Source: an uncultured Ruminiclostridium sp. (lineage in GTDB: Bacteria > Bacillota > Clostridia > Oscillospirales > Ruminococcaceae). Taken from it: DNA of 46,358 bases. Made by a program: the position numbers and the translations under genes. The notes beneath the pieces are model-generated. The model made no database searches, was not told where the DNA came from, and saw only the letters and a program-made list of their open reading frames with translations. This document shows, piece after piece, positions 1-46,358 of this stretch; position 1 is the stretch's first letter, and each line of letters starts with the position of its first letter. The DNA is taken from contig CANRII010000007.1 of the NCBI GenBank assembly GCA_947630685.1, positions 1-46,358 of the forward strand. Direction: 5' to 3'.

Positions 1-1
1 C

Positions 2-406
2 AAGCCCGAAACATCGGCACCGGAGACCTCAAAGCCCGAAACATCGGCACCCGAGACCTCGGCACCCGAGACTTCGGCACCTGAAACTTCGGCACCGGAG
101 ACTTCGGCACCTGAGACCTCCGCACCCGAGACCTCGGCACCCGAGACCTCCAAGCCCGAGACTTCGGCACCTGAGACTTCTGCACCGGAGACCTCGGCAC
201 CTGAGACTTCAGCACCCGAAACTTCTGCACCCGAAACTTCTGCACCCGAAACTTCTGCACCTGAGACCTCCGCACCTGAGACTTCAGCACCCGAGACCTC
301 GGCACCTGAGACATCGGCACCTGAGACCTCCGCACCTGAAACTACCAAGCCGGAAACCACCGTTCCCGATACTACCAAGCCGGAAACTACTGTTCCCGAA
401 ACTACC
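2..406 (+). repeat. 27 tandem copies of a 15-bp coding repeat
   Basis: In-frame 15-base units of the form GCACCYGARACYTCG encode (A/K)PETS. Synonymous third positions vary between copies (CCC/CCT/CCG, GAA/GAG, ACC/ACT/ACA), so the protein repeat is kept while the DNA drifts. The last five units shift to PETT or PDTT. Copy number is likely to vary between strains, and short-read assemblies may miscount it. Confidence 0.95.
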
Positions 407-547
407 GATACGATAACCGCGGGCGACCACGGCGATAATCAGCAGGATAACCCGATAACCGGCGTAGTTCTCTCTGGCGGTACAGCTGCGATAGGTTCGC
501 TTATCGCGATGGCGGCAGCTTTCGCACTTAAAAAGAAAAAGAAATAA
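2..547 (+). CDS. C-terminal part of a PETS-repeat surface protein with a sortase-like anchor
   Basis: The frame is open from the window edge, so the N-terminus and any catalytic or binding domain are missing. What is visible is a low-complexity stalk of 27 five-residue units (mostly APETS, some KPETS, then APETT, KPETT and VPDTT/VPETT at the end), a short Asp/Gln-rich spacer, NPITG at bases 449-463, a hydrophobic segment of about 20 residues and a KKKKK tail that ends at TAA. A Pro/Thr/Ser/Glu stalk followed by an LPXTG-like motif, a membrane segment and positive charges is the layout of a sortase-anchored wall protein. I infer that NPITG is the sorting signal; it could instead simply be a membrane-anchored C-terminus. 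The stalk probably spans the cell wall and may be O-glycosylated. A rho-independent terminator follows. Confidence 0.85.
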   Translation, partial: KPETSAPETSKPETSAPETSAPETSAPETSAPETSAPETSAPETSAPETSKPETSAPETSAPETSAPETSAPETSAPETSAPETSAPETSAPETSAPETSAPETSAPETSAPETTKPETTVPDTTKPETTVPETTDTITAGDHGDNQQDNPITGVVLSGGTAAIGSLIAMAAAFALKKKKK

Positions 548-622
548 CTTTTCCGATGATTCGGATATATAAAAAATGATTTTCAGCTTTACATATCGGT
601 TTACCGTTTTGTAAAAGCATTT

Positions 623-661
623 GATCCCGCTTACCAAAAATTAAAGCGGGATCTTCTTTTT
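623..661 (+). terminator. Rho-independent terminator of the surface-protein gene
   Basis: Perfect 10-bp stem GATCCCGCTT / AAGCGGGATC (623-632 with 644-653), an 11-base loop, then TTCTTTTT. It lies 75 bases after the stop codon at 547. Confidence 0.9.
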
Positions 662-785
662 ATCATTCGACATTATGTTTTTGATTTTTGAAATTTTACA
701 AAAATTTGTTTTGGAATTATCATATTTTATACACAATTAGATGTTAAACTATCCAACGTAATAAGAAAATCGAAAGGAGCAGGCA

Positions 786-1532
786 ATGTCTTATCTGAAC
801 ACATTTAAGCGAAAAGAACTTAAATTTGCGCTCAGCGAGGAAAAATTCCGCAGCCTTTGGGATAGACTTGAGGGAATGGTGATTGCGGACAAATACGCCA
901 AGGAAACCATATCGAACATCTATTTTGACAACGACTATGACGAGCTGATACGCACTTCGCTGTCAAAGCCCGTGTATAAGGAAAAGCTCAGGCTCAGATG
1001 CTACGGCGTGCCGAACGACGACACGACGGCTTTTGCGGAGATAAAGAAAAAGTATAAGGGCATAGTTTATAAACGGCGCGAGTGCATGAGCTACGCCGAG
1101 GCGTATAATTGGCTGGTAAACGGCGCCGCGCCCTTGCAAGAAACGCAGGTGACCGGCGAGATAGATTACATTATAAAAAAATACTCTCTTTATCCCAAGA
1201 TAGCGATATTCTACGACAGAACGGCATATTACGCCAAAGACGACGAGGAATTTCGCATAACGTTTGACAGCAACATACGCAGCAGGACGACGCAGCTTGA
1301 TTTAAGAATGGGGACTTTCGGTGAACTGCTGGAGGATCAGCCGTACTGCGTAATGGAGATAAAGGCGGTCGGCGCGGTACCGGTCTGGCTTACCGATATA
1401 CTTTCCGAGCGGCAGATATATCTGGGCTCGTTTTCAAAGTACGGCAGTATATATAATCAACGTATCCGCGACGGTGCGGCTCAAAAAAACAAGGATAGCG
1501 AGGATAACAGCAAATGTTTTCAAGTGTCATAA
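786..1532 (+). CDS. VTC domain-containing polyphosphate polymerase
   Basis: This 248-residue protein matches the VTC/polyphosphate polymerase fold, a triphosphate-tunnel metalloenzyme that makes polyphosphate from nucleoside triphosphate. Visible tunnel-type motifs are an N-terminal FKRKELKF, basic KEKLRLRCYG near residue 80, acidic-basic FAEIKKKYKGIVYKRRE near 103-119 and VMEIKA near the C-terminus; these alternating charged strands line the tunnel in the family. It is a soluble domain without membrane segments. GAAAGGAG sits about 7 bases before the ATG. The next gene, DUF4956, overlaps it by 19 bases, and the pair followed by a large repeat-rich lipoprotein is a recurring Firmicute arrangement, sometimes with CotH nearby. 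The family assignment is firm, but actual polyphosphate synthesis is inferred. Confidence 0.85.
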   Translation: MSYLNTFKRKELKFALSEEKFRSLWDRLEGMVIADKYAKETISNIYFDNDYDELIRTSLSKPVYKEKLRLRCYGVPNDDTTAFAEIKKKYKGIVYKRRECMSYAEAYNWLVNGAAPLQETQVTGEIDYIIKKYSLYPKIAIFYDRTAYYAKDDEEFRITFDSNIRSRTTQLDLRMGTFGELLEDQPYCVMEIKAVGAVPVWLTDILSERQIYLGSFSKYGSIYNQRIRDGAAQKNKDSEDNSKCFQVS

Positions 1533-2188
1533 ACCAGGCAGAGGGGCTGACTTTACAGTCGAGCTTGATATGTATTCTTTCGTCGATCGCGCTGGGGCTG
1601 CTGGCGGCGGTGGCATACCGTATAAATAACCGCCACGCCTCAAAAAATATGTTGGTATCGCTTATGGTGCTGCCGGTGCTGGTGCAGGCGGTAATTATGC
1701 TGGTAAACGGCTCGGTAGGGGCAGGTATCGCGGTAATGGGCGCGTTCAATCTGGTAAGATTCCGCTCCACTCCCGGAAATTCCCGCGATATATGCTATAT
1801 TTTTTACGCGATGGGACTGGGACTTGCCACCGGAATGGGATATATCGGCTTTGCGGTGCTTCTTGCGTTTGCGGCGGGCATAATATTGGTGGTAGTCAGC
1901 TTTATCCCCGGACTTTCGCAAAACAGCGCGGCAAAGTTACTTAGAATTTCTATCCCGGAAAATCTCGACTACAACGGCTGTTTTGACGATATATTCAATG
2001 AATATTGCGGCAAGGCGAACCTTATTCAGGCGAAATCCGCCGGAATGGGAACAATGTTCGATCTAAGATATGAGATAATCGAAAAGGACGCTAAACGCGA
2101 AAAAGAGATGATAGACAAATTGCGCTGCCGCAACGGAAATCTTCCGATATCCTGCGGGATAATGCCCGCTAATCCGGAAGAGCTTTAA
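1514..2188 (+). CDS. DUF4956 domain membrane protein
   Basis: A 224-residue protein with about four hydrophobic segments in the first 140 residues, then a soluble C-terminal domain of about 80 residues. The stretch GAFNLVRFRSTPGNSRDICY near residues 78-97, between membrane segments, is the conserved heart of DUF4956. The function is unknown, but it is habitually paired with VTC-domain proteins. It starts inside the 3' end of the VTC gene (19-base overlap), which indicates translational coupling and supports a joint membrane complex in which VTC supplies the catalytic domain. A role in moving or anchoring polyphosphate is inference only. Confidence 0.82.
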   Translation: MFSSVINQAEGLTLQSSLICILSSIALGLLAAVAYRINNRHASKNMLVSLMVLPVLVQAVIMLVNGSVGAGIAVMGAFNLVRFRSTPGNSRDICYIFYAMGLGLATGMGYIGFAVLLAFAAGIILVVVSFIPGLSQNSAAKLLRISIPENLDYNGCFDDIFNEYCGKANLIQAKSAGMGTMFDLRYEIIEKDAKREKEMIDKLRCRNGNLPISCGIMPANPEEL

Positions 2189-2205
2189 TAAAAAGGAGAA
2201 ATATT

Positions 2206-4053
2206 ATGAAAAAGAAAAGCATACTCGTGCTGCTTAGCTTATGCGTTTTGCTGTGCGGCTGTGAATATGAAAACACCGGTGCATCGGAACCGGAAAACAG
2301 CGATGTTTCCGGCAATACGTCCGTTACGTCGGCTGAAAGCAGCGGGGAAGATACCACGGCAAGCAGCACCGTGGCTGCTCCTTCACAGGGTACGGCAACG
2401 AACGCCGATACAAAAATTTCCTTTGACGGTTCTTCGGTTAATATAACGGGTGAAAACGCAAAAGCAGAGGGCAGCGTAGTTACGATAACCGGAGCGGGCG
2501 CGTATGAACTCAGCGGCAGCGGCGACGGTCAGGTCGTTATAGAGGCGGGCAAGGACGATAAGGTGACGCTTATATTAAACGGTCTTGACCTTACCTGCGC
2601 TTCGTCTGCGCCGATATATTGCATAAACGCCGATACGCTGACCGTTGAGTTAGCCGACGGCTCGCAAAACATACTGACCGACGGAGAAAATTACACTCTT
2701 GCAAGCGGCGAGGACGAGCCGGACGCCGCGCTTTTCAGCAAGGACGATACCGTTATAACCGGCGGCGGTTCGCTGGCAGTAACGGCAAACTATAAGGACG
2801 GGATAAAGTGTAAGGACACTTTGGAGATAACCGGCGGAAATATCACCGTCAACTCGGCTGACGACGGAATAACAGGCAAGGACAGCCTTGTTATAAGCGG
2901 CGGCAGCGTTACCGTAAAAAGCGGCGGCGACGGACTTAAATCCACCGAGGCCGACGACGCGCAGCTTGGATATATCACGCTGGACGGCGGTACTTTCAAC
3001 ATTGACGCTCAGGGTGACGCTGTACAGGCGCAGACCGCGCTTACCGTAAACGGCGGGGAATACACTATAGTTACCGGCGGCGGCAGCGCGGGGGTACAGC
3101 ACTCCGACTCGGGAAATTTCGGCGGGGGAAGATTTGACAGATTCTCCGCCGACGGAAATTCGCCGTTCGACTTTGATACCATGACCGACGATTCCGGCAG
3201 CAGCACGAGCACTAAGGCTTTCAAAGCCGATACCTCGATAACCGTAAATAACGGCACATTCAGCATAGACAGCGCGGACGACGCTTTCCATTCCGCCGAC
3301 GTTACTATAAACGCAGGAGAAATTTCGATCTCCACCGGAGACGACGCTTTCCACGCAGATAATAAGCTGACGGTGTCGGGAGGAAATATAGATATCCCGT
3401 CCTGCTACGAGGGACTTGAGGGCATGACGATAGATATAACCGGCGGCACGGTAGCTCTTACCGCGCTTGACGACGGGTTAAACGCCGCAGGTGGAGATAA
3501 CGCCGGAGCATGGGGCTTTGATCCGGAGGGTTCGGATGATTATTATATCAATATAACCGACGGAGATATAACGGTCAACGCGTCCGGCGACGGCATTGAT
3601 TCAAACGGCAGCGTGACCATGAGCGGCGGCAGTGTAATAGTTTACGGTCCTACCAACAGCGGAAACGGCGCGTTGGATTATCAGATGAGTTTTAAGCTGA
3701 CGGGCGGCACGCTTATCGCTTTGGGTGCGGTCGGCATGGCTCAGGCTCCGTCCGAATCGTCGCAGCCCTGCTATTCGCTTAATTCCGATGTTGCGGCAAA
3801 TACCGAAATATCGGTGAAAGATTCTTCCAGTAACAGTATACTGAGCACCGTTACTCCTAAAAACTGCCAGTCGATAATAATATCCTCTCCCGAGCTTAAA
3901 GCCGGTACCGAATATACCGTATATTCCGGAGAAAACGCTGTCGGCAGCTTTACCGCAGAAAACGGCGTTACAGGCAGTACCGCGGGAGGCATGGGAGGCC
4001 CCGGCGGCGGTATGGGCGGCTTCGGCGGACGCGGCGACAGACCTATGTGGTAA
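2206..4053 (+). CDS. Large repeat-rich lipoprotein with carbohydrate-binding (DUF4353-like) domain
   Basis: A 615-residue secreted lipoprotein. The signal peptide ends in the lipobox LCGC with the lipidated Cys at residue 19, followed by a Ser/Thr-rich linker to about residue 70. The body has many repeating beta-strand units in which GGxxxV alternates with SADDGI/DDAFHS/DDGLN-type Asp-Asp-Gly turns, suggesting a right-handed parallel beta-helix. This matches the family annotated as carbohydrate-binding domain-containing (DUF4353) proteins that accompany VTC and CotH genes. The last 25 residues are Gly-rich (GGMGGPGGGMGGFGGRGD). The DD turns could bind calcium. AAAAGGAG precedes the ATG, 17 bases after the DUF4956 stop, so it is the third gene of the operon. 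The ligand is not evident from sequence. Confidence 0.8.
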   Translation: MKKKSILVLLSLCVLLCGCEYENTGASEPENSDVSGNTSVTSAESSGEDTTASSTVAAPSQGTATNADTKISFDGSSVNITGENAKAEGSVVTITGAGAYELSGSGDGQVVIEAGKDDKVTLILNGLDLTCASSAPIYCINADTLTVELADGSQNILTDGENYTLASGEDEPDAALFSKDDTVITGGGSLAVTANYKDGIKCKDTLEITGGNITVNSADDGITGKDSLVISGGSVTVKSGGDGLKSTEADDAQLGYITLDGGTFNIDAQGDAVQAQTALTVNGGEYTIVTGGGSAGVQHSDSGNFGGGRFDRFSADGNSPFDFDTMTDDSGSSTSTKAFKADTSITVNNGTFSIDSADDAFHSADVTINAGEISISTGDDAFHADNKLTVSGGNIDIPSCYEGLEGMTIDITGGTVALTALDDGLNAAGGDNAGAWGFDPEGSDDYYINITDGDITVNASGDGIDSNGSVTMSGGSVIVYGPTNSGNGALDYQMSFKLTGGTLIALGAVGMAQAPSESSQPCYSLNSDVAANTEISVKDSSSNSILSTVTPKNCQSIIISSPELKAGTEYTVYSGENAVGSFTAENGVTGSTAGGMGGPGGGMGGFGGRGDRPMW

Positions 4054-4057
4054 AATT

Positions 4058-4096
4058 ATTGCTCTGTTGGAAACAGCAGAGCAATTTTGTTGTTTT
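4058..4096 (+). terminator. Terminator closing the VTC/DUF4956/lipoprotein operon
   Basis: Stem ATTGCTCTG / CAGAGCAAT (4058-4066 with 4077-4085), a 10-base loop and a T-rich tail, immediately after the stop at 4053. Confidence 0.85.
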
Positions 4097-4108
4097 GCAC
4101 AAATTTAA

Positions 4109-4122
4109 TTAGTTATAACTAA
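4109..4122. promoter_or_regulatory. TTAG-N6-CTAA palindrome (feo copy 1)
   Basis: TTAGTTATAACTAA is a perfect 14-bp palindrome 47 bases upstream of the feo -35 box. It shares the TTAG-N6-CTAA geometry with four other sites in the iron region. The geometry fits operators of the DtxR/TroR family of metal-dependent repressors; the identity of the regulator is inferred. Confidence 0.6.
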
Positions 4123-4168
4123 CCGATAACGAAAAAATGACGAATTTGTATTTTTCTTAGGAAAACTG

Positions 4169-4197
4169 TTGACTTTTTTCTCTTAACGGTATATAAT
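4169..4197 (+). promoter_or_regulatory. feo operon promoter
   Basis: TTGACT (4169-4174), a 17-base spacer and TATAAT (4192-4197). The predicted transcription start near 4204 falls inside the large palindrome at 4200-4227, so a protein bound there would block initiation. Confidence 0.8.
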
Positions 4198-4199
4198 AA

Positions 4200-4227
4200 T
4201 TAATGGTTAGCAGGTGCTAACCATTAA
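4200..4227. promoter_or_regulatory. Perfect 13-bp inverted repeat over the feo transcription start
   Basis: TTAATGGTTAGCA, GG, then its exact complement TGCTAACCATTAA. The centre contains TTAG-N6-CTAA at 4207-4220 (copy 2). Its position directly after the -10 box is that of a repressor operator. Confidence 0.75.
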
Positions 4228-4240
4228 AACAGAAATAAAG

Positions 4241-4254
4241 TTAGCTTAGACTAA
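4241..4254. promoter_or_regulatory. TTAG-N6-CTAA site (feo copy 3)
   Basis: TTAGCTTAGACTAA lies 14 bases after the large operator and just before the first feoA ribosome binding site. It is a second tandem operator or a half-overlapping binding register. Confidence 0.55.
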
Positions 4255-4276
4255 TTATAAAGGAGCGTTTGGATTG

Positions 4277-4486
4277 ATGCCGCTAACGTTTGCTGCTGTC
4301 GGTGAGGAGAACATAATAAAAAAGATAGGCGGTAAGCCGGAGGTGAGAAAGCACCTTGAAAATCTCGGCTTTGTCGTAGGCGGAACTGTTACCGTGATAA
4401 ATGCTTTAGGACAGAACGTTATCGTCAACGTTAAAGAGGCGCGTATCGCGATAAGCAGCGAGATGGCTCAGAAAATCATGATCTAG
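4277..4486 (+). CDS. feoA: FeoA-domain protein (first copy)
   Basis: A 69-residue SH3-like FeoA-domain protein. The family regulates or assembles the FeoB ferrous-iron transporter on the cytoplasmic side. The sequence has the family pattern: an N-terminal strand, a KHLENLGFVVGGTVTVI turn, and a closing strand with EARIAISSEMAQKI. AAAGGAG ends 11 bases before this ATG; a TTG three bases upstream is an alternative start. It is the first gene after a promoter with metal-type operators, followed by a second feoA and feoB. Tandem feoA genes are common in Clostridia. Confidence 0.9.
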   Translation: MPLTFAAVGEENIIKKIGGKPEVRKHLENLGFVVGGTVTVINALGQNVIVNVKEARIAISSEMAQKIMI

Positions 4487-4574
4487 GCCGAAAAACGCCG
4501 ACGTCGGTTCGACAAAGCCGTCTGTCGGTAATTACATAAGAGGCCCGGACATACAATATACAGGAGGTAAGGCT

Positions 4575-4796
4575 ATGAAAACATTAAAGCAGGCTAAGGT
4601 CGGCGAAACGGTAAAGACCGTAAAGCTGCACGGCGAGGGTGCTGTAAAGCGCCGCATAATGGATATGGGTATCACAAAGGGCGTTGAGATATACATACGT
4701 AAGGTAGCTCCGCTCGGCGATCCTATCGAGATAACCGTCCGCGGATATGAGCTTTCACTCAGAAAAGCCGACGCGGAAATGATAGAGATCGAATAA
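4575..4796 (+). CDS. feoA: FeoA-domain protein (second copy)
   Basis: A 73-residue FeoA-domain protein: KQAKVGETVKTVKL at the start, then RRIMDMGITKGVEIYIRKVAP (the family's central helix and turn) and GYELSLRKADAEMI at the end. It is closer to classical FeoA than the first copy, which hints at divided roles. An excellent AGGAGG lies 7 bases before the ATG. It lies between the first feoA (88-base gap) and feoB (100-base gap containing a hairpin at 4816-4833 and another TTAG-N6-CTAA site). Confidence 0.93.
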   Translation: MKTLKQAKVGETVKTVKLHGEGAVKRRIMDMGITKGVEIYIRKVAPLGDPIEITVRGYELSLRKADAEMIEIE

Positions 4797-4836
4797 CGGA
4801 TACTTTTTAATTTTATTGCGTTTTATTACGCAAGAG

Positions 4837-4850
4837 TTAGTGCATACTAA
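4837..4850. promoter_or_regulatory. TTAG-N6-CTAA site upstream of feoB (copy 4)
   Basis: TTAGTGCATACTAA, flanked by G and C so that GTTAGT/ACTAAC form 6-bp arms. It lies in the feoA-feoB gap just after a small hairpin (TTGCGT/ACGCAA, 4816-4833). This suggests that feoB can also be controlled independently, although no good separate promoter was recognised. Confidence 0.5.
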
Positions 4851-4896
4851 CATTAAAGTGCGGCACTTCGCCGTAAGGAAAGGAAGGATATAATAA

Positions 4897-7293
4897 ATGG
4901 ATATTAAAATCGCTCTTGCGGGAAACCCCAACTGCGGCAAAACGACGCTGTTCAATGCGCTGACCGGCTCTAATCAGTTTGTAGGAAACTGGCCGGGCGT
5001 TACCGTCGAGAAAAAGGAGGGCGGCCTTAAAAAGCACGAGGGCGTCACTATCACCGACCTGCCGGGCATTTATTCGCTGTCGCCGTACACGCTTGAAGAG
5101 GTAGTGGCGAGAAATTACCTTATAGGAGAGCGCCCGGACGCAATACTCAATATCGTGGACGGCACAAACCTTGAGAGAAACCTTTATCTTACCACACAGC
5201 TTACCGAACTGGGAATACCGGTAGTCATCGCGATAAACATGATGGACGTGGTGAGAAAGAACGGCGATAAGATAAACACCGACGAGCTTTCCCGCGAGCT
5301 TGGCTGCAAGATAGTGGAAATATCCGCATTGAAAGGCACGGGCATAATGGAGGCTGCCGAAGCCGCTATAGAAGCGGCGCAGGGCAAAAAGGCGGTGCCT
5401 ATGCACACCTTTTCCGGCGCGGTAGAGCACGCTATAGCGCATATAGAAGAGGCGGCGGTGCATGACCTTCCCGAAGAGCAGCAGCGCTGGTACGCGATAA
5501 AGATATTCGAGCGCGATGAAAAGGCGTTAGCTCAGATGAATATTCCCGCTGACAAGCTGGCTCATATAGAAGAGGACATCAAAGCGGCGGAAGCCGAGCT
5601 TGACGACGACTCGGAAAGCATAATCACCAACGAGAGATATGTATACATAGCGCAGCTTATGAAAGGCTGCTATAAGAAAAAGAGCGCGGGCAAGCTGTCC
5701 ACCTCCGATAAAATAGATAAGGTGCTTACCAACCGCTTTGCGGCATTGCCTATATTTGCGGTGATAATGTTCCTTGTGTATTATATTTCGGTAACCACCG
5801 TAGGCACATGGTGTACAGACTGGACGAACGACGGACTGTTCGGCGACGGCTGGCATTTATTCAATATCGGCGCGTCCCAGTATGAGCAGGCAATGAGTGA
5901 ATATGCCGAACAAAACATCTTCACCGACGACATTGCCGCAACGGTAAAGAGCGCGGCGGACGCCGGAGTTATCGGCGCGGACGAGGTGTTAGGCGCGGTA
6001 GAGGACAAGGACTTCGGCGCGTTCGACGAGGCTTACGGCTCATACGGTGAGGCACTTGCCGAGGCGGGCTATGATATTTCCGAAACGGTAGACGCGGCTT
6101 TGGAGGAAGCGCCCGCTCCCGAGGATTACGGCGTATGGGTACCCGGTATACCTAAGCTCGCCGCTGACGGTCTGGAGGCTATAAACTGCGCCGATTGGCT
6201 GGAAAGCCTTATCGTTGACGGTATAATCGCCGGTGTAGGCGCTGTCCTCGGATTTGTACCGCAAATGTTTGTGCTGTTTATATTCCTTGCGTTCCTTGAA
6301 GCTTGCGGATATATGGCGCGTATCGCGTTCGTTATGGATAGGATATTCCGCAAATTCGGTCTTTCCGGCAAATCGTTCATACCTATGCTGATAGGCACCG
6401 GCTGCGGAGTACCGGGCATAATGGCGTCGAGAACTATCGAAAACGAGCGCGACCGCAGAATGACTATCATGACAACGACGTTTATCCCCTGCGGAGCAAA
6501 GCTGCCTATCATCGCGATGATAGCGTCGGCGCTTTTCGGCGGCGCGTGGTGGGTAGCGCCCAGCGCGTACTTTGTCGGAGCGGCAGCGATAATCGTATCC
6601 GGTATAATTTTGAAGAAAACCAAGATGTTCGCCGGAGATCCCGCACCGTTTGTAATGGAGCTGCCCGCATACCATTGGCCGACGGTAAGCAATATTCTGC
6701 GCAGCATGTGGGAGCGCGGCTGGTCGTTCATCAAAAAGGCGGGTACTATCATACTGCTTTCTTCGATAATCGTCTGGGCAGGCTCGGTATTCGGAGTGGT
6801 CGACGGCTCGTTCGTATTTGATCCCGAAATGGATATCGAAAACAGCATACTTGGCATGATCGGCAACGCTATCTGCTGGATATTCGCACCGCTGGGCTTT
6901 GGCATTATCAAGGCGGCTATCGCTACTATCATGGGACTTGTCGCAAAGGAAGAGGTAGTAGGCGTATTCGGTGTGCTGGACTTTGAAGGGCTTTCGCAGC
7001 TTGCGGGATATTCCTTCCTGCTGTTCAATCTGCTTTGCGCACCCTGCTTTGCGGCTATCGGAGCTATCAGACGCGAGATGAACAGCGCAAAGTGGACGTG
7101 GTTCGCAATAGGTTATCAGTGCGTATTTGCTTACGTCGTTTCGCTTATCGTATATCAGGTAGGCTCGGTATTCACCGGAAATATCAACGTGGTAGGATTT
7201 ATCGCCGCGCTGCTGCTTGCGGCAGGTATGGTATTCCTGCTTGTAAGACCTTATAAGGAGTCCACAAAGCTCACCGCAAAAATAAAGAGCTGA
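4897..7293 (+). CDS. feoB: Ferrous iron transport protein B
   Basis: A 798-residue FeoB, the membrane GTPase that imports Fe(II). The N-terminal G domain shows GNPNCGKTTLFNALTG (P-loop, residues 8-23), the TVE switch region, DLPG near 54 and NMMD near 116; a helical GDI-like region follows to about 270. The membrane core carries the conserved GYMARIAFVMDR, GTGCGVPGIMASRTIENERDRR and FIPCGAKLPI motifs, with Cys residues in the pore region. Between the first and second membrane segments (residues about 309-411) is an Ala/Glu/Asp-rich insertion of about 100 residues, predicted outside the cell; similar long loops occur in clostridial FeoB. Spacing and operators show that it belongs with the two feoA genes. 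Confidence 0.97.
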   Translation: MDIKIALAGNPNCGKTTLFNALTGSNQFVGNWPGVTVEKKEGGLKKHEGVTITDLPGIYSLSPYTLEEVVARNYLIGERPDAILNIVDGTNLERNLYLTTQLTELGIPVVIAINMMDVVRKNGDKINTDELSRELGCKIVEISALKGTGIMEAAEAAIEAAQGKKAVPMHTFSGAVEHAIAHIEEAAVHDLPEEQQRWYAIKIFERDEKALAQMNIPADKLAHIEEDIKAAEAELDDDSESIITNERYVYIAQLMKGCYKKKSAGKLSTSDKIDKVLTNRFAALPIFAVIMFLVYYISVTTVGTWCTDWTNDGLFGDGWHLFNIGASQYEQAMSEYAEQNIFTDDIAATVKSAADAGVIGADEVLGAVEDKDFGAFDEAYGSYGEALAEAGYDISETVDAALEEAPAPEDYGVWVPGIPKLAADGLEAINCADWLESLIVDGIIAGVGAVLGFVPQMFVLFIFLAFLEACGYMARIAFVMDRIFRKFGLSGKSFIPMLIGTGCGVPGIMASRTIENERDRRMTIMTTTFIPCGAKLPIIAMIASALFGGAWWVAPSAYFVGAAAIIVSGIILKKTKMFAGDPAPFVMELPAYHWPTVSNILRSMWERGWSFIKKAGTIILLSSIIVWAGSVFGVVDGSFVFDPEMDIENSILGMIGNAICWIFAPLGFGIIKAAIATIMGLVAKEEVVGVFGVLDFEGLSQLAGYSFLLFNLLCAPCFAAIGAIRREMNSAKWTWFAIGYQCVFAYVVSLIVYQVGSVFTGNINVVGFIAALLLAAGMVFLLVRPYKESTKLTAKIKS

Positions 7294-7336
7294 CGGCGCG
7301 CCCTCTCACGCCGTAAATAAGAACGGAGATGATAGT

Positions 7337-7510
7337 ATGCCCGGTATAATTTCAACAATTATCGTATCGCTTATAGTTGCGCTGGTAGTTGTCGCAGTCA
7401 TCGCTTTCATGATAAAAGATAAAAAGAAAGGGAAAAGCTGCGGCGGATGCTGTGGCTCCTGTTCCGGCTGCGCTATGAGCGGAAAATGCCATCAGACGCA
7501 GGGCAAATAG
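7337..7510 (+). CDS. FeoB-associated Cys-rich membrane protein
   Basis: A 57-residue protein: MPGIISTIIVSLIVALVVVA-type single membrane helix, a lysine patch (KDKKKGK), then a cysteine cluster CGGCCGSCSGC and a final CHQTQGK. This is the short FeoB-associated Cys-rich membrane protein found after feoB in many Firmicutes, thought to replace FeoC or handle iron. It lies 43 bases after feoB and is followed by a terminator, so it ends the feo transcript. CGGAGAT provides the ribosome binding site. Confidence 0.88.
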   Translation: MPGIISTIIVSLIVALVVVAVIAFMIKDKKKGKSCGGCCGSCSGCAMSGKCHQTQGK

Positions 7511-7533
7511 CACGACGTTCTTTTCTCGATATC

Positions 7534-7566
7534 AAAGGGACAACAGAACTTGTCCCTTTGTTTTTG
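7534..7566 (+). terminator. Terminator of the feo operon
   Basis: Perfect 10-bp stem AAAGGGACAA / TTGTCCCTTT (7534-7543 with 7550-7559), a 6-base loop, then GTTTTTG. Confidence 0.92.
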
Positions 7567-7574
7567 AGATGAAG

Positions 7575-7588
7575 TTTGCCTAAACTAA
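7575..7588. promoter_or_regulatory. Imperfect TTAG-N6-CTAA site (copy 5)
   Basis: TTTGCCTAAACTAA keeps the right half-site CTAA and the 6-base spacing, with one mismatch in the left half. It is 41 bases upstream of the HMA-domain gene, suggesting that gene shares the iron regulon. Confidence 0.4.
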
Positions 7589-7628
7589 CTATATTGTGCT
7601 GAATCAAAAGAAAGGGGCTGCTTGTATC

Positions 7629-8012
7629 ATGGACGAAAGCTCGGTCGTTTGGATAATCGTGGCGGCGGCGGTCATACTGCTGTTTGCCGCTGCGGTGATA
7701 AAAAGCTATATGAAAAAGCTGTCGCAGGGCTGCTGCGGGTCGGGCGGCGATAAGAAAGCGAAAAAGATAAAGGTCGCCGACCGAAACAGAGCGCACTATC
7801 CGTTCAAGGTGATACTTACCGTTGACGGAATGGTATGCTCCGGCTGTGAAACGCGGGTGGAAAACGCTCTGAACGTTCTTGACGGGGTATGGGCGACCGC
7901 CGACGCGGGCAGCGGAAGCGTCACCGTGCTGCTTAGATCCGAGCCGGACGAGCAAGCGCTGCGCAGAGCGGTAAATTCCACCGGAGCATATACCGTTATG
8001 AAAATATCATGA
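7629..8012 (+). CDS. Membrane-anchored heavy-metal-associated (HMA) domain protein
   Basis: 127 residues from the ATG. One N-terminal membrane helix, a short positively charged linker with GCCGSGGDKK, then an HMA/CopZ-like ferredoxin fold with the metal-binding VDGMVCSGCETRVENAL (GMxCxxC). The N-terminal half resembles the Cys-rich FeoB partner just upstream, so this looks like that protein fused to a metal-chaperone domain. AGAAAGGGG about 11 bases upstream sets the start; an in-frame GTG at 7596 is less likely. It probably handles a soft metal at the inner membrane face. HMA domains usually bind Cu(I) or Zn, so a role with iron is not established. Confidence 0.82.
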   Translation: MDESSVVWIIVAAAVILLFAAAVIKSYMKKLSQGCCGSGGDKKAKKIKVADRNRAHYPFKVILTVDGMVCSGCETRVENALNVLDGVWATADAGSGSVTVLLRSEPDEQALRRAVNSTGAYTVMKIS

Positions 8013-8036
8013 CTGATTTTCGGGAAAGGAAATTGA

Positions 8037-8312
8037 ATGAGCGTAGTTATAGTAGGCGGTAACGACTGCATGGTACGTCAGTATAAGGAGCTTTGCGATG
8101 AGCATGGCTGCGACGCGAAAGTATTTACGCATATAAAGGGGATAAAACATATAGGAAAGCCGGATCTTCTGGTACTTTTCACCGGCACAATGTCGCATAA
8201 AATGCTGCACAGCGCTTTATGCGGGATAGACCGGACTACCGTGGTGGAACGTTCGCATTCCGCCTCGATGTCCGCGCTGAAAGCGATACTTAAAAAACAC
8301 GTCGACAAATAA
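8037..8312 (+). CDS. DUF2325 domain protein
   Basis: 91 residues. MSVVIVGGNDCMVRQYKELCDE at the start and a Rossmann-like alternation through LLVLFTGTMSHKMLHSAL and VERSHSASMSALKAIL match DUF2325. The family is of unknown function and in Clostridia often sits by feo or other metal genes. It is 24 bases after the HMA gene and GGAAAG precedes it, so the two are likely co-transcribed. Conserved Cys, His and Ser positions (C11, CDEHGC, SHSAS) could bind a metal; this is a guess from composition. Confidence 0.82.
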   Translation: MSVVIVGGNDCMVRQYKELCDEHGCDAKVFTHIKGIKHIGKPDLLVLFTGTMSHKMLHSALCGIDRTTVVERSHSASMSALKAILKKHVDK

Positions 8313-8330
8313 TGCCGACGCGTTTTTTTA
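8293..8330. terminator. Bidirectional terminator between convergent genes
   Basis: AAAAAACACGTCG pairs with CGACGCGTTTTTTT with one mismatch. A-rich and T-rich flanks on both sides make it usable on either strand. It overlaps the last codons of the DUF2325 gene and the stop of the MATE gene. Confidence 0.8.
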
Positions 8331-9701
8331 TGAAGTTATCATATCGATATCATTAGACATCAGCTTTTTAACAGCCGACATCTTTACGTAATAGCTTGTT
8401 AAAAGCACCACGTCTGCTCCCGCCCAAGCGAGGACCTCCGCCCAGAAGATACCCTCCGTTCCTATCAGCATAGGCAGTAAAAATATCGTGGCTGTCCGCA
8501 TAACAAATTCCGCTGCGCCGGAAACCATCGGCATTACCGTATCGCCCAGCCCTTGCAGCGATGAACGGTAGATATGCAGCAGATAAAGCACCGGCAGGAA
8601 CGCCGACATAACGCAAAGATAGTGGTATGCTATATCTATTGTTTTCTCAGCGTCCGCGGGTTCTCCTGAAATGAACGCGCCGACTATGTACCGGCCGAAA
8701 AGAAGCATTACTGCGCTTATTATCGCGGCGGTCACAACGCCTACCAGTACGCCTACGTGAACGCCTTTATTTATGCGTTTTATATTATTAGCACCGTAAT
8801 TCTGTCCGACATAGGTCGTCAGCGCGAATCCGTAAGAGATAGCGGCAATTTCAAGTATGCCGTAGAGCTTATTTGTAGCTGTAAATCCGGCGATATACAA
8901 AACGCCGAAGCCGTTTATTACGAACTGCACTATCAGACCGCCTACCGAGATTATCAGGTTCTGAAACGCAAACGGCATGGCGAGCTTTAACAGCTTTCCG
9001 GCAAGCCTTTTGTCAAAACCGCGTTCGTTTTTCGGAACATGTACCAGCTCCAGCTTTCTCAGCGAGATAAAGCATATCACCGCCGATACCGCCTGACCGA
9101 TAAGCGTGGCGGCGGCCGCTCCGGCGACTCCCCACTCAAAGACCAGCACAAACAGCAGGTCAAGGACGATATTGCACAGCGAAGCGGCTATCATCGCAAG
9201 CAGCGGCGTTTTGCTGTCGCCGATAGCGCGTAAAACTGACGCTAAAAAATTATATGCCATTACGATAGGCGCGCCCGCAAATATCACGCTGAGATAGGCG
9301 ACCGTTATGGGAAATATCTTCGACGGAGTACCAAGAAGTCTGAGTATAGGCTGTAAAGATATAAACGCAAAGCACATTATGCCTATAGTGCAAAGAACCG
9401 AGAGCTTAAGCGAGGTCATGTATGTTCTTTTGAAGCTCTTTTCGTCATTTGCGCCGAAATTCTGTGCTAAGCGAATGGAAAACCCCTGCGCAAATCCTTG
9501 TATAAGGCTTAAAACCAGCCAGTTGAGCCACTCGCCGTTGCCTATCGCGGCAAGCGCGTTCAGTCCCAGCTTGTTGCCTACGACCATCGAGTCCACTAAC
9601 GTATAAAGCTGCTGGAATACATTTCCCACCATCAGCGGCATCGCAAAGGATAGAAGTATTCTCAGCGGTGAACCGAAGGTCATATTCTTTACCGACGTCA
9701 T
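8328..9701 (-). CDS. MATE family multidrug/metabolite efflux transporter
   Basis: 457 residues with about 12 hydrophobic segments. The start region FGSPLRILLSFAMPLMVGNVFQQLYTLVDSMVVG is the MATE signature (first membrane helix with NVFQQLY and D-S), and a second pseudo-repeat begins near residue 235 (LLKLAMPFAFQNLIISVGGLIVQ). These are cation-coupled antiporters in the cytoplasmic membrane. GGGAGG lies 6 bases before the chosen ATG; the frame extends 19 codons upstream without a ribosome site. It is transcribed away from the glycan locus from its own promoter. It is distantly related to Wzx flippases (MOP superfamily), but sequence features point to the drug-export branch. Confidence 0.92.
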   Translation of the reverse strand: MTSVKNMTFGSPLRILLSFAMPLMVGNVFQQLYTLVDSMVVGNKLGLNALAAIGNGEWLNWLVLSLIQGFAQGFSIRLAQNFGANDEKSFKRTYMTSLKLSVLCTIGIMCFAFISLQPILRLLGTPSKIFPITVAYLSVIFAGAPIVMAYNFLASVLRAIGDSKTPLLAMIAASLCNIVLDLLFVLVFEWGVAGAAAATLIGQAVSAVICFISLRKLELVHVPKNERGFDKRLAGKLLKLAMPFAFQNLIISVGGLIVQFVINGFGVLYIAGFTATNKLYGILEIAAISYGFALTTYVGQNYGANNIKRINKGVHVGVLVGVVTAAIISAVMLLFGRYIVGAFISGEPADAEKTIDIAYHYLCVMSAFLPVLYLLHIYRSSLQGLGDTVMPMVSGAAEFVMRTATIFLLPMLIGTEGIFWAEVLAWAGADVVLLTSYYVKMSAVKKLMSNDIDMITS

Positions 9702-9769
9702 AAAAGCCTCCCGTAATTTAACATGTGTGAAACCGCCGAGCTGTAGGCGGCCGATCATCCCCGCATAAA

Positions 9770-9798
9770 GTTATAGCATAGAAACCGATAAATGTCAA
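9770..9798 (-). promoter_or_regulatory. Promoter of the MATE gene
   Basis: On the minus strand TTGACA (9798-9793), 17 bases, TATAAC (9775-9770). It is back to back with the glycan-locus promoter. Confidence 0.75.
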
Positions 9799-9828
9799 GC
9801 AAAAGGGCTTTAATTCATTAAATATGTA

Positions 9829-9857
9829 TTGACTTTTTATTTTTGAGGTGATATAAT
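9829..9857 (+). promoter_or_regulatory. Promoter of the surface-glycan locus
   Basis: TTGACT (9829-9834), 17-base spacer, TATAAT (9852-9857). It is the only strong promoter seen ahead of the 20-kb same-strand block. Confidence 0.8.
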
Positions 9858-9863
9858 AAACAT

Positions 9864-10071
9864 GTGTGTTTTCGTTAATTTTTTAGTTTGCGATAACATC
9901 GACAGGAGGCTGCTCCGGAGAGCTCATTTTGAGAAAATAATAAGGGAATGATCCAAATGTCTTTTTCCGGAAAGCGGTATATCCTCCTATCCGGAGGGGA
10001 ACAATATCTTAATCTTTCGTTAATTTTAGTAATTACGAAAAATCCAGGCGGTTTTGAACCGCGTTTAAGCC
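9864..10071 (+). promoter_or_regulatory. Long leader of the surface-glycan locus
   Basis: About 205 bases lie between the predicted transcription start and the first gene. Visible structure: CCTCC/GGAGG with a 5-base loop (inside 9981-9998), a TTTTCCGGAAA palindrome near 9962-9973, and GCGGTTTTGAACCGC just before the GTG start. TTTCGTTAATTTT occurs twice, at 9870-9882 and 10015-10027. A 44-codon open frame, ATG 9948 to TGA 10082, has AAGGGA close upstream and overlaps the first gene's start by 11 bases, so translational coupling is possible. I do not recognise a known riboswitch class. Confidence 0.45.
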
Positions 10072-11688
10072 GTGAGAACTGAGCTTTTCAGCTTCGCGCT
10101 TATACCGCATGAAGGCGCGCAGGAGCTTTATTATCGCAACGACGGGTTCCGGACTGAAAACGGCGGACTTTCAGCTGATAAGCCCGGCGCGTCAGTTATG
10201 TTCAACACATATTTTAATTTGATCTCTGTCGGGAAAATGCGGCGGTGCTGCGATATTTTTGCGATAAGCTGTGAGGCAATATTCACCGGTGCGCTGCGCT
10301 TTGAGTTCTTTGCTGACGACGGAAAATTGCTTTTTGACGGGACAAGCGGCGTTTCGGTAAAGCTTGACGACGTTCCCGAAAATGCCGAGTACCTGTATCT
10401 GAAGCTTACCGCGCTGTCCGAGAATGTATGGATAGAAAAAATAACCGTGCTGGCGGAATGTAAAAGCGTTCGCAAGATACTTCCCGCGATAGTGATATGC
10501 ACATATCATCGTGAGCGATTCGCAAAGAAAAACGCGACCCTGCTTGCAAAATATTTGCGAGAAAGCGGTACTTCCGGGCAGGTCATAGTGGTAGATAACG
10601 GCAGGACGCTGACGGATTTCTTTGACGATAGAATAACGCTTATCCCGAACGCTAACGCAGGCGGCAGCGGAGGATTCGGCAAGGGAATGGAGTACGCTGC
10701 GCAGCGCGGGTTTACGCACATTATCCTTATGGACGATGATGTGGAATTTGAGCCGATATCGTTTCAAAAGCTGTTCGGCTTTTTGAAAACCGCAAGGAAT
10801 GAGGATATCAGCGTTGCGGGGACTATGCTGCTTTCGGACGAGCCGTCAAGGTGTTTTGAATCCGGCGGATATTTCGATACCGTAAGCGGCGTGCAAACGG
10901 GGTTTTCCTACGGACTGGATATGACAAAGCCGGAAAATCTGTATTTGAACGAACAGGAAAAGAAGATAAATTACGGCGGCTGGTGGATGTTCTGCATGCC
11001 GACAAAATACGCCCGAAGCGGGTCGCTGCCCATGCCGTTTTTCATAAAATACGATGACGTGGAATATGCGCTGCGCTGCAAAATGAACATCGTCACGCTA
11101 AACGGCGTGGGCGTATGGCACGAGAGGTTCGACGGAAAATACAACTCCGATTCCGAGTATTACAATGTGAGAAATTTTCTGTTGCTGCGAAGTCTGCATG
11201 GCGGGATATCTCCGAAAGAGGCAAAAAAATTCGCGCGTTGGCGGATCCGTGAAAAGCTGTGCTGCCAGCAGTATGATATGGCGTATGCCGCGCGGTTGGG
11301 CTATCTGGATCATCTGAAGGGAACGGCGTTTTTGGAGAATCTGGACGCGGAGAAAAACCACGAAAAAATACGCAAGCTCAATTATCCCATGCTGGACGAA
11401 AATACGCTTTACGAGAAGTACGGAGTGAGATTTTCGCAGGAAAAGCTGGACTTATCGCAGCAAGCCGCTCCGTCGCTTTTCAAAAAGATATTGCTGTACG
11501 GACATTTGATACCGAATTGCTTTTGTAAAAAAGATCATGCCGTGACGGACGTCTTTTTTGACCGCAAGGAAATGTACTTCGGCTATAAGACCGCGCTGCA
11601 TTTCGACAGCAGAACGGGCAGAGGGTATGTGACGAAGAAGAGTTTGAAAAATTTTATATTATATAAATTCAAAAGAGGTACAAAATGA
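10072..11688 (+). CDS. GlfT2-like galactofuranosyltransferase (GT2 family)
   Basis: 538 residues. An N-terminal beta-rich domain (to about 130) precedes a GT-A domain beginning with AIVICTYHR. Motifs characteristic of the mycobacterial GlfT2 group are VVDNGR, NAGGSGGFGKGM, the metal-binding DDD at 221-223, GGWWM near 302-306, FFIKYDDVEYALR near 323-335 and GVWHERFDGK near 347. Such enzymes add galactofuranose from UDP-Galf to a growing chain at the inner membrane face. The start is GTG with no clear Shine-Dalgarno; an in-frame stop at 10066 rules out an upstream start. No UDP-galactopyranose mutase is in the window, so the donor must come from elsewhere or the sugar differs. It overlaps the next gene by 4 bases. 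Confidence 0.8.
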   Translation: MRTELFSFALIPHEGAQELYYRNDGFRTENGGLSADKPGASVMFNTYFNLISVGKMRRCCDIFAISCEAIFTGALRFEFFADDGKLLFDGTSGVSVKLDDVPENAEYLYLKLTALSENVWIEKITVLAECKSVRKILPAIVICTYHRERFAKKNATLLAKYLRESGTSGQVIVVDNGRTLTDFFDDRITLIPNANAGGSGGFGKGMEYAAQRGFTHIILMDDDVEFEPISFQKLFGFLKTARNEDISVAGTMLLSDEPSRCFESGGYFDTVSGVQTGFSYGLDMTKPENLYLNEQEKKINYGGWWMFCMPTKYARSGSLPMPFFIKYDDVEYALRCKMNIVTLNGVGVWHERFDGKYNSDSEYYNVRNFLLLRSLHGGISPKEAKKFARWRIREKLCCQQYDMAYAARLGYLDHLKGTAFLENLDAEKNHEKIRKLNYPMLDENTLYEKYGVRFSQEKLDLSQQAAPSLFKKILLYGHLIPNCFCKKDHAVTDVFFDRKEMYFGYKTALHFDSRTGRGYVTKKSLKNFILYKFKRGTK

Positions 11689-13586
11689 AGAAGATAAAGC
11701 TGTTGGTGTGCTATCACAAGCCGGATACTTTGATAAAGAACGAGGTTTTTACGCCTATACATCTGGGTCGTGCGATAGCAAAGAAAGAGATGAAGCCCGA
11801 TGACCCGAAGCTGAAATGGCTGCTGGATAACATGATAGGCGACGATACCGGAGATAATATTTCCGAGTTTAACCGCACATATAACGAGCTTACCGCGCTT
11901 TACTGGGCGTGGAAGAATTACGATAAGCTGGACGATCCCGACTATATCGGACTTATGCACTATCGGCGGCATTTCGTGTTCAACGAGGGCGAGATAAAGG
12001 TTTACGAGATACCGGAAATGGAGTCGGAGCATTATCCCGAGATGCTGAATTTTGACCCGGAGCGGCTTTCAAAGGAGCTGGAAAGCTGCGACTTTGCCTG
12101 CCATCTCGGCAAGGTGGACGGTATATATAAGCACTATCTTGCAAATCACCGCATAGAGGATATGGAGCTTGCGCTTAAGCTGCTCAAAGAAATGTATCCG
12201 CAGTATTCCAAGGCGGCGGACGAATATATGATGCAGGATATAGGAAATTTCTGCAATATGTTCATATTCCCCAAAAAGCTGTTTTTTAAGTATTGTGAGT
12301 TTATCTTCGGCATACTGGAGGAGTTCCGCAGGAGAACGGATATTTCCGAAAAGCGCTTTTTCATCTCGGAACGCCTGACCGGCATTTTCATCTACAAGAT
12401 GATGCAGGAGGGCAAGAAGTACAAGGTATATCCGATAAATTTCGTGTTGGAAAATATCAACATTCCGATAGCTTATCCTATAAATAAGGATAACCTTTTT
12501 GCGACCGAGGTTTCAATTATCTCCGCATTGGAAAAGGCAAATAAGGGAACGTCGTTCACCTTTTACCTTATTCACGGGAAGGATATTACCGAGCAGGATA
12601 AGAAAAAGTTTGAAAAGCTGACCGAGCTGTACGATATCTGCAAGATAGAATTTATCAGCTCCGAGCTTGAACAGAAATATTATCCGCTGGAAATATCCGA
12701 GCGCCTGCCTAAAGTCAAGAAGCTGATATATTTTAATGAAAAAACCATAGCTATGCACGATCTCAGCGAGTTTTACCGCACCTGCAACGTTGATGATTAC
12801 TATATAAGCGGGCTGCCGGAGGACGTGGTGACGAATGTTTCCGCCGACAGAAAATTGTCAAACGATATTTTTGTGATAAATGCCGACCGATTCAGAAAGC
12901 ACGATATCTATAATAAGGCAAAACCGTTCATCGGAAATAAATCGCCTGAAAATATCCTTAATCTTTTATGCGAGGATCAGATAGGATTTTTCGCGGAGTG
13001 GTTCATTACTCAGGCGGGAACGGTAAAAGAATACGATCTGCCGGTTTTTTCAAAGCAAAAAAACAGAGGGCAGTACCAGCTTGAGGCAACGTGGCATCCG
13101 GTGCTGTATTTCGGTAAAAACGAGCCGTGGGTCAACGTGCAGGGCGTGTACAGTAATTTCTGGTGGAACTGCGCGGCAGATTCACCGATGTGGTTCAGAT
13201 TCCCGACGGTCAAAACCGTTACTGCCGTAAAGCAGCTTAACGACCAGCAAAAAGAGCTTAATCATTTAGGGGAGATAACCCGCAGGATGTGCGGTGACGA
13301 CCTTGCTTTGACTTTATCTCTTCCTAAGATCAATGCGCTGGAAGTCAGGGTAGATTCCCGCGAAGAAAAGACCGCGGTTCAGCAGATCGCAGTCAGAGAT
13401 AAAGCGGTCGAAGATGTTGCTAAACAAAATCAAAACGTTTTGCCTTCGGAGCAGCAGCCGCTTGTTGTGATAGGCTCCGCTGAATACGGAAAGTTATCTC
13501 TGTTCGGAAAAGCCAAAGTATATCTAAAGACATATGGCTTAAAAATGACTATACGAAAAATTTTTCAAAAACTTTTCGGAAAATAA
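11685..13586 (+). CDS. DUF4422 protein with GT8-like middle domain
   Basis: 633 residues. The first 250 residues are DUF4422 (KLLVCYHKP, ELTALYWAWKNY, and YIGLMHYRRHF with MHYRR at 91-95), a family of presumed glycosyltransferases in capsule loci. A second region from about 270 resembles GT8-type folds (FTFYLIHGKDIT..., KVKKLIYFNEKTIAMHDLSEFY), although the usual GT8 DxD is not obvious. The last 100 residues are unassigned, ending in a basic segment. ATGA overlap with the previous gene indicates tight coupling. Substrates are unknown. The N-terminal family call is firm; the GT8-like part is a pattern judgement. Confidence 0.8.
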   Translation: MKKIKLLVCYHKPDTLIKNEVFTPIHLGRAIAKKEMKPDDPKLKWLLDNMIGDDTGDNISEFNRTYNELTALYWAWKNYDKLDDPDYIGLMHYRRHFVFNEGEIKVYEIPEMESEHYPEMLNFDPERLSKELESCDFACHLGKVDGIYKHYLANHRIEDMELALKLLKEMYPQYSKAADEYMMQDIGNFCNMFIFPKKLFFKYCEFIFGILEEFRRRTDISEKRFFISERLTGIFIYKMMQEGKKYKVYPINFVLENINIPIAYPINKDNLFATEVSIISALEKANKGTSFTFYLIHGKDITEQDKKKFEKLTELYDICKIEFISSELEQKYYPLEISERLPKVKKLIYFNEKTIAMHDLSEFYRTCNVDDYYISGLPEDVVTNVSADRKLSNDIFVINADRFRKHDIYNKAKPFIGNKSPENILNLLCEDQIGFFAEWFITQAGTVKEYDLPVFSKQKNRGQYQLEATWHPVLYFGKNEPWVNVQGVYSNFWWNCAADSPMWFRFPTVKTVTAVKQLNDQQKELNHLGEITRRMCGDDLALTLSLPKINALEVRVDSREEKTAVQQIAVRDKAVEDVAKQNQNVLPSEQQPLVVIGSAEYGKLSLFGKAKVYLKTYGLKMTIRKIFQKLFGK

Positions 13587-13600
13587 AAGGAGTGACATAA

Positions 13601-15538
13601 ATGGCTATAGTGTCTGTACTTATACCGGTATATAATGTTGAAAAATATCTGAAGCAGTGCCTTGACAGCGTGATCGGGCAGACCTTTTCGGATATAGAGA
13701 TAATATGTGTTGATGACGGTTCGACCGACCGCAGCGCATCTATTTTGAAGAAATATGCCAAAAAGGATAAGCGTATAAAAATAATAACCAAGAATAACGG
13801 CGGATTGCCTTCCGCGCGTAATGCCGGTATAAATGCCGCGACCGGAGAGTATGTTTCTTTTGTCGACGCGGACGACTATATTCAGCCGGACATGATCAAA
13901 AAAATGCTGATGGCGGCTGTAAAAGACAATTCCGAGATAGTTATCTGCGGGGCGAATGTTTTTCCGCGCGACCCTGCGCCGGAGGGTTGGCTTGATTGGG
14001 TGCTTTCGCCGGAGAACGCTTACTATGAAACCGGCGACGAAAAGCTGTTGTTTGAAAATCATGCCTCGCGTCCGTTTATCTGGCGGACGTTCATGAAAAG
14101 GGAGCTGCTTACCCGCAATAAATTCCAGCTCAACGAAGATATCCATGTCGGCGAGGATAACGCGTTCCAGTTCAGGATATATCCGAAAGCAAAAGGCATA
14201 ACGCTGATTTCCGATAAGTTGTACAACTACCGCTGGTACCGCGAGGATTCGCTGATGAATTCCATCGTGTATAAAAACGTTGAGAAGAAATGCCTGGCGC
14301 ATATAAAGATGGTGCTCCATGTCGCACAGGAATGGGAAAGATCCGGCGACATGAAAAAGATGGGTAAAGATTTTCTTCAATGGAGCGTTGAATTTTTATA
14401 CGACGATTTTATAAAGATGCCGCTCAACGAAAGAGCGGAAAACGCAAAGCTGCTTACAAAAGTATGGACCGACGGTGGATTTTACAAATATCAATACAGT
14501 TTTCCGGATCATATACGGGATATGTTCAAGTATTTTTACACCGTCGCCGAGGAAAAGCCGTTTAAGTGTGATGTGTCCGTGATAATAAGCGCCGACTGCG
14601 ATCACACCTATTTTGAGCAGACGATAGAAAGCTGCCTCGAACAGGATCATAAGAACTTCGAGCTTATAATTATAAATAACGGAGCGAGCGCTTCAACATA
14701 TTCCGTTATTCATAAGTATCTTCATAAGGATAAGAGAGTACGGGTATACAATACGTCAAAAAGTCATTATACCGACGGATATAATACAGGTATCGTTCTG
14801 AGCGCCGGAGATTATCTTCTGTTTGTAAGACCTGATGACTGGCTGGAGGATAAAAATGTGTTATCCGAGTGGCTTAGTACGGCAAAAAGGGAAAAAGCAG
14901 ATGTATGTCTCAGCCTGAACAAGGAGCTTGACAGCATGTATTATTCCGGAGCGCCGGCAAAGTATGACGAGAATGACAGCACATATTATCTTGAGTGCGT
15001 TCTCGGAAATGCAATGTTCCGCAAAAAATTCGTTGTAGATAAAAAGCTGGAATTTACGGATTATTCTATAGAGAGCGGTAAGGTGTTTTTATCCGCCGCT
15101 TGTCTGATATCCGGCAAAACTGTAGTAGTCGATAAGCCGATGTATGTGTCAAGGAACGTATATAAGCAAGACTGGATCCCTACCGGAGAATGCGTAAAAG
15201 TATTAAAGTCCTTTGCCGACCGACTGGAGCTTGCACAAAAATACAGCTCTGCCGAGCTTCATAACAAGATATTCTCGCTCTTGGTCAGCGATTATTACAT
15301 GAATCTGCTTATCAATAATACAAAGCCGTATTTCATGACGGTGCAGGAGTGTCCCAACGGCGAAAACAGCCAGTCGGAGACCTTCGAGCAGATAATACGC
15401 ATACTTAACCTGATAGACCCGGATATGCTGCCGAATGAAGACGGAATATCCCCGACGCTTCCGTCGTTCTTTGCAAGATTCGTGGATGGACGACATAAGT
15501 ATATCGGCGATATTTCGGATGAATATATAAAAGTGTAA
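13601..15538 (+). CDS. Glycosyltransferase with two GT2 domains
   Basis: 645 residues. Domain one (about 3-230) is textbook GT2: VSVLIPVYNVEKYLKQCLDSV, DDGSTDRS, NGGLPSARNAGI and DADD at 89-92. Domain two (about 322-540) repeats the fold in divergent form: VIISADCDHTYFEQTIESCL, IINNGASAST, and RPDDW at 410-414. The family transfers sugars from nucleotide donors in the cytoplasm; two domains suggest a bifunctional enzyme adding two residues, or one catalytic and one decayed domain. AAGGAGTGAC precedes the ATG, 14 bases after the previous stop, so it is in the same operon. Acceptor and donor cannot be read from sequence. Confidence 0.9.
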   Translation: MAIVSVLIPVYNVEKYLKQCLDSVIGQTFSDIEIICVDDGSTDRSASILKKYAKKDKRIKIITKNNGGLPSARNAGINAATGEYVSFVDADDYIQPDMIKKMLMAAVKDNSEIVICGANVFPRDPAPEGWLDWVLSPENAYYETGDEKLLFENHASRPFIWRTFMKRELLTRNKFQLNEDIHVGEDNAFQFRIYPKAKGITLISDKLYNYRWYREDSLMNSIVYKNVEKKCLAHIKMVLHVAQEWERSGDMKKMGKDFLQWSVEFLYDDFIKMPLNERAENAKLLTKVWTDGGFYKYQYSFPDHIRDMFKYFYTVAEEKPFKCDVSVIISADCDHTYFEQTIESCLEQDHKNFELIIINNGASASTYSVIHKYLHKDKRVRVYNTSKSHYTDGYNTGIVLSAGDYLLFVRPDDWLEDKNVLSEWLSTAKREKADVCLSLNKELDSMYYSGAPAKYDENDSTYYLECVLGNAMFRKKFVVDKKLEFTDYSIESGKVFLSAACLISGKTVVVDKPMYVSRNVYKQDWIPTGECVKVLKSFADRLELAQKYSSAELHNKIFSLLVSDYYMNLLINNTKPYFMTVQECPNGENSQSETFEQIIRILNLIDPDMLPNEDGISPTLPSFFARFVDGRHKYIGDISDEYIKV

Positions 15539-15559
15539 TTTTTAGCAGAGGTATTTTTT

Positions 15560-18500
15560 ATGAGTGAAGAATTGGTTTTTGGCGCTGAGACTGAAAATAA
15601 GCATTTTGATGTGGGCGTAGTCGGCTGGTGGTACAACGACAACTATGGCGGCACACTTACCTATTATGCTCTTAACAGACTTATCCAAAGCATGGGATAT
15701 TCTGTCCTTATGATAGAACGACCGACAGGCGACCCGAATTATAAGCCGAATTATTCCACCATCCCCAGAAGATTTGCAAAAAAATATTATAATATAAGCA
15801 AAAACTATCATCCGAATAAATTGGGGATACTCAATAATATGTGCAATGCGTTTGTTTCCGGTTCGGATCAGTTGTTCAGCCCTTATTTATGGGAATATTC
15901 GGGCCCGCCGTATTATCTGGATTTTACCGCACCCGACAAAAATACTATTTCATACGCTTCTTCTTTCGGCAATTCGTATTCAGCGAGCGAAAAGTTCAAA
16001 ATGACGATATCGTATTATCTTAGACGGTTCAACGCTTTATCGGTACGGGAAGATTACGGCGTAGATATCATGAGAGACGTTTTTGGATTAAATGTCAAAA
16101 AGGTATTAGATCCGGTTTTCGTTTGCGACCCTAAAGAGTATGATAAGCTGATAGCTCGTTCTTCTGCAGATACGAGCGGAAAATATTTTACCAGCTTTAT
16201 CCTTGACCCTGATGAGGGAAAAAGGAATGCTATACAAAATGCTAAGAAACAATTGGGGTTAAATTATGTGAATTTGATCCATGCTATGGATTTTGAAGAA
16301 AATATAAAGAAACTCGGCCTTGACAATGTCAAACCTAACGCAGATATAGAAGATTTCCTCAAATATTATAAAAATGCCGAGTTCATAATCACCGATTCGT
16401 TCCATGGTACCTGCTTTGCAATAATATTCCGTAAGCCGTTTATCTCAATAGCTAATAAGCAGAGAGGTACAGGAAGATTTGTTTCTTTGCTCAATGAGCT
16501 TGGTTTGCAGGATAGATTAGTCAACGACAGCTCCGAAATATTCAATAGACCAGAATTGTTTGAAAAGATAGATTATACCGAAACAGAGAATAGACTTCGT
16601 ACTTTACGTGAAGATTCGTATAACTGGCTGAAATCAGTTCTCAACACACCTGTCAGCAAAGCAAAAAACGATTTTCAAATAATGGAAAATCGTCAGAATA
16701 TCCTTGCAAACAGGGTAAATAAATTGTCTGAGCAGTTAAATGAGTTGAAAAAGAGTAGTTTGCTTAGTCCAATAAATACCTCATCAGCCGGCAGCAATGT
16801 GCAAACGGCACAGGGCGTCGTTGAGCAGAAAAATAATAACAGAAACAGCGTAACGGATTTGTTAGATATGTCTCGTTGCACCGGTTGCGGGGTGTGCGCT
16901 GAAGTATGTCCGACCGATGCCATTAAAATACAGCAGAATGTCAGAGGATTTTTGAATCCTACTATCGATGATAAGCAATGTATCAATTGCGGAAAATGTG
17001 CTTCAAAATGCATAGCTCTAAACCCTAAATACAATAAAAGTATTGAGCCTAAATGTTATGCTGTGATGGCAGACAACGATGTCAGAAAGAAAAGTTCTTC
17101 CGGCGGTATGTTCACTTTAGCGGCCGATTACATTCTCGGCATCGGAGGATATGTTTGCGGTGCGGCACTTGACGAGAATTTTAATCTAAACCACATTATT
17201 ATAGATAATATAAACGAGCTTGATAAGCTGCGTGGCTCTAAATATATTCAGAGCAACGCAGGACAAGTATACCCAAAAATAAAAGAATTGCTCGAAAAGG
17301 ATAATTATGTGCTTTTTACCGGCATGCCGTGTCAGGTAGCAGGATTATATTCTTATTTAGGCAAAGAATACAAAAAGCTGTACACAATGGATTTGTTGTG
17401 CCATGGCATTACTTCACAAAAGGTTTTTGATAAATATAGAGCCGAGGTACTTGAAAAAGACGGAAAACACCTTACCGATATTAAATTTAAGGCGAAAGAG
17501 CCGTGGGGCTGGCATGCAGGAATAAACGCCGATTTTTCAGACGGCTCTCATTATGCCGAGCCTTTAGAGCGTGATCCTTATTACATTGCGTATCTCAATT
17601 CTATATCTAAAAACACTTCTTGCGGTACATGTACCGTAAACAGATTGCCAAGACAGGGCGATTTAACGATCGGTGATTTCTGGGGAATCAATAATTATGA
17701 TGCTTCGCTTAACGACGGAAAAGGTACGTCTGTGGTTTTGGTCAACAGCAGCTCCGGTGATGAATTATTAAAAAAATCAGGCGAAAAAGCGATTCTATTA
17801 AAAGAGATGCCGCTGAAAGCTGCAATCGCCGGAAATCATTGCATAGAGCATCCTTATGCGTTGTCTAAGAATAACGCTGCGTTTTTTGATAATTTTGATG
17901 AACTGCCGTTTGACGCGCTTGCTCTCGGATGCCGAGATAATCGCATTTACGAACAGCAATATATCGAATTAATAAAAAAGGTGGCAAAAGAAGATATGGA
18001 ATATTATCTTCTGGCAAAGGCTGCCGTGAAAAACGCGCACGGGCGTCAAATCGTTACATGGATACGTTCTGGACGGTTTGAAAAGCTCCTAAAAGAGCAT
18101 TTTGGCGTAACAGTAAAGTTTGGCGTTTCACAAAGTGAAAACAAACTAAAACCGGGATATATCGAAAATTTTGATAAGCTTAAAGGTCAAAGCGATAAAT
18201 ATTATATTGTTTCGTTCGACCGTGCATATGATGAGGCTATATACAAGACATTAAACGATTATGGGTACACGGAAATTAAAGATTTCTTGTTCAGAAAACA
18301 CAAACCCATTGTTTTGGAAAACTATGATTGTTCTAAGGGCAGATATTCTGATGCTTACGGAAATACAATCGATGGATGGGATGCGGTTATAGGAAAGATC
18401 GTATTCAGAGGCGGAAATAATCATTTAATATTCGGAAAAGGAATACACAAAGTTCCAAATCTTGATATTAGTGTTCTTTCTAACACAACCATTCAAATAG

Positions 18501-20002
18501 GAGATCAAGTAGAATTTAATGATAAAGTACACATTATGTCAAGCTTTGAATATAACGGTTCTTCAAAAGTGATTATAAAAAATAATGTTAGATTTACAGA
18601 TGCGGTTATCAGAGTGGTAAATCATCCTCATGAATCATCACTTTTGATAAACGACAGTTGTACTTTTGAAAGAAATCTTCACTTGCATGTTAACTCCGGT
18701 AAAAAGATAATTATTGGCAGAGATTGTATGTTTTCACATGATATTAACGTAATGTCCGGTGATGGGCACACTATTTTTGATGTGAGCTCAGGCAGAAATA
18801 TCAATTCTGACTATGAAAATCAGCCCGCTTATAGGAATAGTATCGTTGTAGGAGAACATACATGGATCGGATGGGGAGCATTTCTGCTTAGCGGAACGAA
18901 TGTCGGCAATGGAAGTGTTGTGGGTGCGAAAAGTATTGTAAAAGGACAATATCCTAATAATTGTTCAATTGCAGGAAATCCCGCAAAAGTTGTTAGGAAA
19001 AACATTGCTTGGAGTCGTGATATGATTGCGATCGATATGAAAAAGCAATGTGGAAGTGAAGAATATGTAAGGCTGACCGGTCATGCAAAGCCTCCTATTT
19101 CCGGATTAAAAGTTCTTGTCATCGGCGGGACAAGATTTATGGGAGTTTGTCTTGTACGAGAATTGCTGTCACTTGGCAATAATGTAACTATAGCAACCAG
19201 AGGAAATAAAAAAGATAATTTCGGAATGCATGTTGAACGTATAAAAATGGATGTTACCGATGCCGAAAGCGTAAAATCCGCACTTGACGGAAAACACTTT
19301 GACGTAGTTTTTGACAATTTGGCGTATACAGCGAAAAATGTAAAGAATGTTTTAAGCTCGGTAAGCTGCAAAAAATACGTTCAGCTATCAAGTATAGCGG
19401 TTTACGCTGATCGTAACCTAAATCTAAGCCTAAACCTAAAACCAAACCAATTTGATCCCTATAGGGTAAATTTGCCGAAGGCAGAGCTTGCTGATACCGA
19501 CAATCCGAATTATGCTAACGGAAAGAGGCAAGCCGAGGCAATGGTGTATCAACAGTTTAAGAATATCCCCGCTGTTACTGTAAGAATACCATATGTAACT
19601 AAAACCGAAAGAATATATTGGTATTGCCTTCATGTGGTAAATGAGCAGCCGATGGATATCCCTGATACATCAAAAGGCTTTACATTTATTAGGGATACCG
19701 AAGTAGGCAAGTTTTTACCGTGGATAGCTGCGCAGGATTTTACCGGACCTATCAATCTTGCAAGCGAAGGAATGGTAACGATAAAGACAATGCTGGAGTA
19801 TATAGAGAAAAAAACCGGAAAGAAAGCAATTATAGACACATCAAACGGCGAGAAAGGTCATTTTAATATTTTTAATGAAAAGTCCTTTACATTAGATATG
19901 AGCAAGACAAAGCAATTAGGCTATACTTCATCAAATATTAATGACTGGTTTTGGAGGTTAATGGATGAGTATATCGAAAGAGCAATGAGAGATAAGCGAT
20001 AG
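15560..20002 (+). CDS. 1480-residue fusion: pyruvyl transferase, Fe-S/FrhB-like, hexapeptide acyltransferase, NAD-dependent epimerase
   Basis: One uninterrupted frame carries four modules. (1) Residues about 17-345: polysaccharide pyruvyl transferase, with GSDQ near 100 and DSFHG at 279-283; adds pyruvate ketals from PEP. (2) About 430-800: two 4Fe-4S motifs (Cys 440/443/446/450 and 474/477/480/484), then a coenzyme F420 hydrogenase beta-subunit-like domain with SSSGGMF near 511 and Cys 688/691. (3) About 950-1150: left-handed beta-helix acyltransferase of the WbbJ/maa type (VVGEHTWIGWGAFLLSG, GNPAKVV). (4) About 1183-1480: extended SDR with GGTRFMG at 1189-1195 and Tyr1318/Lys1322. A short coiled linker joins modules 1 and 2. 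Pyruvyl transferase and FrhB-like genes are often neighbours in glycan loci, but all four in one chain is unusual. Base composition becomes AT-rich along this gene. Confidence 0.85.
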   Translation: MSEELVFGAETENKHFDVGVVGWWYNDNYGGTLTYYALNRLIQSMGYSVLMIERPTGDPNYKPNYSTIPRRFAKKYYNISKNYHPNKLGILNNMCNAFVSGSDQLFSPYLWEYSGPPYYLDFTAPDKNTISYASSFGNSYSASEKFKMTISYYLRRFNALSVREDYGVDIMRDVFGLNVKKVLDPVFVCDPKEYDKLIARSSADTSGKYFTSFILDPDEGKRNAIQNAKKQLGLNYVNLIHAMDFEENIKKLGLDNVKPNADIEDFLKYYKNAEFIITDSFHGTCFAIIFRKPFISIANKQRGTGRFVSLLNELGLQDRLVNDSSEIFNRPELFEKIDYTETENRLRTLREDSYNWLKSVLNTPVSKAKNDFQIMENRQNILANRVNKLSEQLNELKKSSLLSPINTSSAGSNVQTAQGVVEQKNNNRNSVTDLLDMSRCTGCGVCAEVCPTDAIKIQQNVRGFLNPTIDDKQCINCGKCASKCIALNPKYNKSIEPKCYAVMADNDVRKKSSSGGMFTLAADYILGIGGYVCGAALDENFNLNHIIIDNINELDKLRGSKYIQSNAGQVYPKIKELLEKDNYVLFTGMPCQVAGLYSYLGKEYKKLYTMDLLCHGITSQKVFDKYRAEVLEKDGKHLTDIKFKAKEPWGWHAGINADFSDGSHYAEPLERDPYYIAYLNSISKNTSCGTCTVNRLPRQGDLTIGDFWGINNYDASLNDGKGTSVVLVNSSSGDELLKKSGEKAILLKEMPLKAAIAGNHCIEHPYALSKNNAAFFDNFDELPFDALALGCRDNRIYEQQYIELIKKVAKEDMEYYLLAKAAVKNAHGRQIVTWIRSGRFEKLLKEHFGVTVKFGVSQSENKLKPGYIENFDKLKGQSDKYYIVSFDRAYDEAIYKTLNDYGYTEIKDFLFRKHKPIVLENYDCSKGRYSDAYGNTIDGWDAVIGKIVFRGGNNHLIFGKGIHKVPNLDISVLSNTTIQIGDQVEFNDKVHIMSSFEYNGSSKVIIKNNVRFTDAVIRVVNHPHESSLLINDSCTFERNLHLHVNSGKKIIIGRDCMFSHDINVMSGDGHTIFDVSSGRNINSDYENQPAYRNSIVVGEHTWIGWGAFLLSGTNVGNGSVVGAKSIVKGQYPNNCSIAGNPAKVVRKNIAWSRDMIAIDMKKQCGSEEYVRLTGHAKPPISGLKVLVIGGTRFMGVCLVRELLSLGNNVTIATRGNKKDNFGMHVERIKMDVTDAESVKSALDGKHFDVVFDNLAYTAKNVKNVLSSVSCKKYVQLSSIAVYADRNLNLSLNLKPNQFDPYRVNLPKAELADTDNPNYANGKRQAEAMVYQQFKNIPAVTVRIPYVTKTERIYWYCLHVVNEQPMDIPDTSKGFTFIRDTEVGKFLPWIAAQDFTGPINLASEGMVTIKTMLEYIEKKTGKKAIIDTSNGEKGHFNIFNEKSFTLDMSKTKQLGYTSSNINDWFWRLMDEYIERAMRDKR

Positions 20003-20056
20003 GCAGCCCACACCTTATATCAGGTGTCAATTAAACGTAATTAAGGAGAGAACAAA

Positions 20057-23000
20057 ATGAATGTAAAAGAAACCGGAAACTTAAATCTGAGCGAGTCACC
20101 GTTGGTGTCTGTGGTCATACCGGTATACAATGTCGAAAAATATCTTGAGCGCTGTCTGGATAGTGTTGTTAAGCAGACACTAGAGAATATCGAGATAATT
20201 GTGGTAAACGACGGAAGTAAAGATAATTCTCTGGATATAATCAAGGAGTTTGCGGCTAAAGACAGCAGAGTAAAGCTGATCGATAAGCCGAACTCCGGTT
20301 ACGGCAATTCCATGAACAGAGGATTTGACGCGGCTTTGGGCGAATATATAGGCATAGTTGAAAGTGATGACTTTATCCGTGAAGATATGTTTGAAAAACT
20401 CTACGCTCTTACGCTCAATGGCTCTGTCGATGTGGTCAAAGGTAATTTCTTCGATTATTATGAGCAGGATGGTAAACCGCCGGTAATAACTCCAAACCAC
20501 GAAAGAGATATGATATCGGATACCGAAAAGCCTTTTAAGTTGAGAGAAGATCCTCAGATTTCGTGGGGTCATCCTTCGGTATGGAGCGCAATATATCGCC
20601 GAGAGTTCTTGCTTGAAAACAATATCGTTTTCATTGAGGAAAAAGGCGGCGGCTGGGTAGATAATCCTTTCTTTTATGAAACATTATGCAAAGCGGACAG
20701 CATTATGTGGACAAAAAAAGCTTATTATTATTACCGCAAAAGCAATCCCGATTCATCATCAAATCTTCAGATGGATCCGAAACTTCCGTTTGTAAGAATG
20801 ATGGATAATCTGGACGTTATTGAGAACAACGGGTATAATGACAGCGGAACAAAACGCTGCGCTTATGCCAGAGCATTGATGTATCTGACCGGAGCAATAC
20901 AGGATTTTGACTATGAGGCAAATGAAGATATAATAACCGGATACGCCAAAAAACTTATGCGGAGATTAGACCGTAATTGTCTAACCGAGGATTTTAATAT
21001 ACGCGATCAACTTCTTTATTATACTTATGCCTCCCCTTTGAAATCTATAGCGGCTAAATTCCCGAAAATATTAATATATAACTGGCTTCCTTTTGATAAT
21101 CCATGGAATTGGGGAGGCGGTGTTACGGTATATTGCAAAAATATTATCGAAGAAATATTGCATGCCGATCCAACTGTTAATATTTTCTTCCTTTCAAGCG
21201 GTTTTGCTTATGATGGATATAAAGACTTCATATATTATCGTAAAATTGACAATATATTCGGCGATAGAGTTCACCAGTTTGAAATTGTAAATTCTCCGGT
21301 TCCGGCCGACCAAAGAAATCTATATATTAATCCTCTTGTAGCACTTAAAAATGAAGGGTTAAAAGAAATATTTAATGATTTTATTGATAAATACGGACCA
21401 TTCCAAACTATTCATTTTAATAATATCGAAGGGCTTTCTTTAGACATATTTGAACTTAAAGAAAATTTACCAAATACAAAATTTATTTTCTCAATACATA
21501 ATTATGTTTCTCTTTGTGTGAATGGTTCTTATTACATGAGACATAAACATTGTAATTGTAATGTGGATCATACTGGTGAGGACTGCATAAGGTGTACAAG
21601 AGCGGATATAAAAAGCAATATCGCGTCAGAAACATATGATAGAGCAAAATATGGACATGATTCAGAAAAATGTATATCTAAAAACAGGTGGATAAAAGCG
21701 TTTGAATTTGAACGATTAGATATAGATGCATCATCTGACGAAATTACAGATTTTGCCAAAACCGCGACAGACAAGATCAATAAGTATTGTGACAGTATTT
21801 TGGCAGTTTCAAAAAGAGTTTATGATATAGCAGAACAAAACGGTTTTGATAAATCTAAAATGAAAGTTTCATATATCGGAACAAAGGTCGCGGCAATACA
21901 GGCAGGCAAGCAATTATTTGAACCTAATAATGGATTAAGGATCGTATTTTTAGGTAATGATATTAATTATGAAGAAAAAGGATATCCTTTCCTTTTAGAC
22001 TCATTATCGGCAATGCCTCAAAAGTATGCGCGAAAAATTGATTTGATAATGACTGTTAAACAGCCGGAACATGCTGAAATTTATAAAATGCTAAGAAAAT
22101 TTCGTTCCATAAAAGTGATCCAAGGTTATACTCATGATGACCTTCCGAATATTTTTAAGGATTGTAATCTCAGTCTTGTGCCAGTTTTGTGGGAAGATAA
22201 TCTTCCGCAGATCGCTATTGAGTCAGTCGCGTACGGCGTCCCTGTTCTTGCAAGTAGTGCCGGAGGAGCATCGGAATTATGCAGCAGCGACCTGTTTAAG
22301 TTTGAAGCCGGAAACTCGGATGAACTTAACGCGAAGATCATACATTTCGTTGACCATCCCGACGACCTCAAGGAATATTGGACTCACCATAACGGTCTGG
22401 TAACTATGAAGCAGCATGTTGATGAGCTTTTGGGGTTGTACGGAATAGATAACAAAGGCAAGGTTGAGATCTCTCTTGAAGATTACGGATGGCTCATAAG
22501 TGAAAATGAGTTTTTACGCAAAAACGTTTCTTTAGAACAAGCCGAGTTTGTTCCTAACTCTGTTTTGAAAGATCTTAAAAGCAAGCTTTGGAAAGTAAAC
22601 GAAGAAAATGAAAGACTAAAAAAAGAGGCTGAGAAAATGAATAAATATACCGGAAAAATCACATTCCAGACAGAATATGATCCGGCTCTCGGAAATGTAG
22701 GCGCGGAGTTATTCAGGCTGATTCTCGATGACTTTGATTACAATGATTTCTACGCAGAGGTCAAATTTGTAAAGCTGGAGAATTTGGGGGCGTCCGTGTC
22801 GGATACGCTGATTATATCGGGTACATGGCATGATTCAATACAATTTCATCAGATAGAGTGGCAAAGCGAAAAGCAGCCGCTAAAAGATTGGATATATATT
22901 TATAATGATAAGAACACGGTCGGATTCTTTGCTAAGCATAACGGCAGAGCTTGCGGTTACGATTATAATATTTTAACGCTGACCAGCAGAGCAGAAAGCG

Positions 23001-23098
23001 AGAGCGTAGAATTTAAGTGCGTAAATCAGGGATTTATATTTGAGAACGAGTATATTCCCACACAAGTTATAAATAAATTAGTAAAAGAGGAGAAATAA
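20057..23098 (+). CDS. GT2-GT4 fusion glycosyltransferase
   Basis: 1013 residues. Residues 15-235 are GT2 (VSVVIPVYNVEKYLERCLDSV, VVNDGSKDNS, ESDD at 102-105). From about 336 to 800 a GT-B/GT4 enzyme follows (KILIYNWLPFDNPWNWGGG, then IAIESVAYGVPVLASSAGG near 720, the nucleotide-sugar site). Inside the GT4 N-lobe, near residue 500, is a cysteine cluster (HCNCN... EDCIRC) that could hold zinc. A coiled coil (about 833-860) leads to a beta-rich C-terminal domain of 150 residues that I do not recognise. AAGGAGAG precedes the ATG. It adds probably two different sugars to the locus product. The middle is clearly more AT-rich than the ends. Confidence 0.87.
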   Translation: MNVKETGNLNLSESPLVSVVIPVYNVEKYLERCLDSVVKQTLENIEIIVVNDGSKDNSLDIIKEFAAKDSRVKLIDKPNSGYGNSMNRGFDAALGEYIGIVESDDFIREDMFEKLYALTLNGSVDVVKGNFFDYYEQDGKPPVITPNHERDMISDTEKPFKLREDPQISWGHPSVWSAIYRREFLLENNIVFIEEKGGGWVDNPFFYETLCKADSIMWTKKAYYYYRKSNPDSSSNLQMDPKLPFVRMMDNLDVIENNGYNDSGTKRCAYARALMYLTGAIQDFDYEANEDIITGYAKKLMRRLDRNCLTEDFNIRDQLLYYTYASPLKSIAAKFPKILIYNWLPFDNPWNWGGGVTVYCKNIIEEILHADPTVNIFFLSSGFAYDGYKDFIYYRKIDNIFGDRVHQFEIVNSPVPADQRNLYINPLVALKNEGLKEIFNDFIDKYGPFQTIHFNNIEGLSLDIFELKENLPNTKFIFSIHNYVSLCVNGSYYMRHKHCNCNVDHTGEDCIRCTRADIKSNIASETYDRAKYGHDSEKCISKNRWIKAFEFERLDIDASSDEITDFAKTATDKINKYCDSILAVSKRVYDIAEQNGFDKSKMKVSYIGTKVAAIQAGKQLFEPNNGLRIVFLGNDINYEEKGYPFLLDSLSAMPQKYARKIDLIMTVKQPEHAEIYKMLRKFRSIKVIQGYTHDDLPNIFKDCNLSLVPVLWEDNLPQIAIESVAYGVPVLASSAGGASELCSSDLFKFEAGNSDELNAKIIHFVDHPDDLKEYWTHHNGLVTMKQHVDELLGLYGIDNKGKVEISLEDYGWLISENEFLRKNVSLEQAEFVPNSVLKDLKSKLWKVNEENERLKKEAEKMNKYTGKITFQTEYDPALGNVGAELFRLILDDFDYNDFYAEVKFVKLENLGASVSDTLIISGTWHDSIQFHQIEWQSEKQPLKDWIYIYNDKNTVGFFAKHNGRACGYDYNILTLTSRAESESVEFKCVNQGFIFENEYIPTQVINKLVKEEK

Positions 23099-23101
23099 CC
23101 G

Positions 23102-25270
23102 ATGATTGCTTATTTTGCACCTTTAGCAACTGCACTATTTCAGGCAATTGCACACAAGCTCAACTACAATCATGAAGAAGAAACAGTTTTGTTTATACAA
23201 AGTACTGTTTACACCAACAAAGGGTTGATCTATTTGGCGGATGAATTCGAAAAAGAAAACATATTTACTCATGTTATTCCGGCAGATTTTTTTGCTCCAC
23301 GTGATATACCGTTGGATGCAGCTGATGAAGTTGCTGAAAGAAGGATTGAAGAATATTTTGACAATCTGTTTTCGGAATTGAAATTTGATCCCCATTCTTT
23401 TGATGAAATATATGTATTAAATGATAATCATGGTGCTGATTTTACAATATATTTTAATCTAAAAAAGATAAATTACACATGGGTTCAAGTTACTAGAAAC
23501 GGGATACCTGGAGTTCATCCGGTTTTGAATAAACATTATGGAAAATTGCTATTAAAATATCAATGCCTTGGAGCATTTGCCGAATATGCCAAACCATGCT
23601 TTAGAGCAGATTCTGATGTTCCATTGCAGCAACTTAATGGTAAGCCATATACTACATGGAATTTAGCGGAATCTTTTAATAACATAAACAATATTGATTT
23701 AGAACATTTATATAAATGTTATCATCTTGAAGATATAGATTATGACTTATCTAATAACTATAATAGTGTTCTTCTGATTAAAAACAGTTATGGAATGATG
23801 AGAGAAGCTGTTATAGGTGTTGCTAGAAAAAAGAACAAAGTATCAGCTTATGTTGGATTTGATAATTATCCTGAAATAGCTATATTTTCTGTTATGGATA
23901 AAGTTTCACTTGACTTTTATACGCCAGATGCTAGTAGAATTTTTATCAAATGTCATATTAATTGTAAATTTGATCAGAGTGATGCTGAAGCATATTATGG
24001 TGTTAATGCTACTGTCCTTCCTAATGTGGCATTTCAAGTATTGTCAAGATATTTTAAGAAAAAATCAATAATATTTGGAGATGTTATAGGCACAGCTTCT
24101 TCTGCGTTGGACGAGTCTACAAGTATGATATGCCAAAGGCAGCATATATTAACTTATTCTTTCTCGAAAACTTGGTGGTTCTACATAAGTATTTACACAG
24201 CTGTCAATTTGGCAAAAGAACTAAATATGAAGAGGATATGCACCACTTCCCATTTGATATCTCAAGTGAAGCTTTTAGCAAAAGCTAATAATTATGATGT
24301 TATAGTATCTGCGTTTGCCTATCAAAAATTAGAAAATACAAAAAATTCTATGATAATTGTTGATCTTTGTGATTGGACAGAGTTTAATTGTGATATTACC
24401 CCTAAGAATAGTGTTATAGCTTTCTTAAACGACTCATTATCTGACAATTTTATAAAAACAGAAAATTTTGATTTTGTAACTCCACTATTAATAAAAAAGG
24501 ATATTTTGGAAGAACAACCTTGTGATATTTTATGCAGGAACGAAACGGTTTGGGTATATTCCGCCAATCGTGATACAAGACAAAAAATAAGGAATTTTAC
24601 AATTAGTAAAACATTAAAAAACCTTGGGATATATATACATGTTGACGGAATAAGTTTCCCAGAATCTGTAAATATGTTTAAGACCAGTCAAATGAAAGCA
24701 AGGGTTGACGAACTTCAAACATATATTGCTGAGCTTGAAAATAAAATCACACATTTTACTCACATGTGCATTTCGCCAAAATCAGAAATCGGTATTTTAA
24801 GAAGCATCGACAATATAAATGAGTATCTTGATGTTTTGAGTTTTATAAAAGAAAAATATATTATTTTTCTTTCTGTAAAAGATACTCCCGGTGATGGCCT
24901 TACTGCAAAGATTATAGAAAAATTAAAACAGCTTGGCTTCTCCAATTTTAGTAAAGAACTATGGAGGATGTATGCAGGTGTTGTTGTAAATGGACATATA
25001 CTGTGTGACAAGTCTGCAGACGAAGTTGAATTGCCGGTTATTTATGAATATAAGGATTTATATGAAAAACCTTACTTTTATATAAGCAGTCATGCATGGC
25101 GTAAAGAAAATAAATCCGAAATTATAATAAATGGTGTGGATTATTCTGCTAATATAAGAGGAATCAATATTGTTGTTTATGATAATAACACCGAAAAAGT
25201 CCTGGATTCTATCGGATTTGATAATCATGGCGGCGAAGAAAGATTCATTCGCAAAGAAATTGATATATGA
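23102..25270 (+). CDS. Unrecognised 722-residue glycan-locus protein with possible ILEI-like C-terminal domain
   Basis: I do not recognise the first 500 residues, which alternate beta and alpha like a GT-B or polysialyltransferase-type fold (VLFIQSTVYTNKGLIYLA at the start; WVQVTRNGIPGVHP near 130). A coiled segment lies near 530-560. The last 150 residues (YIIFLSVKDTPGDGL..., INGVDYSANIRGINIVVYD, VLDSIGFDNHGG) resemble the interleukin-like EMT inducer (ILEI/FAM3) domain known at the ends of bacterial carbohydrate-related proteins. No signal peptide or strong membrane helix is seen. It starts 3 bases after the previous stop. It is the most AT-rich gene here: line 23401-23460 has 12 G/C of 60. 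It is likely foreign DNA and may be a transferase; the function is not assigned. Confidence 0.6.
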   Translation: MIAYFAPLATALFQAIAHKLNYNHEEETVLFIQSTVYTNKGLIYLADEFEKENIFTHVIPADFFAPRDIPLDAADEVAERRIEEYFDNLFSELKFDPHSFDEIYVLNDNHGADFTIYFNLKKINYTWVQVTRNGIPGVHPVLNKHYGKLLLKYQCLGAFAEYAKPCFRADSDVPLQQLNGKPYTTWNLAESFNNINNIDLEHLYKCYHLEDIDYDLSNNYNSVLLIKNSYGMMREAVIGVARKKNKVSAYVGFDNYPEIAIFSVMDKVSLDFYTPDASRIFIKCHINCKFDQSDAEAYYGVNATVLPNVAFQVLSRYFKKKSIIFGDVIGTASSALDESTSMICQRQHILTYSFSKTWWFYISIYTAVNLAKELNMKRICTTSHLISQVKLLAKANNYDVIVSAFAYQKLENTKNSMIIVDLCDWTEFNCDITPKNSVIAFLNDSLSDNFIKTENFDFVTPLLIKKDILEEQPCDILCRNETVWVYSANRDTRQKIRNFTISKTLKNLGIYIHVDGISFPESVNMFKTSQMKARVDELQTYIAELENKITHFTHMCISPKSEIGILRSIDNINEYLDVLSFIKEKYIIFLSVKDTPGDGLTAKIIEKLKQLGFSNFSKELWRMYAGVVVNGHILCDKSADEVELPVIYEYKDLYEKPYFYISSHAWRKENKSEIIINGVDYSANIRGINIVVYDNNTEKVLDSIGFDNHGGEERFIRKEIDI

Positions 25271-25322
25271 TTTGATTTTACGAAATCTATAATATATAGA
25301 AGAATAAAAAGGAGGAATTAAA

Positions 25323-26321
25323 ATGAAAGTATCGGGAAGTATTTTAGCAGTAAAATCAGATTATTTTGAATATGCCAAAATTTTGAAATTTGCAAAAATA
25401 GATTGTCTGCATATAGATATTTTCCAGGATGAAAAGGAATTTTCGGTGGCGGATACTTTGAGATTCGACAATTCTTATCCGCCGTTAGATGTTCACCTGA
25501 TTTTCGAATATATACCGGATGAGTATATAGATATATTAAACAAAGCTAATGTTAGATACTTGAATGTGCAGTATGAAAATTTATTAAACAAAGATGATAT
25601 TTTGAGAATATCAGACAGGTTTAGTGGAAATTTTGGGATTTCTGTCACAAGCGGTACAGACTTGAATGTGATAGACAAGTACATAGATAATATTTCTCAG
25701 GTATTGTTCATGTGCAGCGAACCGGGAATATCCGGGGCGGAATTTGACAACTCTAATTTTGAGCGAATAGAGTCAGTCCATGATAAATATCCATCTTTAA
25801 GCCTTTTTGCCGATGGCGGCATAAATAATATTATTAGTAAGAGGATGGAAAAGCTGGGGATAGATATGGTGGTATCGGGCTCTTATCTTTGTAAAGATAT
25901 GGGGCAGTTAGGTATGAATGCATATAGTTTGAAATACATGGATGAACAGGGTGTAAATGTTACAAGGATCATGATAAAAGTCAATTTTCTGCCAATTTTA
26001 ACTAAGCAGGCATCCTTTATGGAAGTGATCAACACGATGAATCATTATCGTATGGGTATTGTAATGGTCGCAGATAAAGAAAATCTACAGGGGATTATTT
26101 CAGACGGAGATATCCGCAGGGGATTTATTCAATTCGGACAAACCATATTCGAAAAAAATGCAGAAGAAATCATGAATAGTAGACCGTATACAATAGATAG
26201 CAGTAAAAATATAGAAGATATTTATTCAGCCCTTTTAATCATGAGGAAGGGAATTGACGTGGTACCTGTGGTAGAAAATGGAAAATTGCTGGGTGCTGTC
26301 GATTTACGGATTGGAATGTGA
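25323..26321 (+). CDS. Ribulose-phosphate 3-epimerase-like protein fused to two CBS domains
   Basis: 332 residues. Residues 1-205 form a ribulose-phosphate-epimerase-type TIM barrel: SILA at the start, His30 and Asp32 (LHID), His58 (DVHL) and Asp164 (ADGG) match the four metal ligands of the family, and VSGSYL matches the phosphate site. Residues about 212-332 are a CBS pair including GIISDGDIRRG, the form found in arabinose-5-phosphate isomerase (KdsD) and in nucleotidyltransferase/CBS fusions. It heads the ulosonic-acid-like module, where KdsD would be expected, so it may shape the pentose-phosphate supply under nucleotide control. AAAAGGAGG precedes the ATG, and TATAAT at 25288-25293 without a good -35 leaves open an internal promoter. 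Confidence 0.78.
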   Translation: MKVSGSILAVKSDYFEYAKILKFAKIDCLHIDIFQDEKEFSVADTLRFDNSYPPLDVHLIFEYIPDEYIDILNKANVRYLNVQYENLLNKDDILRISDRFSGNFGISVTSGTDLNVIDKYIDNISQVLFMCSEPGISGAEFDNSNFERIESVHDKYPSLSLFADGGINNIISKRMEKLGIDMVVSGSYLCKDMGQLGMNAYSLKYMDEQGVNVTRIMIKVNFLPILTKQASFMEVINTMNHYRMGIVMVADKENLQGIISDGDIRRGFIQFGQTIFEKNAEEIMNSRPYTIDSSKNIEDIYSALLIMRKGIDVVPVVENGKLLGAVDLRIGM

Positions 26322-26364
26322 TCAGTTGAATTAGCATAATTAAAAAGTAGCAGGAGGTAAAAGT

Positions 26365-27069
26365 ATGCAGAAAATCATAGGATTTGTACCAGCAAGGGGA
26401 GGATCCTCAAGAGTTCCAAGAAAAAACATGAAGGAGATAGGCGGGTTGCCCATGTTTCTAAGAGCATGTTATAATCTTCATCAAGTACTCCCAAAAGAGA
26501 ATATTGTTGTAGATTCTGACGACGCAGAAATTTTGGATTTAGCAGAACGACATGGTTTTGGTATATTGAAACGACCGGATGAATTAGCAACCAACGGGAC
26601 AGACGGAAATGCATTTTTCAGATGGGAAACTTCTAATTTTCCGGATGCCGATATTTATATTCAGCATCTTCCACCAATGCCTTTTTTATCAAAAGATACA
26701 TTGTTGGAAGGAATCAATGCGGTTAAGAGCGGAGAATATGATTCCATTGTCTGCGTTGGAAAGGAACATTATTATTTATGGGATCTGGAGAAAAAGGTGC
26801 CCAAATATGATCTGAAACATATACCAAATAGCTTTACATTAGAGGAAACAACGTTTGAAACAATGGGATTTTATGTAATCAGCAGAGAAGCGCACTTAAA
26901 GGAGGGGCTTAGGATAGGAGAAAACTATAAAATGATATCCGTAAATAAAATTGAGCAAATAGATGTAAATTATCCGGATGACTTTCTGCTGGCGGACGCT
27001 GTAGAAAAGGGACTTGACAAAAATTCCGTCTACAAGTCTAGCAATATAATTTCCCTCGGGGGGAGCTAA
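26365..27069 (+). CDS. Acylneuraminate-type cytidylyltransferase (NeuA/LegF-like)
   Basis: 234 residues. The N-terminal FVPARGGSSRVPRKNMKEI (residues 7-25) is the CTP-binding loop of CMP-sialic-acid synthetases; VDSDDAEI and HLPPMPFLS fit the next parts of the fold. It joins CMP to a nonulosonic or related acidic sugar. AGGAGG lies 7 bases before the ATG, 43 bases after the epimerase/CBS gene. A second cytidylyltransferase (KdsB-type) follows 34 bases later, which is odd because one usually suffices per pathway; either two acidic sugars are activated or this one backs up the damaged kdsB. It is shorter than two-domain NeuA forms and so catalytic only. Confidence 0.85.
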   Translation: MQKIIGFVPARGGSSRVPRKNMKEIGGLPMFLRACYNLHQVLPKENIVVDSDDAEILDLAERHGFGILKRPDELATNGTDGNAFFRWETSNFPDADIYIQHLPPMPFLSKDTLLEGINAVKSGEYDSIVCVGKEHYYLWDLEKKVPKYDLKHIPNSFTLEETTFETMGFYVISREAHLKEGLRIGENYKMISVNKIEQIDVNYPDDFLLADAVEKGLDKNSVYKSSNIISLGGS

Positions 27070-27103
27070 CAGCTAAAAGAAGTTATACAGTGAGGTACGT
27101 CGC

Positions 27104-27857
27104 ATGAAGATCGTATGTACCATCCCGGCCCGTTATAAAAGTTCGCGTTTCCCGGGCAAGCCTCTGGCCGATTTGTTTGGAAAGCCTATGATTTGGTGGG
27201 TATATCAGAAGGTAAAAACTGCAAAGGGAATTCACGAGGCATATGTGGCTACTGACAGCGAAATCATAAAAGACGCATGCGAAGGATATTCAATCCCTGT
27301 GGTTATGACAATCAGAAAAACATCCGACGGGCGTCGACAGAATCGCCGAGGTCGCGGTAAAGATACCGGCGGACTTCTATTTGTTGGTTCAAGGAGATGA
27401 ACCGTTGATCGAAACCGACCTTATCGAGGAAATGGTCAGACATGTTCAAGAAGAAGCTGATCCAAATTATGTCAGGACATTCAGGACGCCGATCAAAAAT
27501 CCCGTTGATGCGGTCAATAGTACTATTATAAAAATTGTAACAGACAGAAAAGATAATGTCTTGTTTGCATCAAGAAGCCCTATACCTTATCCTAAGGCAG
27601 GAATTGATTTTGAATATTGTAAGTCGGTGGGGATTTATGCGTATCCAAGAGATATTCTTTTGAAATATGCACGTCTGACAAAAGGAGAGCTGGAAAAAGC
27701 GGAAGATCATGATTTTATGAGGATGCTGGAAAATGAAATAAAAATAAAAGCGTATAAGCGGGATACGTCAACTATATCCGTGGATACGCCAAAGGATTTA
27801 ATTCGTATAAAAAATATAATGGAGGATAAAAATGGAACTAATATCAAAAGGAAATGA
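27104..27857 (+). pseudogene. kdsB: 3-deoxy-manno-octulosonate cytidylyltransferase, frameshifted
   Basis: Two frames together make a normal KdsB of about 250 residues, the enzyme that makes CMP-Kdo from CTP and Kdo. The first frame (27104 on) has the KdsB loop IPARYKSSRFPGKPLADLFGKPMI and runs to VVMT; the family sequence resumes in the next frame with SEKHPTGVDRIAEVAV and LLVQGDEPLIE, ending at 27857. One surplus A at 27310-27311 (ACAATCAG where ACATCAG is expected) explains the break exactly. There is no long homopolymer or slippery heptamer there. It is either a recent inactivating mutation or a sequencing error. If real, the first frame stops near 27400 and activity is lost. It overlaps the next gene by 26 bases. 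Confidence 0.85.
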
Positions 27858-28644
27858 GCTTAACCAGAATATTGCGATTGACGGAGAAGAAATGTTTGAC
27901 CCAAAAACTTGTCGCGTCATGGCCGGTCCGTGTGCGGTAGAGAGCAGGGATCAGATCATGTATACAGCTGAAAGGTTGGCAAACATGGGGATTCGTATAT
28001 TTAGGGCTGGAGCATTTAAGCCCAGAACGAATCCATACGCTTTTCAAGGGTCGCATGAACAGGGTCTTGTTTGGCTGGAAGAAGTGAAAAAGACATATGG
28101 GATGAAGATAATCACAGAAACATCTGATGCCACTAATTTTTCTGCAGTTGAACAAGTGACAGATATCATACAGATAGGTGCAAAAGCAATGTATGATCAT
28201 GCCCTGTTGCGCGCTGCAGGGAAATCTTCTAAACCGGTTTTGTTAAAGCGACATTTTGGAGCGACAATTGATGAACTTTTCAAAATGGCAGATTACGTTT
28301 TGGTTGAGGGAAATCGCAATTTATTGCTGTGTGAAAGAGGAATCCGCACTTTTGAGACTTCGAGTAGGTTTACATTAGATTTGTGTGGTGCTGCTGTGAT
28401 AAAAAGGGATAGCAAGGCTCCATTGATCTTAGATCCAAGCCACTCAATGGGCTACAGCTTTGGAGTGCCTGATATTGCGAAAGCTTGCGTGGCGTTTGGA
28501 TGTGAGGGAATTTTGATAGAGGTTCATCATAATCCTGAACAGGCATTGTGCGATAAGGATCAGGCACTGAATCTTGATCAATTCAGAGAATTGTATGAAA
28601 CAATGAAAAATATAGGAAATGCTGTTGGCAAGGAGGTAAAATAA
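27832..28644 (+). CDS. DAHP synthase-type (type I beta) 3-deoxy-ulosonate-phosphate synthase
   Basis: 270 residues of the KDO8P/DAHP synthase barrel, which condenses PEP with an aldose phosphate. AGPCAVES (31-38), KPRTNPYAFQG (64-74), LLKRHFGATIDE, CERGIRTFE, DPSHS and IEVHHNPEQAL are the DAHP synthase type I beta signatures. The KPRT motif marks DAHP synthases, whereas KdsA has KANRS at that place; the Cys of AGPC and the His and Glu later are metal ligands. It therefore should use erythrose-4-phosphate and yield a C7 product. Yet it sits between kdsB and a kdsC-type phosphatase with no shikimate genes around. It has no chorismate-mutase or regulatory extension. It could be misassigned KdsA-like, but the motif argues otherwise. 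Confidence 0.85.
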   Translation: MELISKGNELNQNIAIDGEEMFDPKTCRVMAGPCAVESRDQIMYTAERLANMGIRIFRAGAFKPRTNPYAFQGSHEQGLVWLEEVKKTYGMKIITETSDATNFSAVEQVTDIIQIGAKAMYDHALLRAAGKSSKPVLLKRHFGATIDELFKMADYVLVEGNRNLLLCERGIRTFETSSRFTLDLCGAAVIKRDSKAPLILDPSHSMGYSFGVPDIAKACVAFGCEGILIEVHHNPEQALCDKDQALNLDQFRELYETMKNIGNAVGKEVK

Positions 28645-29279
28645 TGGCAGAATTAGATAAGAGGAAACTTTGTAGTGGCTTGTTTTCCGATGTCATGGAT
28701 CGTATGGGATGGAAACATCAGATAATAACAGGCTTTTTAAGAAATCAAAATGTAGTAAGTTTTATAGGCAGAGCACGTACTGTTTTGATTGAAACGAAAG
28801 ATACAGATGACGAAAACATTCGAACAGGATTGTCATTTTTGGGACAGTGTAAAAAGGGAGACGTACTTGTTGTAGAGGGAAGTAAAGAATTTGCATATTT
28901 TGGAGAATTAATGACAAAGTTGTCAACGCAGATGGGGATAGAGGGAGTAGTAATTGACGGTTTGACACGAGATACGAATTATACTCATTCTCCGGAAGTG
29001 AAACTTCCAATCTTGGCTAAGGGGTATTCACCGGTAGATATTAAGGGGAGAGGACGTGTTCAGCGGACAGATGTACCAATCTGTATCGACAGTATCGAAA
29101 TAAGACCAGGAGATCTGATTTATGCGGATAATGAAGCTGTATGTGTGATACCAAAGGAAATAGAGGAAGAAGTACTTGAAAAAGTAAAGGAAAAGCTGGA
29201 AGATGAAGAACGCATAACGCGGTTAATCGAATCAAAAATATCAGTTGAGGAGTTGCTGGAACAGGTTACAGAGTTTTAG
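28644..29279 (+). CDS. RraA-family protein (pyruvate-aldolase type)
   Basis: 211 residues of the RraA/HMG-aldolase fold. FGELMTKLSTQMGIEGVVIDGLTRD (from about 86) carries the family's G-E-L and DGxxRD motifs; Arg109 and Asp110 correspond to the residues that bind oxaloacetate/pyruvate and the divalent metal in 4-hydroxy-4-methyl-2-oxoglutarate aldolase. So an active lyase is plausible rather than the RNase-E inhibitor role of E. coli RraA. Its ATG overlaps the preceding TAA by one base (TAATG), so it is translationally coupled to the DAHP-synthase-type gene; the two may act on the same 2-keto-3-deoxy acid. The C-terminal 40 residues form a charged helix. Substrate unknown. Confidence 0.8.
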   Translation: MAELDKRKLCSGLFSDVMDRMGWKHQIITGFLRNQNVVSFIGRARTVLIETKDTDDENIRTGLSFLGQCKKGDVLVVEGSKEFAYFGELMTKLSTQMGIEGVVIDGLTRDTNYTHSPEVKLPILAKGYSPVDIKGRGRVQRTDVPICIDSIEIRPGDLIYADNEAVCVIPKEIEEEVLEKVKEKLEDEERITRLIESKISVEELLEQVTEF

Positions 29280-29298
29280 CGTAAGGAAGGAAAAAACT

Positions 29299-29778
29299 AT
29301 GTCCAATATAAAGTTGCTAATCATGGATGTAGATGGTACATTGACAGATGGAACGATAAATATCGGTTCAAATGGAGAAGTCTTTAAGAAATTTTATGCA
29401 AGAGACGGATTGGCAATTCTTTACGCGCGTGATAAAGGAATCCAGTCGGTTATACTTACATCAAGAAAGTCCGAAATTGTCGAGCGGCGCGCCGGAGAAT
29501 TGAAAATTGAGTATGTGCTTCAGGGTGCGGCAAATGACAAAGCAAGTGTATTAAAAGAGTTTTTGACCTCCTATGGTTACGAAAAGCAAGAGGTGGCATA
29601 TATAGGAGATGATATAAACGATTTGGAGGCTATGTCATTATGCGGGATCGTAGGATGTCCCGGAGATTCGGTTCCAGAAGTAAAAAAAGCGGCAGATTAT
29701 ATCTGCAAAAATAATGGTGGGCATGGAGCGGTCAGAGAGTTTATTGATTGGCTTATTTGTAGCGGAGAGAATAAATAA
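29299..29778 (+). CDS. kdsC: KdsC-type HAD phosphatase (3-deoxy-ulosonate phosphatase)
   Basis: 159 residues, the usual size of KdsC, which removes phosphate from Kdo-8-phosphate. MDVDGTLTDG (nucleophile Asp10 and acid Asp12), TSRKSEIVERRAGEL and GDDINDLEAM (metal Asp) are the HAD motifs in the KdsC arrangement, without a cap domain. The start is set by AAGGAAGG 7 bases before ATG 29299; the open frame extends upstream without a site. It is the last gene of the glycan locus, 19 bases after the RraA-family gene. It presumably dephosphorylates the product of the DAHP-synthase-type enzyme before CMP activation. Confidence 0.87.
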   Translation: MSNIKLLIMDVDGTLTDGTINIGSNGEVFKKFYARDGLAILYARDKGIQSVILTSRKSEIVERRAGELKIEYVLQGAANDKASVLKEFLTSYGYEKQEVAYIGDDINDLEAMSLCGIVGCPGDSVPEVKKAADYICKNNGGHGAVREFIDWLICSGENK

Positions 29779-29882
29779 TAGATTATGAAGAGCTGTATAT
29801 AAGAATTTTAGTATTGCATAACTTTAGCTTAAAATAATAAGAATGAACTCACTAATAAAACAAATTAATATTTCCACAAACC

Positions 29883-29908
29883 TACTCCCCACCAAAAGGC
29901 GGGGAGTA
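29883..29908. terminator. Probable terminator hairpin at the end of the glycan locus
   Basis: TACTCCCCaCC, AAAA, GGcGGGGAGTA: an 11-bp stem with one mismatch between convergent genes. The T-run is weak on both strands, so the terminator role is moderate. The rest of 29779-29930 shows nothing. Confidence 0.55.
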
Positions 29909-29930
29909 AATTTATTCGTTTATTAATTTG

Positions 29931-30515
29931 TTAAAGTGTATCGCAATACTCTCTTATCTCTCTTTTTATCATCGTAAGATAAATGCAGACGCCGGAAAGT
30001 ATAGTGAGCAGGATATTCACAACAAGGAAAACCGTGAAAATCGGCTCAGTATAGCTTTGCGGGTATGTCAGCGTTATCACGGAAAAGATAAGATTTACAA
30101 AGCAAAACGCGATCGAGCCGGTAGCGAGCAGCGGGCTTATGCTTTTTTTGGCGGCGCAGACGACGATGGAAGATATCGCCAGCGCCAGCTTTAACACGAA
30201 GATGATCAAAAGCACCACGATTATCACGAACAACTCGCCCGGTTCGGCGTTTTCGACCGTTGCCGGAGTGTATGCCGCTGTGCCCGCGCCGAAATTGGGT
30301 TTTGACAAAAACGTGAACACCAGCGGGTGAATAGCGCACAGCAGGTAGAATACCGCCGATAAGACAGTATCAAAGCTAAGCGCCGCCGAACATAATACCG
30401 ACTCTATACGTCCGGCTTTTATACGGCGGGATTTTTCGGCGTTGTACCTTTCTATGCTTTCGTCTTTGCTTATGCCGCATTCGTCGGATATATTCGATAT
30501 CTCTGCTTTCGCCAT
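29931..30515 (-). CDS. Hypothetical four-helix membrane protein
   Basis: 194 residues. A charged N-terminal 35 residues (DECGISKDESIERYNAEKSRRIKAGR) is followed by four hydrophobic segments near 42-70, 94-120, 124-150 and 158-185. No family is recognised. It lies 37 bases after mscL on the same strand and could share its transcript. GGCGAT-type sequence upstream gives only a weak ribosome site. Codon use is like the core genes, not like the neighbouring AT-rich locus, so this gene marks the return to ancestral chromosome. Confidence 0.7.
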   Translation of the reverse strand: MAKAEISNISDECGISKDESIERYNAEKSRRIKAGRIESVLCSAALSFDTVLSAVFYLLCAIHPLVFTFLSKPNFGAGTAAYTPATVENAEPGELFVIIVVLLIIFVLKLALAISSIVVCAAKKSISPLLATGSIAFCFVNLIFSVITLTYPQSYTEPIFTVFLVVNILLTILSGVCIYLTMIKREIREYCDTL

Positions 30516-30552
30516 GTCAAAACATCGCCTTTCGTGATAGGTATACGGAAAT

Positions 30553-31035
30553 TTATTCTCCCTTTTCCTCTTTGAGAAGATCCCTTATCTCGGTGAGCAG
30601 GACTATCTGAGGATCCGGCTCCGGCTCGGGTGCGGGCTCTTCCTCTTTCTTGCGTCTGAACTTGCCGATCACCTTAATAAGTATAAATACCGACAGGGCG
30701 ACAAGTATAAAGTTGATTATAGTGGAGATAAACGTGCCGTAGCCTATCGCTACCTCCGTGGTGGGGTCAATAAGTCCGTCGGCGCCGACTACCGCTTCCT
30801 TAAGCACGATCTTCAGATTTGAAAAGTCGATGCCTCCGGTGATCATGCCGACAGCCGGCATGATGATGTTGTTTACCAGCGAGGTAACTATAGCGGTAAA
30901 CGCCGAGCCTATGATAAGACCTACCGCAAGGTCTACCACGTTGCCCCTGGAGATGAACTCCTTAAACTCGGTGATGAATTTCACTTTGCTGACTTTTTTG
31001 ATACCGTCGCTGATAATGTTCTTCTTTTCGCTCAT
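30553..31035 (-). CDS. mscL: Large-conductance mechanosensitive channel
   Basis: 160 residues. FKEFISRGNVVDLAVGLIIGSAFTAIVTSLVNNIIMP is the MscL N-terminal helix plus pore-lining first membrane helix; GYGTFISTIINFILVALSVFILIK is the second, and a C-terminal helix (LTEIRDLLKEE) closes the protein. MscL opens under membrane tension to release solutes during osmotic downshock. Compared with the usual 130-150 residues it has a 20-residue N-terminal extension and an acidic Pro-Glu linker (EEEPAPEPEPDP) before the C-terminal helix. A ribosome site AGGAAG precedes the ATG. It lies 52 bases after rnr, probably in one unit. Confidence 0.96.
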   Translation of the reverse strand: MSEKKNIISDGIKKVSKVKFITEFKEFISRGNVVDLAVGLIIGSAFTAIVTSLVNNIIMPAVGMITGGIDFSNLKIVLKEAVVGADGLIDPTTEVAIGYGTFISTIINFILVALSVFILIKVIGKFRRKKEEEPAPEPEPDPQIVLLTEIRDLLKEEKGE

Positions 31036-31087
31036 TATTTGAACTTCCTTTCTTAAATTTGTGAGCGTGATCGCTCATTTGCTGTAT

Positions 31088-33199
31088 TTATTGACCAGAG
31101 ATTACCTCAAAGTCAATTTTGCCTGTATTGATATTTGCCGCAGTGCAGCGAACTCTCAGCCTGTCGCCTATAGTGTATGTCGTCTGCCCGGTTTCCTGTA
31201 TCAGCGCTATCCCGTCTTTTACGGAATATATCCCCTCCGGCAGGCTTTCTATATCCACTCTGCCCTCAACGGTGTTCTCTAAGCGAACGAAAAATCCGCT
31301 GCTCACAACGCCGGATATTATGCCGTCATATTCCTCTCCGACGCGGCTTTTCATGTATTCCGCCATATAGTAGTCTTCACAGCTGCGCTCTGCCGCAACC
31401 GCCGAAAGCTCGGTCTGAGTGGCTCTTTGTGCCGATTTGACGGCAAATTGTGTGAATTTTTTATTGAGTTTATCGCCGGAAACTTTCTTCACATAGTCGG
31501 ATAATATTCTGTGCACCGCAAGGTCTGAATATCTGCGTATCGGGGAGGTGAAGTGTGCATACTCCGACATCACAAGCCCGAAATGTCCTATAGGCTCTTC
31601 GCTGTATTTTGCCTTAGACATCGACCTTAATACCAGATCGTTTATGATTATATACCTGGGGTCTGTTTTCGTATTTTCAAGCAGCTTGGCAAAAACCTCC
31701 GCCCCCGCGCTTTTATTCAGCCCGAGCGGCTCTATACCCAGCGCGGTCAGCGTGTTGCGCAAAGCCAGCAGCTTTTCCTCGGACGGCTTTTCATGCACCC
31801 TGTACACGAACGGGAATCCGCATTTCATCGCAGTCTTAGCCGCCGCGTTGTTCGCCGCAAGCATAAATTCTTCTATAATGCCTTCGCTGACGCCCTGCAC
31901 GCGCTCTTTAACGTCTATGCAAACGCCGTTTTCATCGCATATCAGCTTGCTTTCGGTGGAAACTAACTCCGGTGCTCCGCGTTTGATACGGTTTTCCTTG
32001 AGTATCCGTGCAAGCTCAAGCATTATCGGAAAGCAGTCCGATACTTCGCTGTATTTTGCTTTTACGTCGCTGCTTGCCGTACCGTCAAGGATAGAGTTTA
32101 TCTCGCTGTAAACGCCTTTTACCCGCGAGCGTATCACCGATTTTTTGAACTTGTATTTTTTAAGAATACCGTCGTTAGATAATTCCATCAGGCAGGAGAA
32201 CGCAAGCCTGTCCTCGTTTGGGTTCAGTGAGCATACGCCGTTGCTTAGCTGTACGGGCAGCATAGGCACGACCCTGTCAGCGATATATACGCTGGTCCCG
32301 CGCAAAAACGCGTCGTTGTCCAGCGGAGTGTTTTCCCTTACATAATGGCTTACGTCGGCGATATGAACGCCGAGCAGATAGCCGCTCTCCGTTTTTTCTA
32401 TGCTTATCGCGTCGTCTATATCCTTTGTGTCGGCGCCGTCTATCGTGAATATCGGCATATCCCTGAGATCCAGCCGATTTTCAAATTCCTTTTGGTCTAC
32501 GCCCTTTTGTCCTATCTCCTCCGCCTCGGCTGACGCTTCCGCAGAAAAAGCGACAGGTATGCGGTTTTGCGCCAGATAAGCGTCGGTGCAGGCGGACGCG
32601 GTCTCACAGCTGCCGAACGAGCTTTCTATATCTACAACATGCTCAAAGTGATGCGTTCCGCGCTTTTTTATCGAGAACAGCACCTTGTCGCCGGGATCTA
32701 TGTCACACAGCGTTTTCCTTATCTTGAGCGGGGGACAGCCGAGCTTGTCCGGCAGTACCCTTAGCTCGTTCTTTTCCTGCACGACAACGCCGCCGAACAG
32801 TTTATCGGAATATTCCAAAACGGCTATCACCGCCGCCGACGCGCTGCGGTCCTCGCTCTTTTTTTCCGTTTCGCGGGCAAGCACGGTATCTCCGGGTATC
32901 GATCCTTTAAGAGCTGAGCCTTTTACAAAGTATTCTTCTTCGGTCAGCAGATTTGAGATAAATCCGAAGTTTTTTGACAGAGATACTACCTTTGCGGTAA
33001 ATATCTTGCCGTTCTTTTTGATAAACAGCATATCGTGCTTATCTTTGCAGATGACCTTTTCCGCAATAAGCCTTTTTGCGGCGTTTTTGAATTTATCGGA
33101 GTGCTTTTTGGCGAGCTTGGTTTCCTTAAACGCCTTTTTCAGCGTTATACCTCCGCCGCTGTTATATATCACAGCGATAATAATTGATTCGTAATCCAA
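31088..33199 (-). CDS. rnr: Ribonuclease R
   Basis: About 703 residues from a TTG start: a winged-helix-like N-terminus, cold-shock domains (GKIFTAKVVSLSKNFGFI near 60-90), the RNB nuclease domain with the catalytic DGADTKDIDDAI and the downstream Arg-rich YAHFTSPIRRYSDLAVHR, then a C-terminal S1 domain (YDGIISGVVSSGFFVRLE). RNase R degrades structured RNA 3' to 5'. The frame also has ATG at 33238, but the strong promoter puts the transcript start at about 33239, which would make that ATG leaderless; TTG at 33199 has AAAAGGGA 6 bases before it and gives a normal 40-base leader, so I prefer it. The basic C-terminal tail seen in some RNase R proteins is absent. Confidence 0.93.
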   Translation of the reverse strand: MDYESIIIAVIYNSGGGITLKKAFKETKLAKKHSDKFKNAAKRLIAEKVICKDKHDMLFIKKNGKIFTAKVVSLSKNFGFISNLLTEEEYFVKGSALKGSIPGDTVLARETEKKSEDRSASAAVIAVLEYSDKLFGGVVVQEKNELRVLPDKLGCPPLKIRKTLCDIDPGDKVLFSIKKRGTHHFEHVVDIESSFGSCETASACTDAYLAQNRIPVAFSAEASAEAEEIGQKGVDQKEFENRLDLRDMPIFTIDGADTKDIDDAISIEKTESGYLLGVHIADVSHYVRENTPLDNDAFLRGTSVYIADRVVPMLPVQLSNGVCSLNPNEDRLAFSCLMELSNDGILKKYKFKKSVIRSRVKGVYSEINSILDGTASSDVKAKYSEVSDCFPIMLELARILKENRIKRGAPELVSTESKLICDENGVCIDVKERVQGVSEGIIEEFMLAANNAAAKTAMKCGFPFVYRVHEKPSEEKLLALRNTLTALGIEPLGLNKSAGAEVFAKLLENTKTDPRYIIINDLVLRSMSKAKYSEEPIGHFGLVMSEYAHFTSPIRRYSDLAVHRILSDYVKKVSGDKLNKKFTQFAVKSAQRATQTELSAVAAERSCEDYYMAEYMKSRVGEEYDGIISGVVSSGFFVRLENTVEGRVDIESLPEGIYSVKDGIALIQETGQTTYTIGDRLRVRCTAANINTGKIDFEVISGQ

Positions 33200-33245
33200 A
33201 ATATATCCCTTTTCTTTTGTTGTTCCTTTTCTTTCCATTAATAAA

Positions 33246-33274
33246 AGTATAACATAATTTTCCGCTTATGTCAA
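33246..33274 (-). promoter_or_regulatory. rnr promoter
   Basis: Minus strand TTGACA (33274-33269), 17 bases, TATACT (33251-33246). It probably drives rnr-mscL and the following membrane protein. Confidence 0.8.
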
Positions 33275-33350
33275 TCTGTCGTACCGCTTTATAAAGCTGC
33301 CCGATATCAAATATTTGTATCCAATTTATGTAAATTTTACGCCAAATCTG

Positions 33351-33380
33351 TTGACATGATGTGTTTAAGTATGGTAAAAT
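33351..33380 (+). promoter_or_regulatory. Promoter of the NERD gene
   Basis: TTGACA (33351-33356), 18 bases, TAAAAT (33375-33380). It is divergent from the rnr promoter, 77 bases apart. Confidence 0.7.
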
Positions 33381-33422
33381 AAAAAGGTAATATGAATGCA
33401 CGGGCAGCAGGGAGGTGGCGCT

Positions 33423-34157
33423 TTGCCGGATATATATAAAAACGGATATGAAAATTTCAAGATAATGACGGTGCTTTTTATCGCTCAAATACTGCTGGGC
33501 GTGCTTCCGGCGGCGCTGCTTGCGGTGTTTATCTGCGCCGATCTGTATACCACGCCGGTCATAGGGTATATTTTTATTGCGGTAATGATAGTCGGCGGCG
33601 TTGCAAATATAATCATCTCCAAACGCTATAACGTCCTGCTGTCGGGTTTTCGCGGGGAAAAATCGCTTATGCGCGCGATAAAAAAGCTGGGCAGCGGCTA
33701 TACCGCGTTTGTAAATCTTCCGATAAAATATAAGAAAAACCGCTCAGAGATAGATTATTTGCTGGTATGCGGCGATTATATACTGATAATAGAGGTAAAG
33801 AACCACTCCGGCAAGATATACGGCAAGCATAAGGACGATCAATGGCTGCAAAAAAAGATATACCGCGACGGAAAAACTACCGAGACCTATATCCAAAACC
33901 CGCTGAAGCAGCTAAGGCGGCAGCGCGATATATTAAAATGTATTCTTGCGGCAAACGGGCATGACTGCTGGGTGGATACCATGCTGTATTTTTCCTCCCC
34001 GCAGGTAAGACTTTATCTTGATCTGTTCGACAACGACAACGTCTGCTCGAGCGAAAAGGAGCTTATGGAGTTTCTCACCACTCACCACTCCCAAAAGCCG
34101 ATAAACCCGGAGGAGCTTGAACAGATAAAGCAGATATTAAAGGCTCAAATGAATTAA
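33423..34157 (+). CDS. NERD (nuclease-related) domain membrane protein
   Basis: About 244 residues from a TTG start chosen because GGAGGTG ends 5 bases upstream; an in-frame ATG at 33396 would leave almost no leader after the predicted transcription start. Two membrane helices occupy about 15-70. The NERD domain follows: SGFRGEKSLMRAI, then EIDYLLVCGDYILIIEVKNHSGKIYG, which holds the D-x(n)-ExK nuclease-like core. NERD proteins are suspected nucleases of unknown role. It is monocistronic, with its own promoter and terminator. Confidence 0.83.
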   Translation: MPDIYKNGYENFKIMTVLFIAQILLGVLPAALLAVFICADLYTTPVIGYIFIAVMIVGGVANIIISKRYNVLLSGFRGEKSLMRAIKKLGSGYTAFVNLPIKYKKNRSEIDYLLVCGDYILIIEVKNHSGKIYGKHKDDQWLQKKIYRDGKTTETYIQNPLKQLRRQRDILKCILAANGHDCWVDTMLYFSSPQVRLYLDLFDNDNVCSSEKELMEFLTTHHSQKPINPEELEQIKQILKAQMN

Positions 34158-34193
34158 AAACGGCGTGCAAAGTTATTTTTGTACGCCGTTTTT
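34156..34193 (+). terminator. Terminator of the NERD gene
   Basis: AAAAACGGCGT pairs with ACGCCGTTTTT (34156-34166 with 34183-34193), with further pairing inside. It starts on the stop codon. Confidence 0.92.
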
Positions 34194-34277
34194 GTGTATG
34201 TTGACAGTTTTTATAATAAAATTATTATGACAATTTCACAAAATTTTTAGTAAAGTAGAAAAAATTTGTGAAAATTA

Positions 34278-34306
34278 TTGACAAACCGTAAATAAAGTTA
34301 TATAAT
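34278..34306 (+). promoter_or_regulatory. Full-consensus promoter of a small RNA or leader
   Basis: TTGACA (34278-34283), 17 bases, TATAAT (34301-34306): a perfect sigma-A consensus with no protein gene directly after it. Upstream 34200-34277 is AT-rich and could act as an UP element. Confidence 0.85.
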
Positions 34307-34312
34307 ATAGAC

Positions 34313-34428
34313 ACTACAAGAAGTTTTCTTGTTTGGTTTTGTTTTTTAGTTGTCTCCTTTCTTTTGTTCTACACATTATTTATTCATTTGATTTTGACCG
34401 CGGCTATGCTGCGGTTGATTTTTTTTGA
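34313..34428 (+). ncRNA. Candidate small RNA (about 115 nt) with anti-Shine-Dalgarno stretch
   Basis: Bounded by a perfect promoter and an intrinsic terminator, with no convincing open frame inside. The 5' 80 bases are pyrimidine-rich and largely unstructured. TCCTTTCTTTT at 34355-34365 is complementary to ribosome binding sites, including an exact 11-base match to the lgt site at 34602-34612. It could act in trans as a translational regulator, or in cis as an attenuated lgt leader when transcription reads through. No known RNA family is recognised. Confidence 0.55.
34397..34428 (+). terminator. Intrinsic terminator of the candidate small RNA
   Basis: ACCGCGGC, TAT, GCTGCGGT (34397-34404 with 34408-34415, one G-U pair), then TGATTTTTTTT. 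34429-34566 holds no gene and nothing else that I recognise. Confidence 0.88.
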
Positions 34429-34566
34429 ACATATAAGCGTATCTTTGTAAAAAGGTCGTATTTGCGGGAAACGGGAAAATTTTTGCTTATATAAAACCGA
34501 AAATAACACAGATATATTTTTTTTCATAAAATTTTTATAAAAAGTATGGAATTTATCGGAGATTTA

Positions 34567-34575
34567 TGTTATACT
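34567..34575 (+). promoter_or_regulatory. Extended -10 promoter of lgt
   Basis: TGTTATACT: TG-n-TATACT, about 45 bases before the lgt ATG. There is no good -35, as is common for extended -10 promoters. Confidence 0.55.
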
Positions 34576-34620
34576 TAATAAAAACTGTTAATGCGCCGAA
34601 TAAAAGAAAGGACTGTAGAA

Positions 34621-35817
34621 ATGGGAGCATTGGTTAATCTCGCCGCCGAAAGCGGCAAAATCGAATTTCCGAACCTGTGGAACGGCTCGTTGGCGATAGA
34701 CCGCGTGGCGTTCAGCATTTTCGGGATAGATGTATATTGGTACGGCATAATAATCGCCGTTGGTGTTATACTGGCGTATATTTACGCTATGAAGCGCAGC
34801 AAGCAGTTCGGGCTTATATCCGATTATGTTTTTGACGTGGTGTTTGTTGCGATAATCGCCGGTTTTATCGGAGCGAGAGCATATTACTGTATATTTATAG
34901 ACACGGATATAAATTTCTTCGATTTGCGAAACGGCGGGCTCGCCATATACGGCGGCGTTATTTTAGCGGCGATAGCCGCGGCGATAATGTGCGTGGTGCG
35001 CAAGGTCAATCTCCCGGCTTTGTTCGATCTGGGCGGCTTGGGACTATTGATAGGGCAGAGCATAGGTCGTTGGGGCAATTTCGTGAATCAGGAGGCATAC
35101 GGCGCTCCTACCGCCGGTACGCTGCCGTGGGGCATGACCGGTACGGCAATAATCCAGGACCCGCAGGTAGTGGCAAAGCAGGCGGAGCTTGACCAGCAGG
35201 GAAACGGTATCTACGCGCTGGTACACCCGTGCTTTTTGTATGAGAGCCTTTGGTGTATTTTAGGATTTGTGTTTTTGCACTTTTATTCCAAAAAGCTAAA
35301 GACGTTCGACGGTGAAATATTCCTGCTGTATGTGCTGTGGTACGGAGCGGGCCGCGCATGGATAGAGGGTCTGCGCACCGACAGCCTGTACGTTGGCGAT
35401 ATCAGAGTATCTCAGCTCGTGGCGATAGTTTCCGCCGCGATAGCGCTCGTGCTTTTCGTGATATTCAAGATAACAAAGACCAAGAAAAAAGGTTATGTAT
35501 TATATAAGGACAGTCAGCGCTGCGCCGACGCTTGGGAGCAATACAACACGAAGATGATGGTCCTTGAGGAAAAGGAAAAGGCAAAGAAAGCCATGAAAGA
35601 AGCGGAAAACGTTTCTCCGAGCATTCTTGCGGAGGACGCCGACGACGTAGAGCTTGAGGACAACGAGCTAAAGCAAGCGGCGGAGAGCCAGTCCGAGCCT
35701 GTCGCCGACGAGAGCCCCTCGGAAGAGACTGAGGAATCCTCCGATTCTGAGGATCTTGACGAGCAGCAGCGGGATGATCCGCATGATATAGCCGCAGACT
35801 CTGACGAGGAGGAATAA
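34621..35817 (+). CDS. lgt: Prolipoprotein diacylglyceryl transferase with acidic C-terminal tail
   Basis: 398 residues. Lgt transfers diacylglycerol from phosphatidylglycerol to the lipobox cysteine of prolipoproteins in the membrane. About seven membrane helices; the signature GRWGNFVNQEAYG lies near residues 148-160, and HPCFLYESLW and WYGAGRAWIEGLRTDSL are further conserved blocks. The start ATG has AAAGAAAGGA 8 bases upstream; an in-frame ATG at 34591 lies before that site. After the last helix (about 290) comes a lysine-rich helix and then about 60 residues dominated by Glu/Asp/Ser, making the protein some 110 residues longer than typical Lgt. folD starts 1 base after the stop. Confidence 0.95.
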   Translation: MGALVNLAAESGKIEFPNLWNGSLAIDRVAFSIFGIDVYWYGIIIAVGVILAYIYAMKRSKQFGLISDYVFDVVFVAIIAGFIGARAYYCIFIDTDINFFDLRNGGLAIYGGVILAAIAAAIMCVVRKVNLPALFDLGGLGLLIGQSIGRWGNFVNQEAYGAPTAGTLPWGMTGTAIIQDPQVVAKQAELDQQGNGIYALVHPCFLYESLWCILGFVFLHFYSKKLKTFDGEIFLLYVLWYGAGRAWIEGLRTDSLYVGDIRVSQLVAIVSAAIALVLFVIFKITKTKKKGYVLYKDSQRCADAWEQYNTKMMVLEEKEKAKKAMKEAENVSPSILAEDADDVELEDNELKQAAESQSEPVADESPSEETEESSDSEDLDEQQRDDPHDIAADSDEEE

Positions 35818-35818
35818 A

Positions 35819-36664
35819 ATGAACATTATAGACGGAAAACAGGTATCCGCCGCCGTAAAGGAGCGGATAAGAGCCGAGATAGAGCGCGACGGTCTTGATA
35901 TAGGGCTTGCGGTGATAATCGTCGGCAACGATCCGGCAAGCCGCGTATATGTCAACAACAAGAAAAAGGCCTGCGAGGTCTGCAGCATAAAGTCATACGA
36001 ATACGCACTGCCGGAGGATACCACTCAGGAGCAGCTGTTAGAGCTTATAGATACGCTGAACGCCTCCCCGAATGTGAACGGCATACTCTGCCAGCTCCCG
36101 TTGCCTAAGCATCTCGATGAGAAAGCCGTGATAGAGGCTATCTCGCCGCTTAAAGACGTTGACGCGTTCAATGCGGTGAACGTCGGCAGGATAATGATAG
36201 GGGATTATGCGTTCCTGCCCTGTACTCCCGCCGGAGTGATGGAGCTTATCCACAGCACCGGCACCGAGGTCAGCGGTAAGGAATGCGTCGTGATAGGCCG
36301 CTCAAATATAGTAGGAAAGCCGATGGCTATGCTGCTGCTGCATGAAAACGGCACCGTTACCGTCTGCCACTCCCGCACGAAAGATCTTGCCGAGGTATGC
36401 AGGCGCGCCGATATACTGGTAAGCGCGGTGGGAAAAGCCGGCTTTGTCACAGCGGATATGGTAAAGGACGGAGCGGTAGTGATAGACGTCGGCATGAACA
36501 GGAACGCCGACGGCAAGCTGTGCGGCGACGTTGATTTCGACGAGGTCGCGCCGAAATGCTCTTATATAACTCCCGTGCCGGGCGGCGTAGGGCCTATGAC
36601 CATCGCTATGCTTATGCAGAACACGCTTAAAGCAAAGCGTTTGCAGATCCAAGATGAGCAATAA
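35819..36664 (+). CDS. folD: Bifunctional methylene-THF dehydrogenase / methenyl-THF cyclohydrolase
   Basis: 281 residues, normal length. FolD interconverts 5,10-methylene-, methenyl- and 10-formyl-tetrahydrofolate with NADP in the cytosol. ASRVYVNNKKKACE holds the catalytic Lys, GILCQLPLPKHLDE and PLKDVDAFNAVNVGR the folate-binding blocks, VIGRSNIVGKPMAMLLL the nucleotide-binding turn, and PVPGGVGPMTIAMLMQNT the C-terminal signature. GAGGAATAAA in the end of lgt serves as ribosome site, so the two are coupled. The next frame overlaps its end by 11 bases. Confidence 0.97.
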   Translation: MNIIDGKQVSAAVKERIRAEIERDGLDIGLAVIIVGNDPASRVYVNNKKKACEVCSIKSYEYALPEDTTQEQLLELIDTLNASPNVNGILCQLPLPKHLDEKAVIEAISPLKDVDAFNAVNVGRIMIGDYAFLPCTPAGVMELIHSTGTEVSGKECVVIGRSNIVGKPMAMLLLHENGTVTVCHSRTKDLAEVCRRADILVSAVGKAGFVTADMVKDGAVVIDVGMNRNADGKLCGDVDFDEVAPKCSYITPVPGGVGPMTIAMLMQNTLKAKRLQIQDEQ

Positions 36665-36842
36665 GATAGTAAGGCGTCCGCCGGGTCAGAAGCGTTTTCT
36701 TATAAATTTTGCGATACTGCTCGGAGTCTGCGTTCTGCTGATATTCAGAATGCCGACCTGGGGAATAGCGCAGGTGATAGTCGTTGTACTGGTTGCGGCG
36801 CTGAGCGCGTTTCAGCTGCTGCTCTATATTAAATTAAGGTAG
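36654..36842 (+). CDS. Small two-helix membrane protein, hypothetical
   Basis: 62 residues: a basic start (KIVRRPPGQKR), a hydrophobic segment FLINFAILLGVCVLLIF, a short turn with MPTWG, then a second segment VIVVVLVAALSAFQLLLYI. Two membrane helices with a positive N-terminus inside. The ATG overlaps the folD end by 11 bases and no good separate ribosome site exists, so translation is probably coupled. No family is recognised. The following gene starts 10 bases later and is also a membrane protein. Confidence 0.6.
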   Translation: MSNKIVRRPPGQKRFLINFAILLGVCVLLIFRMPTWGIAQVIVVVLVAALSAFQLLLYIKLR

Positions 36843-36852
36843 GTAATACATA

Positions 36853-37521
36853 ATGAGCGAAGAAGTAAAAAACAGCACCACTCAGGAAACCAAGGAAGGA
36901 TTTTTCAAGCGTTTCACCGGACCGGAGCACCCGACGCTGAGCATAGTTGTTTTCAATCTGATAGCAATGCTGCTCACGCTGCTGACGTTGTTTATAGGAA
37001 GCAATATCATAGTTCCTATACTTTACGCGGCGTGCATGCTGATACCGCTGGCTTACGTCCGTCCGCTCGGAGTTATCTCCATGGTGAAAGCTATAGCCTG
37101 CGCGCTTATCGCCGGTATAATCGTCGCCGCAGCCGACGCGGGAGTTTTTGCGATGTATTCCGCTAATATACCGGTCGTATCCATAATCGTCGTAATAATT
37201 ATCTGGGCGGCGGCTCATCTTATTTATTTTGCCGTGGGAGCGTTTGCTTATAAAATATCCTTCAGCAAGCTGAGCCTGCCTACGGTTATACTGTTTTTAG
37301 GCTCGATATTGACCGAGATAATTTACGAGGTAGGCTCCGCGCTGATATTCAGCGGTCAGCCGGTGCTGAACGACGGCTGGCTCGGCTATCTTTCCATGCT
37401 GGATAAAATGTCGGGCAGCAGCGCGTTTAACATCGCGTTTATCGCGATAAGACTGTTGCTTGTGAGCCTCAGCGTCTGCGTTGCGGCAAAGTACGCACAG
37501 AAGCTCAGAGAAAAAGAATAA
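36853..37521 (+). CDS. Six-helix membrane protein, possible ECF substrate-binding (S) component
   Basis: 222 residues. A soluble N-terminal 30 residues (KNSTTQETKEGFFKRFTGPEHP) then about six membrane helices; PLAYVRPLGVISMVKAIACALIAG and LPTVILFLGSILTEIIYEVGSALIF are the best-conserved looking parts. Size and pattern resemble MptD-like putative ECF transporter S components, but I cannot confirm this, and no energising ECF genes are adjacent. AGGTAATACATA provides a modest ribosome site. It lies at the end of the lgt-folD unit; folate metabolism is suggestive context for a vitamin transporter, no more. Confidence 0.6.
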   Translation: MSEEVKNSTTQETKEGFFKRFTGPEHPTLSIVVFNLIAMLLTLLTLFIGSNIIVPILYAACMLIPLAYVRPLGVISMVKAIACALIAGIIVAAADAGVFAMYSANIPVVSIIVVIIIWAAAHLIYFAVGAFAYKISFSKLSLPTVILFLGSILTEIIYEVGSALIFSGQPVLNDGWLGYLSMLDKMSGSSAFNIAFIAIRLLLVSLSVCVAAKYAQKLREKE

Positions 37522-37551
37522 AAAAATAACGGAAAAATTTTAAGTTTCCTA

Positions 37552-37580
37552 TTGACAAAGCTGTAATAATGTGTTATTAT
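37552..37580 (+). promoter_or_regulatory. Promoter of the rpmG-secE-nusG-rplK-rplA operon
   Basis: TTGACA (37552-37557), 17 bases, TATTAT (37575-37580). Predicted transcription start near 37587. Confidence 0.82.
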
Positions 37581-37586
37581 TATAGT

Positions 37587-37703
37587 ACCTCAATAGGGGC
37601 TTATTTTTTTGCGCCTATTTTTATAGGCAGGAAAAACGGCTTTGCTGCGGGCAACGGGCTTTCAGCAGTTGAGGGAGGCAAAATAATTAGGAGGTGCCGA
37701 AAA
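37587..37703 (+). promoter_or_regulatory. Attenuator-like leader of the ribosomal protein operon
   Basis: AATAGGGGC (37592-37600) pairs with GCGCCTATT (37611-37619) with one mismatch, followed by TTTTA: a terminator-like hairpin directly after the transcript start. GCCTAT within its right arm can pair instead with ATAGGC at 37623-37628 (perfect 6-bp stem, TTTT loop). The two hairpins exclude each other, which is the logic of transcription attenuation. The signal sensed is not evident. Confidence 0.55.
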
Positions 37704-37853
37704 GTGAGAGTTAAGATTACGCTTGCGTGTACTGAGTGCAAACAACGCAACTACAACACCAAGAAGAACAAGAAGAACGATCCTGACAGAATTGAAATGA
37801 CTAAGTATTGCAAATTCTGCAGAAAGCATACTCCGCACAGAGAAACCAAGTAA
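37704..37853 (+). CDS. rpmG: Ribosomal protein L33
   Basis: 49 residues from GTG, set by AGGAGGTG 7 bases upstream; open frame extends upstream but those residues do not match L33. [21 protein letters not shown] and [14 protein letters not shown] are L33 signatures, and the two CxxC pairs make this the zinc-binding (C+) form. It is a large-subunit protein. The order L33-SecE-NusG-L11-L1 is the standard bacterial arrangement. Confidence 0.97.
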
Positions 37854-37865
37854 GGAGGATTTTGT

Positions 37866-38150
37866 ATGGCTAAGGATAAAGCCTTGAGTAAAGAAGAACT
37901 CAAAGCCAAGAAGGCTAACGAGAGAAAAAGCCTAAAGGCAGCGGCTGCTAAAAAGCCGAAAAAGTCTATCGTAAAGTACTTCAAAGACACAAAATCCGAA
38001 TTCAAAAAGGTTGTGTGGCCAAGCAAAAAGACCGTTTTCAACAACACGGTAGTGGTTCTTATCACGATAGTTGTATCCGGTATTTGCGTTTGGGGTCTTG
38101 ATACTTTATTTGTCACGCTGCTTCGTTTAGCGCTTGGCATGAGAGTTTAA
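37866..38150 (+). CDS. secE: Preprotein translocase subunit SecE
   Basis: 94 residues: a Lys/Ala-rich N-terminal half, the amphipathic SIVKYFKDTKSEFKKVVWPSKK segment conserved in SecE, and a single C-terminal membrane helix (VVVLITIVVSGICVWGLDTLF). This is the short Gram-positive form. SecE clamps SecY in the translocon. AAGGAGG precedes the ATG, 12 bases after rpmG. Confidence 0.95.
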   Translation: MAKDKALSKEELKAKKANERKSLKAAAAKKPKKSIVKYFKDTKSEFKKVVWPSKKTVFNNTVVVLITIVVSGICVWGLDTLFVTLLRLALGMRV

Positions 38151-38175
38151 GACCGAGTATTTTTAGGAGGGTAAC

Positions 38176-38697
38176 ATGTCCGAGGCAAAATGGTACATTC
38201 TTCACACCTATTCCGGCTATGAAAACAAGGTTGCCAACAACATAATGAAATTAGTTGAAAACGGCAATCTCCAGCACCTTATCGAAGAGGTAATGGTCCC
38301 TACCGAGAAAAAGGTTGAGGAAAAAGACGGTAAAACTCATGAATACGAGAGCAAGCTCTTTCCGAGCTATGTGTATGTAAAGATGGTAATGACCGATGAA
38401 TCATGGTATATCTGCCGTAATACAAGAGGCGTTACCGGTTTCGTGGGTCCCGGGTCCAAGCCTATACCCTTGACCGACGCCGAGGTAGCGAGCCTCGGTA
38501 TGGAGAAAAAGACTGCGGAGATCTCGTTTGCAGTAGGCGACAGCGTGAAGATAGTTTCGGGATCGCTGGACGGATTTGAAGGAGTCGTCGAGTCTATAGA
38601 CGAACCGAACGGTATCGTTAATGTAACGGTGTCGATGTTCGGACGCCCCACTCCCGCCGCTGTTGAGATAGCGTCAGTCCAAAAGATCGAAATTTAA
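38176..38697 (+). CDS. nusG: Transcription termination/antitermination factor NusG
   Basis: 173 residues. [20 protein letters not shown] begins the NGN domain that contacts RNA polymerase; [24 protein letters not shown] and TRGVTGFVG follow; the C-terminal KOW domain is [21 protein letters not shown]...[24 protein letters not shown] precedes the ATG. No insertion domain; standard size. Confidence 0.98.
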
Positions 38698-38732
38698 GTT
38701 CAGATTGTTTTTATTTGGAGGTAGAGTTAAAA

Positions 38733-39158
38733 ATGGCTCAGAAGGTTACAGGATTTATTAAACTGCAGATCCCTGCCGGCAAAGCAACGCCGGCTCCGCC
38801 GGTAGGTCCCGCGCTTGGTCAGCACGGTGTAAATATTCCGGCTTTTACAAAGGAATTTAACGAACGCACCAAGAATGACGCAGGTCTTATTATCCCTGTT
38901 GTGATAACGGTTTATGCTGACAGAAGCTTTACGTTTGTTACCAAGACTCCGCCTGCTGCGGTGCTTATCAAGAAGGCTTGCGGTATAGAAACGGCGTCCG
39001 GTACGCCCAACAAGACCAAGGTAGCGAAGATCACAAAGGCTCAGGTAGAGCAGATCGCACAGCAGAAAATGCCCGACCTCAACGCAGGTTCTATAGAGGC
39101 TGCTATGTCGATGATCGCAGGTACTGCACGCTCAATGGGAATAGAGGTAGTTGACTGA
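38733..39158 (+). CDS. rplK: Ribosomal protein L11
   Basis: 141 residues, standard L11 length. [34 protein letters not shown] is the N-terminal domain with the proline-rich thiostrepton-site segment; [19 protein letters not shown] and [14 protein letters not shown]-type C-terminal domain binds the GTPase-centre rRNA. TTGGAGGTAG is 11 bases before the chosen ATG; an in-frame TTG at 38715 overlaps that site and is rejected. Confidence 0.98.
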
Positions 39159-39208
39159 TATTAAGTGGGAGGATATTTCCGTTTGACCACAAGGAGGATA
39201 ATAAATCA

Positions 39209-39901
39209 ATGAAGCATGGTAAGAAATATGTCGACAGCGCAAAGCTGATCGACAACACAAAAGCATACGAGAGCACGGAGGCGTTTGACCTCGTTTGTCA
39301 GACCTCTAAAGCTAAGTTTGACGAAACCGTTGAGCTGCATGTAAGACTGGGCGTTGACTCCCGTCACGCAGATCAGCAGGTAAGAGGTGCGGTAGTTCTT
39401 CCTAACGGAACCGGTAAGAAGGTTCGTACTCTGGTGTTCGCAAAGGGCGATAAGATACAGGCCGCTGTTGACGCAGGTTCCGATTACGTCGCTGATGACG
39501 ATACCGTTAAGAAGATAACCGACGGCTGGATGGATTTTGACGTTGTTATCGCAACTCCCGACATGATGGGCGTTGTAGGACGTCTTGGTAAGGTGCTTGG
39601 TCCGAGAGGCCTTATGCCTAACCCCAAGGCGGGAACCGTTACCCCCGATGTAGCAAAGGCTGTTGCCGACGCTAAGGCAGGTAAGATCGAGTACCGTCTT
39701 GATAAGTCCAACATCATTCATTGCCCGATAGGTAAGGCTTCTTTCGGCAAGGAAAAGCTGGATGAAAACTTCAACGCGATAATGGACGCCATCGTTAAGG
39801 CTAAGCCCGCGGCTGCAAAGGGTACCTACCTCAAGAGCTGCACGGTTTCCTCGACTATGGGCCCCGGCGTTAAAGTAAGCACCGTTAAATTCGGTGTATA
39901 A
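39209..39901 (+). CDS. rplA: Ribosomal protein L1
   Basis: 230 residues, standard. [50 protein letters not shown] and [19 protein letters not shown] are L1 signatures. L1 binds 23S rRNA at the mobile stalk and, in many bacteria, represses the L11-L1 message. AAGGAGGATAA precedes the ATG, 50 bases after rplK. A strong terminator follows and rplJL are not directly next in this window. Confidence 0.98.
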
Positions 39902-39920
39902 ATTACAGTAACAACAAACG

Positions 39921-39954
39921 AAACGGTCGCGTTTTTGCGGCCGTTTATTTTTTT
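39921..39954 (+). terminator. Terminator of the rpmG-rplA operon
   Basis: AAACGGTCGC / GCGGCCGTTT (39921-39930 with 39937-39946, one G-U pair), then ATTTTTTT. Confidence 0.92.
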
Positions 39955-40005
39955 GCCGTATCCATATTTTAATTACTTGGCGCTTTTTATCGGATAGTGC
40001 AGTTT

Positions 40006-40029
40006 CCCCCTTATAGGGGGATATTTTTT
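40006..40029 (+). terminator. Second hairpin with T-run in the rplA-nifJ gap
   Basis: CCCCC, TTATA, GGGGG, then ATATTTTTT. It may back up the rplA terminator. The rest of 40030-40106 is C-rich with CCCTCGCTTCGCTCGGG and a CCCGCCCACCCACCCC run, without any open frame or recognised element. Confidence 0.6.
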
Positions 40030-40106
40030 GCCAAAGTTGCGTCCCCGTAGGCACGCGTTTTCCTTCCCTCGCTTCGCTCGGGAACCCGCCCACCCACCCC
40101 TTTTTC

Positions 40107-40142
40107 ATAAAAAATGATCCCCTCGATCGATGTCGAGGGGAC
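40107..40142 (-). terminator. Terminator of nifJ
   Basis: Minus strand CCCCTCGA / TCGAGGGG (40140-40133 with 40126-40119) with a 6-base loop, followed by ATCATTTTTTAT. Confidence 0.9.
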
Positions 40143-40186
40143 GTAAAACCTATTATGCTTTCGCTTTTCGGCTTTTATTTAAGAAT

Positions 40187-43100
40187 TTAATTCTTTTCGG
40201 GAGCGTAGTAGTCGACCAGACCGAGCAGGTCGTCATATCTCTGCTTGGAGTTAGCCACCGCCTTGTCGAACAGCGCGTTAGCTCTGTCGGGATTAGCACG
40301 CATGAGCGAGTTGTAACGAACTTCTCTCATCATGAATTCCTTGTAATCGCCGGTAGGAGCCTTGCTGTCCAGCGTGAACGGATTTGTTCCTTCGGGAGCA
40401 GCGGGGTTGAATCTGAACAGATGCCAGTAGCCTGCCTGTACAGCCTCTTTCTCGACCTTCTGAGCGATGGTAAGACCACCCTTGATACCGTGGTTGATAC
40501 AAGGAGCGTAAGCTATTACCAAAGACGGGCCGTCGTAAGCCTCAGCCTCTGCGATAGCTTTCAGGCATTGGTTCATGTCTGCGCCCATAGCGATCTGTGC
40601 AACGTAAACATAACCGTACTTCATAGCTATGCCGGCAAGGTCTTTCTTCTTGACGTCCTTACCGCCTGCGGCAAACTGTGCGACTGCGCCGATGTTGGTA
40701 GCCTTAGAAGCCTGTCCGCCGGTGTTGGAGTAAACCTCGGTATCGAATACGAATACGTTTACGTTCTTGCCGGAAGCGAGAACATGGTCAACACCGCCGT
40801 ATCCTATATCGTATGCCCAGCCGTCGCCGCCGAATATCCAGTTGGACTTCTTAGCGAGGTAATTCTTAGCTTTGAGGACTGCCGTCTTTTCGGGCTTGTC
40901 GCAATTGCAGCCTTCAAGAGCCGCGATAAGCTCCTTAGTAGCTTCTGCGTTAGCCTTACCGTCGTTTGCAGTCTCAAAATATGCGTCTATCTTAGCCTTT
41001 ACGTCGGGATTTTCAGCCTGCTCGTAAAGTGCCTTGAGCTGAGCCTGCGCTCTGTTTCTTAAAGTATCCTGTGCTATGAACATACCCAGACCGTACTCTG
41101 CGTTGTCCTCGAACAGCGAGTTGCCCCAAGCCGGACCCTTGCCTTCCTTATTAACGGTGTAGGGGGTCGAAGGAGCGGAGCCGCCCCAGATAGACGAGCA
41201 GCCGGTAGCGTTGGCGATGTACATTCTGTCGCCGAACAGCTGGGTTATCAGCTTAGCATAAGGAGTTTCGCCGCAGCCTGCGCATGCGCCGGAGAATTCC
41301 AGCAGCGGCTGCTTGAACTGTGAACCCTTTACGCTGGTTTCCTTGAACTTCTCGTGTACTTCCGGTTTGTCCGAAACGGTCATAGCGTAATCAAATGCAG
41401 CCTGAGCGTCCATCTGAGTGTCAAGCGGCTTCATTACCAGAGCCTTTTCCTTAGCGGGGCAGACCTGAGCGCAAACGCCGCAGCCGGTGCAGTCGAGCAC
41501 CGAGGTGACCATAGCGAACTTCATGCCGGGAAGACCGGTAGCGTCCTTTGCCTGAGTGCTTGCGGGAGCCTTTGCAGCCTCTTCCTCATTGAGAACCACG
41601 GGGCGGATAACTGCGTGCGGGCAAACAAACGAGCACTGGTTGCACTGGATGCAGTTTTCGGGGATCCACTGGGGAACGTCAACTGCGATGCCGCGCTTTT
41701 CATAAGCGGCAGAGCCCTGCGGGAAAGTACCGTCAGCCATGCCTACAAAGGTGGATACCGGCAGCTTGTCGCCGCGCTGAGCGTTTACGGGGATAAGAAT
41801 ATTGTTGACAAAATCAACGAGGTCTTTTCTGTCGCCCGTTGCAACATTTACCGGAAGCTCGCCCTCAGCGTCAGCCCACGAAGCGGGAACGTCTACCTTG
41901 ATAACTTCGCCCGCGCCTCTTTCGATAGCGGCGTAGTTCATGTTTACGATGTCCTCGCCCTTCTTGGAGAACGACTTGTAAGCGGCCTGCTTCATGTATT
42001 CGATAGCCTGATCAGCCGGAATAATGTTTGCGATAGAGAAGAACGCCGACTGGAGCACGGTGTTGGTCTTGTTGCCCAGCCCTATCTCCTTAGCTACCTT
42101 TATCGCGTTGATAATGTAGAAGTTGATGTTGTTCTTAGCAATGTAAGCCTTTACCGGAGCGGGCAGCTTTTCGTCCAGCTCGTCAACGCCCCATTGGCAG
42201 TTGAGCAGGAATGAGCCGCCGGGTATAACGTCCTCTACCATATCGTACTTGTCGATGTAGGAGGGGTTATGGCAGGCAACGAAGTTTGCCTTGTTTACAA
42301 AGTAAGTGGACTTGATGGGCGACTTGCCGAAACGCAGATGCGAAATGGTAACGCCGCCGGACTTCTTGGAGTCGTATGCAAAGTATGCCTGAGCATACAT
42401 ATCGGTGTGATCGCCGATTATCTTGATGGAGTTCTTGTTAGCGCCGACCGTACCGTCAGAGCCGAGACCCCAGAACTTGCAGCAGGTGGTGCCTTCCGGA
42501 GTGGTGTTGGGGTTCTCGCCGATAGGCAGCGAAAGACCGGTAACATCGTCCTCGATACCGATGGTGAATCTCATCTTCTCGGTGTTATTGTATACCGCGA
42601 TGATCTGCGCGGGGTTGCAGTCCTTAGAACCAAGACCGTAACGTCCGGTGTAAACGGGAACGTCGGTGAACTTGCCTGCCTGCTTGAGAGCAGCCACAAC
42701 GTCAAGATACAAAGGCTCGCCGAGCGCGCCGGGCTCCTTAGTCCTGTCAAGAACGGTTATCTTCTTAACGGTGGAGGGGATAGCGTCAACAAAAGCGTCT
42801 ACCGAGAAAGGTCTGTAAAGTCTTACCTTGACAAGACCTACCTTCTTGCCCTGTGCAGCCAAGTAGTCGATAGTTTCCTCTATGGTGTCGCATACCGAAC
42901 CCATAGCGATTATTACCTGCTCTGCGTCGGGTGCGCCGTAGTAGTTGAACAGCTTGTAATCGGTGCCTATCTCCGCGTTTACCTTGTCCATGTATTCCTG
43001 TACGATAGCGGGAGTAGCGTCATAGTACTTGTTGCTTGCCTCTCTTGCCTGGAAGAAGATGTCGGGGTTCTGAGCGGTGCCGTGAAGAACAGGATTCTCA

Positions 43101-43729
43101 GGGTTGAGCGCTCTGTTGCGGAAAGCGTCTACCGCGTCATGATCGATCATCTTATCAAGAGTGTCATAGTCCCATACTTCTATCTTCTGTATCTCGTGAG
43201 AGGTTCTGAAGCCGTCGAAGAAGTGCAGGAAAGGTACTCTTGCCTTGTAGGTGGAAAGATGTGCTACCGCGCCGAGATCCATGACCTCCTGCGGGTTGGT
43301 GGAGCAGAGCATAGCGTAACCGGTCTGACGACATGCGTAAATATCGCTGTGGTCGCCGAAAATCGACAGCGCATGAGATGCTACCGCACGAGCGGAAACA
43401 TGGATAACGCTGGGCAGCAGCTCGCCTGCGATTTTATACATATTAGGGATCATCAGCAGCAATCCCTGTGATGCGGTGTATGTAGTAGTGCATGCTCCGG
43501 CAGCAAGTGAGCCGTGTACCGCGCCTGCTGCGCCCGCCTCAGACTGCATTTCTACGACCTTGACTTCCTGTCCGTAGATATTTTTTCTTCCTGCCGTAGC
43601 CCAGGCGTCGGTAACCTCAGCCATTACGGAGGAAGGGGTTATGGGGTAAATAGCGGCAACGTCGGTAAACGCGTATGAAACGTGACCGGCGGCGTTATTA
43701 CCATCCATAGTAAGTTTTTTTCTTCCCAT
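40187..43729 (-). CDS. nifJ: Pyruvate:ferredoxin (flavodoxin) oxidoreductase
   Basis: 1180 residues, the usual single-chain size. It oxidises pyruvate to acetyl-CoA and CO2 while reducing ferredoxin, the central fermentative step in Clostridia. In order: the pyrimidine-binding domain (DGNNAAGHVSYAFTDVAAIYPITPSS), the gamma/CoA domains (FWGLGSDGTVGANKNSIKIIG), two 4Fe-4S motifs (CIQCNQCSFVCPH and CTGCGVCAQVCPA), and the TPP-binding domain with CAGCGETPYAKL and GDGWAYDIGYGG...VFDTEVYSNTGGQ. AAAGGAGG lies 11 bases before the chosen ATG; 15 extra upstream codons lack a site. No nitrogen-fixation gene is near, so it is the housekeeping enzyme despite its symbol. Confidence 0.98.
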   Translation of the reverse strand: MGRKKLTMDGNNAAGHVSYAFTDVAAIYPITPSSVMAEVTDAWATAGRKNIYGQEVKVVEMQSEAGAAGAVHGSLAAGACTTTYTASQGLLLMIPNMYKIAGELLPSVIHVSARAVASHALSIFGDHSDIYACRQTGYAMLCSTNPQEVMDLGAVAHLSTYKARVPFLHFFDGFRTSHEIQKIEVWDYDTLDKMIDHDAVDAFRNRALNPENPVLHGTAQNPDIFFQAREASNKYYDATPAIVQEYMDKVNAEIGTDYKLFNYYGAPDAEQVIIAMGSVCDTIEETIDYLAAQGKKVGLVKVRLYRPFSVDAFVDAIPSTVKKITVLDRTKEPGALGEPLYLDVVAALKQAGKFTDVPVYTGRYGLGSKDCNPAQIIAVYNNTEKMRFTIGIEDDVTGLSLPIGENPNTTPEGTTCCKFWGLGSDGTVGANKNSIKIIGDHTDMYAQAYFAYDSKKSGGVTISHLRFGKSPIKSTYFVNKANFVACHNPSYIDKYDMVEDVIPGGSFLLNCQWGVDELDEKLPAPVKAYIAKNNINFYIINAIKVAKEIGLGNKTNTVLQSAFFSIANIIPADQAIEYMKQAAYKSFSKKGEDIVNMNYAAIERGAGEVIKVDVPASWADAEGELPVNVATGDRKDLVDFVNNILIPVNAQRGDKLPVSTFVGMADGTFPQGSAAYEKRGIAVDVPQWIPENCIQCNQCSFVCPHAVIRPVVLNEEEAAKAPASTQAKDATGLPGMKFAMVTSVLDCTGCGVCAQVCPAKEKALVMKPLDTQMDAQAAFDYAMTVSDKPEVHEKFKETSVKGSQFKQPLLEFSGACAGCGETPYAKLITQLFGDRMYIANATGCSSIWGGSAPSTPYTVNKEGKGPAWGNSLFEDNAEYGLGMFIAQDTLRNRAQAQLKALYEQAENPDVKAKIDAYFETANDGKANAEATKELIAALEGCNCDKPEKTAVLKAKNYLAKKSNWIFGGDGWAYDIGYGGVDHVLASGKNVNVFVFDTEVYSNTGGQASKATNIGAVAQFAAGGKDVKKKDLAGIAMKYGYVYVAQIAMGADMNQCLKAIAEAEAYDGPSLVIAYAPCINHGIKGGLTIAQKVEKEAVQAGYWHLFRFNPAAPEGTNPFTLDSKAPTGDYKEFMMREVRYNSLMRANPDRANALFDKAVANSKQRYDDLLGLVDYYAPEKN

Positions 43730-43788
43730 TGGAAATAGGCCTCCTTTGATTTTTACATGGACGGCTAAGCCCATGCTTAATTACTGTA

Positions 43789-43817
43789 ATTATACCATAA
43801 ATATGTATAGCTGTCAA
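43789..43817 (-). promoter_or_regulatory. nifJ promoter
   Basis: Minus strand TTGACA (43817-43812), 17 bases, TATAAT (43794-43789): full consensus, consistent with a highly expressed fermentation gene. Confidence 0.85.
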
Positions 43818-43876
43818 GCATTCTTATCTCAAGTTTTACCTTTCGAACAAGGCTTTTTTGCGCCCGCTTCAAAATC

Positions 43877-43905
43877 TTGACATATACGCCGGTTTATGAT
43901 AAAAT
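43877..43905 (+). promoter_or_regulatory. prfB promoter
   Basis: TTGACA (43877-43882), 17 bases, TAAAAT (43900-43905). It drives prfB and the methyltransferase gene after it. Confidence 0.8.
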
Positions 43906-43963
43906 AACTATATGTGTATGCCTGTATGACGCAAACGAGTAAAAGATCGAAAGGGAGATAATA

Positions 43964-45076
43964 ATGCTTGAATACGATGAACTGAAAATAGAATTCGATA
44001 ACCTTGAGCCGGAGCTTAAAGAGCTTGCCTCCGCGCTCGACCTTGAGGGACTTAAAAAGGAGATAGCGCAGCTTGAGGAGGAAAGCGGCAAGCCGGATTT
44101 CTGGAACGATGTGGAAAATTCGCAGAAGGTTTCCCGCAGGATAGGCGACTGTAAAAATATCGTGCAAAGCTATAACAAGCTGAAAGAAAGCTATGACGAT
44201 GTGCTTACTATGATAGAACTCGCTCAGGAGGAGGACGACGAAAGCATGCTGCCGGAGATACAGGAGCTGGCGGCGTCGTTTCGCACCGAGCTTGAAACGC
44301 AAAAGCTGGCAACGCTGCTTTCCGGCGAATATGACAGCAAAAACGCGATACTGACGTTCCACGCCGGAGCGGGCGGCACCGAGGCTCAGGACTGGGTGGA
44401 AATGCTGTACCGTATGTATAATCGCTGGGCGGAGCGCCATGGCATGAAGGTCACGGTGCTGGACTATCTCGACGGCGAAGAGGCGGGAATAAAGAGCGCC
44501 AGCATACTGATAGAGGGGCGCAACGCATACGGCTACCTCAAGAGCGAAAACGGCGTGCACCGTCTTGTGCGCGTATCTCCGTTTGACAGCTCAGGTCGCC
44601 GTCACACCAGCTTTGCCTCTGTGGAGGTAATGCCGGAGATAGATGAAACGGTGGACATTGACATCAGCGAGGACGAGATAAAAATGGACGTTTACCGTGC
44701 CAGCGGAGCGGGCGGACAGAAGGTCAACAAGACTTCCTCCGCAGTCAGGATAACCCATATCCCGACCGGAATAGTTTGCGCCTGCCAGACCGAGCGTTCC
44801 CAGCACCAGAACAGGGAATATGCAATGCGTATGTTAAAATCCAAGCTGATAGAGATAAAGGAACGCGAGAACCTCGAAAAAATATCCGATATAAAGGGCG
44901 AGCAGCTCCAGATAGCGTGGGGCGCTCAGATACGCTCTTATGTGTTTATGCCGTATACAATGGCAAAGGATCACCGCACCAATTATGAAATGGGCAACAT
45001 CAACGCGGTGATGGACGGAGATATCGACGGATTTATAAACGCATATCTCAAAGCGCTCAGCCTCGGTCAGATATAA
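43964..45076 (+). CDS. prfB: Peptide chain release factor 2
   Basis: 370 residues in one frame. RF2 releases the peptide at UAA and UGA codons. The codon-recognition SPF is in RVSPFDSSGRRHTSF, and the catalytic GGQ in SGAGGQKVNKTSSAVR. In most bacteria prfB carries an internal UGA read by programmed +1 frameshift; here the corresponding place reads GCG CTC GAC CTT (Ala-Leu-Asp-Leu, about residues 25-28) with no stop, so that autoregulation is absent. GAAAGGGAG precedes the ATG. The next gene overlaps by one base (TAATG). Confidence 0.97.
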   Translation: MLEYDELKIEFDNLEPELKELASALDLEGLKKEIAQLEEESGKPDFWNDVENSQKVSRRIGDCKNIVQSYNKLKESYDDVLTMIELAQEEDDESMLPEIQELAASFRTELETQKLATLLSGEYDSKNAILTFHAGAGGTEAQDWVEMLYRMYNRWAERHGMKVTVLDYLDGEEAGIKSASILIEGRNAYGYLKSENGVHRLVRVSPFDSSGRRHTSFASVEVMPEIDETVDIDISEDEIKMDVYRASGAGGQKVNKTSSAVRITHIPTGIVCACQTERSQHQNREYAMRMLKSKLIEIKERENLEKISDIKGEQLQIAWGAQIRSYVFMPYTMAKDHRTNYEMGNINAVMDGDIDGFINAYLKALSLGQI

Positions 45077-46358
45077 TGCTGAAAAAGAACGATACGGTAG
45101 AGCTTGAGATAACCTCGCTCACCTCTGAGGGCAGCGGAGTGGGAAGATACGACGGCATGGCGGTGTTCGTGCCGTTTACCGCTGTCGGCGACAGGATACG
45201 CTGCCGGATATTAAAAGTAAAAAGCTCCTACGCATATGCAAAGACGGAAGAAATACTTACTCCGTCGAAGGACAGAGTGCCGCAGGACTGCCCCGTTTAC
45301 GGTAAATGCGGCGGCTGCTCCCTGCGGCATATTTCTTATGATTCCCAGCTCAAATATAAGGAAAAAGCGGTATATGACGCTTTTACACGGATAGGAAAGC
45401 TGCACCCGGATTTTCTTTCGATAATAAAAAACAACAGCCCCGACCGCTATCGCAACAAGCTGCAAATGCCGGTAGGAGTACAGGCCGGCAGGACAATGTT
45501 CGGCTTTTACGCGTTTCACAGTCACCGTATTATTCCTTGCGGGGATTGCCTTTTGCAGCCGGAGGCGTTTTCGGTCATTCTGAAACGGCTGTCGGCTCTT
45601 TGTGATGAGTATAATATTCCCGCATACGATGAAGCGACGGGCAAGGGCGCTTTGCGGCACGTTTATCTTAGAAAAGGACATTACAGCGGCGAGATGAGCT
45701 TGTGCATGGTTTCGGCGCGCAGGCACCGCTCGTTTGCCGATATCGCCGCGCGTATCGCTAAGGAATTTCCCGCCGTTACGTCGGTGGTGCTTAACCTTAA
45801 TCCCGACGACACCAACGTTATCCTCGGCGAAAGGGAAGAGGTGCTGTACGGACAGCCCTGTATCACCGATACCATGTGCGGAAAAACATTTTATATCGCG
45901 CCCAAGGCATTCTATCAGGTGAATACGCCGGTCGCGGAGGAAATATACCGTCAGGCTGCCGAATTTGCCGAGCCGGACGGTAAGATCGTGCTGGATCTTT
46001 ACTGCGGCGCAGGCACGATAGGTCTGTCCATGGCAGATAGGGTAAAAAAGCTGATAGGCGTGGAGATAGTGCCGGACGCCGTGGAAAACGCCCGCAGAAA
46101 CGCCGCCGCAAATAATATTTTGAACGCGGAATTTATCTGCGCCGACGCCGCCAAGGCGGCAAAAGAGCTAAACGCCCGAAAATTGCGTCCCGACGTGATA
46201 ATCGTAGATCCGCCGCGCAAGGGCTGCGGACAAGCCGCTGTCGAGGAAATAGCATTGTTCGGCGCTGAGCGCATAGTGATGATATCCTGCGATCCCGCCA
46301 CCGCCGCCCGCGACTGCGCCCTCTTCGAGCAGCTCGGCTACCGCACCGAAAAGGTCCG
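45076..46358 (+). CDS. rlmD: RlmD/RlmCD-type 23S rRNA (uracil-C5)-methyltransferase, 3' end outside window
   Basis: 427 codons visible, open at the window edge; only the last few dozen residues should be missing. An N-terminal TRAM domain (NDTVELEITSLTSEGSGVGRYDG) is followed by the 4Fe-4S cysteines CPVYGKCGGC and a fourth Cys in IIPCGDC, the SAM site DLYCGAGTIGLSMA, and the catalytic VDPPRKGCG and SCDPATAARD with the nucleophilic Cys. This is the RumA/TrmA family making m5U in 23S rRNA; Gram-positive members may act at two sites (RlmCD), and TrmA-like specificity cannot be excluded. ATG overlaps the prfB stop by one base, so the pair is coupled. Confidence 0.93.
   Translation, partial: MLKKNDTVELEITSLTSEGSGVGRYDGMAVFVPFTAVGDRIRCRILKVKSSYAYAKTEEILTPSKDRVPQDCPVYGKCGGCSLRHISYDSQLKYKEKAVYDAFTRIGKLHPDFLSIIKNNSPDRYRNKLQMPVGVQAGRTMFGFYAFHSHRIIPCGDCLLQPEAFSVILKRLSALCDEYNIPAYDEATGKGALRHVYLRKGHYSGEMSLCMVSARRHRSFADIAARIAKEFPAVTSVVLNLNPDDTNVILGEREEVLYGQPCITDTMCGKTFYIAPKAFYQVNTPVAEEIYRQAAEFAEPDGKIVLDLYCGAGTIGLSMADRVKKLIGVEIVPDAVENARRNAAANNILNAEFICADAAKAAKELNARKLRPDVIIVDPPRKGCGQAAVEEIALFGAERIVMISCDPATAARDCALFEQLGYRTEKV

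Follow-up and report, generated by a model that had tools for sequence, protein, structure and literature searches.

A candidate route to a CMP-activated non-Kdo 3-deoxy-2-ulosonic acid, built around a synthase of DAHP synthase lineage

Introduction

The Kdo pathway (KdsD-KdsA-KdsC-KdsB) combines a CBS-paired entry enzyme, a PEP aldol synthase, a KdsC-type phosphatase and activation with CMP, and the operon described here is alike in all of these features. Its synthase resembles the type I-beta DAHP synthases (DAHPS) in sequence family, in the KPRT motif and in the residues of their presumed metal site. The nonulosonate pathways (Neu, Pse, Leg and KDN) share with it a NeuA/PseF-type cytidylyltransferase and a KdsC/KDN9P-type phosphatase, which are fused in one related locus (L103). 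Two further systems are alike in part. The YerE-like C-branching of CDP-4-keto-3,6-dideoxyglucose (yersiniose, erwiniose, caryophyllose) has its ThDP enzyme and RfbH in common with related loci L104, L111 and L017, and the hexulose-6-phosphate synthase-RraA fusion (PRK07028), presumably archaeal, pairs a ketose-phosphate enzyme with an RraA domain.

Here a stretch of 46,358 nucleotides (‘the window’) from an uncultured Ruminiclostridium sp. was analysed. The enzyme classes, the kept catalytic residues, a recurring trio of genes and the canonical Kdo enzymes not found in the draft genome together suggest that an operon in the window probably serves specifically to make a 3-deoxy-2-ulosonic acid that is not Kdo and to activate it with CMP.

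Results

A six-gene operon in a low-GC cluster

The six-gene operon RPE-CBS / NeuA/PseF-like / KdsB-like / DAHPS-like synthase / RraA-like / KdsC-like is real; its genes and their order are as a first-pass annotation of the window had given them, and all lie on the + strand. The genes, preceded by the one directly upstream, are as follows.

23102..25270, + strand: 722-aa orphan protein with an ILEI-like C-terminal domain (PF15711 at residues 686-711, 27.5 over 27)
25323..26321, + strand: RPE-like epimerase fused to a KdsD/KpsF-type CBS pair, 332 aa (PF00834 + PF00571)
26365..27069, + strand: NeuA/PseF-like cytidylyltransferase, 234 aa (PF02348, 53.8 over 22.6)
27104..27857, + strand: KdsB-like cytidylyltransferase, frame-broken (PRK13368 matches in two ORFs)
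27832..28644, + strand: DAHPS-lineage 3-deoxy-ulosonate phosphate synthase (putative), 270 aa, without the N-terminal regulatory part (TIGR01361)
28644..29279, + strand: RraA-like class II aldolase-type protein, 211 aa (PF03737, 94.9 over 24.5)
29299..29778, + strand: KdsC-type phosphatase (HAD; TIGR01670, 139.6 over 106.95)

The family assignments made there were also borne out, namely Ribul_P_3_epim with two CBS stretches, CTP_transf_3 for both cytidylyltransferases (the first nearest PseF, the second of the KdsB subfamily), DAHP_synth_1, an RraA-like protein and a KdsC-type phosphatase, as was the tight spacing, with intergenic gaps of 43, 34, -26, -1 and 19 bases. A Shine-Dalgarno-like stretch was seen by eye upstream of all six gene starts, the weakest being that of KdsB, and the KdsC start is probably ATG 29299, not TTG 29245. 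Since much of the gene set is kept in independent loci, the operon is not a chance arrangement.

The GC content is 0.32-0.40 across 16 to 30 kb versus 0.43-0.53 elsewhere in the window. Glycosyltransferases are encoded upstream of the operon; none was identified as the one for the CMP sugar. Scans of the window for promoters (43 versus 29.8 +/- 5.8 in shuffles) and terminators (5 versus 3.6 +/- 1.4 in shuffles) carried no weight in the analysis.

The gene for the 722-aa orphan ends 52 bases upstream of the operon and is perhaps part of its gene run; the protein is possibly a transferase. It matched nothing in the PDB at E<=1, and among 391 class genomes there was one other match only, in the same genus and from residue 562 onward, and no homologue of the first 560 residues was found. 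When a 32-kb part of a G015 contig was compared with 15 window proteins, the C-terminal domain of the 722-aa protein gave the sole match.

The synthase belongs to the DAHPS lineage

The synthase carries KPRT, not KANRS, as had been claimed: AFKPRTNPYAFQG. It scores 294.5 against TIGR01361, over the curated cut-off of 267.75, and 114.7 against KDO8P_synth, below 314; its match to the NeuB model PF03102 is weak (23.8 over 22.1, versus 215 bits for DAHP_synth_1). The best PDB matches are the type I-beta DAHP synthases 4c1k, 4grs, 1zco and 1rzm (247 bits versus 82 for the best KdsA), of which we take 4c1k and 1zco to be the Pyrococcus furiosus enzyme and 1rzm that of Thermotoga maritima. In a tree of 60 rows the seven operon synthases (that of the window and those of six other such loci) fall on the DAHPS side as a single clade with support of 100/99, and a branch of 2.06 sets off the 10 KdsA-type rows. 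By both scores and tree the protein thus lies on the DAHPS I-beta side, as proposed, and does not group with KdsA.

KPRT is present in all seven clade rows, and C34, H204, E230 and D241, which we take to be the DAHPS metal ligands, are invariant within the clade. The alignment shows altered PEP-site and acceptor-site residues in 7/7 rows. A lysine (K118) occupies, in every clade member, a position at which the 52 other rows, 47 of them viral, all have arginine, presumably the PEP-site Arg of the GAR motif. Adjoining it is a Tyr or Trp (Y/W121; 7/7) where 46/52 others have Gln, and Cys185, Leu200 and Met206 are further clade-specific residues.

These data bear on the acceptor. The first-pass annotation had taken KPRT to make erythrose-4-phosphate the likelier one, a question that KPRT leaves unsettled given the changed PEP- and acceptor-site residues (7/7) and the RPE-like epimerase with its KdsD-type CBS domains. 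Lineage and motif would allow a seven-carbon acid made from erythrose-4-phosphate. Indeed, the strongest alternative, which overlaps the main explanation by being its C7 branch, is that the synthase uses erythrose-4-phosphate directly and yields CMP-3-deoxy-heptulosonate, with the epimerase and RraA-like protein merely feeding or tuning the route. KPRT, the DAHPS lineage and the invariant presumed metal ligands make this a plausible reading, though not the one that we favour: the Lys-for-Arg and Tyr/Trp-for-Gln changes, the former presumably at the PEP site, speak against it, and erythrose-4-phosphate would presumably need no dedicated epimerase with KdsD-type CBS domains. The latter combination points to a specially made acceptor, perhaps C5. 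Pyrococcus furiosus DAHPS takes five-carbon aldose phosphates, and because of the KdsD-type CBS domains and the changed acceptor pocket a C8 product may also be considered.

The epimerase and the RraA-like protein keep catalytic residues

The kpsF model TIGR00393 covers only the CBS half of RPE-CBS (60.4 bits, under the cut-off of 203.7), and this CBS pair is nearest KdsD/KpsF. In the barrel, Ser4, Ser6, His30, Asp32, His58 and Asp164 are invariant in 7/7 epimerase rows, window included; the last four are presumably the metal and acid-base residues of ribulose-phosphate 3-epimerase. The usual RPE substrate loop, as found in the genome's own housekeeping RPE, is replaced in 8/8 rows by one three or four residues shorter.

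The RraA-like protein matches the RraA half of PRK07028 (78.5 bits, under the cut-off of 593). In 8/8 rows it has Glu88 at the site matching what we take to be Asp-102 of HMG/CHA aldolase. To our knowledge there is no precedent for an isomerase or 4-epimerase with the RraA fold. Arg109-Asp110 is likewise invariant in 8/8 rows and aligns with Arg-123/Asp-124 of HMG/CHA aldolase, given as the catalytic pair in PMC5065237; PMC11641403 mentions rraA only as a locus boundary.

A trio of genes is the conserved unit

The RPE-like epimerase, the RraA-like aldolase and the synthase are encoded in one gene run in 8/8 loci, each of which was located via one member of this trio. The trio members are tied by shared neighbourhood and by recurrence in few loci, and by nothing further. 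A NeuA-like gene accompanies them in five loci (the window, L101, L102, L103 and phage L018) and KdsC in four, once fused to NeuA (L103). A KdsB-family gene is present in two, broken in the window and intact in L101; the stretches fetched for L102, L103, L104, L111, L017 and L018 showed none. The conserved unit therefore appears, by this comparison, to be the trio with optional NeuA-like and KdsC genes, KdsB being dispensable; the six-gene set did not hold as the unit, KdsB not being found in six loci and being broken in one.

In three trio loci the fetched stretches showed no NeuA-like gene, so the trio has uses other than CMP activation. In those loci (L104, L111 and phage L017) a gene for a YerE-like ThDP enzyme lies directly behind the synthase gene and RfbH is also encoded; by eye, no ThDP enzyme was recognised among the window's ORFs. 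The earlier proposal of a Gram-positive surface polymer is thus too narrow, the trio occurring also in two phages (L017 and L018) and in three loci with branched-sugar genes.

This distribution also bears on ordinary Kdo synthesis, in which RPE-CBS would replace KdsD in providing arabinose-5-phosphate, the synthase would make Kdo-8-phosphate, and KdsC with NeuA-like/KdsB would finish the route. The CBS pair nearest KdsD/KpsF, the KdsC-type phosphatase, the two KdsB-family genes, of which the L101 copy scores above its curated cut-off, and the five-carbon substrates accepted by Pyrococcus furiosus DAHPS would all suit it. However, the synthase is distant from KdsA and has KPRT, KdsB was not found in 6/8 loci whereas NeuA-like occurs in 5/8, and the Kdo pathway has no role for RraA, so that we regard this explanation as unlikely.

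The NeuA-like protein as candidate activating enzyme

The NeuA-like enzyme scores 59.6 bits against the PseF model, below the cut-off of 205.7, and its relatives adjoining the same synthase are 88, 76, 64 and 48% identical to it. It is the putative conserved CMP-activating enzyme of the operon. The KdsB-like gene is split across two frames (ORFs 27104-27400 and 27381-27857); PRK13368 is matched over 1-76 by the upstream ORF and over 94-241 by the downstream one. The L101 homologue, intact at 257 aa, lies at the equivalent position (8441-9214; 273 over the curated 255), and the break in the window is therefore either a lesion confined to this copy or an error of assembly. Were KdsB the true activating enzyme, the window copy would be predicted to be nonfunctional as assembled.

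The best PDB match of the KdsC-type phosphatase is 3e81, an acylneuraminate cytidylyltransferase entry, followed by KdsC entries, and in L103 the NeuA-like and KdsC domains are fused in one protein. This fusion supports the earlier suggestion that the dephosphorylated acid would be activated with CMP. Adjacent cytidylyltransferases in the window and L101 could instead mean that KdsB and the NeuA-like enzyme each activate an acid of their own, with two pathways merged in the operon, but with a single synthase in the gene run, and with KdsB missing from the otherwise same-ordered L102 and broken in the window, two CMP sugars are quite improbable.

Genome background and distribution

The draft genome of the organism (96.7% complete) encodes two other DAHPS besides the operon synthase, and at least one further DAHP_synth_1 gene is present in 4/4 other genomes with an operon synthase (G1097 being outside this count); the operon synthase is therefore not the housekeeping enzyme. 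Even though family models name it a DAHPS, the idea that it is an unregulated aromatic-amino-acid enzyme sitting by chance in a polysaccharide cluster is far-fetched, given these additional DAHPS, its separate clade, whose members recur beside RPE-like, RraA-like and sugar genes, and the lack of recognisable aro genes on inspection by eye of the ORFs listed for the window, a context that argues against a shikimate-feeding role.

In support of the first-pass reading, the canonical Kdo set was not found in this draft genome: there was no KdsD, no KdsA and no further KdsB or NeuA over cut-off. For the SIS-domain arabinose-5-phosphate isomerase, TIGR00393 gave three matches in the genome, none over cut-off, the best being the CBS half of RPE-CBS.

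At strict thresholds only the window's own genome was recovered with RPE-CBS among 148 family genomes (E<=1e-30) and 391 class genomes (E<=1e-25), and with the synthase among 398 phylum genomes (E<=1e-80). The RraA profile at E<=1e-40 recovered 2/329 and 1/97 genomes, centre genome included each time. A genome-contig scan by two short peptide patterns, which covers only members bearing them, yielded 72 stretches and five relatives. Single-protein scans of viral contigs with the synthase and with RPE-CBS gave 13 stretches each and no relatives; a mixed DAHPS alignment recovered L017 and L018, and RraA and NeuA-like alignments recovered the same two and nothing else.

The synthase matched 32 plasmid records. 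In the five neighbourhoods inspected, L012, L014 and L015 adjoin aro genes and L013 and L016 do not; all five synthases are long DAHPS (337-363 aa), and they were rejected as operon relatives and used as outgroups. RPE-CBS matched 48 plasmid records, none with 80% query coverage, and the best 10 of the 48 are annotated as ordinary RPE. No account of this gene set was present among the literature matches listed, nor was any bacterial case of the plant-type 3-deoxy-lyxo-heptulosaric acid, which was set aside as product.

Discussion

A model for the pathway

For a CMP-activated acid other than Kdo, the following route may be proposed. The RPE-like epimerase with its KdsD-type CBS pair would draw a sugar phosphate from the pentose-phosphate pool in a committed, feedback-controlled entry step, and together with the RraA-like enzyme would give an aldose-phosphate acceptor or correct the stereochemistry around it, acting either ahead of the synthase through isomerisation or downstream of it through a retro-aldol epimerisation at C4. 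These RPE-like and RraA-like roles are guesses within the known chemistry of the two families. With PEP, the synthase would form a 3-deoxy-2-ulosonate phosphate, which would be C7 if the acceptor is a tetrose phosphate and C8 if it is a pentose phosphate; the KdsC-type enzyme would then strip the phosphate, the NeuA-like enzyme would form the CMP ester, and a glycosyltransferase would add the acid to a surface polymer encoded by the surrounding low-GC cluster. From the first-pass annotation this model keeps the non-KdsA synthase and CMP activation, and drops the six-gene unit, the step from KPRT to erythrose-4-phosphate and the restriction to a Gram-positive polymer.

A broader and distinctly more tentative idea is that the trio works as a movable module that makes a polyhydroxylated alpha-keto acid (3-deoxy-2-ulosonate) and feeds two outputs. 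The acid, which would be a stereoisomer that no described synthase makes, might be CMP-activated by the NeuA-like enzyme (window, L101, L102, L103 and phage L018) or might serve as the long hydroxylated keto-acid donor with which a YerE-like ThDP ligase adds a branch to CDP-4-keto-3,6-dideoxyglucose (L104, L111 and phage L017, all three encoding RfbH). Branched sugars formed in this second way would be very large. PMC12247030 reports that some YerE-like branching enzymes favour long hydroxylated keto acids, of which the trio would be a possible source.

Comparison with known systems

If the model is correct, CMP-activated sugar acids are made with neither KdsA nor NeuB, a shikimate-type enzyme has been redirected to surface sugars, and the regulatory domains of KdsD have been transferred to a different fold. 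The analysis defines an enzyme clade that can be tested and is clearly recognisable by its signature residues, and the same module is carried by phages.

In contrast to the Kdo pathway, an RPE-like barrel stands here in place of the SIS isomerase, the synthase is of DAHPS lineage, the recurring cytidylyltransferase is NeuA-like and not KdsB, and an RraA-like enzyme is additional. The operon clade differs from type I-beta DAHP synthases in having Lys for the PEP-site Arg, Tyr/Trp for Gln, and Cys185, Leu200 and Met206, and its gene lies among sugar genes, not aro genes. Unlike the nonulosonate pathways the operon is without a separate NeuB-family synthase, and unlike the YerE-like branching clusters the window operon is without a ThDP enzyme. 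Finally, where PRK07028 is a fusion, the window has separate genes, an enzyme of the epimerase family instead of hexulose-6-phosphate synthase, and a sugar-acid context.

Organization of the operon

The operon genes form a tight run on the + strand (window positions 25,323-29,778), with intergenic gaps of 43, 34, -26, -1 and 19 bases and a Shine-Dalgarno-like stretch discernible by eye ahead of all six gene starts.

Operon genes, as assigned by family models, and the adjoining orphan gene
23102-25270: 722-aa orphan protein adjoining the operon, with an ILEI-like C-terminal domain
Gene 1, + strand: ribulose-phosphate epimerase (RPE) family protein with two CBS stretches
Gene 2, + strand: cytidylyltransferase, nearest PseF (NeuA-like)
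Gene 3, 27,104-27,857, + strand: KdsB-subfamily cytidylyltransferase
Gene 4, + strand: DAHP synthase
Gene 5, + strand: RraA-like protein
Gene 6, probable start 29,299, + strand: KdsC-type phosphatase

Coordinates, gaps and family models bear out the six-gene run described in the first-pass annotation, with two corrections: the KdsB-like gene is interrupted by a frame change (ORFs 27,104-27,400 and 27,381-27,857), and the KdsC gene probably starts at 29,299. In L101, a related locus in another bacterial genome, an intact KdsB homologue occupies the matching position.

The nearest named relatives for the operon are Clostridia MAGs with isolate names beginning Lapin. GC content is 0.32-0.40 over ∼ 16-30 kb of the window versus 0.43-0.53 outside, and glycosyltransferases lie within the low-GC part and at its upstream edge. 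A 1480-aa single-frame fusion (15560-20002) combines polysaccharide pyruvyl transferase, ferredoxin/FrhB-like, hexapeptide acetyltransferase and NAD epimerase domains. Among 391 class genomes searched, the orphan protein had a relative, for its ILEI-like domain only, in one same-genus genome. The low GC of positions 16000-30000 suggests an acquired sugar cluster, and the region looks like an exchangeable surface-sugar cluster.

The operon synthase is of DAHP synthase lineage

As judged from sequence comparison, the window synthase is not a KdsA. It scored 294.5 against TIGR01361 (B. subtilis-type DAHP synthase; cut-off 267.75) and 114.7 against KDO8P_synth, below the cut-off of 314. Among the 50 sequences of solved relatives listed, DAHP synthases matched at 193-247 bits and KDO8P synthases at no more than 82 bits. 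In a 60-row tree, from which 14 near-duplicates of 74 had been dropped beforehand, the synthases of the window, bacterial loci L101-L104 and phage records L017 and L018 form one clade (support 100/99). The 10 KdsA-type rows cluster apart, behind a branch of length 2.06, so the grouping with KdsA that the first-pass annotation had set against its own proposal is absent. The tree, in which 24 of 57 inner branches are open, does not fix the position of the clade among DAHP synthases; its rows are without a characterized enzyme, and comparison with solved relatives rests on the structure-database search.

The seven clade rows were then compared with 52 others (5 plasmid, 47 viral), leaving out 15 KdsA-type or outlying rows of loci L080-L096. 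Position 118 is Lys in all seven and Arg in 52/52 others, and position 121 is Tyr or Trp in all seven and Gln in 46/52. Moreover, Cys185, Leu200 and Met206 occur in every clade row and in none of the other rows having a letter there. In T. maritima numbering, we take position 118 to be the PEP-binding Arg and position 121 to adjoin the acceptor phosphate. With these roles assumed, the changes suggest that the pocket is not that of a standard DAHP synthase, although the KPRT motif, on which erythrose-4-phosphate had been proposed as the likelier acceptor, is kept.

The source draft genome (2.25 Mb, 174 contigs, 96.7% complete) has PF00793 matches in three places and contains two further DAHP synthases, both long and, by eye, belonging to another type. 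In addition, all four tested other genomes with the operon synthase (G1097 not among them) carry at least one further DAHP_synth_1 gene. The operon synthase is therefore not the housekeeping DAHP synthase. No KdsD, and no other KdsA, KdsB or NeuA, was found over cut-off in the source genome, where PF02348 matched the operon genes and, below cut-off, one place on another contig.

A three-gene unit is conserved across loci

A genome scan with the RraA alignment returned five loci (L100-L104), a sampled search a sixth (L111), and a viral scan with the DAHP synthase alignment L017 and L018. L100, whose contig begins at RraA and shows only RraA and KdsC, has too little neighbourhood and was left out, giving eight loci with the window. 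RPE-like, RraA-like and synthase genes lie in one gene run in 8/8; each locus was found via one of the trio, and only the other two members are independent. The CBS pair is present in seven, the exception being L017. A NeuA-like gene is present in five (window, L101, L102, L103, L018) and a KdsC-type phosphatase in four (window, L101, L102, L103), as well as in L100. In L103 the KdsC domain is fused behind NeuA in a single 395-aa protein. BLAST found no KdsC-type phosphatase in L018, and the 127-aa ORF ahead of its RPE-CBS gene matched no NCBIfam model.

KdsB was found in two of the eight, the window (broken) and L101 (intact; 273 bits, cut-off 255), and the gene order of L102 is that of the window minus KdsB. 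The recurring predicted activating enzyme is thus the NeuA-like protein, not KdsB. The conserved unit is the trio, with NeuA-like and KdsC genes as optional additions, rather than the full six-gene set.

A predicted CMP-ulosonate pathway

Overall, the gene content makes a non-Kdo ulosonate route with CMP activation the probable reading; a literature search found no description of such a route. This part of the first-pass proposal thus remains probable. Its seven-carbon product competes with at least one other possibility, as the acid would be C7 or C8 according to the aldose phosphate used. The gene families and the L103 NeuA-KdsC fusion suggest that the synthase would act first, followed by the phosphatase and formation of the CMP ester.

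Epimerase residues His30, Asp32, His58 and Asp164, presumably the metal-holding and proton-moving residues of RPE, are kept in 7/7 rows. The usual RPE substrate loop is absent in 8/8 rows, so the enzyme probably either acts on something other than ribulose-5-phosphate or binds it in another way. The CBS pair is nearest KdsD/KpsF (TIGR00393, 60 bits, CBS half only), and its best PDB CBS entry is 4o9k. If that structure contains CMP-Kdo, as we take it to, RPE-CBS is likely to be under feedback control by a CMP-ulosonate. At the position matching Asp-102, a third residue of note in HMG/CHA aldolase, RraA has Glu88. The window RraA keeps the catalytic Arg-Asp pair of that aldolase, which stabilizes the pyruvate enolate and binds metal according to PMC5065237. 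RraA may thus be able to break a 4-hydroxy-2-keto acid between C3 and C4 and to join the two parts again.

Upstream in L101 is an MptE-like gene (39.3, cut-off 34.6; a second fragment falls below cut-off). Maf transferases of this family use CMP-nonulosonates, which gives a weak hint of how the CMP sugar may be used.

Phage carriage

PHROGs matches identified a baseplate wedge protein in L018, and phage DNA polymerase, clamp loader, exonuclease and thymidylate synthase in L017. These genes mark both as tailed-phage records, inferred to be T4-like, rather than stray bacterial contigs. Upstream of the L018 trio (L018/L098 36-2666), a NeuB-like synthase is encoded together with another NeuA/PseF-like protein, so the L018 NeuA-like gene adjoins another CMP-sugar pathway. 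For the window synthase, PHROGs offered no label beyond DAHP synthase-like auxiliary gene; the RPE-CBS, NeuA-like and RraA proteins of the window had no match at E<=1e-5.

Two IMG/VR contigs carry other arrangements. L022 (2224-3720) encodes a 498-aa cytidylyltransferase-DAHP synthase fusion beside an ORF that by eye is 3-dehydroquinate synthase-like. L038 (2388-4555) has, by eye, NeuA-like, DAHP synthase-like (KPCT not KPRT) and KANR-type KdsA-like ORFs in a row.

The trio beside a YerE-like enzyme

In L104 and L111, RraA, RPE-CBS and an N-terminally extended synthase are followed in the same row by a HAD_2 protein and a ThDP enzyme. Adjoining this row are glucose-1-phosphate cytidylyltransferase (429.5 and 328.5, respectively; cut-off 300.25) and RfbH (709.9 and 695.5; cut-off 423), with CDP-glucose 4,6-dehydratase also in L104. 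Phage L017 has consecutive RraA, RPE, synthase and ThDP enzyme genes, with RfbH (462.3, same cut-off) ∼ 3.6 kb upstream. No PF02348 gene was found in the 33-kb L017 record, and none of the seven PF02348 matches in the L104 genome lies on the trio-bearing contig.

The L104 and L017 ThDP enzymes match 8rph, which we take to be the YerE-like JanthE, at 447 and 385 bits, versus 274 and 261 bits for an acetolactate synthase, which ranks next among solved relatives. A dephosphorylated 3-deoxy-2-ulosonate is a long hydroxylated keto acid. Against a link with the trio, a YerE working on pyruvate would account for the ThDP and RfbH genes on its own, and a review (PMC12247030) gives pyruvate as the preference of YerE itself. 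The same review also describes YerE-like enzymes (ErwE, MMAR_2332) that prefer long hydroxylated keto-acid donors. This donor preference, together with the position of the trio beside YerE-like ThDP genes, suggests that the trio may feed either CMP activation or C-branching.
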